DNA from: Siderastrea siderea
Lineage: Eukaryota > Cnidaria > Anthozoa > Scleractinia > Rhizangiidae
NCBI GenBank assembly: GCA_964030785.1
Contig: OZ034970.1
Span: 17,662,411-17,726,410 of the forward strand
Length of the DNA stretch: 64,000 bases
Direction: 5' to 3'
Shown piece by piece: positions 1 through 64,000 of the stretch. A program made the translations under genes and the position numbers. The stretch's first letter is position 1. Each line of letters begins with the position of its first letter. Under the pieces are notes generated by a model. That model did no database searches and was not told the origin of the DNA. It worked only from the letters and a program-made list of their open reading frames with translations.

Positions 1-1677
1 TATTTGAAACATTTTCAAAACAATTTCTAGTAAAACGAAGTTAAGACTTATGGCAAGCAGACCATCAAAGGAGGACTCTCCCCTGCAAGAACCAGTAAGA
101 GAAAGTCGCATATGCAGTTTCGCTTCTTTTTTAAAGTTTAAATGAAATAGATCTCAGTCATATTTAATGACTTCTTCGTAACTACAAAGTTATTATAGCA
201 AACAACGTTGGAATTGATCATGCCTGATAAAGTTGTTTAACATATGAGTTTCTACCGAAACATGGTTTGGATGGATGCATTAGATGAAAAGGCGTGATGA
301 AATTCGCGCAGTCTGATTGCAACAGTATCCTGTGCATCCTGGGAGTCTTTTTTTTGGTTTACCTATTTCATACTGGCTATACTGTACTTAACGGAAATAA
401 GTGTGTTATCAATTGTTCCTGGAAGCGAAATGCTAACAAAATATTTTTTGCCACTGATATATTGATGACGACGACGAATTTTCGTCACAGGGTAAGAAAG
501 ACATTTTTGGCCTTTCACGGTCTTTTGTTATTTCCATGGTTTTCTTCCATTTCGAGCATACACTGAAGAGAATCTAGTTTTACATGGAATTTTTTCTTAT
601 TTTTGTGCACAGCCAGTTCCGGGTCTAGTGATGATGACAACCCACCGAGTGAGTATTGTGATGCATATGCTGTCATTTTATATTATCATTCATTCAAATT
701 TTATATTCTTTTGTCTTCGCGTATGCCAAATACTAAATGATAATTACCAACAATACAAAGAGAGATGCAGAAAACAAACTAAAGTGATAATTGTTATGCA
801 ACGCTCCACCGTAACAAACTCTCTAAAGAGGGCCCCTAAATAATCTCATGGAAAAGCTGCCATAACAGATACCCTGAACAGGGCCCTTAAACAATAGCAA
901 TAAAATCCCTGCACAGGGTCCCTGAACAACAGCTACTAAAAAGAAGAAAATAACAGATTCCGTCAGTGGGGCTTTTGAACGTGAAAACAAATGTAACAAT
1001 TGATAGTAATTAACAGCTAAGCTAAAAACAAAACAAAACCAGATAAGCAACAATCATATTAACGAGTAATGTACGTGAAATGGTTTGATTAGTTATTGTA
1101 ATTAACACGATTAAAGTCGTTCGATTGCCGTACCACAACAAGAAGTAATGAGACAAAGCGGGTTGTCCTTTTTGTGTTTTAACATTCCAAAATGCTACCC
1201 CCGGTTTCGGCTCTAAATTCACAACCCACGTGGCAATCTCTTGACTAATCTGCCCTTCAGAAAGCCACTTACAGCCCCAATTTTTGACTTGTTCAAAATG
1301 ATCGAGTGTAGGATCAAAATCAAGGCTATCGTAATGCAAATTGTTACCCAACTGTTATAACATCTTATTCTGATACTCTTGTGTACTAAGGATAACGAAC
1401 CTATGAACCTTCATCCTGAATCCTAATAATGTTTTCACTGGATTTCAAATTATTTATAGCTAACCTTCCTTCTTTAGTCAAATTATATATATATATACAT
1501 ATATATACATATATTATAACGAAAATTATTCCAGGCTTCAGATGTATTTCATGGCTTTATTGCTACAGCTCTGTTTCGTATGGCCAAAGGATGACCACAC
1601 TCTTCAGGCAATATTGGCGAATGACCGTTAAATTCGAATGCTGGCGTCTATATACAGATGGTTGCTAGGTAGTTGCG
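1..1677. other. Unassigned flank, no gene recognised
   Basis: I see only short open frames without recognisable domains. The segment 840-920 repeats variants of 'cagggcccttaaacaatag' two or three times, which suggests a small degenerate tandem repeat. A short alternating AT stretch lies near 1,485-1,515. Nothing else is supportable. Confidence 0.5.
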
Positions 1678-2975
1678 TTATGTTATTCTAAAGTTCTTAA
1701 GGACATATCTATTACGATGAGGGCATGAACTCGCTAATTCGTTTCGCTTATTTAGGGTACATAGATCTTTTCTACAGATTATTACAAACTTTTCGTGAAG
1801 ACACAGATTACATTTCTTGCTAAGATTATTGTACGGTCGGCATCTTTTCAGAACTTTCCATTTAATTTCGAAGGGTTTCTTTGCATCTTTGAGAGTCCAA
1901 ATGTCTTTTGATAGTTCAGTTTCGCTTCTTCTGTTTGTGTGACGGAAAGAGGTCTGGTGGTTCCTGTACCATTCCTTGAAGTTCGTTGCCAGTCCCACGT
2001 AGGATTCAGTCGCTGCGTCAGTCGTAATTGTTGCTTGGTAAACCACATTTTGTTGAAGGCATTTTCCATCAAGTGGGCACTCTGTTTTGTTTCGGCAGTT
2101 GCACTCTTTTGGTTGCTGCGGTGTCGTCGTTGGGACATTTGAAAGGATGTTTTTGTTGTGTGACGCGATGATGGTTTTCATATTAGGCATACATGAGTAG
2201 CTGAGCTTAAGTGTATGTCGGTTGAAGATCTTGTGTAGAGGGTGGTTTTGGGAAAACATTTGCCTACGATACCCAGAAACTTTTTTCCAAGGTTTGTTTT
2301 TACGTTTGCGTCCCATGGGGGGTTGTACCACGTGATGTTTCTTTTCCGGTTCTTTCTGTTTCTATTTGTTTGGTTTGCTTCTGGATTGTATGTAAGCTTA
2401 AAATTGTATCCGCTTTCATCGATTGCTTTTTGGTAGGGGGTGATGGCTGCATCGAAGACTTCTTTACTGGATGAAATACTTGTTAATCTTTTGTTGATAT
2501 TATCCGGGATGTTTTTTAGTAATGTAGGTGGATGGTTGCTCTGGCTGTGTACATACAATAATTTGTTTGGCTTCATGTATGGTTTGTAGGATCCACTTGT
2601 GAGGTCGAAGGTCACATCTAAAAAGTTGACTATCTTTTTGTTGGCTGCAAATGTGATCTTGAGGCCGTGTGATTTGAACACATTGCTCACTTCCTGCTTG
2701 ATCTTCTCAATTTCTCTTGGAGTGGCTTTACATACAGCGATGCCATCGTCACGATAAAGGCCAACTTCATCTTTCAATTTTGGGGCGATAAGGGATAGGA
2801 TGTATAGGCCTATTAGCTCACAAGGTTCTGCACCATGGTAGGAACCCACTGTCACGTCGAACATGTTGTCGGTGGCTTTTTTTGTCCACGGTGCATTTTG
2901 GTGGAAGAGAAGCGATAAATTTCCACAAGCATCAATAACGTGTAGATGTTTTCTCCATGAAACATGTATAATCAC
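1678..2975 (-). pseudogene. Penelope-like retroelement remnant (RT C-terminus plus GIY-YIG endonuclease)
   Basis: Two overlapping open frames on the minus strand (2975-2178 and 2331-1678) together match the end of a Penelope-like polymerase. The upstream frame has the RT palm-type 'YRDDG' at the polymerase active site and a 'NFLDVTF' thumb region. The downstream frame carries a Cys-rich linker (CNCRNKTECPLDGKC) and the GIY-YIG-like 'YVGLATNFKE...' with the following RxxxH and ELSKxIW blocks, typical of Penelope endonucleases. The change of frame near 2,240-2,330 and the missing RT N-terminus show that this copy is 5'-truncated and frameshifted. In the family, RT and endonuclease act together in target-primed integration. 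Here it is a dead fragment. Confidence 0.8.
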
Positions 2976-2989
2976 AAATGAAGATAAAA

Positions 2990-3220
2990 CACATTTTTTA
3001 ACGAAACATCTATATTTCGACGAGGGTCGTACAGGTGTATTCTCGTGACGCGTGATTAGCTGATTTTATTTTCCGTGAAACGTGAATGTAATAAATTTAT
3101 TCTTCGTGACATGTGACCAGAAGGTTTCGCGTGACATGTGAAGAGCTTGAATTAATAACCGATATTCGTGATTTCACCATTTTATTCCACGTGATTTTGA
3201 GAAGCCAGACCTCCAGACAA
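2990..3220. repeat. Degenerate CGTGAC/CGTGAA short-period repeat
   Basis: The words cgtgacgcgtga, cgtgaaacgtgaa, cgtgacatgtgac and cgtgacatgtgaa recur about every 30 bases, followed by further cgtgat words. This looks like a decayed minisatellite next to the Penelope remnant. No coding potential is visible between 2,976 and 3,493. Confidence 0.45.
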
Positions 3221-3493
3221 TTTACTAAGACTAAAAACATCAAAGGTCATCAAATGTGACCTCCATATAATTATCGTAACGTCTCGTAGGGCATCCGGAA
3301 CTACCAAGTAGCCAAGAGCTTCCCTTGTTGACCTTCGTTTAATCCTCGTTGATGTCGTCAGTCGTAAAGTGAAAATCTATTGTGCAATTCACATGCTTTG
3401 CATGCGTGTCATGTGTCAGATATCTACTCTTATGTGACTCCTCGACAGGAGGTCAAGGGTCGGTCAATGACTCAAAGGACAGTGATCCTAAAC

Positions 3494-3727
3494 ATGGCAG
3501 CGCAATCGGAGATCAAGACTAGTACGATGAGGATTGAGTGTGTGATATTTTACGTGGAGTCCGTGGGTTCACTAAATTTCCTTGGGAAGGAACGAGTTCG
3601 TTTTCTTATTACGAATGAGCATTCGTCTTTGCCAGTTTTTAGCAAAAAGTTCATGGAATTTGCCGGATTAAAGGCAGAGGCTGAGAAACGTGGCCTCGGC
3701 TCCTCTATTGAGCTTAAATTTAATTAA
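3494..3727 (+). CDS. Small hypothetical protein (77 aa)
   Basis: An ATG at 3,494 in a good animal context (aaacATGG) opens a 77-residue frame ending at TAA 3,725. The product mixes hydrophobic and basic stretches, with no signal peptide or known motif. It ends with a Lys/Glu-rich helix-like segment (KAEAEKRGLGSS). It lies about 500 bp upstream of the spliced gene that begins near 4,234, so it could be a 5' exon or an unrelated ORF. I do not recognise the family. It may be a chance ORF. Confidence 0.3.
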   Translation: MAAQSEIKTSTMRIECVIFYVESVGSLNFLGKERVRFLITNEHSSLPVFSKKFMEFAGLKAEAEKRGLGSSIELKFN

Positions 3728-4233
3728 CACACAACAGCAATGGGACGAGGAGAGGCCATTACTGTCAGAGAGTACATCTTCTTTACAAGGTAACAACTTA
3801 TTCATTTAGATGCAATACTCGACAACAAGGGCCGAGGTTCAGTTTCTGGAAGTTTAAACTTTGTTAAAATACGATATGAAGGTTAATAAGATAAAGAGGT
3901 TAATAAGATAATGAGGTCAATGAGGTTAATAAGATATCCTTGTTGCCCCGTCGATTTATGGCCCAAGCTAGCGCGGAGAACGATCATGCGTATCTTACCT
4001 CCCACTCTAGAGAAAAGAAAGAAATTCAAGTCAATCGTGCAGGAAGCAAACTGCATTTGAAGACAGAATGATGAGTGAATTTTATTGCCTTTCAAAATTA
4101 GTTTAGCTATTGCCTCGATTGATAGAGATTTATAAAATTTCCGAAAATCCTGACATTTTTAAATTAGCGGAACTATTTTGCAATTTGGGCCCAATTTTGT
4201 AAACTGATTTTATGTGTGGCACATAGACCTTAG
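3728..4233. other. Intergenic or intron, no gene recognised
   Basis: AT-rich. It contains a local direct repeat of 'gttaataagataa/gaggt' at 3,883-3,935. No splice-bounded exon is recognised before the acceptor at 4,232. Confidence 0.4.
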
Positions 4234-6073
4234 AAAATATTTATTTCTGAATCCCTTCCTGTTAACGTTTTAAGAAAAGAAATCACGTTTGAAAAAGCGT
4301 CCCCTATTATCAAGGTCTGCCTCGCAACAGACAGTTCAGACCCCACTAGCACGTCCATCAGCAAACCTAGAAAAACAGGAAGGAGATCAGTAGCAAAGCT
4401 GGAGGATGAAGACCTCGTTAAAAACATCAAAAGAGGTGAAGACGTCGAGCGAAATGAAAGACAGAAAAAAGAGCTCGAGGAGATGAACAAAGGTGCGAAC
4501 AAAATATTTTTTGCGTCCCTCGTAGGGGGGAAGGGGCGATAAATCTATGTTACTTTGCAGAAACGAGCTTTCAACAGATTTTTGTAGTTTGTTTTTCTTT
4601 TGTTGATCAGTGATCGCGTGGATGGTGGTGTACGGATGGGGGAGGGGGATAATCTCACTGCTAGGTCCCTACTGGGACGTAAACGCTTAAAATCTCATTT
4701 GACTTGTAGCTAGTACACACACAAAGAAAAAAGTTCCCTCCAACGGGACCTATAATTTCCTTACATGTTTGATATTCGTGTTACCATAATAAAGTCTACA
4801 AGCTGAGTACCATTTAAATTCTATTTCAGCACTAGAAGAGCTTAATGGCAGCAAGGCGGTGAATGAGTATACTATTCTGTGTGGGTGTTGCAAGAAGCAG
4901 AAGCTGGTGCCAGTAGATCGAACCCTCAAAGCAAGGACGGAATACTTCAACAAAAGTATGTGGCTCCTTAGCATGATCAGACAAAAAAATTCTAGACTTT
5001 CCTAGACCTCTTTCAGTAGTTCTTTTTTTGTTTTACAATAATATTTTGTTTTATATTTTAGAACACTATGATACTGCTTGTACAAACCAAAAATCCGCAG
5101 AGGACAAGGGTCAGAAATCAGCTACTGAGATTGCTAAGATGAGAAATATGATGCAAAAGTTTGTTACACAAACTGCCACTAACGCCTCTGGCTCTAACAA
5201 TGCTGATTTTGACTGTGACCGTGATCAAGAATTAAGAGTGCCATGTCAGTGCCTCCATGCAGTAAGGACGTTAATGTGCATCTACTTGTAGTTTGAAAAA
5301 TAAACGTTTACAGCGAGTCAGATTTCAAGAATGTATTAGTGATGTTTGTATCGAAAGCCACACGGTGGAATAGAAACCTAGCATATAATCTTTTCATAAT
5401 GTCCGTTTTCTGTTAAATGTGGTTATTTTAATTTCCTTAAGCCTTTAATGATGTAAAACACATGATAACAAAGAAATAATTAACATCTTGGCAGAGCTGG
5501 TTAACAGTCTTACTTGACTTTTAGTGTAATGGTACGAATGTGCTTCCACTCTACAGGTTTTCTGATCATGATATGGGTGATAGTGACCAAGACAATGAAT
5601 TAAACAATGAGAGCTACGATATCAACACCGACACACACCTCCTGACAGCTTCAGATTCCGAAGACTACAAATGCAATGTGGACCTCCAGTCTAATGATTC
5701 AAATGGCGAAGAGACAGACAGTGACATAGACAAGGAATATTTCATATTTTCCATATCGCTAGAGAAAGCAGATGATGTTTGCATAAGCTTAAATAGTTTA
5801 ATTAAAAACGGCCAAATTCCAAAGGACAGAATATTTTATAAATATCTTGATTCCGTTTCGTATGTTATGATTGATCCAAACCACAAATATGATGACCAAG
5901 TTGTCGAATTTTGCAACTCTTTTCAATTTCTTGGTGGAGAGAGAACTGTGAACTTTATCCGGGGTCCCATGTGGCATGGCTGCGGTAGTGGTGGAGTTTT
6001 TAATCCAGACAGCGCTAAACCAAACCTCGGAGGACCTGGACGAACCACAAGATTAAAGCATTCACCAGGATAA
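4234..6073 (+). CDS. Multi-exon host-type gene, N-terminal exons
   Basis: Four exons join in one frame: 4,234-4,492, 4,830-4,955, 5,062-5,248 and 5,557-6,073. Each boundary has AG before and GT after, and codon phases match across every junction. The encoded segment begins with a basic coiled-coil-like region (Lys/Glu-rich, ending ELEEMNKG), then a small Cys cluster (ILCGCCKKQK), a Ser/Asp-rich acidic stretch around 5,575-5,730, and a hydrophobic domain ending at TAA 6,071. Out-of-frame sequence after 6,073 appears to continue the same protein (next entry), so this copy is probably broken. The 5' end is not resolved. I do not recognise the family beyond its likely membership of a multicopy invertebrate family. 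The splice phasing is strong evidence of real exons. Confidence 0.55.
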
Positions 6074-6137
6074 ACAACTTCAAGTGGGGTAATCAAGCCT
6101 TGGCTTGATTCATTTTTGACACGCTGTAGATCCATCT

Positions 6138-7355
6138 GTGGGCGTGAAGCCACTTGTTGATACACCGATTGTTAAAGTAATTGGCGTAGCAATGGAGAAC
6201 GATGAGACAGCTTTAAAGCCTGCAGTACAACGCGACGAGAAACAACAAACAAATGTTGGTTTGAAGATGACAACTGATATAGAATTTGTCAAGGCCAATC
6301 CAGTCCCAAAATCTGAATTCCTCAAAGAAAATGTGGTGACAGAGGCAACTGTAACATATTTGTTGACGACGGACAACAGGGTTGCCATGCCAGTCAGTGT
6401 CACCTACAAACCCAAGGCAGGCAAAACAGGAGGCGAGATGAAAGAACAATTTCTCAATGAAGTTGAGGTGTTACAAACGTGCCATTGTTGTATAAAGGCA
6501 GCGGCTTCATCATGGCATATTATTGATAAACCTGCTACAGCAATTTGTAAAAGTGCATGTCAGGCTTGCATAGAGACTGCTTCTGTCTGCAATACCTGTC
6601 GTGATCAAGGGCAGCTTAGCCACATACCATCTCTTCGCGCTTGCCAACAGTGCCTTAAAGCTAATGTCCAGTGTTCTCGAGCAGTAGTTCTTGTTTTGGC
6701 ATTGGACTGTGAATCAGGGAGCAGAAGAGCCTTTGAATTGATGTCTCAGAGCAAAAATGATGGAACGTTGCCCCCTCAGTTTATATTCGTTTGTCTACCT
6801 GATGCCGTCCATGTAGGCAAAAGTCTAAAGTGTAGCTTCGCCAACTGGATGTTGTTATTGGATGAGGAGAGAGCATGTTTATCTATGCTGCATACAATCC
6901 GAGATTCAGACCCGGAATTAAAAAAGTTGTTACCAAGAGACAGTGTCCTAAATAAAGATCGGATGGATATAAACTGTATACTTCATTTCAGTAAAAAGAC
7001 TGTGTTAGCTCGTCTCCACACCGTCGATCATGTGGTACACTCAGTTCTCCCGGACAGTTACAAGATCAGCGACACCAACAAGGAAGGGCTATATCCGCAT
7101 CCTGTAGCAATTTGCCCCAGCGAGCAAGGAAAACTTCTTGTTCTGGACTATGCTTCATTGAAGAACCTCACCAGGCTTCTAGAAGTTAGGCTTCATGTCT
7201 CAGCAGACGTCAAGGTTGTTGGAGAATGCCACGGTGCAGCTAAATCGCTTGCTTACTGCGATGGAATAGCTTATGTAAGCTGTCCCTCAGGCATACAACT
7301 ATGTTCATTAACAAAGAAGCCAAACCTACAGCCAAAACGTCTTCAGAAAGTATAA
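6138..7355 (+). pseudogene. Cys-rich central part of the same host-type gene
   Basis: An open frame of about 400 codons follows the 6,073 stop after a frame change. It contains a dense Cys/His cluster at 6,480-6,690 (CHCC, CKSACQAC, CNTCRDQ, CQQC), suggesting zinc binding. After it comes a conserved-looking globular part and a C-terminal stretch resembling the start of a beta-propeller. The frame ends at TAA 7,353, but sequence immediately after reads on in the same frame as a SAP-like segment. The stop is therefore probably a nonsense mutation. Function unknown. Confidence 0.5.
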
Positions 7356-8176
7356 ATCACTTCTGAGTTAGAGAAGAGAGGTCTTAACACACTTGGAACA
7401 GTTCCGGTTCTCCGAGAGCGACTCTCTATGCACCTAAAACATTTAGAAAGAACATATGCAGAAACCAAAAGTGACCTGGCTAAGTTCAACTTTCTCGAAA
7501 GCTTGAGCCTTCCAGCATCGCTAAGGCAAGCGACAGTATCATCCTTTCTGCCCGCGATGTGGACAAGGAGTGGCAGTTAAAGGCAATGTTACTGTTCTGA
7601 CAAAATACTCAGCCTCTTGCACAGAAGTAGTGTCCATGTGCGTTAACAGTAACATCCTTTATCTGTCTCACAAGGGCAACCCAGGTAGAATCCTAGCTAT
7701 TGCAATGTCAACACTTGAGGAAACTTTGATCCTACGAAACAGAACTGAAGAATGTAGTGAAAGCGCACGTCGCCTCGTACCTCGCTGGTATAGTATATGA
7801 GGACATCAGAAGCCTGGAAATAAAGATGAAGATCTGTGGTGAGGAGGCTGTAGTTATTGCTGGCACAGGAAAGGAAGGTAATGCAAATGGAAAGGGAGAC
7901 AAAGCAACATTTGCGCAGCCTATGGGCATATGTGTGGAGCTCGATAAGAACATATTCATTACCGATGCTCAAACAGGCTCTGTCAAGCTAATTACCTCGA
8001 TAAAAGGCATTGTAAAATATCTAGGCCATCTTGGACTCCTATATAAAGCCTTTCCTGTTCATATGAAACATCAGACAGTGCCAAAACGTTCCCTTCCCCA
8101 AGCAATCGAGCTTCTGAAAGAACTTGACAGTTACTTAATTGGGGACCCTATGATCGCGTCTTTGATCCTGACATAA
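7356..8176 (+). pseudogene. SAP-like and NHL-like tail of the host-type gene, degenerate
   Basis: After the in-frame stop the translation continues with a SAP-like motif (ELEKRGL...VLRERL, 7,360-7,430), which in other proteins binds DNA. Two partly overlapping frames (7,570-7,800 and 7,757-8,176) then show an NHL-repeat signature: 'VIAGTGKEG...KATFAQPMGICV' followed by 'IFITDAQTGSVKLI'. The frame changes near 7,560 and 7,770 show that the copy is decayed. NHL repeats form beta-propellers for protein or RNA binding. Here only a remnant is present. Confidence 0.5.
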
Positions 8177-8180
8177 CTGG

Positions 8181-10395
8181 TTACAATGGCACTGCTGGCT
8201 GGTCCCATTCAAGTGCCTGTGAACATTGGCCCTGTACAGCCCCTCCCCACCAACGAAAAGGCCATGTTCCCCAATACTCCCGGCACCAACTTGTAGAGCT
8301 CCAAGCTAAGTTTGACGAGCTTGAACAACCCAAGGTCTTTCATCCCCCGAGGATCTCGGCATAACCACTGAGTATCTCAATCCTCATTTTTAGTCAAAAA
8401 GCCTTCCGGTGGCCACAGACTCGTACCAGCTTTCGCCGACGTCGCACGATACAGTAAGCCTCAGCCATCACTAATGCCTGATGTGGACACTACCCTACGC
8501 ACCATCGCTCCCTGGTGCTACATGATCAAAACAGATCTCACCCAAGCCCTCTACCAGATCCCCTCTCTAAGTCTTCTCATAAGTACTGCAGCGTAGCCAC
8601 ACCCTTCCGTGGAATTTGCGTCTACACAAGATCAGCTATGGGAATGCCTGGGTCTGAGACTGCTCTTGAAGAAACGATGTGTCGAGTTTCTTGGTGACTT
8701 CATTGAAGGCTTAATGGCCAAACTCGCAGATGACCTCTACTGTGATAGCGATACCCCCAAAGCCCTCCTAAATAACTGGCGACGTGTCCTCCAGGCTCTT
8801 GACCGTTGCACAAAGACTGTCATTTGTCCTAAGACCACCTCCATCCTCGGCTGGATATGGTCCCAAGACAGGTTATCAGCTAACCCGCATCGTATCACTG
8901 CCTTGGCATCGTGCCCTCCTCCTTCAACTGTGAAAGGACTCAGGTCTTTTATCGGTGCCTACAAAGTGCCCAGTCGCGTGCTTCCCAACTGCTCAAAAGT
9001 CATCGACCCCCTAGGGTGTGCCCTTACTGGCCTTCAGTCCTCCGACAGACTACTGTAGGATAAGAACTTAACCTCCAGGTTCAAGTCCGTGCAGGATTTC
9101 CTATCCACCCACAAAGCCATAGTTCTCCCTCGCCCCTCAGACACCCTCTAGATAGTTACGGATGGATCCATTACCAGGAGAGGCCTCGGTGCCACATTGT
9201 ACATCTCCCATACCAATCAACTCCACTTAGCTGGCTTCTTCTGTGCCAAATTGCAAAAACACCAAGTCACTTGGCTTCCCTGCGAAGTAGAAGCACTGTC
9301 AATCGCTGCTTCTGTCAAGCATTTCTCCTCTTTTATTATCCAGTCTCAGCACCCCGGTATTAACAGATAGCAAACCCTGTGTGCAAGCGATTGACAAACC
9401 GTGTCGAGGCAAATTCTCGGCAAGCCCTCATGTGACTTAGTTCCTTACGACCGTCACCCGTTACCAAGTCCATCTTCAACACTTGGCTGGGAAGGCCAAC
9501 TTACCGTCTGACTTCACCAGCTGTAACGCCCCCAACTGCAGTGAATCCAATTGCCAGATCTGCAATTTTGTCCATGAAATGGAGGATTCCGTCATGCGGA
9601 ACGTCTCAATTCATGACATCCTCAACAGCCAGTCTAATCTCCCATTCACAACCAGATCAGCGTGGCGACAGATCCAAAACGACTGTCCTGACCTTCGTAG
9701 AGTCCACGCCCACCTTAAACAAGGCACATGCCCGTCAAAGAAACTTACTAATATTTGGGATGTTAAGCGCTATCTCAGTTCTGTCTCCATTGCTAGTGAC
9801 GGACTCCTTGTGGTCAAGCACACTCAACCGTTTGTTCCAATGGCGGAAGCAATCATCGTCCGCAGTCTGTCCTGGATGGCCTCGTTACCGCTCTTCATAT
9901 GAAACTCAACTATCTGTCCCAACATCAGTTTCAAATGGTACTTCAACGTCAGTCCTTGGCACTGGACATGACTGATGGCATCTCTCGCGTGACATCTGCC
10001 TGCCACACTTGCGCCTCCCTGAAGTCGTTTCGAAGCTCCTTGGTCAAGCAATCTTCTGACGACCCCCAGAGGTTGTAGGCGTCTCCTTCACTGCTGACGT
10101 GATCAAACGCCACTGTCAGCTGATCCTAGTGCTCCGAGAATGCACCACATCCTTCACTGCTTCCTGCTTGGTACATGACGAGAAACGATACCCTCCGTGA
10201 TGCCCTCACACAACTAATTGTTGGTCTCCACCCACTCAACGGCCCAAGAGCAATTATACGTGTTGATTCCTCCCCTGGCTTTCAATCCATTGCCAACGAC
10301 TCTCTCCACCACCTGAATGTCACAATTGATGTCGGGCGCGTTAAGAACAAAAACAAGAACCCAGTCGCTGAGAAGACTGTCAAAAATTGTTAGAG
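8181..10395 (+). pseudogene. LTR-retrotransposon pol remnant (RT, RNase H, integrase)
   Basis: Broken frames in one direction give RT thumb/connection-like sequence (8,609-9,058, including 'LRSFIGAYK'), RNase H-like sequence (9,150-9,330, beginning '[15 protein letters not shown]' and later '[15 protein letters not shown]'), then an integrase zinc-finger and core-like region (9,480-10,395). The order RT-RNaseH-integrase fits Ty3/Gypsy-type elements. At least six stops or frame changes are present. No LTR flanks are recognised at its ends. It stops abruptly near 10,395, where a second retroelement fragment starts. Confidence 0.65.
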
Positions 10396-11160
10396 GAAAA
10401 AGTGACCGTGCTGCCAATGGTACAACCATATCATACATCGGATGGGTTGAACTGAACTTCCAGCTGGTAAATTCTGAGGACGACCCAACACTTGACGGTC
10501 TCTTTCTTAGTAACAGAAGAGAAACTAGAGTCACTGGTAATAGGATACAATGTCATAGAGGAGATTGTCACAGGCGCAGCTGCAAACCCACCCACAGGAG
10601 CACACAACAGTGCACACATAAACTGTATCATCTCAAGCTTTGACAACGTTAGAGAAAGCAAGGCACAGGCATTAGTGAATTTTCTCTCTTCATCGTGTTG
10701 CAGTGAACTGTGCAATATCAGATCAGGCAAACGTGACATTGTCGTCCCAAAGGGAACCAGTATTTATGTCCCTTGTCATGCAAATACCTGGTACATTGAA
10801 CGGCTTACTCCAGTAACATTTAACCCGATGAGGATGCCCAATGGCTGCCAGGGCTAGTACCTTAAGAGACCTTAATTTCTTTTTTACGGTGTACCTCAGC
10901 CAAAGTCCGCATCCCTGTGTTCAATTCTTTTAACTATGATATAGTCCTGCGGCAGCATACAACTCTGTGGATGGTGTGGTCAGTCACTCCATTAGAAGTG
11001 AAACACAGTTTCGATCACCTGTCCGTATCCAGTTGTCTCATCACATCCCTGCTGGCCTGGTCCAGCTTACTGGACGACCCTTTTGGTTTTTGACACCATC
11101 CATGTTAGCAAGTTGGATGCCTCACACAGTACCCATGATGAATCAGTGAAAGACTGCGAT
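10396..11160 (+). pseudogene. Second Gypsy-type remnant (retropepsin C-terminal half and linker)
   Basis: The frame at 10,492-10,857 reads as the C-terminal part of an aspartic protease domain: 'FLVTEEKLESLVIGYNVIEEI' contains the hydrophobic-hydrophobic-Gly pattern near the flap end. It is followed by the linker that precedes RT in Gypsy elements, and homologous-looking sequence in shifted frames continues to about 11,150. The upstream part of the protease with the catalytic D[ST]G is not visible. It is a fragment joined head to tail with the preceding pol remnant. Confidence 0.5.
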
Positions 11161-11292
11161 GTTTATAGACATTTTGCTAGTCATTTTTGTAGAGTTTTTT
11201 TTTCTCCGTTGATGTTTCACACTTTGTAGCTTGCAAACCACTTAGCATACCAAATGTCGTGGAAGACATATTTGTTTAAGAGGGGGAGTATA

Positions 11293-11469
11293 TGTAAGAC
11301 ATACAGAACTGTGTCCCCACCCCCTCACGGAAGATTTGTGGAGATGCGCACATGCGTATAAGAGAGGGGGCGAGCACGTGAGTTCGCTCGAGCATTTTTA
11401 CGGATTGTAGGATCGTGAGCAAAGGAATAAAAGGTCCTGTGTGTAGTCTGTAAAGTACCGAGTGTTACA
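11293..11469 (+). repeat. Short LTR (177 bp) with adjacent polypurine tract
   Basis: The segment begins TGTAAGACAT and ends GAGTGTTACA, giving perfect TGTAA/TTACA termini. An AATAAA polyadenylation signal lies at about 11,430. A purine run (aagagggggag) ends just before its start at 11,278-11,288, as expected for a 3' LTR of the preceding Gypsy remnant. No second LTR copy was found in the window. Confidence 0.55.
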
Positions 11470-12769
11470 CAAATGCTACGGGGTTCCTTTGACAAGCTTG
11501 TTTTATCATCACTCAACTGGTGCAGCCGCAGATCTGAAGTTTAACACCATCTCTCCTTGTCATGATAATGTCAACATAATCCAATCAACACTGACTTGTA
11601 GGTTGATTGATTTCGTGTATTATACTAGCTTGCACTTGAATTGTGGCGTGTGCATTTCTCAGCGAAAATAAAGGCTTCCGTTTGTAAATTTCCCTGGTAT
11701 TCCACATGAGTTTTGAACAATTTATGGCGTCAATTTTATTGTCCATAAGAGTATAGATCACGAAAAAATAGATGGAATAATGGAATAACGCTTCATTGTT
11801 GTTAATGTTTCCGGAAATCTGCACTGATCTCATTGCACAATTACACTGATTACATGTAAATGCAAGAAGACTCACCGGAAGATAAAAAGAAACCAGCATG
11901 CTATTTTTTCCAAAGGAATTAAAGGACCATGTGGAAGCTTCTGAAAGTAATCCTTCTCCCTTACGGTTTACAACTTAAACTCCTCAAATCAACAACTGAA
12001 GATCCAGAGATTTATTTTCGTTACATTTTCCCAAAACGTCCGAATATAGGTAACTCATTTTTTTTATCCACGTAACGTCTATGGTTCAAAAGCTCGTTTA
12101 AAACACATGTGCATCCAAAAAGAGTAAACATTAAATAGATAACACTATAAACTAGTATATAGATTTAGCCAAGCCTAAAAGCAGAGCCGCGAAGGAATAA
12201 ACTGGTGTTCGTTTCTCAAAAATAGTCCTGAAACTTTTCGGTCTGAAATATATTTCGGGGCTTTTTTTGTCTCGTTCGCTTTCGAAAAGTGTTTCTCAAA
12301 AAGCCTGACAGTGTTCCGAATTGTCCTCCAATATTTTGGGGATCTGTTCTGTAAAACCAAGCTCGAAAGGTCATTCTAGAGGCTGAGCACAGCTTGATTA
12401 TTTTACTCACGAGCCGTCTTGCTTGGTGTTTGCAATGTTTCTATATCCTGTCTTTAACTGTCAAGACTTGTCAAATCTCCTTGGATTATTGGCTGTTGGC
12501 TTGAATGAACTTGAAACGGCGCTCATTTACAAAGACAAAATAAAAATTATTCGAGTATTTAAATGGATTATCTTTATCGCGTTCGGATGTTAACAAATAA
12601 CATGAACTGCTACTAAATAAAAATATTAGTCTGGTGAAAAATTTATACTGACATTTCACCGGGAATTTTACTGGAACTACCCAAAAGAAAGGACCTGGGG
12701 AGCTTTGAAGCACTTGTAATAAACTTATTGAAGAAATGTCGCGTAGGTTTTAGCAGCCGTGAAAAAATT
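11470..12769. other. Unassigned flank
   Basis: AT-rich sequence with only short ORFs and no recognised domain, RNA or repeat family. Some short blocks (for example 'tttctcaaaaa' at about 12,215 and 12,292) recur locally. Confidence 0.4.
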
Positions 12770-13270
12770 CAAACACTTTGAGGAACACACATTACTTACC
12801 GGATAAAATAGCTTTAAACTCAAAACTGCTCCGCTTATAGTTACTTAAGTAACCCTTATATTTCGTTCTTTAACTTGAGACCATCGAGATTGAAAACAAA
12901 CAAACAAACACCGTCCAAACATTCTTAACTCTGTGACATAAGTTTTGCGGCTGCAAACTGTCTGAAATTTGAGCGCTTTTAAAAATGCACAGAACTGTTT
13001 TTGGAAGCTTTTCGGATATAATAGGTTTAAACTGACAACTGCTTCGCTTATAGTTTTTCAAATAACTGTTATATTTCGTTCTCTAGCTAGAGACCATCAA
13101 GATTCAAAACAAAGAAACGCCAAACACGCTTCAATTAAATAATGCCGGCATAAGTTTTGCGGATGCGAAGTAAGCCTATATAAAGTTAGGCGCTTTGAGG
13201 AACGCACAAAACTGTTTTCGGAAGCTTTTGGGATAAAATAGCTGTAAACCGACAACTGCTTCGCTTAAAA
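12770..13270. repeat. Tandem repeat, period about 214 bp, roughly 2.3 copies
   Basis: The block 'ggataaaatagctttaaact' at about 12,801 recurs in diverged form at about 13,014 and 13,229. Each copy is followed by 'aactgctNcgctta' and, for the first two, 'ttatatttcgttct...gagaccatc'. The copies are clearly diverged, so this is an old tandem duplication or satellite fragment. Confidence 0.6.
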
Positions 13271-14697
13271 GATTATTACTATTGAAAACGTCTAGGACAA
13301 GAAAATCGACAGTTGCACAAAGAGATGGACCGGACAGTCAAAATTGAAAGCAAAGCTTGTGCAGTTGTCTTGCAGCTGTGCTTAGATCTACTGTTATGAA
13401 TAAACAAAGACAAAATAATGGACAGAGAAATCATTTTTGAAAAAAGTTTATTTGAAAACCTGTAAGTTTATACTTAAATGCAATTCGCGTTACACTTCCA
13501 AAATCGTAGGTCGGTCCACGCGAGTGAAATCGGCTGAGCATGGCAAAATATTGAAGAATCTGTCACAAATCTGAGCGCGTTTTCTAATAATTTTTTAAAG
13601 TCAAAAGTAAATGATTATTTCAAAACGTAATTTCTTTCATCTTAATACTCGAAATCATGTACCTTAGACCCTTTAAAAACTTCACTTACTCAGTTGTGTT
13701 TCAGAACAGGGCAAACTCTCCGCCGTGAAGAAAACAAAGCGATGAAGTCCTTTGAATGCAGCTTTCGTAACTGGAACTTTTCGCCTTCTACCAGTATTCT
13801 TTTGAACTTTTTCTTTCCATTTATAGATATCACGTTTTTTTTGTCAAGTATAAAACTTCAGTACTCTCGAGCAATCGTTAAATGCTAAAGAAGCTGAAGC
13901 TTTTAAAGAAACCTCTTTTTCAAAAGCGACGATGGTCATGCGATTTCCCGCCAAGAAAAACGCTGGTTGCCCAAAAGCACCGCGCGATTTCCCGCCAAGA
14001 AAAGATGGCATTCTCTACCCCCATCGGGTTGTCTTGGGACTTCCCTCCCCCTCCCACAGAGTCTGTGCGGACAGACAGACGTACGGACGTAGGACGGATG
14101 GTCACGTGACTATTACGTCAGAACCAAAATTTCTTGGATTGATAGTTTACCAAATTTCCTTAGCAATGGAGCTCCGCTGGCGGGCTTTGCCCGCAGGCTC
14201 CGCTAATATGCTATACTTTATCTTTACCAATTTCAGGTAGCTACATCATATATGGTAATTATTATTTACCCATATATAACTGTACCAAACAATTATTACA
14301 TATTGTAAAATTCATTAACTATTCACGAGGGTGCAAACCAATCCCAGCACAGTATTCAGATCACATGTACACAACTGTAAACCCCAATACAAATCAACTG
14401 TCTGAAAGCGCGGGGAGGGATTGAATAGGTAGCAGTGAAAGGCTGGGGTTGATGAATTATTAAACAGTAGAATTAACTTTTGATACAAACTCCTGCTCAG
14501 CTAATTAGTATTCATTAACTTTTGATACATCGCTACTGATTAAAATGAAAAACACAATGGACATATTTTCGTCACAGAATTTAATTTCATTTAACAACTA
14601 ACACAATCTGGGTATTTTCTAAACAATCTTGTATATATCAAACAAACAATACGTTAAGTGAACTACTCACTTCTTAACTACAAAATTAATGGTACAG
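13271..14697. repeat. Repeat-rich noncoding segment with duplicated CGATTTCCCGCCAAGAAAA word and a GC hairpin
   Basis: The 18-19-base word cgatttcccgccaagaaaa occurs at about 13,941 and again at about 13,983. A strong hairpin gcgggc-ttt-gcccgc lies at about 14,180-14,195, flanked by ctccgc on both sides. The combination looks like a MITE or SINE fragment. Nothing coding is supportable here. Confidence 0.4.
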
Positions 14698-16092
14698 TTA
14701 TGAAACAGAATTTGTACAGATGCTGTTTACATTATTAGTTATTGTAGTTTCCAGCATTGGAATAGAAGCCAAAATATCATCAGGCAAATCAAAATCAACG
14801 TCTGGTAAATCTTCGAGCACTTGAGTAGTTGTTTCCGACTCTTTACATTTCTCAGTTGCTTCACTTTGACCCGACTTGCGTGAGTCATTGACCGGTGCCA
14901 GAAGTTTACTTACATTTTGGACCTGTTTGTCACTAGCCTTTTGATAACCGAAAAGTGCATTGGACCTGTGTCCTGTTCTTTCCCTCGCCAATTTCTCTTC
15001 CACTGAATTCTGAAACAATCGAGTAGCACAGGTAACACGAAGACAATGTGCTGTTTTGCAAGGCAATCCTGCCTTTCCCAACAATTTTTCAGGAAGGATT
15101 ATGTTTAGAGTGCATAAGCCAACCAAACTCTTCTCATATTCAAATTTCCCGCCCCTGTGGGGACGAAAGAAGAAGCTGTCGACGGGTTCTGCATGGCTTC
15201 GAATTTTCTTGATGTAAACTGAATACATTAAAGCTAGGCAAGGGCTGTGGCTTTCCCCGTTCTCGTGACAAATGTGTTCAATATAGCGTGGCTTATTTTT
15301 CAGATCTTTTAAGCCGCCTTTCTACGTTTTGCCTCTAAACTCGTCAAAAACTATCTTGCTTCCCTCAACAACATTACTCAAGCGAACCAACCTATGTTCA
15401 CCGGCCCGTAGACCAAACAACTTACCATTATAAAAATACACTGTATTTAATAACGACTCAGCTGTATTTGCTCCCAGGAGAGCCATGTCCCACAGGATTG
15501 TTTCTTCTCTCTCTGTTATCTCCTCTTTTTCCGACATCTTTGATGCCCGTGCGACTCCGCACTTGGTGGCGTCCTTCATTTCGCCATCTAGTGTTTTTCG
15601 AAACACCATGAACCTTTAAAATACAAACAATATACTGGTTAAAACGGAACATACAAATAAACACGAAATGTGATGAAATATTGCTTCAAAGAATGTCGTT
15701 TTACCTCCTATCACTTTTCCAAGTATATTAAACGCCATTTTCCCCTGTACATTTCCCAAATGGTGATTAATACCGCAAACAAGTAGGTACAGTGTCTTAG
15801 GAGGGTAGCGTTCCCCGGTTTGCTTCGCCACTTCACAAATGAATTTGCAGAGCCAGAAGTTTAAACTGTTTGCGGACATGTGCTCGAGTGGGACTGACAG
15901 GTCCTCGACATTAGTTGACTCAAGTCTGTTGTGTCCAACTGCTTCCAACTGCGCTTTTTTGTTCATTCTCGTATTCTGCCAGGCAGTAAAAACGTTCACA
16001 GCCCATTTTGTATTGTAGCTGAAGGTTTGGTGTCTGGATACAACTGAGAGTTCATCGTGCCTTGTGACAACCACCTGGATCATCTCCACCAT
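14698..16092 (-). pseudogene. Crypton-like tyrosine recombinase (DUF3504-type) remnant or exapted gene
   Basis: Three minus-strand blocks in order (16,092-15,700, 15,609-15,322, 15,228-14,698) read as a Crypton-derived tyrosine recombinase. The first has the N-terminal SAM-like pattern (NFWLCKFICEVAKQ...YPPKTLYLLVCGI). The second has the 'EEITEREETILWDMALLG' and 'LNTVYFYNGKLFGLRAGEH' blocks. The third has the catalytic C-terminal pattern 'HCLRVTCATRLFQ...RTGHRSNALFGY', with the HxLR and H/Tyr positions. The gap 15,610-15,700 may be an intron (its ends are AT-rich). The second-to-third junction is a frame change. Animal genes of this type are usually domesticated. I cannot tell whether this copy is transcribed. 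Confidence 0.6.
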
Positions 16093-16257
16093 AGTAATGG
16101 AAAACTAGACAGTAATGGAAAACTGTCTAGCTTCTGGGTTTTATATGTTGAAATTTTAGAGACTGTTAAATTCGCTGAAAGCACCAAGGGAAGGAGACTG
16201 GGGGCTGCATGTATCAACCACCAAACAAATGATTCCTTAGTGCTTTGCAGACGATAA

Positions 16258-17762
16258 TCCCAGCTATGCTCGCTACTTGTCAGCAGATCTCTCTGAGATG
16301 TCTCACCTCGATGAAGAACACCCAGAAGCATGGGGATACCTCATGTCTGGAGTATTCTCCGTTCAGATAGCAACCAAGACCCCTTCATTCAGAGGAAAAT
16401 AAACGATGTTTCTAAAAAGACCGCTGGAGAGCCACAAGAACTAACCCACTTGCAGAATTAATTCAAGCGCCACCTGGAACTGCTCAACCAGTGCTTCCTA
16501 AAAATCAATTCAAGGCAAATTGCCGAAATTAATTCTACCTAAATTTCGTGTTGAGGTAACAACCTGGACAGGATTTTGGGACTCATATGAATCCACGGTT
16601 CACGATAATAAAGTCTTTCAAAATCAACAAGTTTAACTACCTAAAATTGCTACTAGAACGTACCGCAAGCTGAGCCATTGAAGGACTTACTCTATCAAGT
16701 TCTAATTACGACTCAGCGGTGAAAATCCTCGAACAACGATTTAGAAGACCACAGCAGATAATTTCCACACACATGGACGAGATCCTCAAAATCCAACCCT
16801 GCACAAGTGATCGTTCATCGTCTCTTCAATTTCTCTATGATAAATTGAATGTACATGTGCGAGGATTATCTTCACTCGGAGTGTCATCAGAACAGTATGG
16901 CAGTTTTTTAACACCAATTATTATCTCCAACTACCAAACGAAATACTCAAGTGTGGAAAATCGAAAAATTGTTAGAACCCATTAAGGGGGAAATCGAGGC
17001 GAGAGAAGCGAGTCAAATTGTCAAGACTGATGAAGTACACGTACGAAAACAAACCCTAGTTCAAGTTCTTCACGATTAATCCAAACTGCAAATACACTGA
17101 TTTCAATGGCAGGCAAGGAATTCTGAATTCGATGCGTTAATTACAATGGGGAGCATTATTCAGCCTCCTGCACAAAAATCTGACAATGGAAAGATCGAAG
17201 GGACATTCTTCAAAGAGATGATAGCTGTTTTATTTGTCTCAAAACTGGCCATAATGCAATGATTTGTTTTAAAACAAAGAAATCCTGACACTGCGGTGGA
17301 AAACATCATCAATCGATTTGTCTACGCCTGCAGAAGATCAAAGAAACCTGACCCAAAACGATGCTTCTAGAGAAACACAAAATGACAACTGCAAATTCTA
17401 TGACAAAAGGTACTGTACTACTTCAAACTGCAAGTCACATGGCGGTCAATGGGTCCGAAGCTGTGTTTACAAACACGAAATCAAGAGGAAATTGAATTGT
17501 CTGCACTGAACTTTCCAGTAAGTTGCTCTCCTTCATCAAACAGGCTGACTATGTCCATTTAGAAGGCCTGGATTTTACAGACAACTTAGACAACGCCGAA
17601 TCTTTCAACGTCCTTATTGGCTCTGATTACTACTGGGACTTTGTGACGGGAGATTCTATCAAAGGCGATCATGAGCCGACTGCACTTTACAGCAATTTGG
17701 ATGATTGCTGTCTGGACCAATGTACGATCGATAATGTAGCAGCGTTGTTTCCTCCAGCTTGA
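16258..17762 (+). pseudogene. BEL/Pao retrotransposon gag-protease remnant
   Basis: The frame at 16,719-16,985 and its extension upstream carry the Pao gag pattern: 'INKFNYLKLLL', then 'AVKILEQRFRRPQQIISTHMDEILKIQ', then a helical region with 'VRGLSSLGVSSEQYGSFL'. Zinc-knuckle-like Cys patterns follow at about 17,210-17,490 in broken frames. At 17,523-17,762 the block 'FNVLIGSDYYWDFVTGD' marks the peptidase-domain end typical of BEL/Pao. Many stops and frame changes are present. The RT and integrase are missing. Confidence 0.65.
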
Positions 17763-18078
17763 TTATTTCTGGTGAATGCAGTTGAATGTTTGGAGAGCAA
17801 GATGGTGAATTGGTTGATTCTGGTTGATACTCTGAAGAAATTCTGGGAGTCGTAGAGTGTTGGAATAATTCCAGGGATCAATTATCGTCTGCAAATGAGC
17901 TCAAGCCAGAAATCTACTACAATGGTCGCAACTATGAGGTTAGATTGCCATGGAAAGAAGATTGTCAACTGTCCACGAATGAATAAAGAAAGATGGTGAA
18001 TTTTCAGCTCGGAGAAGAAATAAGAAAAGATGGAATGATCAACATGTCGTGAGCATGGGACAAAGAAAAGATCCGAGT
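17763..18078. other. No gene recognised
   Basis: Degenerate continuation after the BEL/Pao remnant. Only short frames. Confidence 0.4.
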
Positions 18079-18153
18079 CTCTGACGGGAATTGAACCCAT
18101 GACCTTCCGTACACCGGTTGGATGCTCTAACCACTGAGCTACTGGGAGACTCG
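18079..18153 (-). repeat. tRNA-like element (SINE head or tRNA pseudogene)
   Basis: On the minus strand the 75-base segment has an A-box-like TAGCTCAGTGGTTAGAGCA and a B-box-like GGGTTCAATTCCC at tRNA spacing. Its ends pair for five bases only (GTCTC with GAGAC) and the inner acceptor pairs are lost. That fits a tRNA-derived SINE head or pseudogene better than a working tRNA. No CCA and no convincing poly-T terminator follow. Confidence 0.55.
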
Positions 18154-18214
18154 TGGCTAGCATAGGTCATATTTACTGAGTTCGTGGTGAGTTCGAGTGA
18201 AACTCGATTGCAAT

Positions 18215-18256
18215 GATAATAATAACAATAATAATAATAATAATAATAATAATAAG
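18215..18256. repeat. (AAT)n microsatellite
   Basis: About 14 units of aat with one interruption (aac). It is near the tRNA-like element but on the side opposite to a SINE tail for that orientation. Confidence 0.9.
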
Positions 18257-20667
18257 TATTAGGAGCATAACGCAAAGTCTCTATGTTCTTACATCGAATA
18301 AAAGATAAAAACAAAGAAAAGAGAGACTGAAAAACAATTAGAATATTGCAATCTACATTTCAAGTTGAAAAAGGATCCAGATTTGTTGAGGGGCTATGAC
18401 AAGATAATTTGAGAGCAAGAGGCAATCGTTGAAAGGGTTCCCAAACAACAATCAAACAGCGATGTTAACAAGGCATGCAAGGGGGTTAGCTCATAAAGAA
18501 ACTGTGGTTCTTCATCGGTTTTTACATGAAACACACAATTCAGCCACCGTACAGAGATTGAAACCTGATCTTTCAAGCGTTAGCCCTTCGTCAGAGCGAA
18601 TCAAGGAATTATGGGTTGCACTTTGTTTATATAGGAAGCTACGCTATTGGTAGGAACATGGCAACGTGAAAAACAAGAATAAATTAGTTGAATGAAAATC
18701 GTTCGTTGATACCGTGGGGATTAAGTGTGCTGATTAGAAAAATGAATTTTTTCTAGATTTCTAGGGCTTACCGTGTTACCCTGGTGTAGGGAAAGGCCAC
18801 AGATTGTCATGTGTTGGCTAGAATGATTAGGGAGATTGAAATGTCGGGCGACTGGTTTGGATGCGTCCTTGTTATTTCTTTCAACATCTCGTTGCAGTGT
18901 ATTAACAAAACTGTAGGTTAATTATATGTGGACTCAGATAAATTCGAAACTTTCTTAGCTTTTTGAAGTTATATAATTATATGCCTTATGCCCTGCAGAC
19001 AGGTAAAAATGCACAGTTATACTAGAATATCGCTAATGTTCACAGTAAAGATGCCGTTAAGTCAGACTATTTACAGTCTCTTAGTAGTTTTTGTTGTGAG
19101 CTACAGGTGTGTGTAATGTACTCGTAAGATCAAGAGCTTTTATTAGGAGCAAAGATGCTGAAATGTTGCACTAAACTGTCGAAACAAAATCCACGGAATG
19201 GTGTTTGAAGGGGCACTGTTACTGGGATTTTAACCTTTGGGGTAAAAAAAAATGCTGAAATTTGAATTAAATGCCTTTTCACGCACACAGAATACTCCTA
19301 CAAAGTCAAGAGAGGGAAATCAATTGATTTTATTGATTTACGTGAAGGAAGAACAAACCATGGCGATTTTTCCACGAAACAAAGGACACTTGAAAATATC
19401 AGTCCAAAGCCTCCCTTCAATGATAGGCACCCCGCAACGACATATTGGCATGGTGGCAATAGGAGAAAATCCAGAATTATTTGGGGGTGTGTTTTTGCGA
19501 CATTTCACATTATAGAATACACGTTCCAGTTGGTTCACTCTCCCCCTGGAAAAATGAAGCATTCTCAAGTTGAGCAAGCTCGACTACAACGGAGGTCAGT
19601 TGTTGACCGTGCTCGATTATTGAAAGATTGCTCGACTTAATACCCAGCTCGAATGTAAATCAAGCTCAAAAGAATGGGCGTGTGGTTTGAATGCAATCAA
19701 GCTCAATATCTTGTGTGCGATGACCAATCGAGCTCGAAAGGGATCTCTACCTCAATTACCCTTAATCGAGCTTGGTTGCCCAGATACTTAAACCGATCTT
19801 AATCTTCCTATGGTCAAGCGATCATGATGTTTTAAAGTTTTGGTTTCGGAACCAGAACGACATAGATTAACAAGTCTGGAGAGAGGCACAACTCGGGGAC
19901 AGGAGGCACAACACTTAAATGCCACTAAAGAATTAAAATTCACGGCTACAGCCAGATGAGTAATGAGATCGATACACCCATTTGACCTAAAAAAAAAAGG
20001 GCAAATCAACTGAAGTACGAAGAAGGCTCTAGTGGGATTGTAGTGATTCAATTCGAACTGGTGACTCTTCTGGAAGATACCTTAGACAGGGAGAGAGAAG
20101 CTAAAAAGCAGTTAAAAGTGGGGTTGGGGACAAGAAGAAACAAGCAGAAACTGAGAAAATTACGGCTGAAAATATAAGTAAGCAAGCTATGAAGAGAATG
20201 TCCCAAACGGCAAAGAGGAAAGAAGAAAAAAGTGGTGATTCCAGTGCTATGAAAAACAATAAGAACAAGAGGGGTTCAAATAAACTGTCTCAGCGTTTTG
20301 AATAAAACGTTTCAAGGTAGGATGCATTTAAACAAGCCATGCAGATGAAGGAACAAGAATCCACCGACAAAGGAGGAATGAGTGAGAAATGAACGACAAG
20401 ATAGAGCAGCAGAGCAGCAGAATGAATAAATGGTTGCCATGTTGAATCAACAACTGCAGAACATACAAGCAATATTTTTGAAAAAGCAGAAGCAACAATC
20501 CCAAGCACTACCGGCCTTGCCAAAAAAGTGAAAAAAAAAAAGATTTGCTGTGGTCACAGATAACTTTTCATTTCAGAGACTGCCTCTCGAGCTATCTTTA
20601 CCTTACACTGTTAGGCTCTCAGTTGTGTTTCTTTCCTAAACATTTTCATATTTGTATTTTATCAAAA
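18257..20667. other. Unassigned flank
   Basis: No recognised gene. The segment 18,560-18,605 (tttcaagcgttagcccttcg) resembles a word I associate with Penelope long terminal-like repeats in invertebrates, but I cannot delimit it. At 19,565-19,790 the words gctcgac, gctcgat and agctcaa recur many times, suggesting a low-complexity or decayed repeat. Short ORFs (19,252-19,515; 20,290-20,523) have no domain I recognise. Confidence 0.4.
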
Positions 20668-21245
20668 AATTCGTGTGTGTGCCATTTTAAAGGAAAGCAT
20701 GGCAAACTATATATCATTGGAAAGCTTAATAAAAGTAGATTTCAGAAAAAATATGAATTGCCAGTTTTTTAATTCCACAAAAGAAAATTGCAAAAATGAC
20801 CATACGTCATTCAATCAAACAAATGAATTAATAGGGTATCACAATTTGGCAGATTTCTGTGAAATTTGACCTGAACAATCCTTAGATGTTGTGAAACGAA
20901 AGTGTGTTGGGATTTTTGAAATTTACAATATTTCACCCATGGCGATCATCAATGCAATACCCATCGCGTATTCTTTGCTGCTCGAACTTGACAGATTAAT
21001 TAAAAAATAACCAGTCAGAATATTGAAAAATGCTGACACACTTTTGATGATTGATCCTTTGTGATAACACTGTGCAGCTATTTTGCCAATGTGCTTGGAT
21101 TTGATGCCCTATTAATTCAATTGAAAGACACATGGTTATTTTCGTGGTTGTTTGCCATTTTCTTTTGCGGGATTGAAGAAACCAGCAATTCATATTTTTT
21201 CGATATATAGTTTGCCGTGCTTTCCTTTAAAATGGCGCGCATACG
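20668..21245. repeat. Foldback (long inverted repeat) element
   Basis: The arm from about 20,668 to 20,860 recurs inverted and imperfectly at about 21,060-21,245. The blocks gccattttaaaggaaagc, ggcaaactatatatc, aatatgaattgc and gaattaatagggNatca appear on the left and their complements on the right. The arms share roughly three quarters of positions by eye, around a loop of about 200 bp. This is a MITE or foldback transposon remnant next to the outer Polinton insertion. Confidence 0.6.
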
Positions 21246-21420
21246 AAATTTTTTCCCCAAGGAAACCCGCGGAGGTCCGGAGGAACCTTAAGTAAGAGAT
21301 ACCCACTTACACATTTAGGGCTAATAGTTACTTTATGGTGCCATTCGAGCTGCATAAGAAAAACAGTCAGAACAAAAAGTTACAACAATGGCCAGTTGTA
21401 AGATATTCCACATTACAACT

Positions 21421-21426
21421 TCTCTG
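21421..21426. repeat. Left target-site duplication of the outer element (TCTCTG)
   Basis: Six bases immediately before the left terminus AGTAGTTATATAG. They are identical to 54,625-54,630 after the right terminus. Six-base duplications are characteristic of Polinton integration. Confidence 0.95.
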
Positions 21427-21664
21427 AGTAGTTATATAGTTGGGGGTACGAGCGCATTTTTTCAAAAATCCGCTCTGAACTCCCCAACTATAACTACTTT
21501 ACCATATGTTGGCACAATTTCATGGGAAATCTATTTGGTATTATCTCATGGAAAAATCTATATGGCGTTATCTCATGGGAAATCTATTTGGTATTATCTC
21601 ATGGAAAATATATTTGGCATTATCTCATAGTTGGGAGTACGAGCGCAGTTTGCCATCGGATGAA
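21427..21664 (+). repeat. Left terminal inverted repeat of the outer element
   Basis: 238 bp, matching the inverted right end (54,387-54,624) with one difference that I can see (G/A at about 21,564). It begins AGT and its mate ends ACT, as in Polintons. It contains a terminal imperfect palindrome (21,427-21,498), about four tandem copies of a 26-27-bp unit containing 'tatctcatgggaaatctat', and a second copy of the terminal word agttgggagtacgagcgca near 21,630. Confidence 0.95.
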
Positions 21665-21723
21665 ATGGGACTTTCCCGATGAGTCATCAGATTGTCATGT
21701 AATATCAGATGAACTTGTATTTG

Positions 21724-21776
21724 AAGTAAAGTTTGTCAGTAAAGTTTGTCAGTAAAGTTTGTCAGTAAAGTTTGTA
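21724..21776. repeat. 13-bp tandem repeat (agtaaagtttgtc), 4 copies
   Basis: Four consecutive copies lie between the outer left TIR and the PolB stop. No counterpart is seen next to the inner element's polymerase. Confidence 0.9.
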
Positions 21777-21836
21777 GTGAACAGAAAAGCAGAACTTGTA
21801 TGGAGACTGACACAGCTGTGTCGTGACGTCACATCT

Positions 21837-24800
21837 TCAGATTGCATAATGTCCGTAAGCGAAACTTTTGATTCCATCGTTTGCTATATATCGTTTGTCA
21901 TCAAAACAGCTGAGTGACACTTTGTTTATTTCATAACTTCCAAGTTGATGATTCATACTTCTGATTGTTTTCATGGTATGATGTATTTGTTTATTATTAA
22001 TTAATACATTTTTATCATCTTCATGTTTGATATTGTTCTTTATTATGTTCTTCTTGATTCCCTTGGCTGTTTTCCCTACTTTCTGGTTGTCTTTTATGTA
22101 ACTGTACATTTTTGATCGCAAACCGACGAATTCTGTGATTGGCACACCAGCTGCTTCATCTTTGAATTTGCCGATTACCTTTTTGTTTGTTTTGTCGAAA
22201 TACTGACAGTTTTCTGGATAATCACTGTTGTCAAATCTGTCTTTGTCATTCCAAAAGTCACGGTACACATCTTCAGCCTCAATTTCGTATGTCAGACTGT
22301 CTGTATCAGTGAATAGCAACCTGGCTTTGTCCCCGTACTTTTCTTTTATGTAGTTATAATGAAAATCATACATTAATGTCTTGCTCAGATCAAGAATACA
22401 CATACCTACATATGCTGGCCTGTTTAGAGTTAACGTTTCTTTGATCTTATGTACTGCTACCAGATTTTCATTGAATATCTTACTGCTTACATAAGTTGGT
22501 TTGGAAGTCATTTTCAATAATTTCTTTTCATCTGTTATAAGTCGAACATCAACACGCTTTCTTATGTTTTCCATCGTTTTTCCAAATACTGAATTATTCA
22601 TTAGCTTGAAGAAATCTTTTTCGAATGAATTTTTTGCTTGAGTACGTTTTTGTGTATTGAAGTCAATATATTGTTTGAGCCATGGAGACTGGTTGAATTT
22701 TAACACTCGGTGAACTTTCTTTAATTTCAAGCCAAGATCAAGATACAACTGCAGATTTCTATAGTGTAGAACATATTTTTCTTTGTCACATAAAGTAGGG
22801 ATCAGTTTGTGTACTAGTCCTGTTGATATTTTGAACTTTTTCTGTATGTTCTTACAATATTCAGACAACATATTATCAGTTACTTTCACTTTTTCTGACC
22901 CTAGAGGATAGTCATTATGAAGGTTATGTAACTCTTTGGGATATTCTAGATCAACTTCTAGTATCAATCCTTTATTGCTGTTTTCATTATACTGAGCTAA
23001 ATTAATTTTATTAATTTGATTTTCTGTTAACCATTTGAAACTACCTGTAGGGAGGTATTGACTCATAGCCCAACCGTATAAATTATTAGCATCAAGATAC
23101 ATGATATACTTTGAGGGCGCCTTCTCATCGTATTCTTTCATGTACTTATTGTTTGCTTTTCCATATCGATTTGCTATATAAGATATACCACCTCTCATGC
23201 CTTTTTCAATGAATTGAAACATATCTATGTCTGTCATTAGTTCTAGTTGAATATTAGTCATCTTTAACATAGCATCCCACGACAAACCAGGAGATGTGAA
23301 ATAATGACAAGGATCAAGTTTGTAATACTGAAGACAGGTCTTACGGAAGTTTTCAAACACGTCAGCTAATAGAAGTATATCAGACTTAAGATATAGATTG
23401 TGGTATTCACCCATCGTTTTTAATTGAAATGTATTCCACACTTTTTGAGCATGACTATAATCCTCATCTGTTATATGCTCATTATTCAATATGCTGTAAA
23501 ATTCTTCTTTAGTTGGCAATTCTGTTTTATTGAATTTCTCAAAACTGTCCATGTAATCATACGGATAAACACCTTTTCGCGTCATAAGCTTGAATTTTTC
23601 TTTTTGGAATCTTTTGTTTGTATATTTTAAAGCTTCTGCTGGTAAGTTGCTAACTAATTTATCAAGACTAGAACTCCTAAACTGGAAACTGTCAATGAAT
23701 GTCAGATGGTTACCAAGCATGAACGCCATAAATTTTTCCATATTGTTCGGTATGGCATTTATGTCCATTTTAATCTCTTTTCCGTTTTTGGTGTATGTAT
23801 TATTCTTAACAATAGCTCCGATTTCTTGCATTATAAAATGGCTGTCATAACCTCTTAGATTATGGAATATAACAGGAATTTTGATTTCTTCTGGATTTAT
23901 TCTGAGTTTCAGATTGCATTCTTGGTGAGCAGAGCCTCTATATTTACCAGTTATATGACAATGATCTCTGACACGTATGTCTTTTTCTGTGTATTTTTTA
24001 TCACAGATGTGGCATTCTTTTGCTTTTTCAAATTTCTCTTCATCATCTTTCGTCATTTTCAATGGCTTATCGAAATGCTTTTTCATTATATTCTTACAAT
24101 ATTTAACTTCTTTCAACATCTTTTCCATGAATTTGTAAACAGCCTTTTCATCTCTATATAGTTGTATTGGTTTTGTATATTTGTCGTCATAACAACAAAC
24201 CACTTTATAACCATATCCACAGTCTCTATGCCTTTGGTAAGCTTCAGTATATGATGACTCATTATTCTGTTGACATCCATGAATCTTCTCTGTTATAGCC
24301 TCAAAATCAGCATAGATAACAAATGGTACAGGCTGCTGCTTATGAAAATTATTGAATTTCAGTATGTTATTATCTTTGTCAGGCATTTTTATTGCTTGTT
24401 CACCATTCACTTGAATGCAAATATCTTTATGATTGTTTAATACTCTTTCAGAACTGAAACATTGTAGACAGTACATACAAAAGTGTTTCCTCTCTTTGTG
24501 TTTTGTTTGATTGTACATGAACTTGTTGAAATCTTTTATGACAACATAACGCTTGTTTTTATCTTTAGTTACCAGAAGTAGTTCCATATGATCTTCATAC
24601 TTTTCTTTGGAAACATAGATGGGATACGGTTGTTTGTCTTCATATCCGAATACGTTTATATTGATACTGTTTTGCTTCTCAATTTTGTTGTAATGTTTGA
24701 CATTGACTGGAAATTCAATTCCTGTGTAGTCTAACTTCTCAATATATGGTTTATCAACATTTTTAATTCTTTGTGGGTCTTTATCTTGTGGATTCAAATG

Positions 24801-25610
24801 TCTTATGTGACACCATCTGAAACATTCATTATCCTCATTTTTCATGTTTATTAATCCCTTCATTCGAAGTTCGGAAGGTAGTTGGATATATGAGGATCCT
24901 TTCAATGGTTTGTATTTGACAATGTTGAGGTAATGGCTATCAACAGATTTAATTGTCCAACCAGATCCTTCTGATATCCATTGGGCTATCTTATTCAGTA
25001 TCTGTTGTTTTGATGATTGTAATGAATCAGCTATTTCCATTTGGTTGATTATTGTTCGAGGTGTACTATTGAAATATGCTGACTTTTCAACTATTTCATC
25101 ACCTGAATTTTTTTCGAAAGTGACTTTCAATGTTTCAACGTATTTCAAGCCTTTCATTTCATTCAACAAAGCTATTACACGATGTTCTATAGCCTTTCTC
25201 GTGTTTTGCATTTGAGCTAAGGGGTCTTTATTGTTTTTGATGCTGATTTCATAAGACTTAGTATAGCCTTTCAAAGCTTTGTCTGTTTGTTCTATTTTGG
25301 TTCTTGGCGTTGGAACTGGTTTATCCAATAGTTTCTTAGTTCTAGGTGCTGGAACTGATTTGTAATCATCCCTGAATTCTATTGGTGGAAGAATGATGTT
25401 TTCTTCATATTCTTTAGCCATCTGCTTGACACTCTTGCGAGGTGTTGGTACTGGTCTCCTTGGCTTTGGAACTGGTTTAGTATCATCAACCACGATAATT
25501 TCGGGCTTCTTTTTTTCTTGCTTTAATAGCAATTTGATAAGTTTTGATTTGCTAAGTTTCTTCAAACTAGCTTTGTTCATTTCTATATAATTATATTCTT
25601 TTATTTCCAT
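21837..25610 (-). CDS. polB: Protein-primed DNA polymerase B (outer element)
   Basis: The 1,257-residue frame is intact. The N-terminal 120 residues contain several PxPR motifs (KPVPKPR, RPVPTPR, SVPAPRT). A C2H2-like finger follows (CMYCLQC...H) and then a treble-clef/HNH-like motif with CHICDK...RDHCHITGKYRG. The exonuclease acidic motif is 'IYADFEA'. Polymerase motifs are A 'DANNLYGWAM', B 'NNSVFGKTMENI' and C 'FTDTDS'. Polinton polymerases replicate linear DNA from a terminal protein primer. The gene is the last of the minus-strand array, ending 172 bp from the left TIR. It is roughly 85 percent identical by eye to the inner copy. The ATG at 25,610 was chosen as the first in frame; a second Met at codon 11 aligns with the inner protein. 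Confidence 0.95.
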   Translation of the reverse strand: MEIKEYNYIEMNKASLKKLSKSKLIKLLLKQEKKKPEIIVVDDTKPVPKPRRPVPTPRKSVKQMAKEYEENIILPPIEFRDDYKSVPAPRTKKLLDKPVPTPRTKIEQTDKALKGYTKSYEISIKNNKDPLAQMQNTRKAIEHRVIALLNEMKGLKYVETLKVTFEKNSGDEIVEKSAYFNSTPRTIINQMEIADSLQSSKQQILNKIAQWISEGSGWTIKSVDSHYLNIVKYKPLKGSSYIQLPSELRMKGLINMKNEDNECFRWCHIRHLNPQDKDPQRIKNVDKPYIEKLDYTGIEFPVNVKHYNKIEKQNSININVFGYEDKQPYPIYVSKEKYEDHMELLLVTKDKNKRYVVIKDFNKFMYNQTKHKERKHFCMYCLQCFSSERVLNNHKDICIQVNGEQAIKMPDKDNNILKFNNFHKQQPVPFVIYADFEAITEKIHGCQQNNESSYTEAYQRHRDCGYGYKVVCCYDDKYTKPIQLYRDEKAVYKFMEKMLKEVKYCKNIMKKHFDKPLKMTKDDEEKFEKAKECHICDKKYTEKDIRVRDHCHITGKYRGSAHQECNLKLRINPEEIKIPVIFHNLRGYDSHFIMQEIGAIVKNNTYTKNGKEIKMDINAIPNNMEKFMAFMLGNHLTFIDSFQFRSSSLDKLVSNLPAEALKYTNKRFQKEKFKLMTRKGVYPYDYMDSFEKFNKTELPTKEEFYSILNNEHITDEDYSHAQKVWNTFQLKTMGEYHNLYLKSDILLLADVFENFRKTCLQYYKLDPCHYFTSPGLSWDAMLKMTNIQLELMTDIDMFQFIEKGMRGGISYIANRYGKANNKYMKEYDEKAPSKYIMYLDANNLYGWAMSQYLPTGSFKWLTENQINKINLAQYNENSNKGLILEVDLEYPKELHNLHNDYPLGSEKVKVTDNMLSEYCKNIQKKFKISTGLVHKLIPTLCDKEKYVLHYRNLQLYLDLGLKLKKVHRVLKFNQSPWLKQYIDFNTQKRTQAKNSFEKDFFKLMNNSVFGKTMENIRKRVDVRLITDEKKLLKMTSKPTYVSSKIFNENLVAVHKIKETLTLNRPAYVGMCILDLSKTLMYDFHYNYIKEKYGDKARLLFTDTDSLTYEIEAEDVYRDFWNDKDRFDNSDYPENCQYFDKTNKKVIGKFKDEAAGVPITEFVGLRSKMYSYIKDNQKVGKTAKGIKKNIIKNNIKHEDDKNVLINNKQIHHTMKTIRSMNHQLGSYEINKVSLSCFDDKRYIANDGIKSFAYGHYAI

Positions 25611-25679
25611 ATACTATAGTATGATAATATTTTCTTAAATAGTTTTAGGCGCGTTTTAAATGGTCGAGAATTCAAATGA

Positions 25680-25935
25680 TCCAAATCATAGATCCTTTGA
25701 ACTATATACATCATGTTAATTATTTTCATCAGAGTTTTTCTTGTGCATTTTTGTGTTCAAATGACACCATTTGCCAGCCAAAGTGTAATTACAACCAGTG
25801 TTGCAAACATCACAATACCACTCTTTATTTAGCATGTACTTGGTTTTTTGTTTTTTTTACAGCCTCCTTCTTCTCTGCTTGAGTTAAATACTTTATTGGT
25901 CTTCCACGACCTCTCTTGACATTTATTTGTTCCAT
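25680..25935 (-). pseudogene. AT-hook / zinc-finger small protein, frameshifted (outer)
   Basis: The minus strand starts ATG at 25,935 and encodes the same AT-hook (KRGRGRP) as the intact 86-aa inner gene. An extra base in an A-rich stretch (about 25,843-25,858) shifts the frame, so translation stops after some 37 codons. Downstream, the other frame still encodes the Cys-x2-Cys...His zinc-finger-like part. This is a single indel in homopolymers, so a sequencing error is possible, but the neighbouring sequence has also diverged. Confidence 0.7.
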
Positions 25936-25949
25936 ATATTAATACTATA

Positions 25950-26774
25950 TTATTTTTCTCTTAATAAGTTTTTGTGTATGTAATTCGAATGATTCTTTAA
26001 TGTTTCTGTTGACTTGAATTTTCTGGAACATTTTTTGCATTTTATTCTCACACCCTGGAAATAAAGTATGATTTCTTTTATGATTTCGTCATAATCGTTG
26101 CTCACTAATATTTTGTAATTGTTGTTTTCATACTCTTGCAGCATCATCTTTTGTTCTTCTGAAAGCTTTCCATAACCAGTTGGTGTTTTAAATTCAATTG
26201 CAAAACCTGAGTAATTCAAATGTAAATTCTGTATGATCAGATCAGGAGATCCCTTTTGATAACCCATGTTGTATGATTTTATTATCATGTTACCATTAAT
26301 TTGGTTTTCACCCAATGATGCGGTTAGAATTGCTTTAGGATAATTGTTTCTTATAAAGTTGACTACCTTTTCATGTAGGTCATATTCTGTTTTGATGCTG
26401 AATGCGGGCATTTTGTATGGTTTGTTGCTGAATTCATACCGTCCTGTTTTTCTGATTGATGGTAAAACCACTTTTGTTACCCAAAGTTTGAATTCTTTAG
26501 CCTTTTCCATTTTTGACCCAAATATCAGACAGAATAAGCCAGATTCATTTATATAAATTGTGTTTCCGAGGTTCCATGTTAGGGGGGGCGTTTCGTTACC
26601 CCTGGATTTAAGCTCCTTAAGTGAACATTTATCTTTAGAATCAACATGATCATTAATCGCTTTTCGTGAATTCAAATATCCCAAAATGTCGGCAACTGTT
26701 TTACCACGGAACCATATGTCGTCATCCTTTTTGATAATATTCAGTTTTTTTCCTTCATAAGTAAAAATTTCCAT
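25950..26774 (-). CDS. BRO-N / PD-(D/E)XK nuclease / C2H2 fusion (outer)
   Basis: Residues about 1-115 form a BRO-N domain (WFRGKTVADILGY...AINDHV, then INESGLFCLIF and VLPSIRKTGRYEF), a DNA-binding module of large DNA viruses. Residues about 130-245 look like a VRR-NUC-type PD-(D/E)XK nuclease: 'KGSPDLI' gives the Asp and 'GFAIEFKTPTG' the ExK. A C-terminal C2H2 finger (CKKCSRKFKSTETLKNH) completes it. The role is probably DNA processing or regulation during replication. It sits between PolB and integrase in the same direction, with its AUG preceded by an AT-rich leader. The nuclease assignment is by motif only. Confidence 0.75.
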   Translation of the reverse strand: MEIFTYEGKKLNIIKKDDDIWFRGKTVADILGYLNSRKAINDHVDSKDKCSLKELKSRGNETPPLTWNLGNTIYINESGLFCLIFGSKMEKAKEFKLWVTKVVLPSIRKTGRYEFSNKPYKMPAFSIKTEYDLHEKVVNFIRNNYPKAILTASLGENQINGNMIIKSYNMGYQKGSPDLIIQNLHLNYSGFAIEFKTPTGYGKLSEEQKMMLQEYENNNYKILVSNDYDEIIKEIILYFQGVRIKCKKCSRKFKSTETLKNHSNYIHKNLLREK

Positions 26775-26837
26775 ATCTTGTAATTATATATAATAATATC
26801 TCTTTATAAGTGTTTGTATATGTTCCTTAAGTGTCAT

Positions 26838-27113
26838 TTACCACAACAGATGATAGCTCCAAAAATTTGCCGAATTCTTATCTTTGTCTTTTATCTCAGA
26901 TGCTCTTTTACGATATCTAATACGACGTTTCCAGTCTTGATGCGTTAAATAATCTTTATATCTAGGATCTCCAAAATGAATATTATTACCATTTTTAAGA
27001 GTTACCATATATTTTTTATTCATTCTGTTGGAGTATTCAAGGTTCTTAGCACCATATACGTTGATTGCTCTATGTTTTAATAAGTCAAAATCCTTACCAG
27101 TTACGGTATTCAT
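26838..27113 (-). CDS. DUF5754-like small viral protein (outer only)
   Basis: 91 residues, basic and compact. The pattern 'IHFGDPRYKDYLTHQDWKRRIRYRKRAS' followed by an aromatic C-terminus (NFWSYHLLW) matches a small conserved protein seen in many nucleocytoplasmic large DNA viruses (DUF5754-type). Its function is unknown to me. It lies between integrase and the BRO-N gene. The inner element has no such ORF in the corresponding 133-bp gap, so it was gained or lost between the two lineages. Confidence 0.6.
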   Translation of the reverse strand: MNTVTGKDFDLLKHRAINVYGAKNLEYSNRMNKKYMVTLKNGNNIHFGDPRYKDYLTHQDWKRRIRYRKRASEIKDKDKNSANFWSYHLLW

Positions 27114-27129
27114 ATAATAAGGTTATATA

Positions 27130-27212
27130 TTTATAATAGCCAGAAACAATTATATTTTTGGCTACCAAAAGCAAATAAACAGTATATACTGTATCAATCG
27201 ATATAATATATG
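27130..27212. promoter_or_regulatory. Conserved noncoding element with two palindromes (outer)
   Basis: It contains ACAGTATATACTGT (27,179-27,192, a perfect 14-bp palindrome), TTTTGG-cta-CCAAAA (27,156-27,170) and, reading on the minus strand, the word TATCTAACATATATTATAT that also precedes the core-like gene. The same three parts occur in the inner element at 43,087-43,167. It may be an operator, promoter or transcript-processing site. Confidence 0.5.
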
Positions 27213-27237
27213 TTAGATAATATTTGCTTAAATCATT

Positions 27238-28197
27238 TTATATATCTCTTAAGTCCTTGAACGGTATCCAACTGTTGAATTCATCACTATACCCCTTCCA
27301 CTTAACCAAAGCTTGTTTCTTCTTATAATCCCTCCGAATGACTTTATCGATTCTGAATACCTCTTGTGTAGCTTTCAGTAATTCAGGTTCATAAAAACTC
27401 CCTTGAATGTCTTCATCTCTGAGATCCTTTAGTTTGTATGTGATTGGATTAGTGTGTTGTATTTCATCAACTTTAAAAACTTCCTCAGACCAATTTGGTG
27501 TATAGCCCTTATCAAACACATTTCGTTTATACTTACTTATTCTGACCTTATCACCAACTTTAAATTTAGGTTTCTGTTTTGATGTTTCCATATCACCGTA
27601 TAGATTAAAGTAAACAGTCCCTTCATTCTTCTTTTTACTGGCTTCTGTTGGCGTCATCTTTGTGCTTGAATGTCTGGTGTTGTTATACTGTTTCACTAAT
27701 TTGGGTAGCATGTCAAGATACTGTGTATTACCTTGAACAGTAAACTGCTTCCACATTTTGGACTTGATTGTTCTGTTCCATCGTTCGCATACGCTACTTT
27801 TCTCCTCATTTTCGGTTGAGTACAAGGTTATTTTATTCTTTTCTAAGAGGTCTTTCATGTGTTTGTTGTAATACTCCTTGCCTTTGTCTGTCCAAAGATA
27901 TTGTGGTTTTCTGCCTTCTTTAAGGATTGTTTTAAAAGCATTCATAACGGTTTCTCCTTTCTTATCCTTTAAAGGGATAATCCAACCATATTTAGAGAAT
28001 ACATCTAAAACCATAAGAAGATATCTGTAGCCAGCGTTCCATCGACTGAACTTTTGCATCTCAACAATATCAGAGCACCATATTTTGTCAATGTGGTTTA
28101 CAATTACTCGCCGTCGAGTAAAGTTACGTTTTATGGGCTTATGAAGCTCATCAGCTAATTTTTCTTGCCAGTTTTCTTCACTCGACGGCCTTTTACG
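27238..28197 (-). CDS. int: Retroviral-like integrase with chromodomain, -1 frame product (outer)
   Basis: The frame runs from the proposed slip site (28,197) to TGA/TAA at 27,238, 319 residues. The DDE core has a first Asp in 'IWCSDIVEM' at about 28,065, a second in 'WTDKGKEYYN', and Glu in 'VCERWNRTIK'. The C-terminus is a chromodomain ('VFRIDKVIRR...ALVKWKGYSDEFNSWIP'). The first Met (28,059) comes after the first catalytic Asp, so a Met-started protein would be dead. No AUG exists upstream in this frame before its stop. Expression therefore needs a frameshift from the overlapping PLA2-like ORF, splicing, or a non-AUG start. Polinton integrases insert the element with 6-bp duplications, as seen here. 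Confidence 0.9.
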   Translation of the reverse strand, partial: RKRPSSEENWQEKLADELHKPIKRNFTRRRVIVNHIDKIWCSDIVEMQKFSRWNAGYRYLLMVLDVFSKYGWIIPLKDKKGETVMNAFKTILKEGRKPQYLWTDKGKEYYNKHMKDLLEKNKITLYSTENEEKSSVCERWNRTIKSKMWKQFTVQGNTQYLDMLPKLVKQYNNTRHSSTKMTPTEASKKKNEGTVYFNLYGDMETSKQKPKFKVGDKVRISKYKRNVFDKGYTPNWSEEVFKVDEIQHTNPITYKLKDLRDEDIQGSFYEPELLKATQEVFRIDKVIRRDYKKKQALVKWKGYSDEFNSWIPFKDLRDI

Positions 28198-28203
28198 TTT
28201 TTT
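28110..28203 (-). other. Predicted -1 frameshift signal, PLA2-like to integrase (outer)
   Basis: Slippery heptamer A AAA AAC at 28,203-28,197, in phase with the PLA2-like codons (ACA AAA AAC). A 7-nt spacer (GTAAAAG) follows, then a 14-bp stem pairing GCCGTCGAGTGAAG (28,189-28,176) with CTTTACTCGACGGC (28,123-28,110), with one G-U pair. The PLA2 stop (28,155) lies in the loop. The -1 frame opens only about 25 nt upstream of the heptamer. All parts recur in the inner element. Confidence 0.75.
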
Positions 28204-28835
28204 GTCCCAAGACCCAGTTTCTGCTTTGTATTAATCAAGAACCGAGCTGTTTGTCCCCATTTTGGCATTTGTCCATAAGGTATTTCATCCAATGACTTGA
28301 CCATTTGTTTGTCACATTCACCTTTGTTTTTCCCCATATCATAACAAATATCATGATGAGCTGCTATTTCATCCACTTTATTGTATGGTTGTACGTGCCA
28401 CTTGGTGACCTCTCCAGTGTTCCTATCATACTCTAACTGTTTATCGAGAGGATTGTATGGCCCCATGTATTTATACTTTCCAGGAGTCCATCCAGCTTTT
28501 GGTTTTGGTATTTTCCCAATTAGTTTATGTATATCAACACCAGCACCATCCAAATCCTTTCTGTCGGTTTTATACTTTCTATTTGGTCTGATTTTGGTTG
28601 ATAATTGATCAAGAGCTTGACTTCCGACATTTTGAATCATTGGATTCAACTTATCCAGAGCATAATCGATAGCCTTTTTCTGCAGTTTTGGGTTTCTCAA
28701 GGCTTCTGATCCATAATATCGACCCATTTCAACAGCCTTTTTTCCCAACCAAGGAATACCGTGGTGAATCAATAAATCAGTACCAGTTGATGCTACTGTA
28801 TCTAGTACGCCCGCCCCTTTCGACGGGCTAACCCG
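28155..28835 (-). CDS. Parvovirus VP1-type PLA2-like protein, -1 frame relative to zinc-ribbon ORF (outer)
   Basis: The frame runs from the upstream slip site (28,835) to TAG at 28,155, 226 residues. A Ca-loop-like 'YKYMGPYNPLDKQ' and the catalytic 'HHDICYD' (HDxxY) mark a secreted-type phospholipase A2 fold like that in parvovirus VP1 unique regions, which opens endosomal membranes during entry. No ATG precedes the first internal Met (VEMGRYYG). The frame continues upstream, without AUG, into the overlap with the zinc-ribbon ORF. Its Lys-rich C-terminus overlaps the integrase frame. Adintoviruses of animals are known to carry such domains. Confidence 0.8.
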   Translation of the reverse strand, partial: RVSPSKGAGVLDTVASTGTDLLIHHGIPWLGKKAVEMGRYYGSEALRNPKLQKKAIDYALDKLNPMIQNVGSQALDQLSTKIRPNRKYKTDRKDLDGAGVDIHKLIGKIPKPKAGWTPGKYKYMGPYNPLDKQLEYDRNTGEVTKWHVQPYNKVDEIAAHHDICYDMGKNKGECDKQMVKSLDEIPYGQMPKWGQTARFLINTKQKLGLGTKNVKGRRVKKTGKKN

Positions 28836-28987
28836 TTTCCCGCCTGTTTAACGAATTTAGTCTTAGTTATTCCGCATTCAGAGCATTTACATTTAAGCAT
28901 AAGCCTCCCATTTTTAGCCTTTTCATATCGTTCACTCCCAGGCACACATTCTGTGACCATCTTTTGTTTCACGCAATAAGATTTCAT
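28802..28987 (-). CDS. Zinc-ribbon-like small protein, 0 frame of the frameshift series (outer)
   Basis: 61 residues starting at ATG 28,987. The Cys pattern 'SYCVKQ', 'ECVPG', 'CKCSECGIT' suggests a zinc ribbon of the DUF5679 type found in Polintons and large DNA viruses. A TCTAA word precedes the ATG, as for other structural genes. The C-terminus is a basic Gly/Arg tail that overlaps the PLA2-like frame. The terminated product is probably the major one, and the frameshift product adds the PLA2-like domain. Confidence 0.7.
   Translation of the reverse strand: MKSYCVKQKMVTECVPGSERYEKAKNGRLMLKCKCSECGITKTKFVKQAGNGLARRKGRAY
28809..28841 (-). other. Predicted -1 frameshift signal, zinc-ribbon to PLA2-like (outer)
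   Basis: Slippery heptamer G GGA AAC at 28,841-28,835 in the zinc-ribbon phase, 6-nt spacer (GGGTTA), then a GC-rich hairpin GCCCGTC-GAAAGG-GGCGGGC (28,828-28,809) with one G-U pair. GGGAAAC is a known viral -1 slippery site. The zinc-ribbon stop lies at 28,802-28,804, just past the hairpin. Confidence 0.75.
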
Positions 28988-28998
28988 ATATAATATGA

Positions 28999-29538
28999 TT
29001 AGATATTTTTGAAATACCGTGCTAGAAACCTCTCATTATTCGTCGTATCATATATATCAAATACCTGAAGCAGATCAAAATATGATTTACCCTTATTCAT
29101 CTCATTCAAAAAGTACAGACAGAAATATCCACATGTTGTCGTTAGTAAATTTTGTATTTGATTGTTCTGATGAAGCAATGTTAAATTCTTTTGTCTCGCA
29201 TGATTGACCATTTCTTGGAAGGGAGGCAAACCAAAGCTATCAAAGTAATTAATGACGTCATCCTTTACATATGTAGCAACCCAATGGCTCCCTGACATAT
29301 AACTCGGTTCAAGATTGTAAATGAATAGAGCCTGTCTATGATTGTGAGGAACATTTTCATCTCGAGACAGAACATCTTTGATTGGGATATTCAGATATTT
29401 ACACCATTTTATTAAATCATAATTGCTTAATGGGACATTCTTATGGAATTTCGGTTTTACAATAGAATGTTTAGAAGAGGGACGTTTTTGAAGGGTGAGT
29501 TCTTGCCCAATAGTAGACCGTTGCCCTTTTTGGGAGCT
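28999..29538 (-). CDS. Adenain/Ulp1-like cysteine protease, -1 frame relative to core-like protein (outer)
   Basis: About 179 residues from the slip run at 29,538 to the TAA at 28,999. Catalytic residues are His in 'SGSHWVATY', Asp in 'NYFDSFG', Cys in 'TTTCGYFCLYF', and an oxyanion Gln exactly seven residues before the Cys, as in adenovirus protease. The only Met upstream of the His is directly beside it, so a Met start would remove the N-terminal half of the fold ('PLSNYDLIKWCKYL'). The frame opens at the A-run inside the core-like gene. Role: maturation of capsid precursors. Confidence 0.85.
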   Translation of the reverse strand, partial: SSQKGQRSTIGQELTLQKRPSSKHSIVKPKFHKNVPLSNYDLIKWCKYLNIPIKDVLSRDENVPHNHRQALFIYNLEPSYMSGSHWVATYVKDDVINYFDSFGLPPFQEMVNHARQKNLTLLHQNNQIQNLLTTTCGYFCLYFLNEMNKGKSYFDLLQVFDIYDTTNNERFLARYFKNI

Positions 29539-30302
29539 TTTTTTTTAGTCCCCATACCTAATGTTTGATCAGGCCAATTTCCATAAAAAGGTGGAGTTCT
29601 ATACATTGGGACTAACAAACCACCATCTTGATTGTTAACAGTAGTTGGTTCTGGTATAGATCTGGGTGGTCTTTGTTTCGGTTGACCCATCTGAGGGGCA
29701 CCTTTACCAGTCATCTTCTTTATTGCCTCAATAGCTAAAGGGACTCCAATTGATGCAAGAAGAGTACCTAAGAAACCACCTGTTTGTACTTTAGTCGGTT
29801 TTTTATGAACACCAGAGCCTGTTTGTAGAGCATTTAATATATCCTTCTTTTGTTTGGTTGTCAAAAGATGTTTATATGCTATCAACTGATCGATTTTATT
29901 TTGTGGTATGAGAAACCCACCAGTTTGAACACCTTTTCCAGATATCTTCTTAACAATCTGAGATGCTCCTTCACTAGCTGCTCCAGCTAAAGCCGACAAT
30001 CCAAGAGTCTTAGCAATCGTTGGAACAAAAGTTCTTCCAAGCGCCAGAACTGTAGACAGAAGAGATCCACCTAATTGCTTTCGAATGTTTGTTTTAGAAA
30101 GTTTAATGTCCATTCCCTTTTTCAATTTTCTATTTTTTTCCAATCGCTTAACTATATTCTGAGGTACATACAGAGTATCATTCCCAGATAGAGAGTCCTT
30201 CGTGAGCCTTAGAACTATTGTTTCTCTTTTATGATACGCGTTACTAAGATTCTTTTTCTGGTTTGGTGATAAACTAACTTTAATTTCGTATAATTGTGTC
30301 AT
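29457..30302 (-). CDS. Core-like/membrane-active structural protein 'X' (outer)
   Basis: 281 residues. The N-terminal part is basic and ordered (LSPNQKKNLSNAYHK...). Two Gly/Ala-rich hydrophobic segments follow (SLLSTVLALGR...LAGAASEGAS and GGFLGTLLASIGVPLAIEAI), then a Pro-rich tail. Two motifs, ISGKG and MTGKG, resemble adenain sites (I/L/M)xGxG, suggesting processing into adenovirus pX/pVI-like peptides. It follows the major capsid gene and overlaps the protease in the -1 frame. The name is descriptive; homology to adenovirus pX or pVI is an inference from context. Confidence 0.65.
   Translation of the reverse strand: MTQLYEIKVSLSPNQKKNLSNAYHKRETIVLRLTKDSLSGNDTLYVPQNIVKRLEKNRKLKKGMDIKLSKTNIRKQLGGSLLSTVLALGRTFVPTIAKTLGLSALAGAASEGASQIVKKISGKGVQTGGFLIPQNKIDQLIAYKHLLTTKQKKDILNALQTGSGVHKKPTKVQTGGFLGTLLASIGVPLAIEAIKKMTGKGAPQMGQPKQRPPRSIPEPTTVNNQDGGLLVPMYRTPPFYGNWPDQTLGMGTKKKAPKKGNGLLLGKNSPFKNVPLLNILL
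29523..29549 (-). other. Candidate -1 frameshift or slippage site, core-like to protease (outer)
   Basis: The core-like codons ACT AAA AAA AAA contain A AAA AAA at 29,544-29,538, and slightly further A AAG GGC at 29,529-29,523. The -1 frame has a TAA at 29,547-29,545, so it becomes open exactly at the run. Downstream pairing is weak in this copy. Transcriptional slippage on nine A residues is an alternative. Confidence 0.5.
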
Positions 30303-30361
30303 ATAATATATGTTAGATAAATTCTCTTTTAAAAAACATATTCAATGTAAAACTTATTTAT

Positions 30362-31651
30362 TTAAACTATCATCAATTCGTTTCCAACTGTCTTGACTAC
30401 AACCTCACTCTCGTAAAATACGATGCTATGAGCTCGGACGTTTGCTGTCGGGGCTACATTGAGACGATAATGGAGAATCAACTGTTTAGGATCTCTCGTC
30501 ACTACCTCTTTCTGATATGACAAATCGAAATACAATAATCCATACAAACTAGTGAAATTGGATACATTAAGCTGTGTTCCTGAATTGTAATCGTTCTTAC
30601 GAAATGTATATGACATGAGATCATTGAATATCCTGATTTTTGAATCTGCATCATATTCGAGCTCTGGGTAAAATGTATTGTTTCCGTATTCTAAACGGCA
30701 GCTTGAGAGAGAGCTATTAGCGTCAGCGGCATTCAACTTGAAAGTGTCAAACAAATACGGACTCCTCTCTGCTTCATCAGCATTTGGTGCGTCTGTCCTC
30801 TGGAGATATATAAAAACATGTTTAAGGTCATCGATAGCTGGACTGATTTGAAACATATTCTGAATAGCTCTGGTATTTGCTGACTGATTGTAGAGATCTC
30901 GCATATATGTCCAGGTTGTTGGCTTAAGAAACTCTGAAACGAAATTACTATACATGCTGTCTTTTGGGATTAATCTTGGGAGCCAAAGATACAATCTCTT
31001 TACTACAACACGACCAGCGCCTGTGCCATTTGCCATGTGAATCATTTCACTGTCTTCGTTAAGTGTAAGTTCAATTGTGAGCTGCATCGGAGGTAACATT
31101 TTTCTTTCTAATTCTTGAAAAAAGCTGTATCTGTTTAAGGGAAGCATCTCGTTAATCGATTTAGCTCCCCCACTACCGTCGTTGGCTGCTGCTTGGGTTA
31201 AAATACGACGGGCTTCGAAACCTGTGTTTGTATTTGCTGTTGTAGCATCAGTATCAAGATACCAGAACGAATTCTTCCCAACAGATCTACTAAAATCATC
31301 ACTGTATTCAAGGAGATTTTTGACATTCGTAATTCTATGTAAATTATCACTCTCGTATACTATTTTACCAGACGATTTAATAACCATATGTCTGATTAGA
31401 CTGTGAGATCCGTTTATCATAGTTATGCGATCCGCTTGAGCATATCCAGCACCATCTGCCCTTTTTTGAAGCTCTTTAGTTACTTCGAAATACCCATTAA
31501 AAAAATCGAACATAGTCGACCTATCGTTGATTGTGAATCTGTAACCTGTCTTTTTCTGGCTTTGATTGTTAGCAGGTTGCTCAATGACATTATCCAAATG
31601 GAAACGAACGTATTCATATCGTTGTAGATTTTCATTTGTTCTGAAACTCAT
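30362..31651 (-). CDS. Major capsid protein, double jelly-roll (hexon-like), outer
   Basis: 429 residues, close in length to Polinton and adintovirus hexon-like proteins. Recognisable blocks are 'YEYVRFHLDN', 'MFDFFNGYFEV', 'LPPMQLTIEL', 'YLWLPRLIPKD' and a beta-rich C-terminus. It is about 97 percent identical by eye to the inner copy at protein level, and its first 190 bases are identical in DNA, much closer than the polymerases are. The start is fixed by the shared TCTAAAC-N11 leader. It lies between the 116-aa and core-like genes, the usual structural block. Confidence 0.85.
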   Translation of the reverse strand: MSFRTNENLQRYEYVRFHLDNVIEQPANNQSQKKTGYRFTINDRSTMFDFFNGYFEVTKELQKRADGAGYAQADRITMINGSHSLIRHMVIKSSGKIVYESDNLHRITNVKNLLEYSDDFSRSVGKNSFWYLDTDATTANTNTGFEARRILTQAAANDGSGGAKSINEMLPLNRYSFFQELERKMLPPMQLTIELTLNEDSEMIHMANGTGAGRVVVKRLYLWLPRLIPKDSMYSNFVSEFLKPTTWTYMRDLYNQSANTRAIQNMFQISPAIDDLKHVFIYLQRTDAPNADEAERSPYLFDTFKLNAADANSSLSSCRLEYGNNTFYPELEYDADSKIRIFNDLMSYTFRKNDYNSGTQLNVSNFTSLYGLLYFDLSYQKEVVTRDPKQLILHYRLNVAPTANVRAHSIVFYESEVVVKTVGNELMIV

Positions 31652-31682
31652 TTATATGAGTAGTTTAGATAAAATTCACTTT

Positions 31683-31873
31683 TTAATAACCAGTACCTGA
31701 TATAAGTCTATTCAGAATTGTGTTGTAATCTTCTTGTTTTGGTTTAGTAGGTTTGGTTGGTTTCATTGGTTGTTTAGTTGAACCGTGTAATTTTCTCATA
31801 ATAAGCTCTCCGCTTTTTTCAGCTGCTTTTTTTCCCAGTTTGTCTCCAGCATGTGAAATACCAGATTCCAGCG
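31683..31873 (-). pseudogene. 116-aa structural protein, C-terminal half, cut by the inner element (outer)
   Basis: The minus strand encodes the end of the protein found intact at 37,709-38,059, through the terminal ISGTGY and TAA at 31,685. It is truncated at the insertion point (31,873/31,874). The missing N-terminal part lies at 49,175-49,328 on the other side of the inner element. Confidence 0.9.
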
Positions 31874-31879
31874 CTTTTT
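31874..31879. repeat. Left target-site duplication of the inner element (CTTTTT)
   Basis: Identical to 49,169-49,174. Removing the inner element and one copy restores gcg-cttttt-tggc, exactly the sequence of the intact gene in the inner element. Confidence 0.95.
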
Positions 31880-32003
31880 AGTAGTTATATAGTTGGGGGT
31901 ACGAAAGCATTTTTCAAAATGCTCTCTTACCAAACCCAACTATATATCTACTTTTCATCTGATGGTAATATTTTATGGAAATCTATATGTATTTTATTTC
32001 ATG
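31880..32003 (+). repeat. Left terminal inverted repeat of the inner element
   Basis: 124 bp, pairing with 49,045-49,168. The first 23 bases are identical, but a dozen or more differences and a few indels occur over the rest. The first 73 bases form an imperfect palindrome (agtagttatatagttgggg ... aacccaactatatatctact). Confidence 0.9.
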
Positions 32004-32111
32004 TGGAAAAGAACGCATTTTCACATCGCGTGGATGATACAACGGGAAGTCTTTCTCGGAATACAGGAAGTTTGAATCATATAAAAATATAATATCATAT
32101 AATAGTATAGA

Positions 32112-32672
32112 ATGTATTGTAACTCAGATATTCACGATTACCTGAAAGAATCAGAAGTTGTTTGTCCTTTTTGTGACCAAAAATTGGAAGATTCTAATGA
32201 AAAACCGAAATATGATGAATGCTGTGATAATCAGTATATTATTAATGACGATGGGATGTTAGCCTGTCTAAGTTGTGGTATTGTTCAAGGATATAATTAT
32301 GTGAAAGAATATGTTAATTTTTATGAAAATAGACATAAATTTATTAGAAAATCTGTTTACCATCGAGAGTACCACATCAGCAACATATTACTCGATATTG
32401 AAGAAAAATATAACATTAAAATATCAAACTGTCAGAAATATAAGATCGATAGAGTGTTTACAGAGATCGGTAAGGTTCTTAATGAAGTTAATGGAACTAG
32501 GAAAAGAATGATTAGCGTTAATTTTATTATGAGAAAGATATTCAAGATGATGGGAATACCTTACAAAAATATTCCAATTAGCAAATCTAAAAAAACATTG
32601 GCCTTTTACGATCGGTATTGGGTAAGTATTATGTCTCTTATTGGTTGTAAAATAAAATCTATTATTAGATGA
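32112..32672 (+). CDS. VLTF3/TFIIB-like transcription factor (inner)
   Basis: 186 residues. Two Cys pairs near the N-terminus (VCPFCDQ and ECCDN...CLSCGIV) form a zinc-ribbon region. The following 'SVYHREYHISNIL' and helical 'FIMRKIFKMMGIPY' resemble the A2L/VLTF3-like late transcription factors of large DNA viruses. It probably directs viral late transcription. It is the first gene from the left TIR. Its leader atagtatagaATG is shared with the outer copy and resembles the PolB leader. The 3' end overlaps the converging membrane-protein gene by 8 bp. Confidence 0.65.
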   Translation: MYCNSDIHDYLKESEVVCPFCDQKLEDSNEKPKYDECCDNQYIINDDGMLACLSCGIVQGYNYVKEYVNFYENRHKFIRKSVYHREYHISNILLDIEEKYNIKISNCQKYKIDRVFTEIGKVLNEVNGTRKRMISVNFIMRKIFKMMGIPYKNIPISKSKKTLAFYDRYWVSIMSLIGCKIKSIIR

Positions 32673-33276
32673 ATACCTTATTATATTTCTTTTCAAATTT
32701 GTCAGTTAAAGGACACATTTCAATGATTATTTCATCAAGAACTTTGACATGATCAAGAAATTCTTTTTCATTATACTCCAGTCCTCTCATAAAGGATCGT
32801 AAATGAGTTAAAACCTTTTCATACGTAGTGTACGCGAATTTACACATCTCGATCTTTCTTTTGTAATTTTTGACCTCTAAATATGTTTTTAGTATAAGCC
32901 CTGCGCCTGATATTGATCCAAGTACAGCGGGGTTTAACGTCACACCACCAGCCACAGTCCCAGTTACTATCAATACAACAGATCCAATGTTACAAGCCAT
33001 ATTCTTTTTCTTGAAGCTTTTAAATGACTCTTTGTGGAGCCAGTATTGCTTATGGTAGAATTTGTACAATGCTTTCAACTCAGATATTTGATCTTCTGTT
33101 AAATTTTCTGAAACATGGTTCCAATTGAATATTCTTTTACGTCTATCCATATATATTATACGGTTACATTTTTTCTTTTTGAACGATTTCTTAATACTGA
33201 TGTATAATTTTCTGATGTTTCGAACTATTTTTTCTATATTCTCAATAATTTCGTTGATTAAAGTTGATATTTTCAT
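32665..33276 (-). CDS. Putative membrane protein with hydrophobic hairpin (inner)
   Basis: 203 residues. A basic N-terminus (IKKSFKKKKC) is followed by a Lys/Tyr-rich helix and a long hydrophobic stretch 'ACNIGSVVLIVTGTVAGGV...ISGAGLIL', likely two membrane-spanning or membrane-inserted helices. The C-terminal half is alpha-helical. A Met at codon 43 ('MDRRKRIFNW') aligns with the start of the outer 163-aa copy, so the true start may be there. I do not recognise the family. Its position next to the fibre and ATPase suggests a virion or membrane role. Confidence 0.6.
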   Translation of the reverse strand: MKISTLINEIIENIEKIVRNIRKLYISIKKSFKKKKCNRIIYMDRRKRIFNWNHVSENLTEDQISELKALYKFYHKQYWLHKESFKSFKKKNMACNIGSVVLIVTGTVAGGVTLNPAVLGSISGAGLILKTYLEVKNYKRKIEMCKFAYTTYEKVLTHLRSFMRGLEYNEKEFLDHVKVLDEIIIEMCPLTDKFEKKYNKVFI

Positions 33277-33418
33277 ATTATATTGTTTAGATTATTCATT
33301 ATGTTTTTCATCGGAAACCTCAACGCTTATTTCTTTTGGGATAATATATTCTAAAAAGCATTCCATACTCCAATCAGATGGATATCCGCATTGTGATATA
33401 TGATGAATGAAAAAATGT

Positions 33419-35137
33419 TTATGGCACTCTATATTCAATCAACATTAAGAGTTCTTGATTTTTCACAACTGAACCCAGTTCCACAGCCAAATGACCAAAC
33501 GCTAGTACTAAATTGATATTTATTGTCTGTGATTTAGTTGATTGGGTTGAAGTGTAAGTGATTGATTGAGTTAAATGGTCACTGTGTTTTATTTTTAAAG
33601 AAATAGGCTTATATTTACTTTTGAGCTTGAAATAGAGCACTGTTATAGTTAATATGTGGCTATGATTTGGAATAATTATTTTGTCACAACCATTCAATAA
33701 AAATGTGTTCCCGTTTTTCGTATTTAAATACCCATGTATATAATGAACTGAACCACTTAATTTATACCCATTTAAAGACAAATCTGTTTGCATTACCATT
33801 TTACCATTTTCTACAACGTACGCCGTATCATACACATCCGAGTCTACATTACTCTGTGATCCTTTGACTCCATATACAATCAAATAACCAACTCCTTGAG
33901 TGGAGCTACTTGCAGTGCCCTGACAATGCATGTCAATGTAAATGTATTCGGGAGGAGTTATGCTCCACTTATGTAAGTGAACAATCGATCTACTGTAATT
34001 AACAAACAGCTTAGTTGATTGTTGACCAATATTTAGTGAAGTGGAAACGACACTCACTGACAAATTTGTTGTGCTTGGAGGGAAAAATTCAATAGCCAAA
34101 GTGTACTCGCCTTCTGGAAGTTTGAACATGTTAAAGCCAATGCGAGAAGAATACTCATTTTGAGCGTCTTTCCCCATTTTAAATTTATAAGCTTTTTTGT
34201 TGACATTGTGGAGGGAACCAGAAAAGTCAACAATGCCATCAACTATTATGTTGTTTTCACTTGAAGATTCATCGGCATTTTCCATGAGATACCTGAAAAC
34301 GTCTTTCTTGTTGGTTGAGCTGGTGATGTGAGACTCCTTGATTTTTGTGTCAAAGTAAGTTTTCAGCCCTACAGTCACATCACCTTTGGCGGCGTGTACC
34401 TTACTGCTGACATAGCCGACATTAGCTGCTGATTTTATGTCTTTGTCATCGGTGTTCAAGTTGATTATTGTTTTTTCATTTAAATTCAAGTTTCCAGTCA
34501 TATTGTTGGTGCCATCAACTTTGAGAAACTTTTTTTGTGTCATGTCATCAATTCTGTTGTTAACAAACTCGACACATGCGGCGTCTCTTTGGTTTGATGG
34601 AAGATCAAGATTGATAATTGAATTATTTTTCATATCAATATCAGATCCTTTATCCAGTTTTTTTTCAAGCTGATTTTCGACATACTTTTTGTTTGTGGCT
34701 TGATCTGCCTGTGTTGGGTCTTTCACATTGAAAATTGTATTATTATTCATATCAATATTTGCTTCCATTTGACCCCCTTCCTTCTTTGACAAGAATATCT
34801 CTCTTTGCGATTCATAATTGATAACCTTGTTGAGATTACCATGAACTGGATAATTGTCTTTTGGGACAACGAGTGACCCTGTCATCGTATCACCAGATAT
34901 TGCAACAAATTTAGATGTATCCACACTTGGAATCTTAGCTATTTCAGAATCAATATATTGTTTAGTAACCACATCATCATTATTAGTTCCTTGTTTTACA
35001 TTCACTAATTTTTTATTCTGCATATCATAATCATTATTAGCATCTAATTTAAATCCAATACCAGGTAAACCTCTTAAACCTATTTTACTTAGTCCTTGAG
35101 AATCATCATGATTAAGGATACCGTTAGTATAACTCAT
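33419..35137 (-). CDS. Fibre-like attachment protein (inner)
   Basis: 572 residues. The N-terminal 280 residues contain about four copies of a unit of the type 'DMxNxxIxNxxxPxxxxDAxxxxYVxxxI', a pattern familiar from phage tail fibres and shaft repeats. The C-terminal 250 residues are beta-rich and unlike those of the outer copy, as expected for a receptor-binding head. Its 5' end follows the ATPase stop by 12 bp, so the two are probably co-transcribed. Assignment as fibre is by architecture and position. Confidence 0.65.
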   Translation of the reverse strand: MSYTNGILNHDDSQGLSKIGLRGLPGIGFKLDANNDYDMQNKKLVNVKQGTNNDDVVTKQYIDSEIAKIPSVDTSKFVAISGDTMTGSLVVPKDNYPVHGNLNKVINYESQREIFLSKKEGGQMEANIDMNNNTIFNVKDPTQADQATNKKYVENQLEKKLDKGSDIDMKNNSIINLDLPSNQRDAACVEFVNNRIDDMTQKKFLKVDGTNNMTGNLNLNEKTIINLNTDDKDIKSAANVGYVSSKVHAAKGDVTVGLKTYFDTKIKESHITSSTNKKDVFRYLMENADESSSENNIIVDGIVDFSGSLHNVNKKAYKFKMGKDAQNEYSSRIGFNMFKLPEGEYTLAIEFFPPSTTNLSVSVVSTSLNIGQQSTKLFVNYSRSIVHLHKWSITPPEYIYIDMHCQGTASSSTQGVGYLIVYGVKGSQSNVDSDVYDTAYVVENGKMVMQTDLSLNGYKLSGSVHYIHGYLNTKNGNTFLLNGCDKIIIPNHSHILTITVLYFKLKSKYKPISLKIKHSDHLTQSITYTSTQSTKSQTININLVLAFGHLAVELGSVVKNQELLMLIEYRVP

Positions 35138-35148
35138 ATATTATTGGT

Positions 35149-35796
35149 TTATATTCTTTCATCGAAATTTCGGGCTACCTTTTTTTTGACCTTATCAACA
35201 TACAAAAAACTATATGGATCCTTAGTAGCTTTCTGATAATCTGATTTATTTATGTTCAGTTCTCGACAAATCATGGATTGCTCGTTTATAGAAGGAAAAT
35301 CAAAAACACAAAAATGTGAACTATTCAGTCTTATTGTTTTATCGGTTCCGTAATAGCTTTGACTCAAATATATACAACAACAATTTTTATTTCTTGAATT
35401 GGTGAAGTAGTCTCGTATCCGTTCGTCATTTTTCTTACCTGTATTCAAATAGTCATCAAATATGATTAATTTTTGGTTTTCATCAGACAAATCTGTGAGA
35501 GGGATGATTTCATCGTTACTTGCTTCTATCACGTCATAACCGACCTCTTTTGATTTTGATATTGGTTCAAGAGATTTCAACAGATGCTTATATTTGCTTT
35601 GTTGGAGATTTCGAGCATAAAGGTATATCTTATCAAAATAGAGAAGCCTATATATCATATCAAGCAAAAGGTTAGTCTTGCCACCACCAGAGGGAGCACA
35701 AATAAGCATCCTGAAACATCGGTTTGGCATGAAACTCTTTAATTGAACAAAATCGTTGTTTTCATCATCTTGAATGTCGTAATTTTGAATCTTCAT
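35149..35796 (-). CDS. A32/FtsK-like DNA-packaging ATPase (inner)
   Basis: 215 residues, a normal size for Polinton packaging ATPases. Walker A is 'APSGGGKTNLL' at about residue 33 and Walker B 'LIIFDDYL' at about 108. The C-terminus has the 'YLSQSYYGTDKTIR' block typical of the HerA/FtsK superfamily in large DNA viruses. It pumps the genome into capsids. It is divergently transcribed from the PPxY-protein gene across a 128-bp region with GC-rich iterons. The outer element retains only its first eight codons or so. Confidence 0.9.
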   Translation of the reverse strand: MKIQNYDIQDDENNDFVQLKSFMPNRCFRMLICAPSGGGKTNLLLDMIYRLLYFDKIYLYARNLQQSKYKHLLKSLEPISKSKEVGYDVIEASNDEIIPLTDLSDENQKLIIFDDYLNTGKKNDERIRDYFTNSRNKNCCCIYLSQSYYGTDKTIRLNSSHFCVFDFPSINEQSMICRELNINKSDYQKATKDPYSFLYVDKVKKKVARNFDERI

Positions 35797-35924
35797 ATGA
35801 TAATATGTTATACAATTTTATCGCATGGCGACACGCTATGCGACACGCTATGCGAGCGTTTTTATATATGATAACCCTAATTTTTCCGAACAAAATACGA
35901 GATTTTATGTAAACAAATTATATA
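35797..35924. promoter_or_regulatory. Divergent promoter region with GC-rich iterons (inner)
   Basis: Between the ATPase (-) and PPxY (+) genes. The words cgacacgctatg occur twice in tandem, flanked by cgcatgg and gcgagcg, so that CGCAT/ATGCG half-sites form inverted repeats (35,820-35,860) in otherwise very AT-rich DNA. The outer element's copy (51,109-51,238) differs at about two positions. It may be a bidirectional promoter, origin or packaging site. Confidence 0.5.
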
Positions 35925-36920
35925 ATGAGTTTACTCAAATGGAAAGAAATGGCTGAGAAACGATCCGAGCTTGGTAAAAAGATTAACACAGTAAGAGAGA
36001 CAATAAAAAAAAAAACGATATCTGATCAAATGGGTGAAGTCGAGGCAGAGAAACTTTTCAAACCTATAACATCTGAGTTAAAGGAACTTACAGCCCCAAA
36101 AGCACCGTTGAGAAGATTACCAAAGAAAAAGCGACCTGTTCCAGATTATGGAATAGCTATTGATGATGAAGTGCCTGATTATGGATTGGAAGATCTATTT
36201 GGTGATCAAGTTCTACCACAAAATGACAAACAATTGGTTCCAAAACCTCCAAGTTATGAAGACGTCCTCGAGGATTTAGCATCAGGTAAAAAACAAATGT
36301 ATATAGATCCAGAATATATGTATGAACCTGAAGATCTTCCACCTGAATACGAAGAAGAAGAAGGACCTGATTATAACATTCTCGAGGAGGATGCAATTAA
36401 CCAAGCTTTAGATAAATTGAATATTCCGAACTACAATGATGTTGAATTACGTCTAACAGAAAAGGATATGGATAATAAAAAGAGTAAAGCTTATCTGAAC
36501 AAAATCTTGAAAAATGCTAAAGATCAACGTTCGAAACTAAATGGTTATTGGAGTGATATCACTAAAAAATTAAATAGTGGTTTAATGACTGAAGCTGAGG
36601 CTCAATATCGAAGAAAGGTCATTACTGATACGAGGAAGGTTTTAAATAATTATATCAATTACAACAATCAAAGATTAAAAAATATTAAAGGGTCTGGTTT
36701 GAAGAAAAAAACAAAAAGAGGTGGACAGGTAATGTTTTTCAATAATCCGACAGAAATGATGAAAAAACTGGAACTGATTATCGGATCAAAGGTTGCTGGT
36801 AATAATAGCATCGAACTACGGAATACAGGCGTCGCTCTTCTCGACATCTTGTTGAGAAATTCAATACTCAATAAGCCACAATACAACAAAATATACAAAA
36901 ACTATTTTAGTCTAAACTAA
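35925..36920 (+). CDS. PPxY-containing structural-type protein (331 aa, inner)
   Basis: The N-terminus is basic and helical (residues 1-60). The middle is acidic and Pro-rich, with 'VPDYG' repeats and two PPxY motifs (PPSY at 108-111, PPEY at 139-142), a signature that recruits NEDD4-type ubiquitin ligases in many viruses and in adenovirus protein VI. A helical domain follows, then 'IKGSG' at about 259, resembling an adenain site, and a conserved C-terminal helical domain. It precedes the minor capsid gene by 8 bp. A pVI-like role is inferred. Confidence 0.6.
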   Translation: MSLLKWKEMAEKRSELGKKINTVRETIKKKTISDQMGEVEAEKLFKPITSELKELTAPKAPLRRLPKKKRPVPDYGIAIDDEVPDYGLEDLFGDQVLPQNDKQLVPKPPSYEDVLEDLASGKKQMYIDPEYMYEPEDLPPEYEEEEGPDYNILEEDAINQALDKLNIPNYNDVELRLTEKDMDNKKSKAYLNKILKNAKDQRSKLNGYWSDITKKLNSGLMTEAEAQYRRKVITDTRKVLNNYINYNNQRLKNIKGSGLKKKTKRGGQVMFFNNPTEMMKKLELIIGSKVAGNNSIELRNTGVALLDILLRNSILNKPQYNKIYKNYFSLN

Positions 36921-36928
36921 TCATATAA
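36911..36928 (+). promoter_or_regulatory. TCTAA-type leader of the minor capsid gene
   Basis: tctaaactaatcatataa directly before the ATG at 36,929. It is nearly identical to the major capsid leader. Confidence 0.5.
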
Positions 36929-37690
36929 ATGAATAGACAACTTATCTTATCATCCCATTCAGTCAGAAACAAAAATGGTAATAAACCTAGTGATTTCATA
37001 ATCAAATACATCAATCCAATAATTCTCGATCCAAATCGACAATATGAAATCGGCCTCGACCGAATCATTTCGATGTCATTTACTTGGTTTAATGTGACAA
37101 AAGAACTAAATAATCAGAAAATAAGATATTCGTCTGATAGTGGTGCTAATTGGACGGAAATTATATTTAACCCAGGAGTCTGGAATTACGTTGATTTTGA
37201 CAATTTAATCAAAGAAAAAACAAAAACAGGAACCTCATCAAACCCTCAATATCCAATCACTCTCGAGTTTGACGACACGATATTTAGGACAATAATAACA
37301 CTTGCCTCAAATTACAGATTAGATCTAACTCAAAGTAATTTTAATGATCTTATTGGTTTCAATAAAAAAATACTAACTAGTGGTGAAAACGTTGGAGATT
37401 ACATTCCTAATCTATCTCAAGACAGAGAAATCCTCAATATTCATAGTGACCTCATATCCGAAAGTCTAGTTGATGGTGATGAAACGGATATTATATATAG
37501 TTTCAGTACCTCGACTCTCACCCCGAGTTATAGTTTCACACAAGAGCCTCGACGAGTACAGTTCAATCCTGTTAATAAAAATACTATCAATCAAATAAGA
37601 ATGTTTATTACAGACGGTAAAAGGAGAATCATCGATCTTAATCATAGTGACACTTCATTCAGTTTGATTTTAAGAGAGAAGAGAGATTAA
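36929..37690 (+). CDS. Minor capsid protein, single jelly-roll (penton-like), inner
   Basis: 253 residues, beta-rich throughout. Its N-terminal 'LILSSHSVRN...KPSDFIIKYINPI' and 'YEIGLDRIISMSFTWFNV' blocks are typical of Polinton penton-like proteins. It forms the capsid vertices. It sits between the PPxY and 116-aa genes, each separated by under 20 bp. The outer copy (49,342-50,103) is intact and of equal length. Confidence 0.8.
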   Translation: MNRQLILSSHSVRNKNGNKPSDFIIKYINPIILDPNRQYEIGLDRIISMSFTWFNVTKELNNQKIRYSSDSGANWTEIIFNPGVWNYVDFDNLIKEKTKTGTSSNPQYPITLEFDDTIFRTIITLASNYRLDLTQSNFNDLIGFNKKILTSGENVGDYIPNLSQDREILNIHSDLISESLVDGDETDIIYSFSTSTLTPSYSFTQEPRRVQFNPVNKNTINQIRMFITDGKRRIIDLNHSDTSFSLILREKRD

Positions 37691-37708
37691 TCTAACTAAT
37701 AGTTATAG
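37691..37708 (+). promoter_or_regulatory. TCTAA-type leader of the 116-aa gene
   Basis: tctaactaatagttatag directly before the ATG at 37,709, with the same 18-nt spacing as the capsid genes. Confidence 0.5.
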
Positions 37709-38059
37709 ATGGTATCATATGAATATAAACGTGTATATCACCCGAAACTAGGTCGTTTTGTGTATAAGCATAAAGGATCTGGGATTATTGTTGATAACAT
37801 ATTCAAACCAGTTGGAAGGGTGTTAAGTAAAGTTCCAGAAATGGTTTTAAAACCTTTTGCCAAAAAAGCGCTTGAATCTGGTATTTCACATGCTGGAGAC
37901 AAACTGGGAAAAAAAGCAGCTGAAAAAAGCGGAGAGCTTATTATGAGAAAATTACATGGTTTAACTAAACAACCAATGAAACCTACCAAACCTACTAAAC
38001 CAAAACAAGAAGATTACAACACGATTCTGAATAGACTTATATCTGGTACTGGATATTAA
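37709..38059 (+). CDS. Basic amphipathic structural protein (116 aa, inner)
   Basis: 116 residues, strongly basic. After 'HPKLGRFVYKHKGSG' comes a long predicted amphipathic region (IIVDNIFKPVGRVLSKVPEMVLKPFAKKALESG), then a Lys/Pro tail (KPTKPTKPK) and a C-terminal ISGTGY resembling an adenain cleavage site. The features resemble membrane-lytic or core proteins of adenoviruses, but homology is not shown. It lies 31 bp before the major capsid gene. The orthologue in the outer element is the insertion site of this element. Confidence 0.6.
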   Translation: MVSYEYKRVYHPKLGRFVYKHKGSGIIVDNIFKPVGRVLSKVPEMVLKPFAKKALESGISHAGDKLGKKAAEKSGELIMRKLHGLTKQPMKPTKPTKPKQEDYNTILNRLISGTGY

Positions 38060-38072
38060 AAAGTGAATTTTA

Positions 38073-38090
38073 TCTAAACTACTCATATAA
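38073..38090 (+). promoter_or_regulatory. TCTAA-type leader of the major capsid gene
   Basis: tctaaactactcatataa directly before the ATG at 38,091. Identical in the outer element. Confidence 0.55.
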
Positions 38091-39380
38091 ATGAGTTTCA
38101 GAACAAATGAAAATCTACAACGATATGAATACGTTCGTTTCCATTTGGATAATGTCATTGAGCAACCTGCTAACAATCAAAGCCAGAAAAAGACAGGTTA
38201 CAGATTCACAATCAACGATAGGTCGACTATGTTCGATTTTTTTAATGGGTATTTCGAAGTAACTAAAGAGCTTCAAAAAAGGGCAGATGGTGTTGGATAT
38301 GCTCAAGCGGATCGCATCACTATGATAAACGGATCTCACAGTCTAATCAGACATATGGTTATTAAATCGTCTGGTAAAATCGTGTATGAGAGTGATAATT
38401 TGCATCGAATAACGAATGTCAAAAATCTCCTTGAATACAGTGATGATTATAGTAGATCCGTTGGAAAGAATTCATTCTGGTATATTGATACTGATGGAAC
38501 ATCAGCAGCTACTAATACAGGTTTCGAAGCCCGTCGCATTTTAACCCAGGCTCATCAGAATAACGGCGGTGGAGGAGCTAAGAGTATTAACGAAATGATT
38601 CCCTTAAACAGATACAGCTTTTTTCAAGAGCTAGAAAGAAAAATGTTGCCTCCGATGCAGCTCACAATTGAACTTACATTTAACGAAGACAGTGAACTGA
38701 TTCACATGGCAAATGGCACAGACCCTGGTCGTGTTGTAGTAAAGAGATTGTATCTTTGGCTCCCAAGATTAATCCCAAAAGACAGCATGTATAGTAATTT
38801 CGTTTCAGAGTTTCTCAAGCCAACAACCTGGACATATATGCGAGATCTCTACAATCAGTCAGCAAATACCAGAGCTATTCAGAATATGTTTCAAATCAGT
38901 CCAGCTATTGATGACGTTAAACATGTTTTTATATATCTCCAGAGGACAGACGGACCAAATGATGATGAAGCAGAGAGGAGTCCGTATTTATTTGACACTT
39001 TCAAGTTGAATGCAGCTGATGCTAATAGCTCTCTATCAAACTGCAGGCTTGAATACGGGAATAATGTTTTTTACCCAGAGCTGGAATATGATAGTGACTC
39101 TAAAATACGGATATTTAATGATCTCATGTCATATGCATTTCGTAAGAACGATTACAATTCAGGAACACAGCTTAATGTATCCAATTTCACTAGTTTGTAT
39201 GGATTATTGTATTTCGATTTGTCATATCAGAAAGAGGTAGTGACGAGAGATCCTAAACAGTTGATTCTCCATTATCGTCTCAATGTAGCCCCGACAGCAA
39301 ACGTCCGAGCTCATAGCATCGTATTTTACGAGAGTGAGGTTGTAGTAAAGACAGTTGGAAACGAATTGATGATAGTTTAA
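38091..39380 (+). CDS. Major capsid protein, double jelly-roll (hexon-like), inner
   Basis: 429 residues and colinear with the outer copy, with only scattered substitutions that cluster in two loops (about residues 135-165 and 210-220). These are presumably surface-exposed. The same conserved blocks ('MFDFFNGYFEV', 'LPPMQLTIEL', 'YLWLPRLIPKD') are present. It forms the trimeric capsomers of the icosahedral shell. It is expressed from a TCTAAAC leader. Confidence 0.85.
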   Translation: MSFRTNENLQRYEYVRFHLDNVIEQPANNQSQKKTGYRFTINDRSTMFDFFNGYFEVTKELQKRADGVGYAQADRITMINGSHSLIRHMVIKSSGKIVYESDNLHRITNVKNLLEYSDDYSRSVGKNSFWYIDTDGTSAATNTGFEARRILTQAHQNNGGGGAKSINEMIPLNRYSFFQELERKMLPPMQLTIELTFNEDSELIHMANGTDPGRVVVKRLYLWLPRLIPKDSMYSNFVSEFLKPTTWTYMRDLYNQSANTRAIQNMFQISPAIDDVKHVFIYLQRTDGPNDDEAERSPYLFDTFKLNAADANSSLSNCRLEYGNNVFYPELEYDSDSKIRIFNDLMSYAFRKNDYNSGTQLNVSNFTSLYGLLYFDLSYQKEVVTRDPKQLILHYRLNVAPTANVRAHSIVFYESEVVVKTVGNELMIV

Positions 39381-39439
39381 ATAAATAAGTTTTACATCGA
39401 TGAAAATTTAAATGAATATGTTTTTTAAAAGAGAATTTA

Positions 39440-39454
39440 TCTAACATATATTAT
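39440..39454 (+). promoter_or_regulatory. TCTAA-type leader of the core-like gene
   Basis: tctaacatatattat before the ATG at 39,455. A near-identical word occurs without a start codon after the integrase gene (43,090-43,106). Confidence 0.5.
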
Positions 39455-40303
39455 ATGACACAACTATACGAAATTAAAGTTAGTTTATCACCAAACCAGA
39501 AAAAGAATCTTAGTAACGCGTATCATAAAAGAGAAACAATAGTTCTAAGGCTCGCGAAGGACTCTCTATCTGGGAATGATACTCTGTATGTACCTCAGAA
39601 TATAGTTAAGCGATTGGAAAAAAATAGAAAATTGAAAAAGGGAATGGACATTAAACTTTCTAAAACAAACATTCGAAAGCAAGTAGGTGGATCTCTTCTG
39701 TCTACAGTTCTGGCGCTTGGAAGAACTTTTGCACCAACATTAGCAAAAACTATTGGTTTATCAGCCTTGGCTGGAGCAGCTAGTGAAGGAGCATCTCAGA
39801 TTGTTAAGAAGATATCCGGAAAAGGTGTTCAAACCGGTGGGTTCCTCATACCACAAAATAAAATCGACCAGTTGATAGCATATAAACATCTTTTGACAAC
39901 CAAACAAAAGAAGGATATATTAAATGCTCTACAAACAGGTTCTGGTGTTCATATAAAACCAACAAAAGTACAGACAGGAGGGTTCTTGGGCACTCTTCTT
40001 GCATCAATTGGAGTCCCTTTGGCTATTGAGGCAATAAAGAAGATGACTGGTAAAGGTGCCCCTCAGATGGAACAACCGAAACAAAGACCACCCAGATCTA
40101 TACCAGAACCAAGTACTGCTAACAATCAGGATGGTGGTTTGTTAGTTCCGACGTATAGAACTCCACCTTTTTATGGAAATTGGCCGAACGGTACAATCGG
40201 TATGGGGAGAAAAAAAAAAGCTCCCAAAAAAAAAGGAGAGGGTCTACTATTGGGCAAGAACTCACCCTTCAAAAACGTCCCACTGTTAAACATTCTGTTG
40301 TAA
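39455..40303 (+). CDS. Core-like/membrane-active structural protein 'X' (inner)
   Basis: 282 residues, colinear with the outer copy. Candidate adenain sites are ISGKG at 120-124 and MTGKG at 197-201. They bracket a region with two 'QTGGFL' repeats (at about 126 and 173). Hydrophobic segments lie at about 80-110 and 175-195. The C-terminus is Lys-rich and encoded by A-runs, within which the protease frame opens. Processing at the two sites would release three peptides, reminiscent of adenovirus core or pVI maturation. That parallel is inference. Confidence 0.65.
   Translation: MTQLYEIKVSLSPNQKKNLSNAYHKRETIVLRLAKDSLSGNDTLYVPQNIVKRLEKNRKLKKGMDIKLSKTNIRKQVGGSLLSTVLALGRTFAPTLAKTIGLSALAGAASEGASQIVKKISGKGVQTGGFLIPQNKIDQLIAYKHLLTTKQKKDILNALQTGSGVHIKPTKVQTGGFLGTLLASIGVPLAIEAIKKMTGKGAPQMEQPKQRPPRSIPEPSTANNQDGGLLVPTYRTPPFYGNWPNGTIGMGRKKKAPKKKGEGLLLGKNSPFKNVPLLNILL
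40210..40234 (+). other. Candidate -1 frameshift or slippage site, core-like to protease (inner)
   Basis: Codons AGA AAA AAA AAA GCT CCC AAA AAA AAA give A AAA AAA at 40,210-40,216, 40,213-40,219 and 40,228-40,234. A six-pair stem GAGGGT/ACCCTT follows, and a TGGG in its loop can pair with a CCCA downstream, a possible H-type pseudoknot. The pairing is modest. Polymerase slippage is an alternative. Confidence 0.5.
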
Positions 40304-40761
40304 AACCGAAATTCCATAAGAATGTCCCATTAAGCAATTATGATTTAATAAAATGGTGTAAATATCTGGATATTCCAATCAAAGATGTATTGTCAAGAGA
40401 TGAAACTGTCCCACATGATCATCAACAGGCACTATTCATTTACAATCTTGAACCGAGTTATATGTCAGGGAGTCATTGGGTAGCTACTTATGTTAAGGAC
40501 AAAGTCATCAATTACTTTGATAGTTTTGGTTTGCCCCCCTTCCAAGAAATGGTCAATCACGCGAGAAAAAAGAATTTAACATTACTTCATCAGAACAATC
40601 AAATACAAAATTTACTGACGACAACATGCGGTTACTTCTGTTTGTACTTTTTGAATGAGATGAATAAGGGTAAATCATATTTTGATCTGCTTCAGGTATT
40701 TGATATATATGATACGACGAAGAATGAGAGGTTTCTAGCACGGTATTTCAAAAATATCTAA
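40219..40761 (+). CDS. Adenain/Ulp1-like cysteine protease, -1 frame relative to core-like protein (inner)
   Basis: About 180 residues with His in 'SGSHWVATY', Asp in 'NYFDSFG', Gln in 'IQNLLTTTCG' and Cys seven residues later. As in the outer copy there is no AUG before the one adjoining the catalytic His. The frame extends upstream into the core-like ORF; its first in-frame near-cognate is a TTG at 40,180. Expression by -1 frameshift at the A-runs would make a core-protease fusion, matching the fact that the core-like protein carries likely cleavage sites. The gene ends 11 bp before the first zinc-ribbon gene. Confidence 0.85.
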   Translation, partial: SSQKKRRGSTIGQELTLQKRPTVKHSVVKPKFHKNVPLSNYDLIKWCKYLDIPIKDVLSRDETVPHDHQQALFIYNLEPSYMSGSHWVATYVKDKVINYFDSFGLPPFQEMVNHARKKNLTLLHQNNQIQNLLTTTCGYFCLYFLNEMNKGKSYFDLLQVFDIYDTTKNERFLARYFKNI

Positions 40762-40772
40762 CTCATACATAT
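40757..40772 (+). promoter_or_regulatory. TCTAA-type leader of zinc-ribbon gene 1
   Basis: tctaactcatacatat before the ATG at 40,773. It overlaps the protease stop codon. Confidence 0.45.
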
Positions 40773-41174
40773 ATGAGATCATATTGTGTGAAACAAAAAA
40801 AGGTCACAGAATGTGTACCTGGGAGTGAACGATATGAAAAGGCTAAAAATGGGAGGCTTATGCTTAAATGCAAATGCTCTGAATGTGGAATCACTGAGAC
40901 AAAATTCGTTAAAAGCCGAAAGGGAGGTGAAAATCCATTAGGTAAAGCTTTTGAGGCAGCCAAAATAGCCGAACAAATAACACGAAAAGTTATTCCATCA
41001 ACAAATCATGTATTCGACAGATATTGGTCTGGTGATATCTTGAAAGGTGCTTTCAATGATAAAACTGGTATAACAAGCAAGAAATTCTGGACAAGACCAA
41101 AGAAGGGTACTGTTATGCGTGTAGTAAAAAATCCAAAAACTGGTAAATATGAGAATGTATACATTGAACCATAA
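40773..41174 (+). CDS. Zinc-ribbon-like protein 1 with extra C-terminal domain (inner)
   Basis: 133 residues. The first 50 are the zinc-ribbon-like unit (SYCVKQ, ECVPG, CKCSECGIT) and almost identical to the outer 61-aa protein. The remaining 80 are unrelated and basic (KAFEAAKIAEQITRKV..., ending with a Lys/Gly-rich VVKNPKTGKYENVY). It is the first of three tandem copies of this unit in the inner element; the outer has one. The function is unknown. Confidence 0.65.
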   Translation: MRSYCVKQKKVTECVPGSERYEKAKNGRLMLKCKCSECGITETKFVKSRKGGENPLGKAFEAAKIAEQITRKVIPSTNHVFDRYWSGDILKGAFNDKTGITSKKFWTRPKKGTVMRVVKNPKTGKYENVYIEP

Positions 41175-41178
41175 ACTA

Positions 41179-41194
41179 TCTAATCAAATAGTAG
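41179..41194 (+). promoter_or_regulatory. TCTAA-type leader of zinc-ribbon gene 2
   Basis: tctaatcaaatagtag before the ATG at 41,195. Confidence 0.45.
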
Positions 41195-41392
41195 ATGATA
41201 TCTTATTGTTTGAGACAGAAGAAATATACAAACTGCCTTCCTGACTCTGAAAGTTTGGTGGAAGCAAAAGATGGAAGATTAATGATGAAGTCTACTTGCA
41301 TTGAATGTGGAATGACGAAAAAACATTTCATCAAACGGCCGAGAACGGTAGCGCTTATGATGCGGCGAATGTTGGATAGTAATCTTATATAA
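41195..41392 (+). CDS. Zinc-ribbon-like protein 2 (inner)
   Basis: 65 residues with the same Cys scaffold (SYCLRQ, NCLPDSE, CIECGMT). It is the most diverged of the three units and has a short basic tail. It stands alone, with its own TCTAA leader and stop codon. The divergence suggests the triplication is not recent or that this copy evolves faster. Confidence 0.6.
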   Translation: MISYCLRQKKYTNCLPDSESLVEAKDGRLMMKSTCIECGMTKKHFIKRPRTVALMMRRMLDSNLI

Positions 41393-41403
41393 TCAAATAT
41401 TAT

Positions 41404-41601
41404 ATGAGATCTTATTGCGTTAAGCAGAAAAAACAGACAGAATGTGTACCTGGTTCTGAAAGAATAGTAAAATCCAAAAATGGAAGATCGATGATGAAAT
41501 GCACTTGTGCTGAATGCGGAATAACGAAGACCAAATTTGTCAAACAATCGGGAAACGGATTAGCCCGTCTCAAAAGGGCGGGCAAACGGGTAGTGCTTTA
41601 A
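41404..41601 (+). CDS. Zinc-ribbon-like protein 3, 0 frame of the frameshift series (inner)
   Basis: 65 residues (SYCVKQ, ECVPG, CTCAECGIT) with a Gly/Arg/Lys tail that overlaps the PLA2-like frame. The slippery heptamer G GGA AAC lies at codons 49-51 or so. This unit is the positional equivalent of the single outer copy. The tail residues are dictated by a GC-rich segment that also forms the predicted hairpin, so coding and RNA structure overlap here. Confidence 0.7.
   Translation: MRSYCVKQKKQTECVPGSERIVKSKNGRSMMKCTCAECGITKTKFVKQSGNGLARLKRAGKRVVL
41550..41583 (+). other. Predicted -1 frameshift signal, zinc-ribbon to PLA2-like (inner)
   Basis: G GGA AAC at 41,550-41,556 in the zinc-ribbon phase, spacer ggatta (6 nt), hairpin GCCCGTCT-CAAAA-GGGCGGGC (41,563-41,583; eight pairs, two of them G-U). 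The arrangement, spacing and frame relation are the same as in the outer copy, although loop and stem bases differ. Confidence 0.75.
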
Positions 41602-42152
41602 TTCGACGAAAGCCAACAGCTGTAGATAAAGCAGCATATATTATGAGTAATTTTGTAACACCAGCACCAAGTTTTGCAGCCCTTGGAAGGATACTTGCTG
41701 GACAAGCATTCAAAGGTATTAAAGATAATGTTGATTATTACAGAGGAGGTGCTGTTGATATCCATAAACTAATTGGGAAAATACCAAAACCAAAAGGTGG
41801 ATGGACACCTGGAAATAATAAATACATGGGGCCTTATAATCCTCTCGAGAAGCAGTTGGAGTATAACAAGAATACTGGAAAGGTGACCAAATGGAAGTTG
41901 AAACCTCTCAATAAAGTGGATGAAATAGCAGCTTATCATGATATTTGTTATGACATGGGGAAAAACAAGGGTGAATGTGACAGAAAAATGGTCAAGTCAT
42001 TGGATGAAATACCTTATGGTGAAATGCCAAAATGGGGACAAACTGCTCGTTTTTTGATTAATACAAAGCAGAAACTGGGTCTCGGTGTGAAACAAAGGAA
42101 GACAAAAAACGGGAAAGGCCGTCGAGTGAAGAAAACTGGCAAGAAAAATTAG
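41556..42152 (+). CDS. Parvovirus VP1-type PLA2-like protein, -1 frame product (inner)
   Basis: 198 residues after the proposed slip. Ca-loop-like 'NKYMGPYNPLEKQ' and the catalytic 'YHDICYD' are present. Compared with the outer copy, the segment between the slip site and the PLA2 core is shorter and different (a 'SNFVTPAPSFAALG' stretch replaces 'PWLGKKAVEMGRYYG'). An ATG exists in this frame at 41,514, upstream of the slip site and inside the zinc-ribbon gene, so initiation there is a possible alternative in this copy only. Role: membrane breach at entry, by analogy with parvoviruses. Confidence 0.8.
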   Translation, partial: RISPSQKGGQTGSALIRRKPTAVDKAAYIMSNFVTPAPSFAALGRILAGQAFKGIKDNVDYYRGGAVDIHKLIGKIPKPKGGWTPGNNKYMGPYNPLEKQLEYNKNTGKVTKWKLKPLNKVDEIAAYHDICYDMGKNKGECDRKMVKSLDEIPYGEMPKWGQTARFLINTKQKLGLGVKQRKTKNGKGRRVKKTGKKN

Positions 42153-42197
42153 CTGATGAATTACACAAACCCATAAAACGTAACTTTACTCGGCGGC
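42104..42197 (+). other. Predicted -1 frameshift signal, PLA2-like to integrase (inner)
   Basis: A AAA AAC at 42,104-42,110 in the PLA2 phase, spacer gggaaag (7 nt), stem GCCGTCGAGTGAAG (42,118-42,131) with CTTTACTCGGCGGC (42,184-42,197). The single base change from the outer copy turns a U-A pair into U-G, preserving pairing. The PLA2 stop (42,150-42,152) is in the loop. Confidence 0.8.
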
Positions 42198-43069
42198 GTG
42201 TTTTAGTAAACGGCATTGACGAGATATGGTATTCAGATCTTGTTGAGATGCAACAGTTTAGTCGATGGAACGCTGGCTACAGATACCTTCTCATGGTTCT
42301 AGATGTGTTCAGTAAATATGGTTGGATAGTCCCTTTAAAAGACAAAAAAGGAGAAACTCTTGCTCAGGCATTAAAAACTATCCTTAAAGAAGGTAGAAAA
42401 CCGGAATATTTATGGACAGACAAAGGCAAAGAGTATTACAACAAACATGTTAAAGAACTACTTGATAAGAATAAAATAACCTTGTACTCAACTGAGAATG
42501 AGGAAAAGTCGTCAGTTTGTGAAAGATGGAACAGAACAATTAAAACCAAGATGTGGAAGCAGTTTACTGTTCAAGGTAATACACAGTATTTAGACATGCT
42601 ACCCAAATTAGTGAAACAGTATAACAACACTAAACATAGCTCTATCAAAATGACACCCATAGAAGCCAGTCAAAAGAAAAATGAAGGGACTGTTTACTTC
42701 AATCTGTATGGTAATTTGGAGAAAGTATCATCTAAACCGAAATTCAAAATAGGTGATAAGGTTAGAATAAGTAAGTATAAACGGAAGGTGTTTGATAAAG
42801 GCTATACACCAAATTGGTCTGAGGAAGTTTTTACAGTTGTTAAAATCCAATATACGAATCCAATAACTTACAAACTAAAGGATCTCAGAGGTGAAGACAT
42901 TCAAGGGAGTTTTTATGAACCTGAATTATTAAAAGCAAAACAAGAGGTATTCAGAATCGATAAAGTCATTCGGAGGGATTATAAGAAGAAACAAGCTTTA
43001 GTTAAGTGGAAGGGATATAGTAATGACTTTAATAGTTGGATTCCGTTAAAGGACTTGAAGGATATATAA
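42110..43069 (+). CDS. int: Retroviral-like integrase with chromodomain, -1 frame product (inner)
   Basis: 319 residues from the slip site to TAA, the same length as the outer copy. DDE residues: Asp in 'IWYSDLVEM' (about 42,235), Asp in 'WTDKGKEYYN', Glu in 'VCERWNRTIK'. The chromodomain is 'VFRIDKVIRR...KWKGYSNDFNSWIP'. The first Met (42,248) lies just after the first Asp, and no in-frame AUG precedes it. The upstream region 'QEKLADELHKPIKRNF' is conserved in this frame in both copies, so it is translated. The chromodomain may steer insertion to marked chromatin. Confidence 0.9.
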   Translation, partial: RERPSSEENWQEKLADELHKPIKRNFTRRRVLVNGIDEIWYSDLVEMQQFSRWNAGYRYLLMVLDVFSKYGWIVPLKDKKGETLAQALKTILKEGRKPEYLWTDKGKEYYNKHVKELLDKNKITLYSTENEEKSSVCERWNRTIKTKMWKQFTVQGNTQYLDMLPKLVKQYNNTKHSSIKMTPIEASQKKNEGTVYFNLYGNLEKVSSKPKFKIGDKVRISKYKRKVFDKGYTPNWSEEVFTVVKIQYTNPITYKLKDLRGEDIQGSFYEPELLKAKQEVFRIDKVIRRDYKKKQALVKWKGYSNDFNSWIPLKDLKDI

Positions 43070-43086
43070 AAGCGGTTTAAAGAGAA

Positions 43087-43167
43087 TTATCTAACATATA
43101 TTATATCTATTGATACAGTATATGCTGTCTTTTGCTTTTGGTAGCCAAAAATATAATTGTTTCTGGC
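43087..43167. promoter_or_regulatory. Conserved noncoding element with two palindromes (inner)
   Basis: After the integrase stop: TTATCTAACATATATTATAT, then ACAGTATATGCTGT (43,115-43,128), then TTTTGG-tag-CCAAAA (43,136-43,150). It matches the outer element (27,130-27,212), although the gene that follows there (DUF5754-like) is absent here. Confidence 0.5.
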
Positions 43168-43202
43168 GATCTTATTTAAACAGAAAATAATATATATATA
43201 AT

Positions 43203-44015
43203 ATGGAAATTTTCACTTATGAAGGAAAAAAACTGAATATTATCAAAAAGGATGATGACATATGGTTCCGTGCTAAAACTGTTGCAATTATTTTGGGATA
43301 TTCAAATTCACGAAAAGCGATTAATGATCATGTTAATTCTGAAGATAAATGTACACTGAACGAGCTCAAATCCAAAGGTAACGAATCGTTACCTTTGACT
43401 GGGAACCTCAAAAACACTATTTATATAAATGAATCCGGACTATACAGCCTCATTTTGAGATCTGATATGGATAAAGCAAAGGAATTCAAACGATGGGTTA
43501 CTAAGGAAGTTTTACCATCAATCAGAAAAACCGGTAAGTATGAATTCAACAACAGGCCATACAAAATGCTGACATTCAATATCAACACAGAATATGATTT
43601 ACATAAAAAGGTAGTCAACTTTATTAGAAACAATTATCCTAAAGCAATCCTAATCCCAGCATTAGGTGAAAACCAAATTAATGGTAACATGAGAATAAAA
43701 TCATACAACATGGGTTATCAGAAGGGAGCTTGTGATCTATTCATTGGAAATATGCATTTGAAGTACTCAGGTTTTGCAATCGAATTTAAAACACCAACTG
43801 GTTATGGAAAGCTTTCAGAAGAACAGGAGATGATGCTACAAGAGTACGAAAACAACAATTACAAAATATTAGTCAGCAACGATTATGATGAAATCATTAA
43901 AGAAATCATACTTTATTTCCAGGGTGTAAGAATCAAATGCAAACATTGTTCCAGAAAATTCAAGTCAACAGAAACATTAAGCAATCATTTGAAATTCATA
44001 CACAAACACTTATAA
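43203..44015 (+). CDS. BRO-N / PD-(D/E)XK nuclease / C2H2 fusion (inner)
   Basis: 270 residues with the same three-part layout as the outer copy: BRO-N (WFRAKTVAIILGY, INESGLYSLIL, VLPSIRKTGKYEF), a nuclease with 'QKGACDLFI' and 'GFAIEFKTPTG', and a C2H2 finger (CKHCSRKFKSTETLSNH). Ser-Pro before the nuclease Asp in the outer copy is Ala-Cys here, but Asp, Glu and Lys are retained. The leader is a plain (AT)n run, unlike the TCTAA leaders, suggesting early expression with PolB. Confidence 0.75.
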   Translation: MEIFTYEGKKLNIIKKDDDIWFRAKTVAIILGYSNSRKAINDHVNSEDKCTLNELKSKGNESLPLTGNLKNTIYINESGLYSLILRSDMDKAKEFKRWVTKEVLPSIRKTGKYEFNNRPYKMLTFNINTEYDLHKKVVNFIRNNYPKAILIPALGENQINGNMRIKSYNMGYQKGACDLFIGNMHLKYSGFAIEFKTPTGYGKLSEEQEMMLQEYENNNYKILVSNDYDEIIKEIILYFQGVRIKCKHCSRKFKSTETLSNHLKFIHKHL

Positions 44016-44045
44016 AGAGAAAAATAATATATAGATTATATATAT

Positions 44046-44306
44046 ATGGAAAATCAAAATGTAAAGAGAGGTCGAGGTAGACCAAAAAAGTATTCAACTG
44101 AAGAGGAGAAGAAGGAGGCTATAAAACAACAAAAATCGAAGTACATGCTAAATAAGGAATGGTATTGTGATATATGCAATACTGGTCGTAATTATACTCT
44201 AGCTGGTAAATGGTGTCATTTGAACACAAAAAAGCACATTAAAAATGTCCATGAAATCAATATGAAAGAGGTAAGGAATGAAATAACACGGATACTAAAT
44301 CCATGA
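44046..44306 (+). CDS. AT-hook plus zinc-finger small protein (inner)
   Basis: 86 residues. An AT-hook core (KRGRGRPKK) lies at 7-16, a Lys/Glu/Gln helix follows, then a finger-like 'WYCDICNTGRNYTLAGKWCHLNTKKHIK' pattern (Cys-x2-Cys ... His-x5-His). It is probably a DNA-binding regulator. It sits between the BRO-N nuclease and PolB genes in the same direction. The outer copy has a frameshift. Confidence 0.65.
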   Translation: MENQNVKRGRGRPKKYSTEEEKKEAIKQQKSKYMLNKEWYCDICNTGRNYTLAGKWCHLNTKKHIKNVHEINMKEVRNEITRILNP

Positions 44307-44419
44307 TAATCTTTTTTCATATAGTTCAAGGGATCCTATGTTTTGGATCATTTGAATTCTCGACCATATAAAACGCACCAATAATTACTTAAAAGAATAT
44401 CAATACTATAGTATATAGA

Positions 44420-47400
44420 ATGAAATCAGAAAAATCTAACCCTAATTATATGAATAAGAAAGATCTTAAGAAACTCAGTAAATCAGAACTCATCAAATTG
44501 CTTCTGAAGCAGGAGAAGAAGTCTAAAATCATAGTGGTTGACGATACCAAACCAGTTCCAGCACCAAGAACATACAAATCAAGGAGACCAATACCAACAC
44601 CTCGCAAGAGTGTCAAACAGATGGTTAAGCAGTACGAAAATAATATAATTCTACCGCCTCAAGAATTCAGGGATAATTACAAACCAATTCCTGCACCAAG
44701 AACCAAAAAACCAATGTATAAACCAGTACCAGAACCAAGAACCATAATAGAACAAAAAGACAAAGCTTTAAAAGGTTACACAAAGTCATTTGAAATCGGC
44801 ATCAGAAACAATAAAGACCCCTTATCCCAAATGCAAAACACAAGAAAGGCTGCAGAACGTCATGTAACAAATTTATTGAATGAAATGAAAGGCTTGAAAT
44901 ACGTTGAAACATTGAAAGTCACATTCGAAAAAAATTCAGGTAATGAAATAGTTGAAAAGTCAGCATATTTCAATAGCGCACCCCAAACAATAATTAACCA
45001 AATGGAAATCAATGAAGCATTACAAATGTCCAAACAAAATATCTTAAACCAGATCTCCCAGTGGATATCAGAAGGATCTGGTTGGACAGTCCAATCAGTT
45101 GATAGCCATTACCTCAACATTGTCAAATACAAACCCATTAAAGGATCCTCATATATCCAACTGCCTTCTGAACTGCGAAACAGTGCTAAGGGACTAATTA
45201 ACATGAAAAATGAGGATAATGAATGTTTCAGATGGTGTCATATCAGACATTTGAATCCACAAGATAAGGATTCTCAAAGAATTAAGAAGACTGACAGAAA
45301 ATACATTGAAAAGTTAAATTACTCAGGTGTTGAATTTCCAGTCAGTGTCAAACATTACAACAAAATTGAGAAGCAAAACAGTATCAATATAAATGTATTC
45401 GGATATGAAGAAAAACAGCCATATCCCATCTATGTTTCCAAAGAAAAGTATGAAGATCATATGGAACTACTTCTGGTAACTGAAAATGAAAACAAGCATT
45501 ATGTTCTCATAAAGAATTTCAACAAGTTCATGTATAATCAAACAAAACACAAAGAGAGAAAACACTTTTGTATGCAATGCCTGCAATGTTTCAGTTCTGA
45601 CAGGGTATTAAACAATCACAAAGAAAACTGTATTCAAGTGAACGGTACTCAAGCAATTAAAATGCCAGACAAAGACAATAACATACTGAAATTCAACAAC
45701 TTCCATAAACAGCAACCTGTGCCATTTGTCATTTATGCTGATTTTGAGGCTATAACTGAAAAGGTGCAAGGATGTCAACCAGACGGTAACAAATCATACA
45801 CCGAAGCATACCAAAGACATACAGACTGTGGATATGGATACAAGGTTGTCTGCTGTTATGATGAAAAATATACAAAACCAATACAAATATATAGGGGTGA
45901 AAAGTCTGTTTATAAATTCATGGAAAATATTTTAGAAGAAGTGAAATACTGCAAAAAAGTAATGAAAAAACATTTCAATAAACCATTGAGAATGACTAAA
46001 GAGAATGAACATGAATTTGAAAAAGCAAAAGAATGCCACATATGCGATAAAAAATATACTGAGAAAGACATTCGAGTCAGAGATCATTGTCATATTACTG
46101 GTAAATACAGAGGCTCAGCTCACCAAGAATGCAATCTGAAACTCAGAATAAATCCAAAAGAAATAAAAATTCCTGTTATATTCCATAATTTGAGAGGTTA
46201 TGACAGTCATTTCATTATGCAAGAAATTGGAGCTATTGTCAAGAATAATACATACACCAAAAACGGAAAAGAGATTAAAATGGACATAAATGCTATTCCA
46301 AATAACATGGAAAAATATATGGCGTTCATGCTTGGTAACCATCTGACATTCATTGACAGTTTCCAATTCATGAGCTCAAGTTTGGATAAATTAGTCAGCA
46401 ACTTACCAGCAGAAGCTTTAAAGTATACAAACCAAAAATTCAGGGGCAAAAAATTCAATCTTATGACACGAAAAGGTATTTATCCGTACGATTTCATGGA
46501 CAGTTTTGAGAAATTCAATAAAACAGAATTACCAAGTAAAGAAGAATTTTACAGCATATTGAATAATGAGCATATAACAGACGAGGATTATTGTCATGCT
46601 CAAAAAGTGTGGAATACATTTCAATTACAAACGATGGGTGAATACCACAATCTATATCTTAAGTCTGATATACTTCTATTAGCCGACGTGTTTGAAAACT
46701 TCCGCAAGACCTGTCTTCAGTATTACAAACTTGACCCATGCCACTATTTCACATCACCTGGTTTGAGTTGGGATGCAATGTTGAAGATGACTGATATTAA
46801 ATTGGAACTAATGACAGACATAGACATGTTTCAATTCATTGAAAAAGGCATGCGTGGTGGTATATCTTATATTGCCAATCGATATGGTAAAGCGAATAAC
46901 AAGTACATGAGAGAATACGATGAGAATGCACCCTCAAAATACATTATGTATCTTGATGCTAATAATTTATACGGTTGGGCAATGAGCCAATACCTCCCAA
47001 CTAGTAGTTTCAAATGGTTGACTGAAAAGCAGATTAATAAAATCAATTTAGCAAAATACAATGAAGAAAGCAATAAAGGATTGATACTAGAAGTTGATCT
47101 AGAATACCCAAAAGAGTTGCATGATTTGCATAACGACTACCCTCTTGGAGCGGAAAAAGTTAAAGTGACTGATGACATGTTGTCTGCATATTGTAATAAC
47201 ATACAGAAAAAATTCAACATATCGACAGGACTGGTAAACAAACTGATCCCTACTTTATGCGACAAAGAAAAATATGTTTTACACTACAGAAACCTGCAGC
47301 TGTATCTTAATCTTGGATTGAAAGTAAAGAAAGTCCACCGAGTATTAGAATTCAACCAGTCTCCATGGCTAAAGCAATATATAGACTTCAATACACTAAA

Positions 47401-48214
47401 ACGTACTGAAGCGAAAAATTCATTCGAAAAAGACTTCTTCAAACTTATGAATAACTCAGTATTCGGTAAAACTATGGAAAATATAAGAAAACGAGTTGAC
47501 GTCAGACTTGTGACTGATGAAAATAAATTATTGAAGATGGCTTCCAAACCTACTTATGTAAGCAGTAAGATATTCAACGAAAATCTAGTTGCAGTGCATA
47601 AAATTAAGGAAACGCTAACCCTGAACAGGCCAGCATATGTGGGAATGTGTATTCTTGATCTGAGCAAGACATTGATGTATGATTTTCATTATAACTACAT
47701 AAAAGAAAAGTATGGTAATAATGCTAAACTACTATTCACTGACACAGACAGTTTGACATATGAGATTGAAGCTGAAGATGTGTACCGAGACTTTTGGAAT
47801 GATAAAGATCGATTTGACAACAGCGACTACCCTGAAAGCTCGCAGTATTTCGATAAGAAAAACAAAAAGGTAATAGGTAAATTCAAAGATGAAGCTTGCG
47901 GTATTCCAATAACAGAATTCGTCGGTTTGCGATCAAAAATGTACAGTTACATAAAAGACAACCAGAAAGGAGGAAAAACAGCCAAAGGAATTAAGAAGAA
48001 CATAATAAAGAACAACATCAAACATGAAGACTACAAAAATGTTTTATTAGAAAATAAACAAATGCAACATACTATGAAAACTATTCGAAGCAGCAAACAT
48101 CTACTAGGTAGTTATGAAATAAACAAAGTATCACTCAGCTGCTTCGATGACAAAAGATATATATCAAATAATGGAATGAACAGTTTAGCTTATGGTCATT
48201 ATTACATTAAATAA
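44420..48214 (+). CDS. polB: Protein-primed DNA polymerase B (inner)
   Basis: 1,264 residues. N-terminal PxPR repeats lie at about 40-115. A C2H2-like finger is at about 385-405, the exonuclease 'IYADFEA' at about 438, and the HNH-like zinc motif (CHICDK...RDHCHITGKYRG) at about 540-575. Polymerase motif A 'DANNLYGWAM' is at about 845, motif B 'NNSVFGKTMENI' at about 1,010 and motif C 'FTDTDS' at about 1,106. All catalytic acids are present. The leader contains actatagtata, shared with the outer copy. It converges on the 187-aa gene, 7 bp beyond its stop. Confidence 0.95.
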   Translation: MKSEKSNPNYMNKKDLKKLSKSELIKLLLKQEKKSKIIVVDDTKPVPAPRTYKSRRPIPTPRKSVKQMVKQYENNIILPPQEFRDNYKPIPAPRTKKPMYKPVPEPRTIIEQKDKALKGYTKSFEIGIRNNKDPLSQMQNTRKAAERHVTNLLNEMKGLKYVETLKVTFEKNSGNEIVEKSAYFNSAPQTIINQMEINEALQMSKQNILNQISQWISEGSGWTVQSVDSHYLNIVKYKPIKGSSYIQLPSELRNSAKGLINMKNEDNECFRWCHIRHLNPQDKDSQRIKKTDRKYIEKLNYSGVEFPVSVKHYNKIEKQNSININVFGYEEKQPYPIYVSKEKYEDHMELLLVTENENKHYVLIKNFNKFMYNQTKHKERKHFCMQCLQCFSSDRVLNNHKENCIQVNGTQAIKMPDKDNNILKFNNFHKQQPVPFVIYADFEAITEKVQGCQPDGNKSYTEAYQRHTDCGYGYKVVCCYDEKYTKPIQIYRGEKSVYKFMENILEEVKYCKKVMKKHFNKPLRMTKENEHEFEKAKECHICDKKYTEKDIRVRDHCHITGKYRGSAHQECNLKLRINPKEIKIPVIFHNLRGYDSHFIMQEIGAIVKNNTYTKNGKEIKMDINAIPNNMEKYMAFMLGNHLTFIDSFQFMSSSLDKLVSNLPAEALKYTNQKFRGKKFNLMTRKGIYPYDFMDSFEKFNKTELPSKEEFYSILNNEHITDEDYCHAQKVWNTFQLQTMGEYHNLYLKSDILLLADVFENFRKTCLQYYKLDPCHYFTSPGLSWDAMLKMTDIKLELMTDIDMFQFIEKGMRGGISYIANRYGKANNKYMREYDENAPSKYIMYLDANNLYGWAMSQYLPTSSFKWLTEKQINKINLAKYNEESNKGLILEVDLEYPKELHDLHNDYPLGAEKVKVTDDMLSAYCNNIQKKFNISTGLVNKLIPTLCDKEKYVLHYRNLQLYLNLGLKVKKVHRVLEFNQSPWLKQYIDFNTLKRTEAKNSFEKDFFKLMNNSVFGKTMENIRKRVDVRLVTDENKLLKMASKPTYVSSKIFNENLVAVHKIKETLTLNRPAYVGMCILDLSKTLMYDFHYNYIKEKYGNNAKLLFTDTDSLTYEIEAEDVYRDFWNDKDRFDNSDYPESSQYFDKKNKKVIGKFKDEACGIPITEFVGLRSKMYSYIKDNQKGGKTAKGIKKNIIKNNIKHEDYKNVLLENKQMQHTMKTIRSSKHLLGSYEINKVSLSCFDDKRYISNNGMNSLAYGHYYIK

Positions 48215-48221
48215 GTTCAAA

Positions 48222-48785
48222 TTAAAACTCTAACATCAGTTCATCATCGATTTCTTCAGCAGTTGGTGTTGGTGTAGGCATTTGTCCAGCAGTATGTGCT
48301 TGTGTAGGCATTTGTCGAGCAGTAGGTGCTTGTGCGGGCATTTGTCCAGCAGTAGGCGCTTGTGCGGGCATTTGTTGAACATTTGGTGTAAAAATTTGTC
48401 CGAGACGCTGAGATCGTCTTCGCTTTTTTAAATTCGTCTTAAAATCTGAAGAATCAATTTTTGTTTTGATGACTTGTTTTATGGCTCTTCTCTTCCTCTC
48501 CGTTACAAGCATTCTTTGATACTCCTCCAAAACTTTCATGTGGGCTGTCACATTTCTCTCCTCAGTATACGTGTCAATGCTTTCCAAGTTACCAATAACT
48601 TGTGGTAAATCAAAAGAAATCAAATTATGACTTCCCATGAATGATTCAATTATTAAAATCGAATCTTGGATATTGTGAGAATAACTCTCATATCTTTTCG
48701 TAGCTTCGTCAAGACTGAGAGGCATCGTTGAGGTATCTTTCATCAACAGGAAGCAACTTCTGATATTTTTATCAAAATGGAGCAA
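48222..48785 (-). CDS. Pro/Ala/Thr repeat protein, inner-specific (187 aa)
   Basis: The N-terminal 120 residues are helical with a basic patch (RKRRAIKQVIKTK...KKRRRSQRLG), a likely nuclear localisation signal. The C-terminus has about five 10-11-residue repeats of the type QMPAQAPTAG/R, then an acidic end (EEIDDELMLEF). It lies at the right end next to the TIR and runs convergent to PolB. No counterpart exists in the outer element's 172-bp end. Function unknown; position and composition suggest an accessory or regulatory factor. The ATG at 48,785 was chosen as the first; Met at codon 15 is also possible. Confidence 0.55.
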   Translation of the reverse strand: MLHFDKNIRSCFLLMKDTSTMPLSLDEATKRYESYSHNIQDSILIIESFMGSHNLISFDLPQVIGNLESIDTYTEERNVTAHMKVLEEYQRMLVTERKRRAIKQVIKTKIDSSDFKTNLKKRRRSQRLGQIFTPNVQQMPAQAPTAGQMPAQAPTARQMPTQAHTAGQMPTPTPTAEEIDDELMLEF

Positions 48786-49044
48786 CTTCTGATATTTTTA
48801 TCAGAAAAAGTAATTTATGGGTACGTTTTTAATTGGTCAATAGAGATCATACGACTATCATGACCTTGGAAAACAGCTGAGTCATTTCCTGTTTTCACCA
48901 GATATGTCGAGACTTGTTTCTGAGAAAAACTTCCTGTTTTCCGAGAATTATAGACTTCTTGCAGTCTGGCGTCACGTGATGGAAGAATGCGTTGGATACA
49001 TCATGAGATAAAACATATAGTATCCAAATCCAAATAATCGCGCT

Positions 49045-49168
49045 CATGAAATAAAATACATATAGTTATCCATAAAATGATCTCCATCTGATGGAAAGTA
49101 GATATAGAGTTGGGTTTGGTAACAGAGCATTCTCAAAATGCTCTGGTACCCCCAACTATATAACTACT
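49045..49168 (-). repeat. Right terminal inverted repeat of the inner element
   Basis: 124 bp, mate of 31,880-32,003. The terminal palindrome here contains AGAGCATT-ttgag-AATGCTCT, perfect in the centre, where the left copy has a different and slightly longer centre. The interval 48,786-49,044 holds no gene. Confidence 0.9.
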
Positions 49169-49174
49169 CTTTTT
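49169..49174. repeat. Right target-site duplication of the inner element (CTTTTT)
   Basis: Identical to 31,874-31,879. Confidence 0.95.
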
Positions 49175-49328
49175 TGGCAAAAGGTTTTAAAACCATTTCT
49201 GGAACTTTACTTAACACCCTTCCAACTGGTTTGAATATGTTATCAACAATAATCCCAGATCCTTTATGCTTATACACAAAACGACCTAGTTTCGGGTGAT
49301 AAATTCGCTTGTATTCATACGACGACAT
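49175..49328 (-). pseudogene. 116-aa structural protein, N-terminal half (outer)
   Basis: Starts at ATG 49,328 with a TCTAA leader and encodes the first 50 or so residues of the basic amphipathic protein. It is cut at the inner element's insertion point. The remainder is at 31,683-31,873. Confidence 0.9.
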
Positions 49329-49341
49329 ATATAACTATTAG

Positions 49342-50103
49342 TTAGATTAATCTCTCTTCTCTCAAAATCAAACTGAATGAAGTGTCACTATGATTAAGAT
49401 CTATAATTCTTCGTTTGCCATCTGTTATATATATCCGAATTTTCTTGATCGTATTTTTATTACACGGGTTGTACTGTACTCGTCGAGGCTCTTGTGTGAA
49501 ACTATAACTCGGGGTGAGAGTTGAGGTACTGAAACTATATATAATATCTGACTCTTCACCATCGACAAGACTGTCACTTATCAAATCACAATGAACATTC
49601 AATATTTCTCTGTCTTGTGAGAGATTAGGAATGTAATCTCCAATATTTACACTACTTGTTAGAATCTTTTTATTGAAACCAATAAGATCATTAAAATTAC
49701 TTTGAGTAAGATCTAATCTGTAATTTGAGGCTAGTGTTATTGTCCTGAATACAGTATCGTTAAACTCCAGAGTGATTGGATATTGAGGGTTTGATGAGGT
49801 TCCTGTTTTTGTTTTTTCTTTGATTAAATTGTCAAAATCAATGTAATTCCATACTCCAGGGTTGAATATAATTTCCGTCCAATTAGTACCACTATCAGAC
49901 GAATATCTTATTTTCTGATTATCAAGTTCCCTTGTCACATTAAACCAAGTGAATGACATCGAAATGATTCGATCTAGGCCGATTTCATATTGTCTGTTTG
50001 AATCCAGTATTATCGGATTACTGTATTTGATTGTGAAATCTGATGGTTTATTACCACTTATACCTTTGACGATATGACTGGATAATACAAGTTGTCTATT
50101 CAT
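49342..50103 (-). CDS. Minor capsid protein, single jelly-roll (penton-like), outer
   Basis: 253 residues, intact, colinear with the inner protein with scattered substitutions (for example in the 165-190 region). The leader is the same tctaaactaatcatataa. It is one of the few structural genes of the outer element that remains open, which argues that the outer element's decay is recent. It lies 8 bp after the PPxY gene, as in the inner element. Confidence 0.8.
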   Translation of the reverse strand: MNRQLVLSSHIVKGISGNKPSDFTIKYSNPIILDSNRQYEIGLDRIISMSFTWFNVTRELDNQKIRYSSDSGTNWTEIIFNPGVWNYIDFDNLIKEKTKTGTSSNPQYPITLEFNDTVFRTITLASNYRLDLTQSNFNDLIGFNKKILTSSVNIGDYIPNLSQDREILNVHCDLISDSLVDGEESDIIYSFSTSTLTPSYSFTQEPRRVQYNPCNKNTIKKIRIYITDGKRRIIDLNHSDTSFSLILREERLI

Positions 50104-50111
50104 TTATATGA

Positions 50112-51108
50112 TTAGTTTAGACTAAAATAGTTTTTGTATATTTTGTTATATTGCGGCTTATTGAGTATTGAATTTCTCAACAAGATGTCAAGAAGAGCGA
50201 CACCTGTGTTTCTTAGCTCTATGCTATTATTACCAGCAACCTTTGATCCGATAATCAGTTCAAGTTTTTTCATCATTTCTGTTGGATTATTGAAAAACAT
50301 TACCTGTCCACCTCTTTTTGTTTTTCTTCAAACCAGATCCTTTAATATTTTTCAGTTTTTGATTGTTGTAATTGATATAATCATTTAGAACCTTTCTTGT
50401 ATCTTGAATAATTTTTCTTCGATATTGAGCCTCAGCTTCAGTGATTGAACCACTATTTAATTTTTTAGTGATATCACTCCAATAGCCAGTTAGTTGATAC
50501 CTTTTCTCTTTAGCCATCTTCAGGGTCTTGGTAAGATAAGATTTCCTCTTTTTGTTATTCATATCTTCTTGTTGAAGTTGTAATTCAATATCATCATAGT
50601 TAGGAATTTGAAGTTCATCTAAAGCTTGATTTATTCTATCCTCTTCAAGAATTTCGTAATCTGGTACTTCTTCTTCTTCTTCGTATTCAGGTGGAAGATC
50701 TTCAGGTTCATACATGTATTCTGGGTCAATATGAATTCGTTTTTCTCCGGATGCTAAATCCTTGAGGACATCTTCATAAGATGGAGGTTTTGGAACTATC
50801 TGTTTCTCGTTTTCAGGTAAAACAGGTTGATCAAACAAATCGTCCAATCCATAATCAGGCACTTCATCATCAATAGCTATTCCATAATCTGGAACAGGTT
50901 GCTTTTTCTTTGGTAATCTTCTCAACGGTGCTTTTGGGGCTGTAAGTTCCTTTAACTCAGATGTTATAGGTTTGAAAAGTTTCTCTGCCTCGACTTCACC
51001 CATTTGATCAGATATCGTTTTTTGTTTTATTGTCTCTCTTACTGTGTTAATCTTTTTACCAAGCTCGGATCGTTTCTCAGCCATTTCTTTCCATTTGAGT
51101 AAACTCAT
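50112..51108 (-). pseudogene. PPxY structural-type protein, frameshifted (outer)
   Basis: Codons 1-273 are open from ATG 51,108, with both PPxY motifs and the IKGSG site. Just after IKGSGLKK the outer copy has two fewer A residues than the inner gene (A5 versus A7 at about 50,325). This puts the C-terminal domain (50,300-50,112) in another frame. The shift direction is +1 or -2, unlike the -1 overlaps elsewhere, so this looks like a mutation. The conserved C-terminal domain itself is intact. Confidence 0.75.
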
Positions 51109-51238
51109 TATATCATTTGTTTACATAAAATTTCGTATTTTGTTCGGAAAAATTAGGGTTATCATATATAAAAACGCTCGCATAGCGTGTCGCATAGCGT
51201 GTCGCCATGCGATAAAATTGTATAACATATTATCATAT
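51109..51238. promoter_or_regulatory. Divergent promoter region with GC-rich iterons (outer)
   Basis: Copy of 35,797-35,924 with about two differences. It still contains the doubled gcatagcgtgtc words. The ATPase side now leads only into a truncated start. Confidence 0.5.
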
Positions 51239-51258
51239 GAAGATTCAAAATTACGACA
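51238..51258 (+). pseudogene. Packaging ATPase, first codons only (outer)
   Basis: The ATG and about seven to eight codons match the inner ATPase start. The sequence then jumps directly into fibre codon 93 or so. About 0.9 kb, containing the Walker motifs and the fibre start, has been deleted. The outer element therefore lacks its packaging motor. Confidence 0.9.
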
Positions 51259-52993
51259 TTCATTGTCCCAAAAGACAATTATCCAGTTCATGGTAATCTC
51301 AACAAGGTTATCAGTTATGAATCGCAAAGAGAGATATTCTTGCCAAAGAAGGAAGGAGGTCGAATGGAGCAACATATTGACATGGGTGGTTTAAACATCG
51401 TAAATCTGAAATCACCAACTGCTTCTAATCACGCTAGTAATAAGGGGTATGTTGATAGTGAGATAAGAAAGATTCCAATAACTGATTCATCAAAATTCAT
51501 CAAAAAAGATGGTTCAGTATTAATGGAAGCCAATCTTAATATGAACAATCAATTCATAACAAATATCAAAGACCCAGTCAATGCAGACCATGGAGTAAAT
51601 AAGAAGTATGTTGACAATCAATTGGGTACAAAAGCAGACCTTTCAAAAACAACAACACAAACATTTCAGGGAAGAATACAAGTACCAGATTTTGATCCAT
51701 CCTCTCATTCAGAATCAGATATTGTCAATCTCAAAAATATTAACGACACCTTTTTGAATAAAAACAAAGGAGGTGTTATGAAAAATCCTATCACATTCCT
51801 ATCTTCATTACCAAATAATCAAAAACAGATTAACAACCTCGGCACACCTCGATACAATAGCAGTGCTGCTAATAAGAGCTACATTGACGAAACGTTGGCA
51901 CAATCTCATATCGATTCCAGCAACAAAAAGAATGCAATGAAGTACCTCCTTGATGCGGATGAGAGCTCCAGTGAGAATAATATAGTGGTTATTGGCATCT
52001 CTGATTTCGCACAAAGCCCTCACAAGAATAAATTAGCTTACAAAGTCGGACTGCTAAAAATTCCTAATAGCAATGATTATCAATCGAAAATCGGATTCAA
52101 TCTATATCCTCTCAGTATCGGCAAATTCACATCGGTCTTGGAATATTATCCGCTAGGGACACATACCAACATCCAACTATCCGCTCAGGCTACCACAGCT
52201 AATATTCACAAAACAATCCAAAAGAGCTTCTCAGATCACGTAAAGATTCTCGTACAATTCGACAATGGGAGCAGGGATGCCCTTGATTACATCTATTTCA
52301 ACCTACACGGAAGCTCAACATTATCCTCACCACAGGCTTTTATCATTATTTATGGTGTGAAAGATTGGCAAGACACTGTCAATCCAGAAGTGTACGACTA
52401 TATCACAACAACCATGTAATGAGAATCGTTAAGTATACAAATAAGATTGTTTCCACTATTGGATGGTTAACAGATAGTCCTTGGCAAGACCTAACCAACT
52501 ATTATGTGAATTTCAATTACCCAACTGTTGGCAATGTCGTGAAACTGGTAACATATCTACAGGTAAGTAATGATCAATACGGTGGCAATCTTTGGTGTCG
52601 TTGGGTCGCCAATATTATCAACCCAGTGACAAACAACGTCGAAAAAACCCATATAATACAAGTCAATACAACTAGCTCCATTTTATTAGGAAAAGATTCC
52701 GATCCAGTTTTGGTATTCAGTTGGCTCCAGACTATGAAAACATCGCCACACTCTCAAACGCTTCTTTTTTCACAGTTGTAGACAAAAACAAGCTTCATAA
52801 ATTTCAATTACAGACAAGAGTAACAGATGGGGGAACCTTCACAGTGAATTCCATCGCTAATAATAAAAATGCAAGTTGGAACAGTTACACTGTGAGCATA
52901 ATTATTATTAATTATTCGAATCTATTAGCAGTAATGAAAACCACAGATTATATAAGCTTTTACCCCCGCGAAATAAATGTCATTTTAACTTGA
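51256..52993 (+). pseudogene. Fibre-like protein, 5'-deleted and frameshifted, different head (outer)
   Basis: The shaft repeats match the inner fibre up to about 51,650. A different shaft segment and a C-terminal region with little resemblance to the inner head follow. Three successive frames are used (to 52,419; 52,365-52,781; 52,721-52,993), each junction lacking any slippery heptamer, so I read these as indels. The N-terminal 92 or so codons are lost in the ATPase deletion. Before decay this element evidently had another receptor-binding head. Confidence 0.75.
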
Positions 52994-53304
52994 GACATAA
53001 AAGAAATTTTAATATTCCCATGGCCAAGACTAAGAGACTCATGAACACTTTTATATATAGTAATTGTAATTAGACGATATTATAGTTTTTATTCTTATAA
53101 TTAATAGATTTTATTCTTTCTTGTAAAAATTAATATAATTCAGCCTCTGGCTGCAATTTTAATTTTAATAAACTATCTATCCTTTCTATCTATCCTGAGG
53201 TTCAAGAGATAGCTGGTTTAAAATTGGACACAAATTCAGGTCTCCCAGCTGATGTCATAACTTTCACCAGTGAATAAAAATTATCTATCAATATAATATA
53301 TAGA
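52994..53304. other. AT-rich intergenic (outer)
   Basis: No gene. It contains a tctatc short repeat at about 53,175-53,195 and a 75-nt open stretch (53,200-53,276) without homologous sequence in the inner element. This is a possible small insertion. Confidence 0.4.
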
Positions 53305-53796
53305 ATGGTTGATAAACGTAAAAGCATATTCTACTGGAACCATGTGTCAGAAAAATTAACTGATGATCAAATATCTGAGTTAAAAGCATTGTATAAATTC
53401 TATCATAAGAAATACTGGCTTTTCAAAATGACTTACAAATATTTCAAAAAAGCAGAACTTGCATGTAATATTGGATCTGTTTTATTGGTAGTAACAGGGA
53501 CAGTAGTTGCTGGTGTAACATTGAATCCCATTGTTCTTGGAACGATATCTGGTACTGGTATATTGCTTAAAACATTTTCAGAGGCTAAAAATTACAAAAG
53601 AAAGATTGAGATGTGTAAATTCGCGTACACCTCATATGAAAAGGTTTTAATAGATTTGCGGTCGTTTATGAGAGGACTGGAGTACAATGACAAAGAATTT
53701 CTTGATTATGTCAAAGTTCTTGATGATATAATCATTGATATGTGTCCGTTAACTGACAAATTTGAAAAGAAATATAATAAGGTATTCATCCAATAA
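53305..53796 (+). CDS. Putative membrane protein with hydrophobic hairpin (outer)
   Basis: 163 residues. The hydrophobic stretch 'ACNIGSVLLVVTGTVVAGV...ISGTGILL' lies at about 48-90, followed by helical sequence ending 'MCPLTDKFEKKYNK', as in the inner 203-aa protein. The inner protein's extra 40-residue basic N-terminus is absent here, supporting the internal Met as the common start. It converges with and overlaps the VLTF3-like gene by 11 bp. Confidence 0.6.
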   Translation: MVDKRKSIFYWNHVSEKLTDDQISELKALYKFYHKKYWLFKMTYKYFKKAELACNIGSVLLVVTGTVVAGVTLNPIVLGTISGTGILLKTFSEAKNYKRKIEMCKFAYTSYEKVLIDLRSFMRGLEYNDKEFLDYVKVLDDIIIDMCPLTDKFEKKYNKVFIQ

Positions 53797-54349
53797 TAGA
53801 TTTTATGTTATCACCAATAATAAACATAATTTTTGTCCAATACCGATCGTAAAAGGCCAATGTTTTTTTAGATTTGCTAATTGGAATATTTTTGTAAGGT
53901 ATTCCCATCATCTTGAATATCTTTCTCATAATAAAATTAACGCTAATCATTCTTTTCCTTGTACCATTTACTTGATCAGTAATATTACCTATCTCTACAA
54001 AAACTCGTTCAATTTTACATTTTTGATGGTGTGATATTTCTATATTATATTTTTCTTCGATTTTCAGTAACAGGTTGTTAATGTGGTACTCTCGATGGTA
54101 AACAGATTTTCTTATAAATCTATGTCTATTCTCATAGAAATCAACATATTCTTTTGCATAATTATATCCTTGTACAACACCACAACTTCGACAAACTTGC
54201 ATTCCATCAGTTGTTATAACCTCCTGATTATCACAGCATTCATCATCTTTCGGTTTTTTATTAGAATCTTCTATTTTTTCGTCACAAAAAGGACAAACAA
54301 TATCTCCTGATTCTTTCAGGTAATCGTGAATATCTGAGTTACAATACAT
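53786..54349 (-). CDS. VLTF3/TFIIB-like transcription factor (outer)
   Basis: 187 residues, intact, with zinc-ribbon cysteines (VCPFCDE, ECCDN, VCRSCGVV) and the 'SVYHREYHINNLL' and 'FIMRKIFKMMGIPY' blocks. Divergence from the inner copy is concentrated in the N-terminal linker and around residues 95-125; the C-terminal 60 residues are almost unchanged. It is the first gene inside the right TIR, mirroring the inner element's left end. Confidence 0.65.
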   Translation of the reverse strand: MYCNSDIHDYLKESGDIVCPFCDEKIEDSNKKPKDDECCDNQEVITTDGMQVCRSCGVVQGYNYAKEYVDFYENRHRFIRKSVYHREYHINNLLLKIEEKYNIEISHHQKCKIERVFVEIGNITDQVNGTRKRMISVNFIMRKIFKMMGIPYKNIPISKSKKTLAFYDRYWTKIMFIIGDNIKSIIG

Positions 54350-54386
54350 TCTATACTATTATATGATATTATATTTTTAAGTAATA

Positions 54387-54624
54387 TTCATCCGATGGCA
54401 AACTGCGCTCGTACTCCCAACTATGAGATAATGCCAAATATATTTTCCATGAGATAATACCAAATAGATTTCCCATGAGATAATGCCATATAGATTTTTC
54501 CATGAGATAATACCAAATAGATTTCCCATGAAATTGTGCCAACATATGGTAAAGTAGTTATAGTTGGGGAGTTCAGAGCGGATTTTTGAAAAAATGCGCT
54601 CGTACCCCCAACTATATAACTACT
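54387..54624 (-). repeat. Right terminal inverted repeat of the outer element
   Basis: 238 bp, mate of 21,427-21,664 with one visible mismatch. It ends ...ACTATATAACTACT and is followed by the TCTCTG duplication. Confidence 0.95.
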
Positions 54625-54630
54625 TCTCTG
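54625..54630. repeat. Right target-site duplication of the outer element (TCTCTG)
   Basis: Identical to 21,421-21,426. Confidence 0.95.
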
Positions 54631-55959
54631 ACATTTGGGTTTTCAGAATAATTGCCCTAGCTTGGCATTTTCTGTTTCACAAATACAAAAAGACTGATGA
54701 AGATGTGCCTTTTCTTTGATTGACCTGTTTTTTGGTAGATGTTAGTTTTCAGTGGAAAGCTTGGGGGAGGTGTGGGTTAACAGTAACCCTTACGATTTCT
54801 TACCACAGTTTGCACTGCTACAAGCCGTTTTAAATTTGACATTACATGAAGTCATCTTGTGAGCTGGCTGGGTGCTTGCCAAAAATGTAGAGGTTTGATT
54901 ACCGATGCAGATGCATTATGCAAAATGGCACAGACTACAAACATTTTGCCAACACTACTGAACCTAAACAGCCACTCCACAGATACCCTAACTGCACTCA
55001 TTCCATCACTGAACTCCTGCATCTGAGGGGTTAAGATGGCATATTTGAAATTGCCTTTTAGGTGACCCTTAGTGGGTATGCGGGTCCACCATAAAAGCAC
55101 ATTGGGTGATGAGTTGGGGAAATTGCTTGGTGCCGTGTATCCCACAAAAGGCTTGAATCTCCTAGTATACCAGCGTCATGTCTTCTCCCTTCTAAATAAG
55201 AACGATTTAAAAACAGTTGGTGCATGGTAATTATGACTATTTCCCTTGAGAAAGGTAGGGTTATTGAGTTACCATATTTCCTCAATTGTGAGGTCAAAAA
55301 TTATTAAGCTCCCGTGGCTTATTGATAGTAGGTGTGATAAGGGGGGGGGGGTTTCAATTTTTGTTAAATTTGTTTATTCAGCGTCCTGATATTGCAAAAC
55401 TTTCTCCGGATAAAGAAGCCATCTGTGAAGAAAAATTGACAAGTGACCAGCAAACGATGGACTCACTGTGGAAATTCATGAAACATTCTGGGCTGTTTTA
55501 GGTGAGCATCAAGTGGAAAGTCCAAACTGGGCATAAAATTAGGGAGAACTATCAAATTCACAAAAGTAAGCCATTACTAATTTTATAGAAAAATGAAGGA
55601 AAAGCAACTCTGAAGTTGATTAAAGAGAAATTAAAAAAGTGAAAGTTGAGAGATCCAACTATCCTAGGAAGAATCCAGATTATCAAGACTCGGGGTGGAA
55701 GAGGAATCAAGAATCGTAGCTGAATCATGAATCTTGCACTTAAAACGCAGGAATCAGGAACCAAGAATAACGAGAGCAAGCTCAATGATATGAATAACGA
55801 AAGTGAAATTTATACTTCATAGCCGCATGTCTTCAAAATAAACTACAGGGAAACTACTTCGAATTCTCTTATTTCCAAACTGCACTGCAACTCCAGTTCG
55901 TCATCAGTTCTTTCTCCCCAAATCATTTTTCTCCAACGGTCTTTGTCCCAGCTAAATCC
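54631..55959. other. Unassigned flank
   Basis: No recognised gene. There is an open stretch at 55,380-55,500 of about 40 codons ending in a stop, with no domain I know. A G9-10 run lies at about 55,341. Confidence 0.4.
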
Positions 55960-57780
55960 TTTAGTTCTTTCTCAACTGTTCGTCTCCTTGTGTCCCTGGG
56001 TCTTTCTCTCGCCTTCTAGTGCCCATGTCATGGTGGTGCATGGAATAGCTTCTTTCTCCATTTGTAACACATGACCGATCCACTGCCACCATATCCCTTT
56101 CACTTGCGTGCCGATTAGCTCAACATTTGCCTTTCTTCTTACTTTCCCATTGCTCAGTTTCATTGGCCAATAAATCTTAAGGATTCTTCTAAGACATCTA
56201 TGCTGGAAGGTGCCAAGTTTGTTTTCATTCGACTTAGTCATGTGCCAGGACTCGGAGCCATATAGCAGAACAGCAATCGAGTTAAATTTGAAAATTTGCA
56301 TTTTAGTATTTCTGCTTCACTGACAGTTCTGCCAGATTTTTTTCAATTTCTTGAATGCTGCTCTTACCTTGCCGAGTCTTACTCCTACTACTCTTGTTCC
56401 GTACCTCCTTTGGAGCTGACAGTTACCCCAAAGTAAGCAAAGGTATCTATGCCATCTCTAAACTCTTCACCGAACACAATTGGTTCCTGGTTCTTGGCGT
56501 TGAGTTTCAAGACTTTGGTCTTGTTCACACTGATCTTAAGCCCTGTCCTTATTCCGACTGTGTTAAGGCGACCCACTTGTGCTAAGCATGCGGTTTTGTG
56601 CAGGACAGAAGAACAAGGTAGTTGGCAAAGTCGAGGTCTTTCAAGCTGCTTGTCATTCTCTACCTGATTCCAGTGTTTTCCTTTTTTACCGTTCATCGCA
56701 TAACCCAATCTATTATCAGGAAAAACAGAAATCTGGACATTCCACAACCTTGTTTGACCTCTGTTCTGAACTCAAACCACTTGGATGGTCCTGAACCGTC
56801 AACCACTGAGCATTTGCTGTTGCTATACATTGCCTGCACCATTATAACCAATCTGGGAGGGATACTGTAGGAACTCATGATTTTCCATAGCGTTTCTCTA
56901 TGGACATTATTGAATGCCTTTTCGAAATCTATGAAACAAATACAGGCTTGCGTTCCATTCTACCACTTGTTCGACGATATACCTTAGAACAAAAATATAT
57001 CCGACTGTACTCCTTTTTCTAAAACTGGCTTGTTCCCTCCTTTAATGAGCGTCCACCCCCTCATTTACCCATTGAATAATAACTCTACCTAATACTTTTG
57101 CTGGGACTGACATTAGCGTGATAGGTCTTTAACTGTCATAAAGGGTCAAATCGTCTTCCTTAGCCAGTTTGACGATTAAAGCTCTTTTCCAGTCACCTGC
57201 TATTATTCCACATCAAGCTGAATGGATCTGGATGGATCTTCCAACTGCAGATGTTTCGATATCGGTTTTCAGTTACTTCACAGTGATAGAATCGGTACCC
57301 GCAGCTTTTGTAGATTTCATGGCTTTAATAGCAGCCCTAATTAAAGACTGTGTTTTTACTATTATCGATGTCTTCTATAGTTCCGTCATCATCTTGGACC
57401 AAAGCAAGTTCTAAAGAGACCGGTCTATTTAGTAATACAGTAAAGTGTTCGTTCCATCAATCATGAATTTCGTTCTCATTTGTCAGCAGTTTACCACACT
57501 TGCTCTTTACTGTGCCTATGTTCTTAGGTCTATGACTACAGTTTCCTGGTAGCATCATATATGTCTCTCACGCATCCTTTCTTTGCCGCTTCTTCCACTT
57601 CCTCAGCTACCTTACTGGCCCACTCTCTTTTATCCTTTCTCAGGCTTCTTTTATTGGTATTTCTTTCGATTCCTTACTTACAACCTTTCTGATTTGACAC
57701 TATCCATCTCCACCTTCAGCTGTTTCCTCTTCTCAATTTCTTTCCAGCTGTGCTTTTATCCAGCTTTGGATCTTCCTTTT
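55960..57780 (-). pseudogene. Non-LTR retrotransposon (LINE) reverse transcriptase remnant
   Basis: Minus-strand blocks in order from 57,400 down: fragments ending in the 'HRFRKGIQ' region, then 'SYSIPPRLVIMVQAMYSNSKCSVV...VKQGCGMS' (56,878-56,693), then 'GLKISVNKTKVLKLNAKN...FAYFGVTVSSKGG' (56,747-56,388), and the C-terminal 'RCLRRILKIYWP...WWQWIGHVLQM' (56,301-55,972). This is the order of a LINE RT domain and its downstream region. Many frame changes and stops occur. The catalytic YADD region is not clear. I cannot fix the clade. Confidence 0.7.
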
Positions 57781-58100
57781 CCTAAAGCCCAGTCGTTCTG
57801 GCAGATTCATTGTTTATTTTTTTTATATTCTCCCATTTCGTTTTCTGGTCATCTAGTTCCATTTCGTTATCACCCTCACCATCCCTGTTCGTGTCCTGTA
57901 CAACAAGGCAACTGGACCTGTTCTTTAATTCTATAGCAAACTCACGTCTCACCTCTGGTTCTTGCAACTTGGTCATCTCGTAATTTTTCATCATAAAACA
58001 ATACACCCGATTCAGAATCCGTTGATGTTAGTTGTGAAAACGACGAGGACGATAATGATGATGAAGAGGTGACGTGAGATCATCAATTAGACATTGAAGA
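57781..58100. other. No gene recognised
   Basis: The left part may extend the LINE remnant. An acidic GA-rich stretch (58,020-58,078) may be the coding start of the following transposase. Confidence 0.35.
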
Positions 58101-59081
58101 CCAATTTTTGATGTTCATGACGAGACTCAGATTGGGCCTTCATATAACGGAATTGTCATTTCGCTTTTCACTTTTCGAGGGCACAGTGACTTCCATTCTT
58201 ACAGCATGGTTGAATTACTTATTTGTACACCTCGAGCACCTGAAGATCTGGCCGCATAGAAACTTATTGATCTCTAGTATGCCTAAAGATTTTCAAGAAA
58301 AGTATCCTAACAATGTTTGTATAGACTGCACTGAGCTTAGGATACAGGTACCCTCATCTCTTGTCAAACAATCCCAAAGCTATTCTAACTATAAGAGTAC
58401 CAGCACTCTGAAGGGTCTTGTTGGTGTAGATGCTAAGGGGGGGGGGGGGGGGGTTCATCTTTATCTCCCAGTTATATACTGGATCAATTGAAGGGCGCGG
58501 TGGAAAAAAGGTTTTTGTGGTTTTTGTGTAAGGAACATTGCTGTGCATTTATTTCTTGACCTGAAAGCTTCAGTTTGAAGAATTAGTGTATTACTTTTGC
58601 TTAACTGACACAAAGAAAACAACAGGACCGTGAATTCTATCTTGAATTCCTTTGTTCTCGTTCAGGCAGAGAACTAAATAAATCATTCATGCTTCACTTA
58701 AGCGAGTTCAGTTCAACAAAACGTTTTAAGCAAAAGTAATACGCTAATTCTTCTAATTTTATAACTCAGGTCAAGAAATAAACGCACAACAGTGTTCCTT
58801 ACATGAAAACCAGTCTGTGTGCCAATGTTCAGCTGAATAGCACCAATTGCGATTTTAACCTGAAATCCTCACTTACGCCCCTTTTCCACCGAGCCCTTCA
58901 ATTTCAGATAAACAAATTGCTCATAGATGTCGCTCGTATTCATGTTGAAAGGGCTATTGGCAAAGTAAGGAGGTTTGCTATTTTCTCCCGCCCCTTACCT
59001 GTGGCTATGCTTGGCTCTGTTAATCAACGGTGGTCAGTTTGTTGTTTGATTAGCAATTTTATGGATCCCATATTAGAGTAA
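58101..59081 (+). pseudogene. DDE_Tnp_4-type transposase (PIF/Harbinger or ISL2EU), split by a MITE
   Basis: The N-terminal block (58,108-58,450) reads 'MFMTRLRLGL...FEGTVTSILTAWLNYLF' and then 'NNVCIDCTELRIQVPSSL', with the first catalytic Asp in 'CIDCTE', followed by 'YSNYKSTSTLKGLVGV'. The C-terminal block (58,920-59,081) reads 'ARIHVERAIGKVRRFAIF...VNQRWSVCCLISNF', typical of the end of DDE_Tnp_4. The middle, with the second Asp, is missing. A run of 15 or so G residues (58,438-58,453) and a 414-bp MITE lie in its place. Inactive. Confidence 0.7.
58488..58901. mobile_element. MITE with 20-bp inverted ends and long subterminal inverted repeats
   Basis: Left end ttgaagggcgcggtggaaaa, right end ttttccaccgagcccttcaa (one mismatch when inverted). 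Inside, ggaacattgctgtgc, cttgacctga and attacttttgctta recur inverted at about 58,725-58,800, making a foldback structure. The duplication is probably within AATT/TTAA at the borders but is ambiguous because the ends overlap it. It is inserted in the transposase. Confidence 0.7.
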
Positions 59082-59788
59082 AGTATGCTTAACTTTTCCT
59101 TTTTAGAAATGATTTTGGTTAATATCTAATATAGAGTTCTAGCATGTTCCTTTTGTACATGTAACCATAACATTTACAATAATTTTATTCTGGTAATAAT
59201 AAAGTGTTATTTTTGATAATACTATTGTGATTTAGAACTGAGTCGTTTGCATCGATGCCACCAATCCGTTTCCTATAACTTGCATGCACATGTGACATTG
59301 CCATTACTTAGAAATAACAGTATTAATTCATCAGTGTACAAGAAATGAAAAGTTAAGAAAAAGGTAAATGCAATATCAAGTGAGACATTAGAGGGAAACA
59401 CATCAATCATTTATCTCACAACAACTCACAGCAATGGTCCTAAGAAATGACCAGGCCGGAGTTGTTCGAGGCCCAGTTAGCAGAAATCCTGGGTTAACTG
59501 CAAACAGAGCATATGAGTTCTCATGGCAACTAACCCTCGATTTACGCTAATCGTCTTTCGAACAATCTGGCCCAGACGTATACAAAATAAACATTTGTTC
59601 ATTGAAATCCCTTTGTTCATGAAATGTGAAAGAACTCTTCGAAGCATAACATGAACCTTTTGTGTAAATTACAAATAGTGTTTGTCTTGGTGGGAACAGA
59701 GTAAACAGAGTTTGTTAGGAATCTCGTTGTGGTTATAGCATTCATCCTACCATTTCCTCTTCACTACATGATGGCATTGTGACACATT
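59082..59788. other. No gene recognised
   Basis: AT-rich spacer between the convergent transposase and YqaJ-like remnants. It probably belongs to the same ISL2EU-type element. Confidence 0.4.
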
Positions 59789-60037
59789 CTAGTCTGTGAA
59801 GATAATTGGTAAGGCATACTTAAAATAAAAAGCATGCAACTTGGGAAGGAGCTCCTGCTCCCAGTACAATACATCAAAGTAAATCTTTTGAACATTAATG
59901 TCCCTAGATCCTGTCAGAAAGATAACAAAATCACACCATGGTAATCCTAATAAGGCCAGCTGACCTTCAATTTGGGCATAGTACCCAGATTTATGGCTTA
60001 CTTTTAACTGAGGCTTTCCATCTACAACATGACACAT
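59789..60037 (-). pseudogene. YqaJ-like recombinase/exonuclease C-terminal fragment
   Basis: 82 codons with 'LKVSHKSGYYAQIEGQLALLGLPWCDFVIFL' followed by 'IYFDVLYWEQELLPKLHAFYFKYALP'. The YYxQIQGQL-like and WCDFV blocks and the W-x-LPKL-xxFY end are typical of YqaJ (lambda-exonuclease-type) domains. ISL2EU transposons encode such a protein beside their DDE transposase, and here the two are convergent about 0.7 kb apart. Upstream catalytic motifs are not seen in frame. Confidence 0.65.
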
Positions 60038-61640
60038 GCACTTACTATCTTGGCAAGCCTCAAATAAGGTGCTGTTTCTCCAGGCAAAAGGTGCCTTTAT
60101 CTCCAGGAGGCCAAGTGGTTAGATGCAGTCAACGTAAACTTTCTGTGGACAAACCATTCAGGATCAAGACTGTTTCACTGTCTTCTTTTTGACTTGCCAT
60201 GCAGTCGCTAGGTTCAAGTTTAGTTTGGAAAAACCTGAGACTGATCAGTGGGTAGACTGTGTAGGGGTTCGAAGGGTGTGGCTGTACAAAGACTCCTGGG
60301 CAGCTTAGGAAATGAATTCATTTCCTGTGGCAAGTACTTGATCAGGTGGTCGATCACTACTAAACGAGACAGAATCTTCTTTAAGGTCTTTCAATTGATA
60401 GCTCAAAATCGAACCAATTGGTACATTTTTGAAGACTGTGTTTACATATGCGGGTGCTTCTTGATCAGCTAATAAATACGAGCATGGAGCTTTCCTCTCT
60501 CTTTTGTCCGTTTCACTACACATCCATAAAACAGTCTCTTTCCTCCATCCTTCATATTTGAATTTTTAGGATCTAGCATCGTAAAGTTTAAAGGTAACTG
60601 GCGAATGTTTTCTTCTTCCAGCTCTGTCAGTGCTTGAATTGGCAAAAACGCAATTCATAATTGGCTCTGCTTCAATGCGGGTACCTTGGGGTTGATGCCA
60701 CATTTGCAGTAGACTAGTATAAGTTCTTTCTGTCAGAAACTAATGATTCAGAGTATAAAGGTTGCAATTGCAATGTCCTCCATCCCTAAATAAAGTAAAC
60801 AGAATGAGGTTAAACATGAAGCCTCTGGAAACCAAGTTTAGCACGTCACCGTGGAACTGGAAACCTAGAGTACATGTAGTATCATAATACAAACCCCGCT
60901 TAACAGGAACATTTAGCTTTCGAAATTTTTGCATCCCCATTGCTGTTAAAAACCTCAATTTTCAATGAATTAGGATCTTTGTTCTTTCGTTTGCCACGAT
61001 GGCAACGTGCTTGCACAATTCACGCCAAATCTGCATGTCGACTCAGTCAACCCACCTATACACCGTGAATGTAATTTCCTTCGAAAAAACTTGTAGCCTT
61101 TTTTGCCGATTTCCTTTCTTCAACTGCCTTTTAAATGTTGGTTTATCTGGATATAGGAAAATCGGGGCACGAAAATGAGAGTCTTTGTCCAGGAAATATT
61201 GCCGTTGTTTTTCGAAGTGTAACTTTTCATTTTGTTCGCTTGTTTATGCCTGCAAGAGCCACATAAGTTTCACTGTCTGCTCTCGTAGCCAGACTCTTTA
61301 ATTGACCAGTTATGCTTCCCACTCAACGGAGTCAGACCGCCAGGACCTGTGACCAGGTAGAAATTCTTCCCGACCTAGACTTTAATGGGTTGTATGTAAA
61401 AGACATGCACTATGTGCACCCAGCTTAACCTATCAGCAACTGGAACATGTGCTGCCCGATAGAAAGACTGGCAGGGAGCACGAGGACAGCGATCTTCATA
61501 GCAATTCAGCCAACTGGAGCACCAGGTCCAAACACTGCTGGATCGGGAATCATCTGATGAAAGACTACTGTCTACTGGCCAGTTAGTACAGGTACAGTCC
61601 CCCATACAGGCAACTATAAATGAAACCATAGAAAAAAACA
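60038..61640. other. Unassigned, possibly upstream part of the YqaJ-bearing element
   Basis: Short minus-strand frames (60,523-60,305 and 60,958-60,740) have compositions compatible with pieces of the same protein, but I recognise no motif. Nothing else is visible. Confidence 0.35.
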
Positions 61641-62545
61641 GCTTCTGCCACTGCTCAAGTTGCTGTGAACGTCTTACATGGACCTTCACCTCCTGCTGGT
61701 TCTAATCTTCTGGCCAGGAACGCCCTAGTTTCGCCTCAGAACCAAGGGGAACTCAATTCCGTGGCAGAGAATGACGATCCTGTACACCCCTGGTCAATTT
61801 GGATCAAGCAGTTACCACTGATTCTGTGAATGAACTCCCAGCGAAACTAGTGAAGGAAATACTGTCCGGTGAGTTTATGGAACTTTCAAAATTGTTACTG
61901 AAAGAATTTAATTCCTTACGGCCAACAAACGATGAGCCTCTCACTCTAGATAATTCTAAAATAAGAGCAACTAAGGCTAAAGCCACATCTATCACCAATA
62001 TAGGGGAATGGATCGCTGCTTTTACAGCATGAGTGTCATCATAAACAAATATCCATCTCATGCTGCCTAGTTACTCGAATATTGTCCTTAATCCATTAGG
62101 CACCCAAGTATCATAGGGGGATGGGGTGGTGTGTGTATGGGATTATGTTCCGCCAAAAGGCTCATGCAAATAAGTCCCTTAAGTGGTCAGTTATTGACAG
62201 CCAATTATGGAATTTTCCAGAACACTATGAAAACATACAGGTGTTTGACAATTTTTTACCTTTTGCTCCCATATGAGAATCACACCCAAGCCTCCTATTG
62301 ATGAGGATACCTTGGTAAACTTCTCCGTCTCCATGGCTCATTCCATACAACTTAATACCATCAAGAACTACCTATCTGCAATTAAGCATTGCCATTCCAG
62401 TCATGGTTATAAGCTGAACTTGTCTGAGTTTCTTCGCCTGCAGCTCATTCTGAGAGGAATAAAACGTTCTCAAGGGATACATCTCAAAGTCGGCAGACCA
62501 ATCACCTTGTGTACAGCCACTGGAATAATCCCTACCCTGACATGA
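61641..62545 (+). pseudogene. Tyrosine-recombinase retroelement or Crypton-type remnant
   Basis: Segment 62,273-62,545 reads 'LNTIKNYLSAIKHCHSSHGY...LQLILRGIKRSQG...RPITLC', the N-terminal SAM-like/core-binding region of tyrosine recombinases in DIRS-like or Crypton elements. The upstream frame (61,799-62,032) is helical and may be the linker of the same polyprotein. The catalytic half (R-H-R-Y) is not present downstream. Confidence 0.5.
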
Positions 62546-63110
62546 TCCCTGGTTTTTCCACGCTAACCCCAAAATGATCCCCAAGTAATTTTTGGAATGG
62601 CATTCAAACAAAGGGATTGTGGAGTGATCAAAATAAATGACATTGAAAAAACTTTCACGTATTTATTCACTTGAGATTATTTGCAATCTTCACTGGCATT
62701 TTTCAGCGAATTGGGAAAAAAAATGATCGGTGTGTAAATCAAATATGGTGTAGTATATGTCTTGAATTGTAACTGATAACAATATTAAGATAAAAGAAAA
62801 AGTAGAATAGCCTCTTTTTTTAATTTTAAAAGGAAATAAAAAGCAGTTTGTTGTTATGGACAAAATGAAACTAGAATATCACTCAGTAGACGATAGATAC
62901 TGCACTAAAGATGAAATAAATTACGAGCAATAGGTCACAACTGCTGCTTTGAACGATTTATTTTCCAAGCAAAATAGCATTTTGAACGGGACAGGTATGT
63001 AAAAGTCCTCCTTCCTAATTTTAACATTAACATTAACTTTACGGTGCTACACTTACTGAAAGCATCACCAGTCCACCATGTAAAATGGTTCCAGCTGCTG
63101 GAATAGGAAG
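62546..63110. other. Unassigned flank
   Basis: AT-rich, no recognised feature. Confidence 0.4.
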
Positions 63111-63669
63111 AGTGTGTGCCGAGAATGTGCTGCTACCAGACTTGTTGTCCATGGCAACACAACAAACAAGACAGGAGAAACTCCTGCAGCTTTGTTGGTA
63201 GACGGATTGCAAGCAAATCCAAGCAAAAGGACTTTTTACAACGATTATCTTCTCGCTTTCCTGACACTTTCCTGCTACCTATGTCGGATCCTCCTCACAA
63301 CATCAAACATCACCTGTTTGGTCTGCTTTATTTTGGCATTGGCTTTTTCTTGACAACAGTCTCATCAAGCTAAGAATACTTCTTGTCGTCCGAAGAGATA
63401 CCAATCCTGCTATTTCAGAACCGATAAAAAAGGCTGTGAAAATCAAAGCCCTAAAAAACAAAGACAAAATGTCTGTTGAAACAGCATTGGAGGTATTCAT
63501 GCTGGATGTACTGCAAGCAGTACGGACAGATGTCATTACAACAATTGTACTTCAAATGTATACTTTCTTGCAGCAAAATAGACCTGAGACTCTCGTATGT
63601 CCTGTAGACATTGCAGTTCATCAGTCAACTAGCATTTTTTCTTTAGTGACCAATGTACCCATCAAATGA
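63111..63669 (+). pseudogene. Degenerate coding fragment of unknown family
   Basis: Successive frames encode a Cys pair (CRECAA) at about 63,120, then at about 63,410-63,670 a Lys-rich helical segment (KKAVKIKALKNKDKMS) and a hydrophobic tail. The style is similar to the multi-exon gene at 4.2-8.2 kb, but I cannot show homology. Frame changes near 63,200 and 63,360 indicate decay or unrecognised introns. Confidence 0.3.
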
Positions 63670-64000
63670 TGGTGTGTGATTTGCACTGCCCTGCCTTTCA
63701 ACCCTTCAGAACTTTGCATTTATGCCAACCTTCTTATCTTTGTCGGTGATAGTGGTAATGCATCCATTGCGATCATTGACATTTCCAGATTGGTGTCAAG
63801 GAAGAAAAATGACACTTTTTAATGACGAAAGAAAATCTCAAGTCCAAAAAGACGCGATTCCCATCGCTAGAAAGTATACATCACTTGTACACTTTCTTTT
63901 ATTTCAAAAACTTCTGCTAAGACCATTTTCGATTTGCTTGGGACGAAAACTTCTCAAGACTATGTATTCCAATTTCTATGTCACTGACACATATCGTACC
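63670..64000. other. No gene recognised
   Basis: No convincing ORF or repeat before the window edge. Confidence 0.4.

Follow-up and report, generated by a model that had tools for sequence, protein, structure and literature searches.

Nested Polinton elements at the locus

The window, by which we mean the whole 64,000-nucleotide stretch of Siderastrea siderea contig OZ034970.1, holds two Polinton elements, one inside the other (Table 1). The inner element is inserted into the outer one and interrupts an outer stretch that matches the inner sequence at about 37,863. Terminal inverted repeats are present in both elements, and a 6-bp target duplication was found for the inner one, on which this was checked. 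A duplication of 6 bp is typical of Polinton/Maverick elements. The genes include an rve integrase with a chromodomain and a packaging ATPase (35149-35817; Pox_A32, 1.6e-10, above cut-off). Two large ORFs (44393-48214 and 21837-25613; 1273 and 1258 aa) match only Endonuclease_7 in Pfam, with neither a Pfam polymerase match nor a PDB sequence match. We suggest that they are probably the DNA polymerase, judging by their position and a DTDSL motif. The 429-aa capsid candidate is without a match in Pfam or PHROGs. On the 3' side of the integrase, a BRO-N protein (43191-44015) shows weak matches to VRR-NUC/PD-(D/E)XK and to zinc fingers.

Each element carries one copy of the gene series considered here, copy I in the inner element and copy O in the outer. 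A Zn-ribbon ORF, a PLA2-like ORF and the integrase ORF lie in successive -1 frames, with an in-phase heptamer at each junction and a stem in nearly all copies. The junction between the Zn-ribbon and PLA2-like ORFs is called J1, that between the PLA2-like ORF and the integrase J2, and the overlap of the p295 and protease-like ORFs J3.

Table 1. Positions in the window of the two elements and of the overlapping genes and signals in copies I and O.
Feature	Position	Strand	Remarks
Inner element	31880-49168		inverted ends 31880-32003 / 49045-49168; holds copy I
Target duplication of inner element	31874-31879 / 49169-49174		CTTTTT, 6 bp
Outer element	21427-54624		inverted ends 21427-21664 / 54387-54624, 99.6% identical; holds copy O
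Copy I p295	39416-40303	+	upstream protein of J3; no confident family
Copy I protease-like ORF	40159-40761	+	-1 frame of p295; Peptidase_C5 below cut-off; first Met at codon 102
Copy I J3 A10 and A9 tracts	40210-40234	+	in-phase A_AAA_AAA at 40210, 40213, 40228
Copy I Zn-ribbon ORF	41404-41601	+	65 aa; DUF5679-like, 1.2e-05, 25.8 bits, just below cut-off of 27
Copy I J1 heptamer G_GGA_AAC	41550-41556	+	
Copy I J1 hairpin	41563-41583	+	arms 41563-41569, 41577-41583; 6-nt spacer
Copy I PLA2-like ORF	41514-42152	+	Phospholip_A2_4, 2.8e-06, above cut-off; starts with AUG 12 codons before J1
Copy I integrase ORF	42062-43069	+	rve 1.9e-10 and chromodomain 1.3e-07, both above cut-off
Copy I J2 heptamer A_AAA_AAC	42104-42110	+	codons AAA AAC in PLA2 frame
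Copy I J2 spacer	42111-42117	+	7 nt
Copy I J2 stem, 5' arm	42118-42131	+	dual-coding
Copy I PLA2 stop	42150-42152	+	within J2 stem loop
Copy I J2 stem, 3' arm	42184-42197	+	coding in integrase frame only
Copy O J3 pair	28999-30341	-	p295 29457-30341; protease-like 28999-29544; A_AAA_AAA at 29544
Copy O Zn-ribbon ORF	28802-28987	-	
Copy O J1 heptamer G_GGA_AAC	28835-28841	-	
Copy O J1 hairpin	28809-28828	-	
Copy O PLA2-like ORF	28155-28847	-	first Met at codon 41, past J1
Copy O integrase ORF	27238-28230	-	
Copy O J2 heptamer A_AAA_AAC	28203-28197	-	
Copy O J2 stem-loop	28110-28189	-	arms 28189-28176, 28123-28110; all 14 pairs

Further copies were collected from the same genome (831 Mb, 402 contigs). 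A junction scan yielded 721 first-look candidates, of which 40 were scored and 30 fetched, and a scan for the PLA2 family yielded 2606, of which 150 were scored and 30 fetched. This integrase lay nearby in 5 of the 30 fetched PLA2-family stretches. A copy is called open here when its PLA2 frame has at least 195 codons and its integrase frame at least 310. To judge from these sequences, the genome holds several multiplied Polinton families. Phospholip_A2_4 matches number at least 150; they fall into several size classes, and many of them score alike (L108-L137 were fetched).

An integrase frame without its own start codon

According to the initial annotation, the integrase ORF overlaps the PLA2-like ORF in -1 and has no AUG ahead of its first catalytic Asp. 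Both points hold in the two window copies. Here the integrase frame begins past a stop inside the PLA2 gene. Its first Met, codon 63 in copy I and codon 58 in copy O, stands four residues past the Asp of IW(Y/C)SD(L/I)VEM. Neither window copy has AUG, CUG, GUG, UUG or ACG between the opening of the frame and this Asp, the only near-cognates of the stretch being AUA, AUU, AAG and AGG. Among the open copies, the first in-frame AUG lies past the Asp in 21 of 22, with L130 as the sole exception.

In the 31 single-coded integrase codons from the PLA2 stop to the first AUG, pN/pS is 0.14, and it is likewise 0.14 in 118 codons past this AUG; these values are given without an interval and come from 38 rows, 37 of them distinct, that are related to each other. 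The alignment was made from 62 input sequences, of which 37 aligned besides the reference, and the rest belong to other PLA2 families. By this measure, the segment is under the same purifying selection as the part downstream. Except in L130 and L151, the integrase is a conserved and selected -1 ORF that has no start of its own.

The selection test contradicts the view that these are dead copies whose frames were parted by an old mutation. At 14 of 36 loci, counting the fused locus L138, one frame is shorter than required for an open copy. However, both frames are open with the same junction in 22 of the 36, and we regard decay as extremely improbable.

Could the integrase have a start of its own, at a codon other than AUG or by reinitiation after termination at the PLA2 stop? 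In the sub-lineage of L130 and L151 a 3-nt insertion creates an AUG that overlaps the PLA2 stop (AUGA), eight codons past the slip site, and the heptamer is kept. Such a start would be at odds with the codon content of both window copies noted above, and would leave the heptamers, their phase and the stem without explanation. We consider it improbable. A spliced mRNA in which an upstream exon supplies the AUG for the integrase frame is a very improbable alternative, since it does not require slippery heptamers. Though copy I has two weak intron candidates under simple donor/acceptor rules, copy O has none under the same rules, and the two copies have no candidate in common. In addition, the parts of PMC8097293 considered here describe intact vertebrate Mavericks with intronless ORFs.

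For the PLA2 frame, split at the first AUG found in copy O, pN/pS is 0.33 in the 24 codons ahead and 0.30 in the codons past it. When only copies I and O are compared, it is 0.68 before the first AUG and 0.53 after, which points to weak selection there or to a swapped segment. The N-terminal part of the PLA2 ORF (41634-41753) is almost wholly different between copies I and O, and the copy I version resembles a stretch in the other Polinton families L139 and L142. A module swap is likely in this part.

The signal at the PLA2-integrase junction

Both elements were said to have an in-phase A_AAA_AAC, a 7-nt spacer and a 14-bp stem at this junction, with the 0-frame stop in the stem loop and one base change in the inner copy that keeps the stem. 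All of this was verified, the position of the stop in copy I. The arms of copies I and O differ by one letter, which makes pair 5 a U.G in copy I where copy O has U-A. At J1 as at J2, a heptamer of the form X_XXY_YYZ lies in the phase of the upstream frame in both copies, and a stable structure begins within 5-9 nt on its 3' side (7 nt at J2, 6 nt at J1). In-phase slippery heptamers were listed for 21 ORFs of both elements, and in this list A_AAA_AAC occurs at J2 alone.

The fold of the 90 nt (copy I) or 89 nt (copy O) past the heptamer has a z-score of -3.2 or -5.4, respectively; over the longer 130 or 129 nt, the values are -0.8 and -4.4. Synonymous recoding was limited to the single-coded part downstream of the PLA2 stop. 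Only 5 of 5000 recodings of copy I and 12 of 5000 of copy O have a stem of at least 14 pairs, and the observed low energy was matched in 4 of 1500 and 0 of 1500.

At the 36 loci, the heptamer is AAAAAAC in 33, AAAAAAA in one (L085, where the PLA2 frame is short) and AAAGAAC in one (L095, where the integrase frame is short); in L138 it is shorter and the two ORFs are in frame. With the short windows added, there are 51 loci at 50 places (L113 is the place of L143), and AAAAAAC is present in 48 of these 51, which came from a pattern requiring a similar 5' arm and the heptamer. Only L150 escaped this pattern among the same-family loci at hand that span J2. Much of the conservation of the heptamer and the 5' arm is also enforced by dual coding.

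The 3' arm is more telling, as it codes in the integrase frame only. Its two Arg codons are CGG in 30 and CGA in 7 of 37 distinct junctions, and CGG in all 37. In the gene stretches that were counted, by contrast, 4 of 190 Arg codons are CGG. The letters of CGG and CGA are those that pair; neighbouring Arg codons also use T or C. Across the 37 junctions, 503 of 518 pair cells pair, with 14 pairs kept in 24, 13 in 11 and 12 in 2. Pair 11 is G.U in 20, G-C in 16 and A-U in one (L164). On the other side stands the commonest break, an A.C at pair 8, which is the sole 3'-arm break in 16 of 51 loci (10 of the 37 distinct junctions); L153 has it together with a second break. Since this A.C also occurs in open, near-identical copies, the stem tolerates a mismatch.

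AAAAAAC is present in 22 of 22 open copies. Evidence to the contrary comes from L150, whose integrase is 76% identical and which keeps the -1 arrangement with no AUG before the Asp. In L150, an in-phase A_AAA_AAA (eight A) is followed by a 5-bp hairpin in place of the long stem, and the energies are near those of shuffles (z of -1.5, -1.0, -1.0 and -2.3 at four lengths). Thus, the arrangement may predate this particular stem. In L138 (G000:C1:774000-780500), PLA2 and integrase form one frame of 544 codons, and p295 and protease one of 435 codons. No other of the 150 scored PLA2 places has such an open frame, the next in length being 249 codons. L138 may be defunct, or it may be a variant that makes only the fusion.

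Taken together, the phase, the conservation at 50 places of this one genome, the selection, the codon choice in the stem and the want of a common intron candidate under simple rules support the -1 frameshift reading of the initial annotation. The J2 signal is real and, from its sequence features, very likely works as a -1 frameshift signal.

A further signal ahead of the PLA2-like ORF

The PLA2-integrase signal noted earlier appears to be the second of two -1 signals in series. At J1 the heptamer sits in the Zn-ribbon ORF with the PLA2 frame in -1, and a GC-rich hairpin (GCCCGUC/GGCGGGC) follows six bases on. GGGAAAC was found in 44 of 44 places read, namely those of 36 rows (35 places), L148-L153 and the divergent windows L167-L169; the L170 window did not reach J1. 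The spacer is variable, with 14 forms in 42 loci collected by a pattern requiring the stem. GGGAAAC is absent from the same site of the paralogous upstream Zn-ribbon ORF in the six loci where this site was read (L096-L100, L106). In the window, the Zn-ribbon gene is tandemly duplicated (40770-40913 / 41401-41544, 73.6% identity); the first duplicate extends to 148 codons, and the second bears the J1 heptamer.

The PLA2 frame opens two codons before the J1 heptamer in 19 of 22 open copies. It has no AUG before J1 in 21 of the 22, its first Met lying past J1 (at codon 40 in 19). The exception is copy I, with a PLA2-frame AUG at 41514, 12 codons ahead of J1. Since this AUG is upstream, and a start at the first Met in most other copies would retain the PLA2 domain, J1 is not strictly needed for PLA2.

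In L150, L167 and L168 a 0-frame stop comes directly past the J1 heptamer and the hairpin is kept; therefore, dual coding cannot account for the hairpin. It is rebuilt with other pairs in L167 (GCCCUC/GAGGGC) and L168 (GCCCGUAC/GUGCGGGC). For L150, L167 and L168, respectively, 10, 34 and 16 of 3000 synonymous recodings had an equally strong stem, and 5, 0 and 70 of 1500 reached the observed low energy. The fold z-score at J1 is -4.4 in copy O, -4.3 in L167 and -3.3 in L168; it is mild in L169 (-1.9) and not unusual in copy I (-1.1).

The p295-protease overlap

At J3 the protease frame is AUG-free for 57 codons (copy I) and 38 codons (copy O) ahead of LSNYD. The A-tracts are also present in L143; of five short windows, three extended to the tracts and had them. 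No structure at J3 stands above shuffles.

These tracts bear on another explanation, in which RNA polymerase rather than the ribosome slips on A-runs and mixes the frames. At J3, where A8-A10 tracts come without notable structure, polymerase slippage and ribosomal shifting are equally likely. L150, with its eight A at J2, also fits slippage by the polymerase. However, for the junctions as a whole we hold this to be quite improbable, since GGGAAAC at J1 has no such run, the run at J2 is no longer than six A in 48 of 51 loci, and the stems of J1 and J2 lie at ribosomal spacing.

Proposed expression of the integrase

We suggest that a retrovirus-like cascade from the Zn-ribbon to PLA2 to integrase, through two -1 frameshifts, is the best reading of these sequences, with a probability of roughly 0.8. 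The evidence at J1 and J2 consists of sequence anatomy, conservation and selection within one genome. A minority of the ribosomes that pass G_GGA_AAC on the Zn-ribbon ORF would move back by one base there, giving a Zn-ribbon-PLA2 protein. A fraction of these would slip again at A_AAA_AAC and give Zn-ribbon-PLA2-integrase. With two slips in series, the integrase would arise in small amounts and always as a C-terminal extension. Less firmly, the protease might be made as an extension of p295 at the A-tracts, and the purpose of the arrangement might be to fix stoichiometry and to bring the enzymes into the capsid attached to structural proteins, like retroviral Gag-Pro-Pol.

More broadly, these elements could represent a dsDNA Polinton lineage with a retrovirus-like polyprotein strategy, in which two serial frameshifts are joined by a third for the core protein and protease, and both enzymes, integrase and protease, reach the capsid as rare extensions of structural proteins. 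We put this forward tentatively, as somewhat less than an even chance. The fusion protein might be packaged into virions and cleaved inside them; particles of such elements had not been observed (PMC8097293).

If true, the cascade would explain how the Polinton integrase is produced, why it is scarce and how it might be carried by the particle, and would bear on when integrase is present in the virions of these elements. It would also show plainly that a eukaryotic dsDNA element can use the expression logic of retroviruses. Gene finders that require an AUG would label such integrases as truncated or decayed.

Comparison with known systems

Searches beyond this genome returned no relative of the junction. 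In IMG/VR, a protein query gave four stretches that matched a pattern and a two-row alignment search gave 60 stretches, with no relative among either; a motif pattern had 0 matches, and a second pattern had 77 loci, among which tblastn at E up to 1 found no relative. A tblastn search of a phage collection gave no match. In the literature searched, as far as the texts considered go, we found no described frameshift for a Polinton, Maverick or adintovirus integrase, in line with the initial annotation. For adintoviruses, hypothetical -1 sites predicted by KnotInFrame have been given for Penton C-termini and for Hexon-Adenain ('Hexain'); the frameshift section of that report, in the part considered, has none for integrase or PLA2 and no conservation test (PMC11071296). 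'Hexain' resembles J3 in that a -1 shift leads to a protease in the same broad virus group, and J3 may correspond to it, on the part of the report considered (PMC11071296).

The same genome has further Polinton families (L139, L140, L142, L147). They too have a PLA2-like protein, and their rve integrase bears a chromodomain, whose match in L147 is below cut-off. However, in these families PLA2 and integrase are separate genes, and PLA2 is not followed by the integrase. The integrase of L147 (393 aa), the only whole one read there, has its own AUG and an N-terminal part missing from the window integrase, to which it is 42.6% identical over 303 residues. A -1 overlap between PLA2 and an ORF upstream of it occurs in L139 and L142, and in L139 it has an in-phase A_AAA_AAG (at about 4266). 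However, there is a Met between A_AAA_AAG and the PLA2 domain in L139, and the short PLA2 ORF of L140 itself opens with Met. Frameshifting to PLA2 is possible in these other families.

In the IS3 family, the OrfAB transposase is made by -1 frameshifting. The likeness is that an rve-superfamily DDE recombinase is reached by a -1 frameshift from an upstream ORF, as predicted here. However, those elements are bacterial and use a single shift, and their upstream ORF is a part of the transposase and not a second enzyme.

The gag-pro-pol genes of MMTV and HTLV are expressed through two -1 frameshifts. They share with the window elements two -1 sites in series that end in an rve integrase, the same heptamer classes, and enzymes that are scarce and C-terminal, as is predicted for the window elements. 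The window elements differ in being self-synthesising dsDNA elements, in having the protease in another ORF pair, and in having a Zn-ribbon and a PLA2-like protein upstream in place of Gag.
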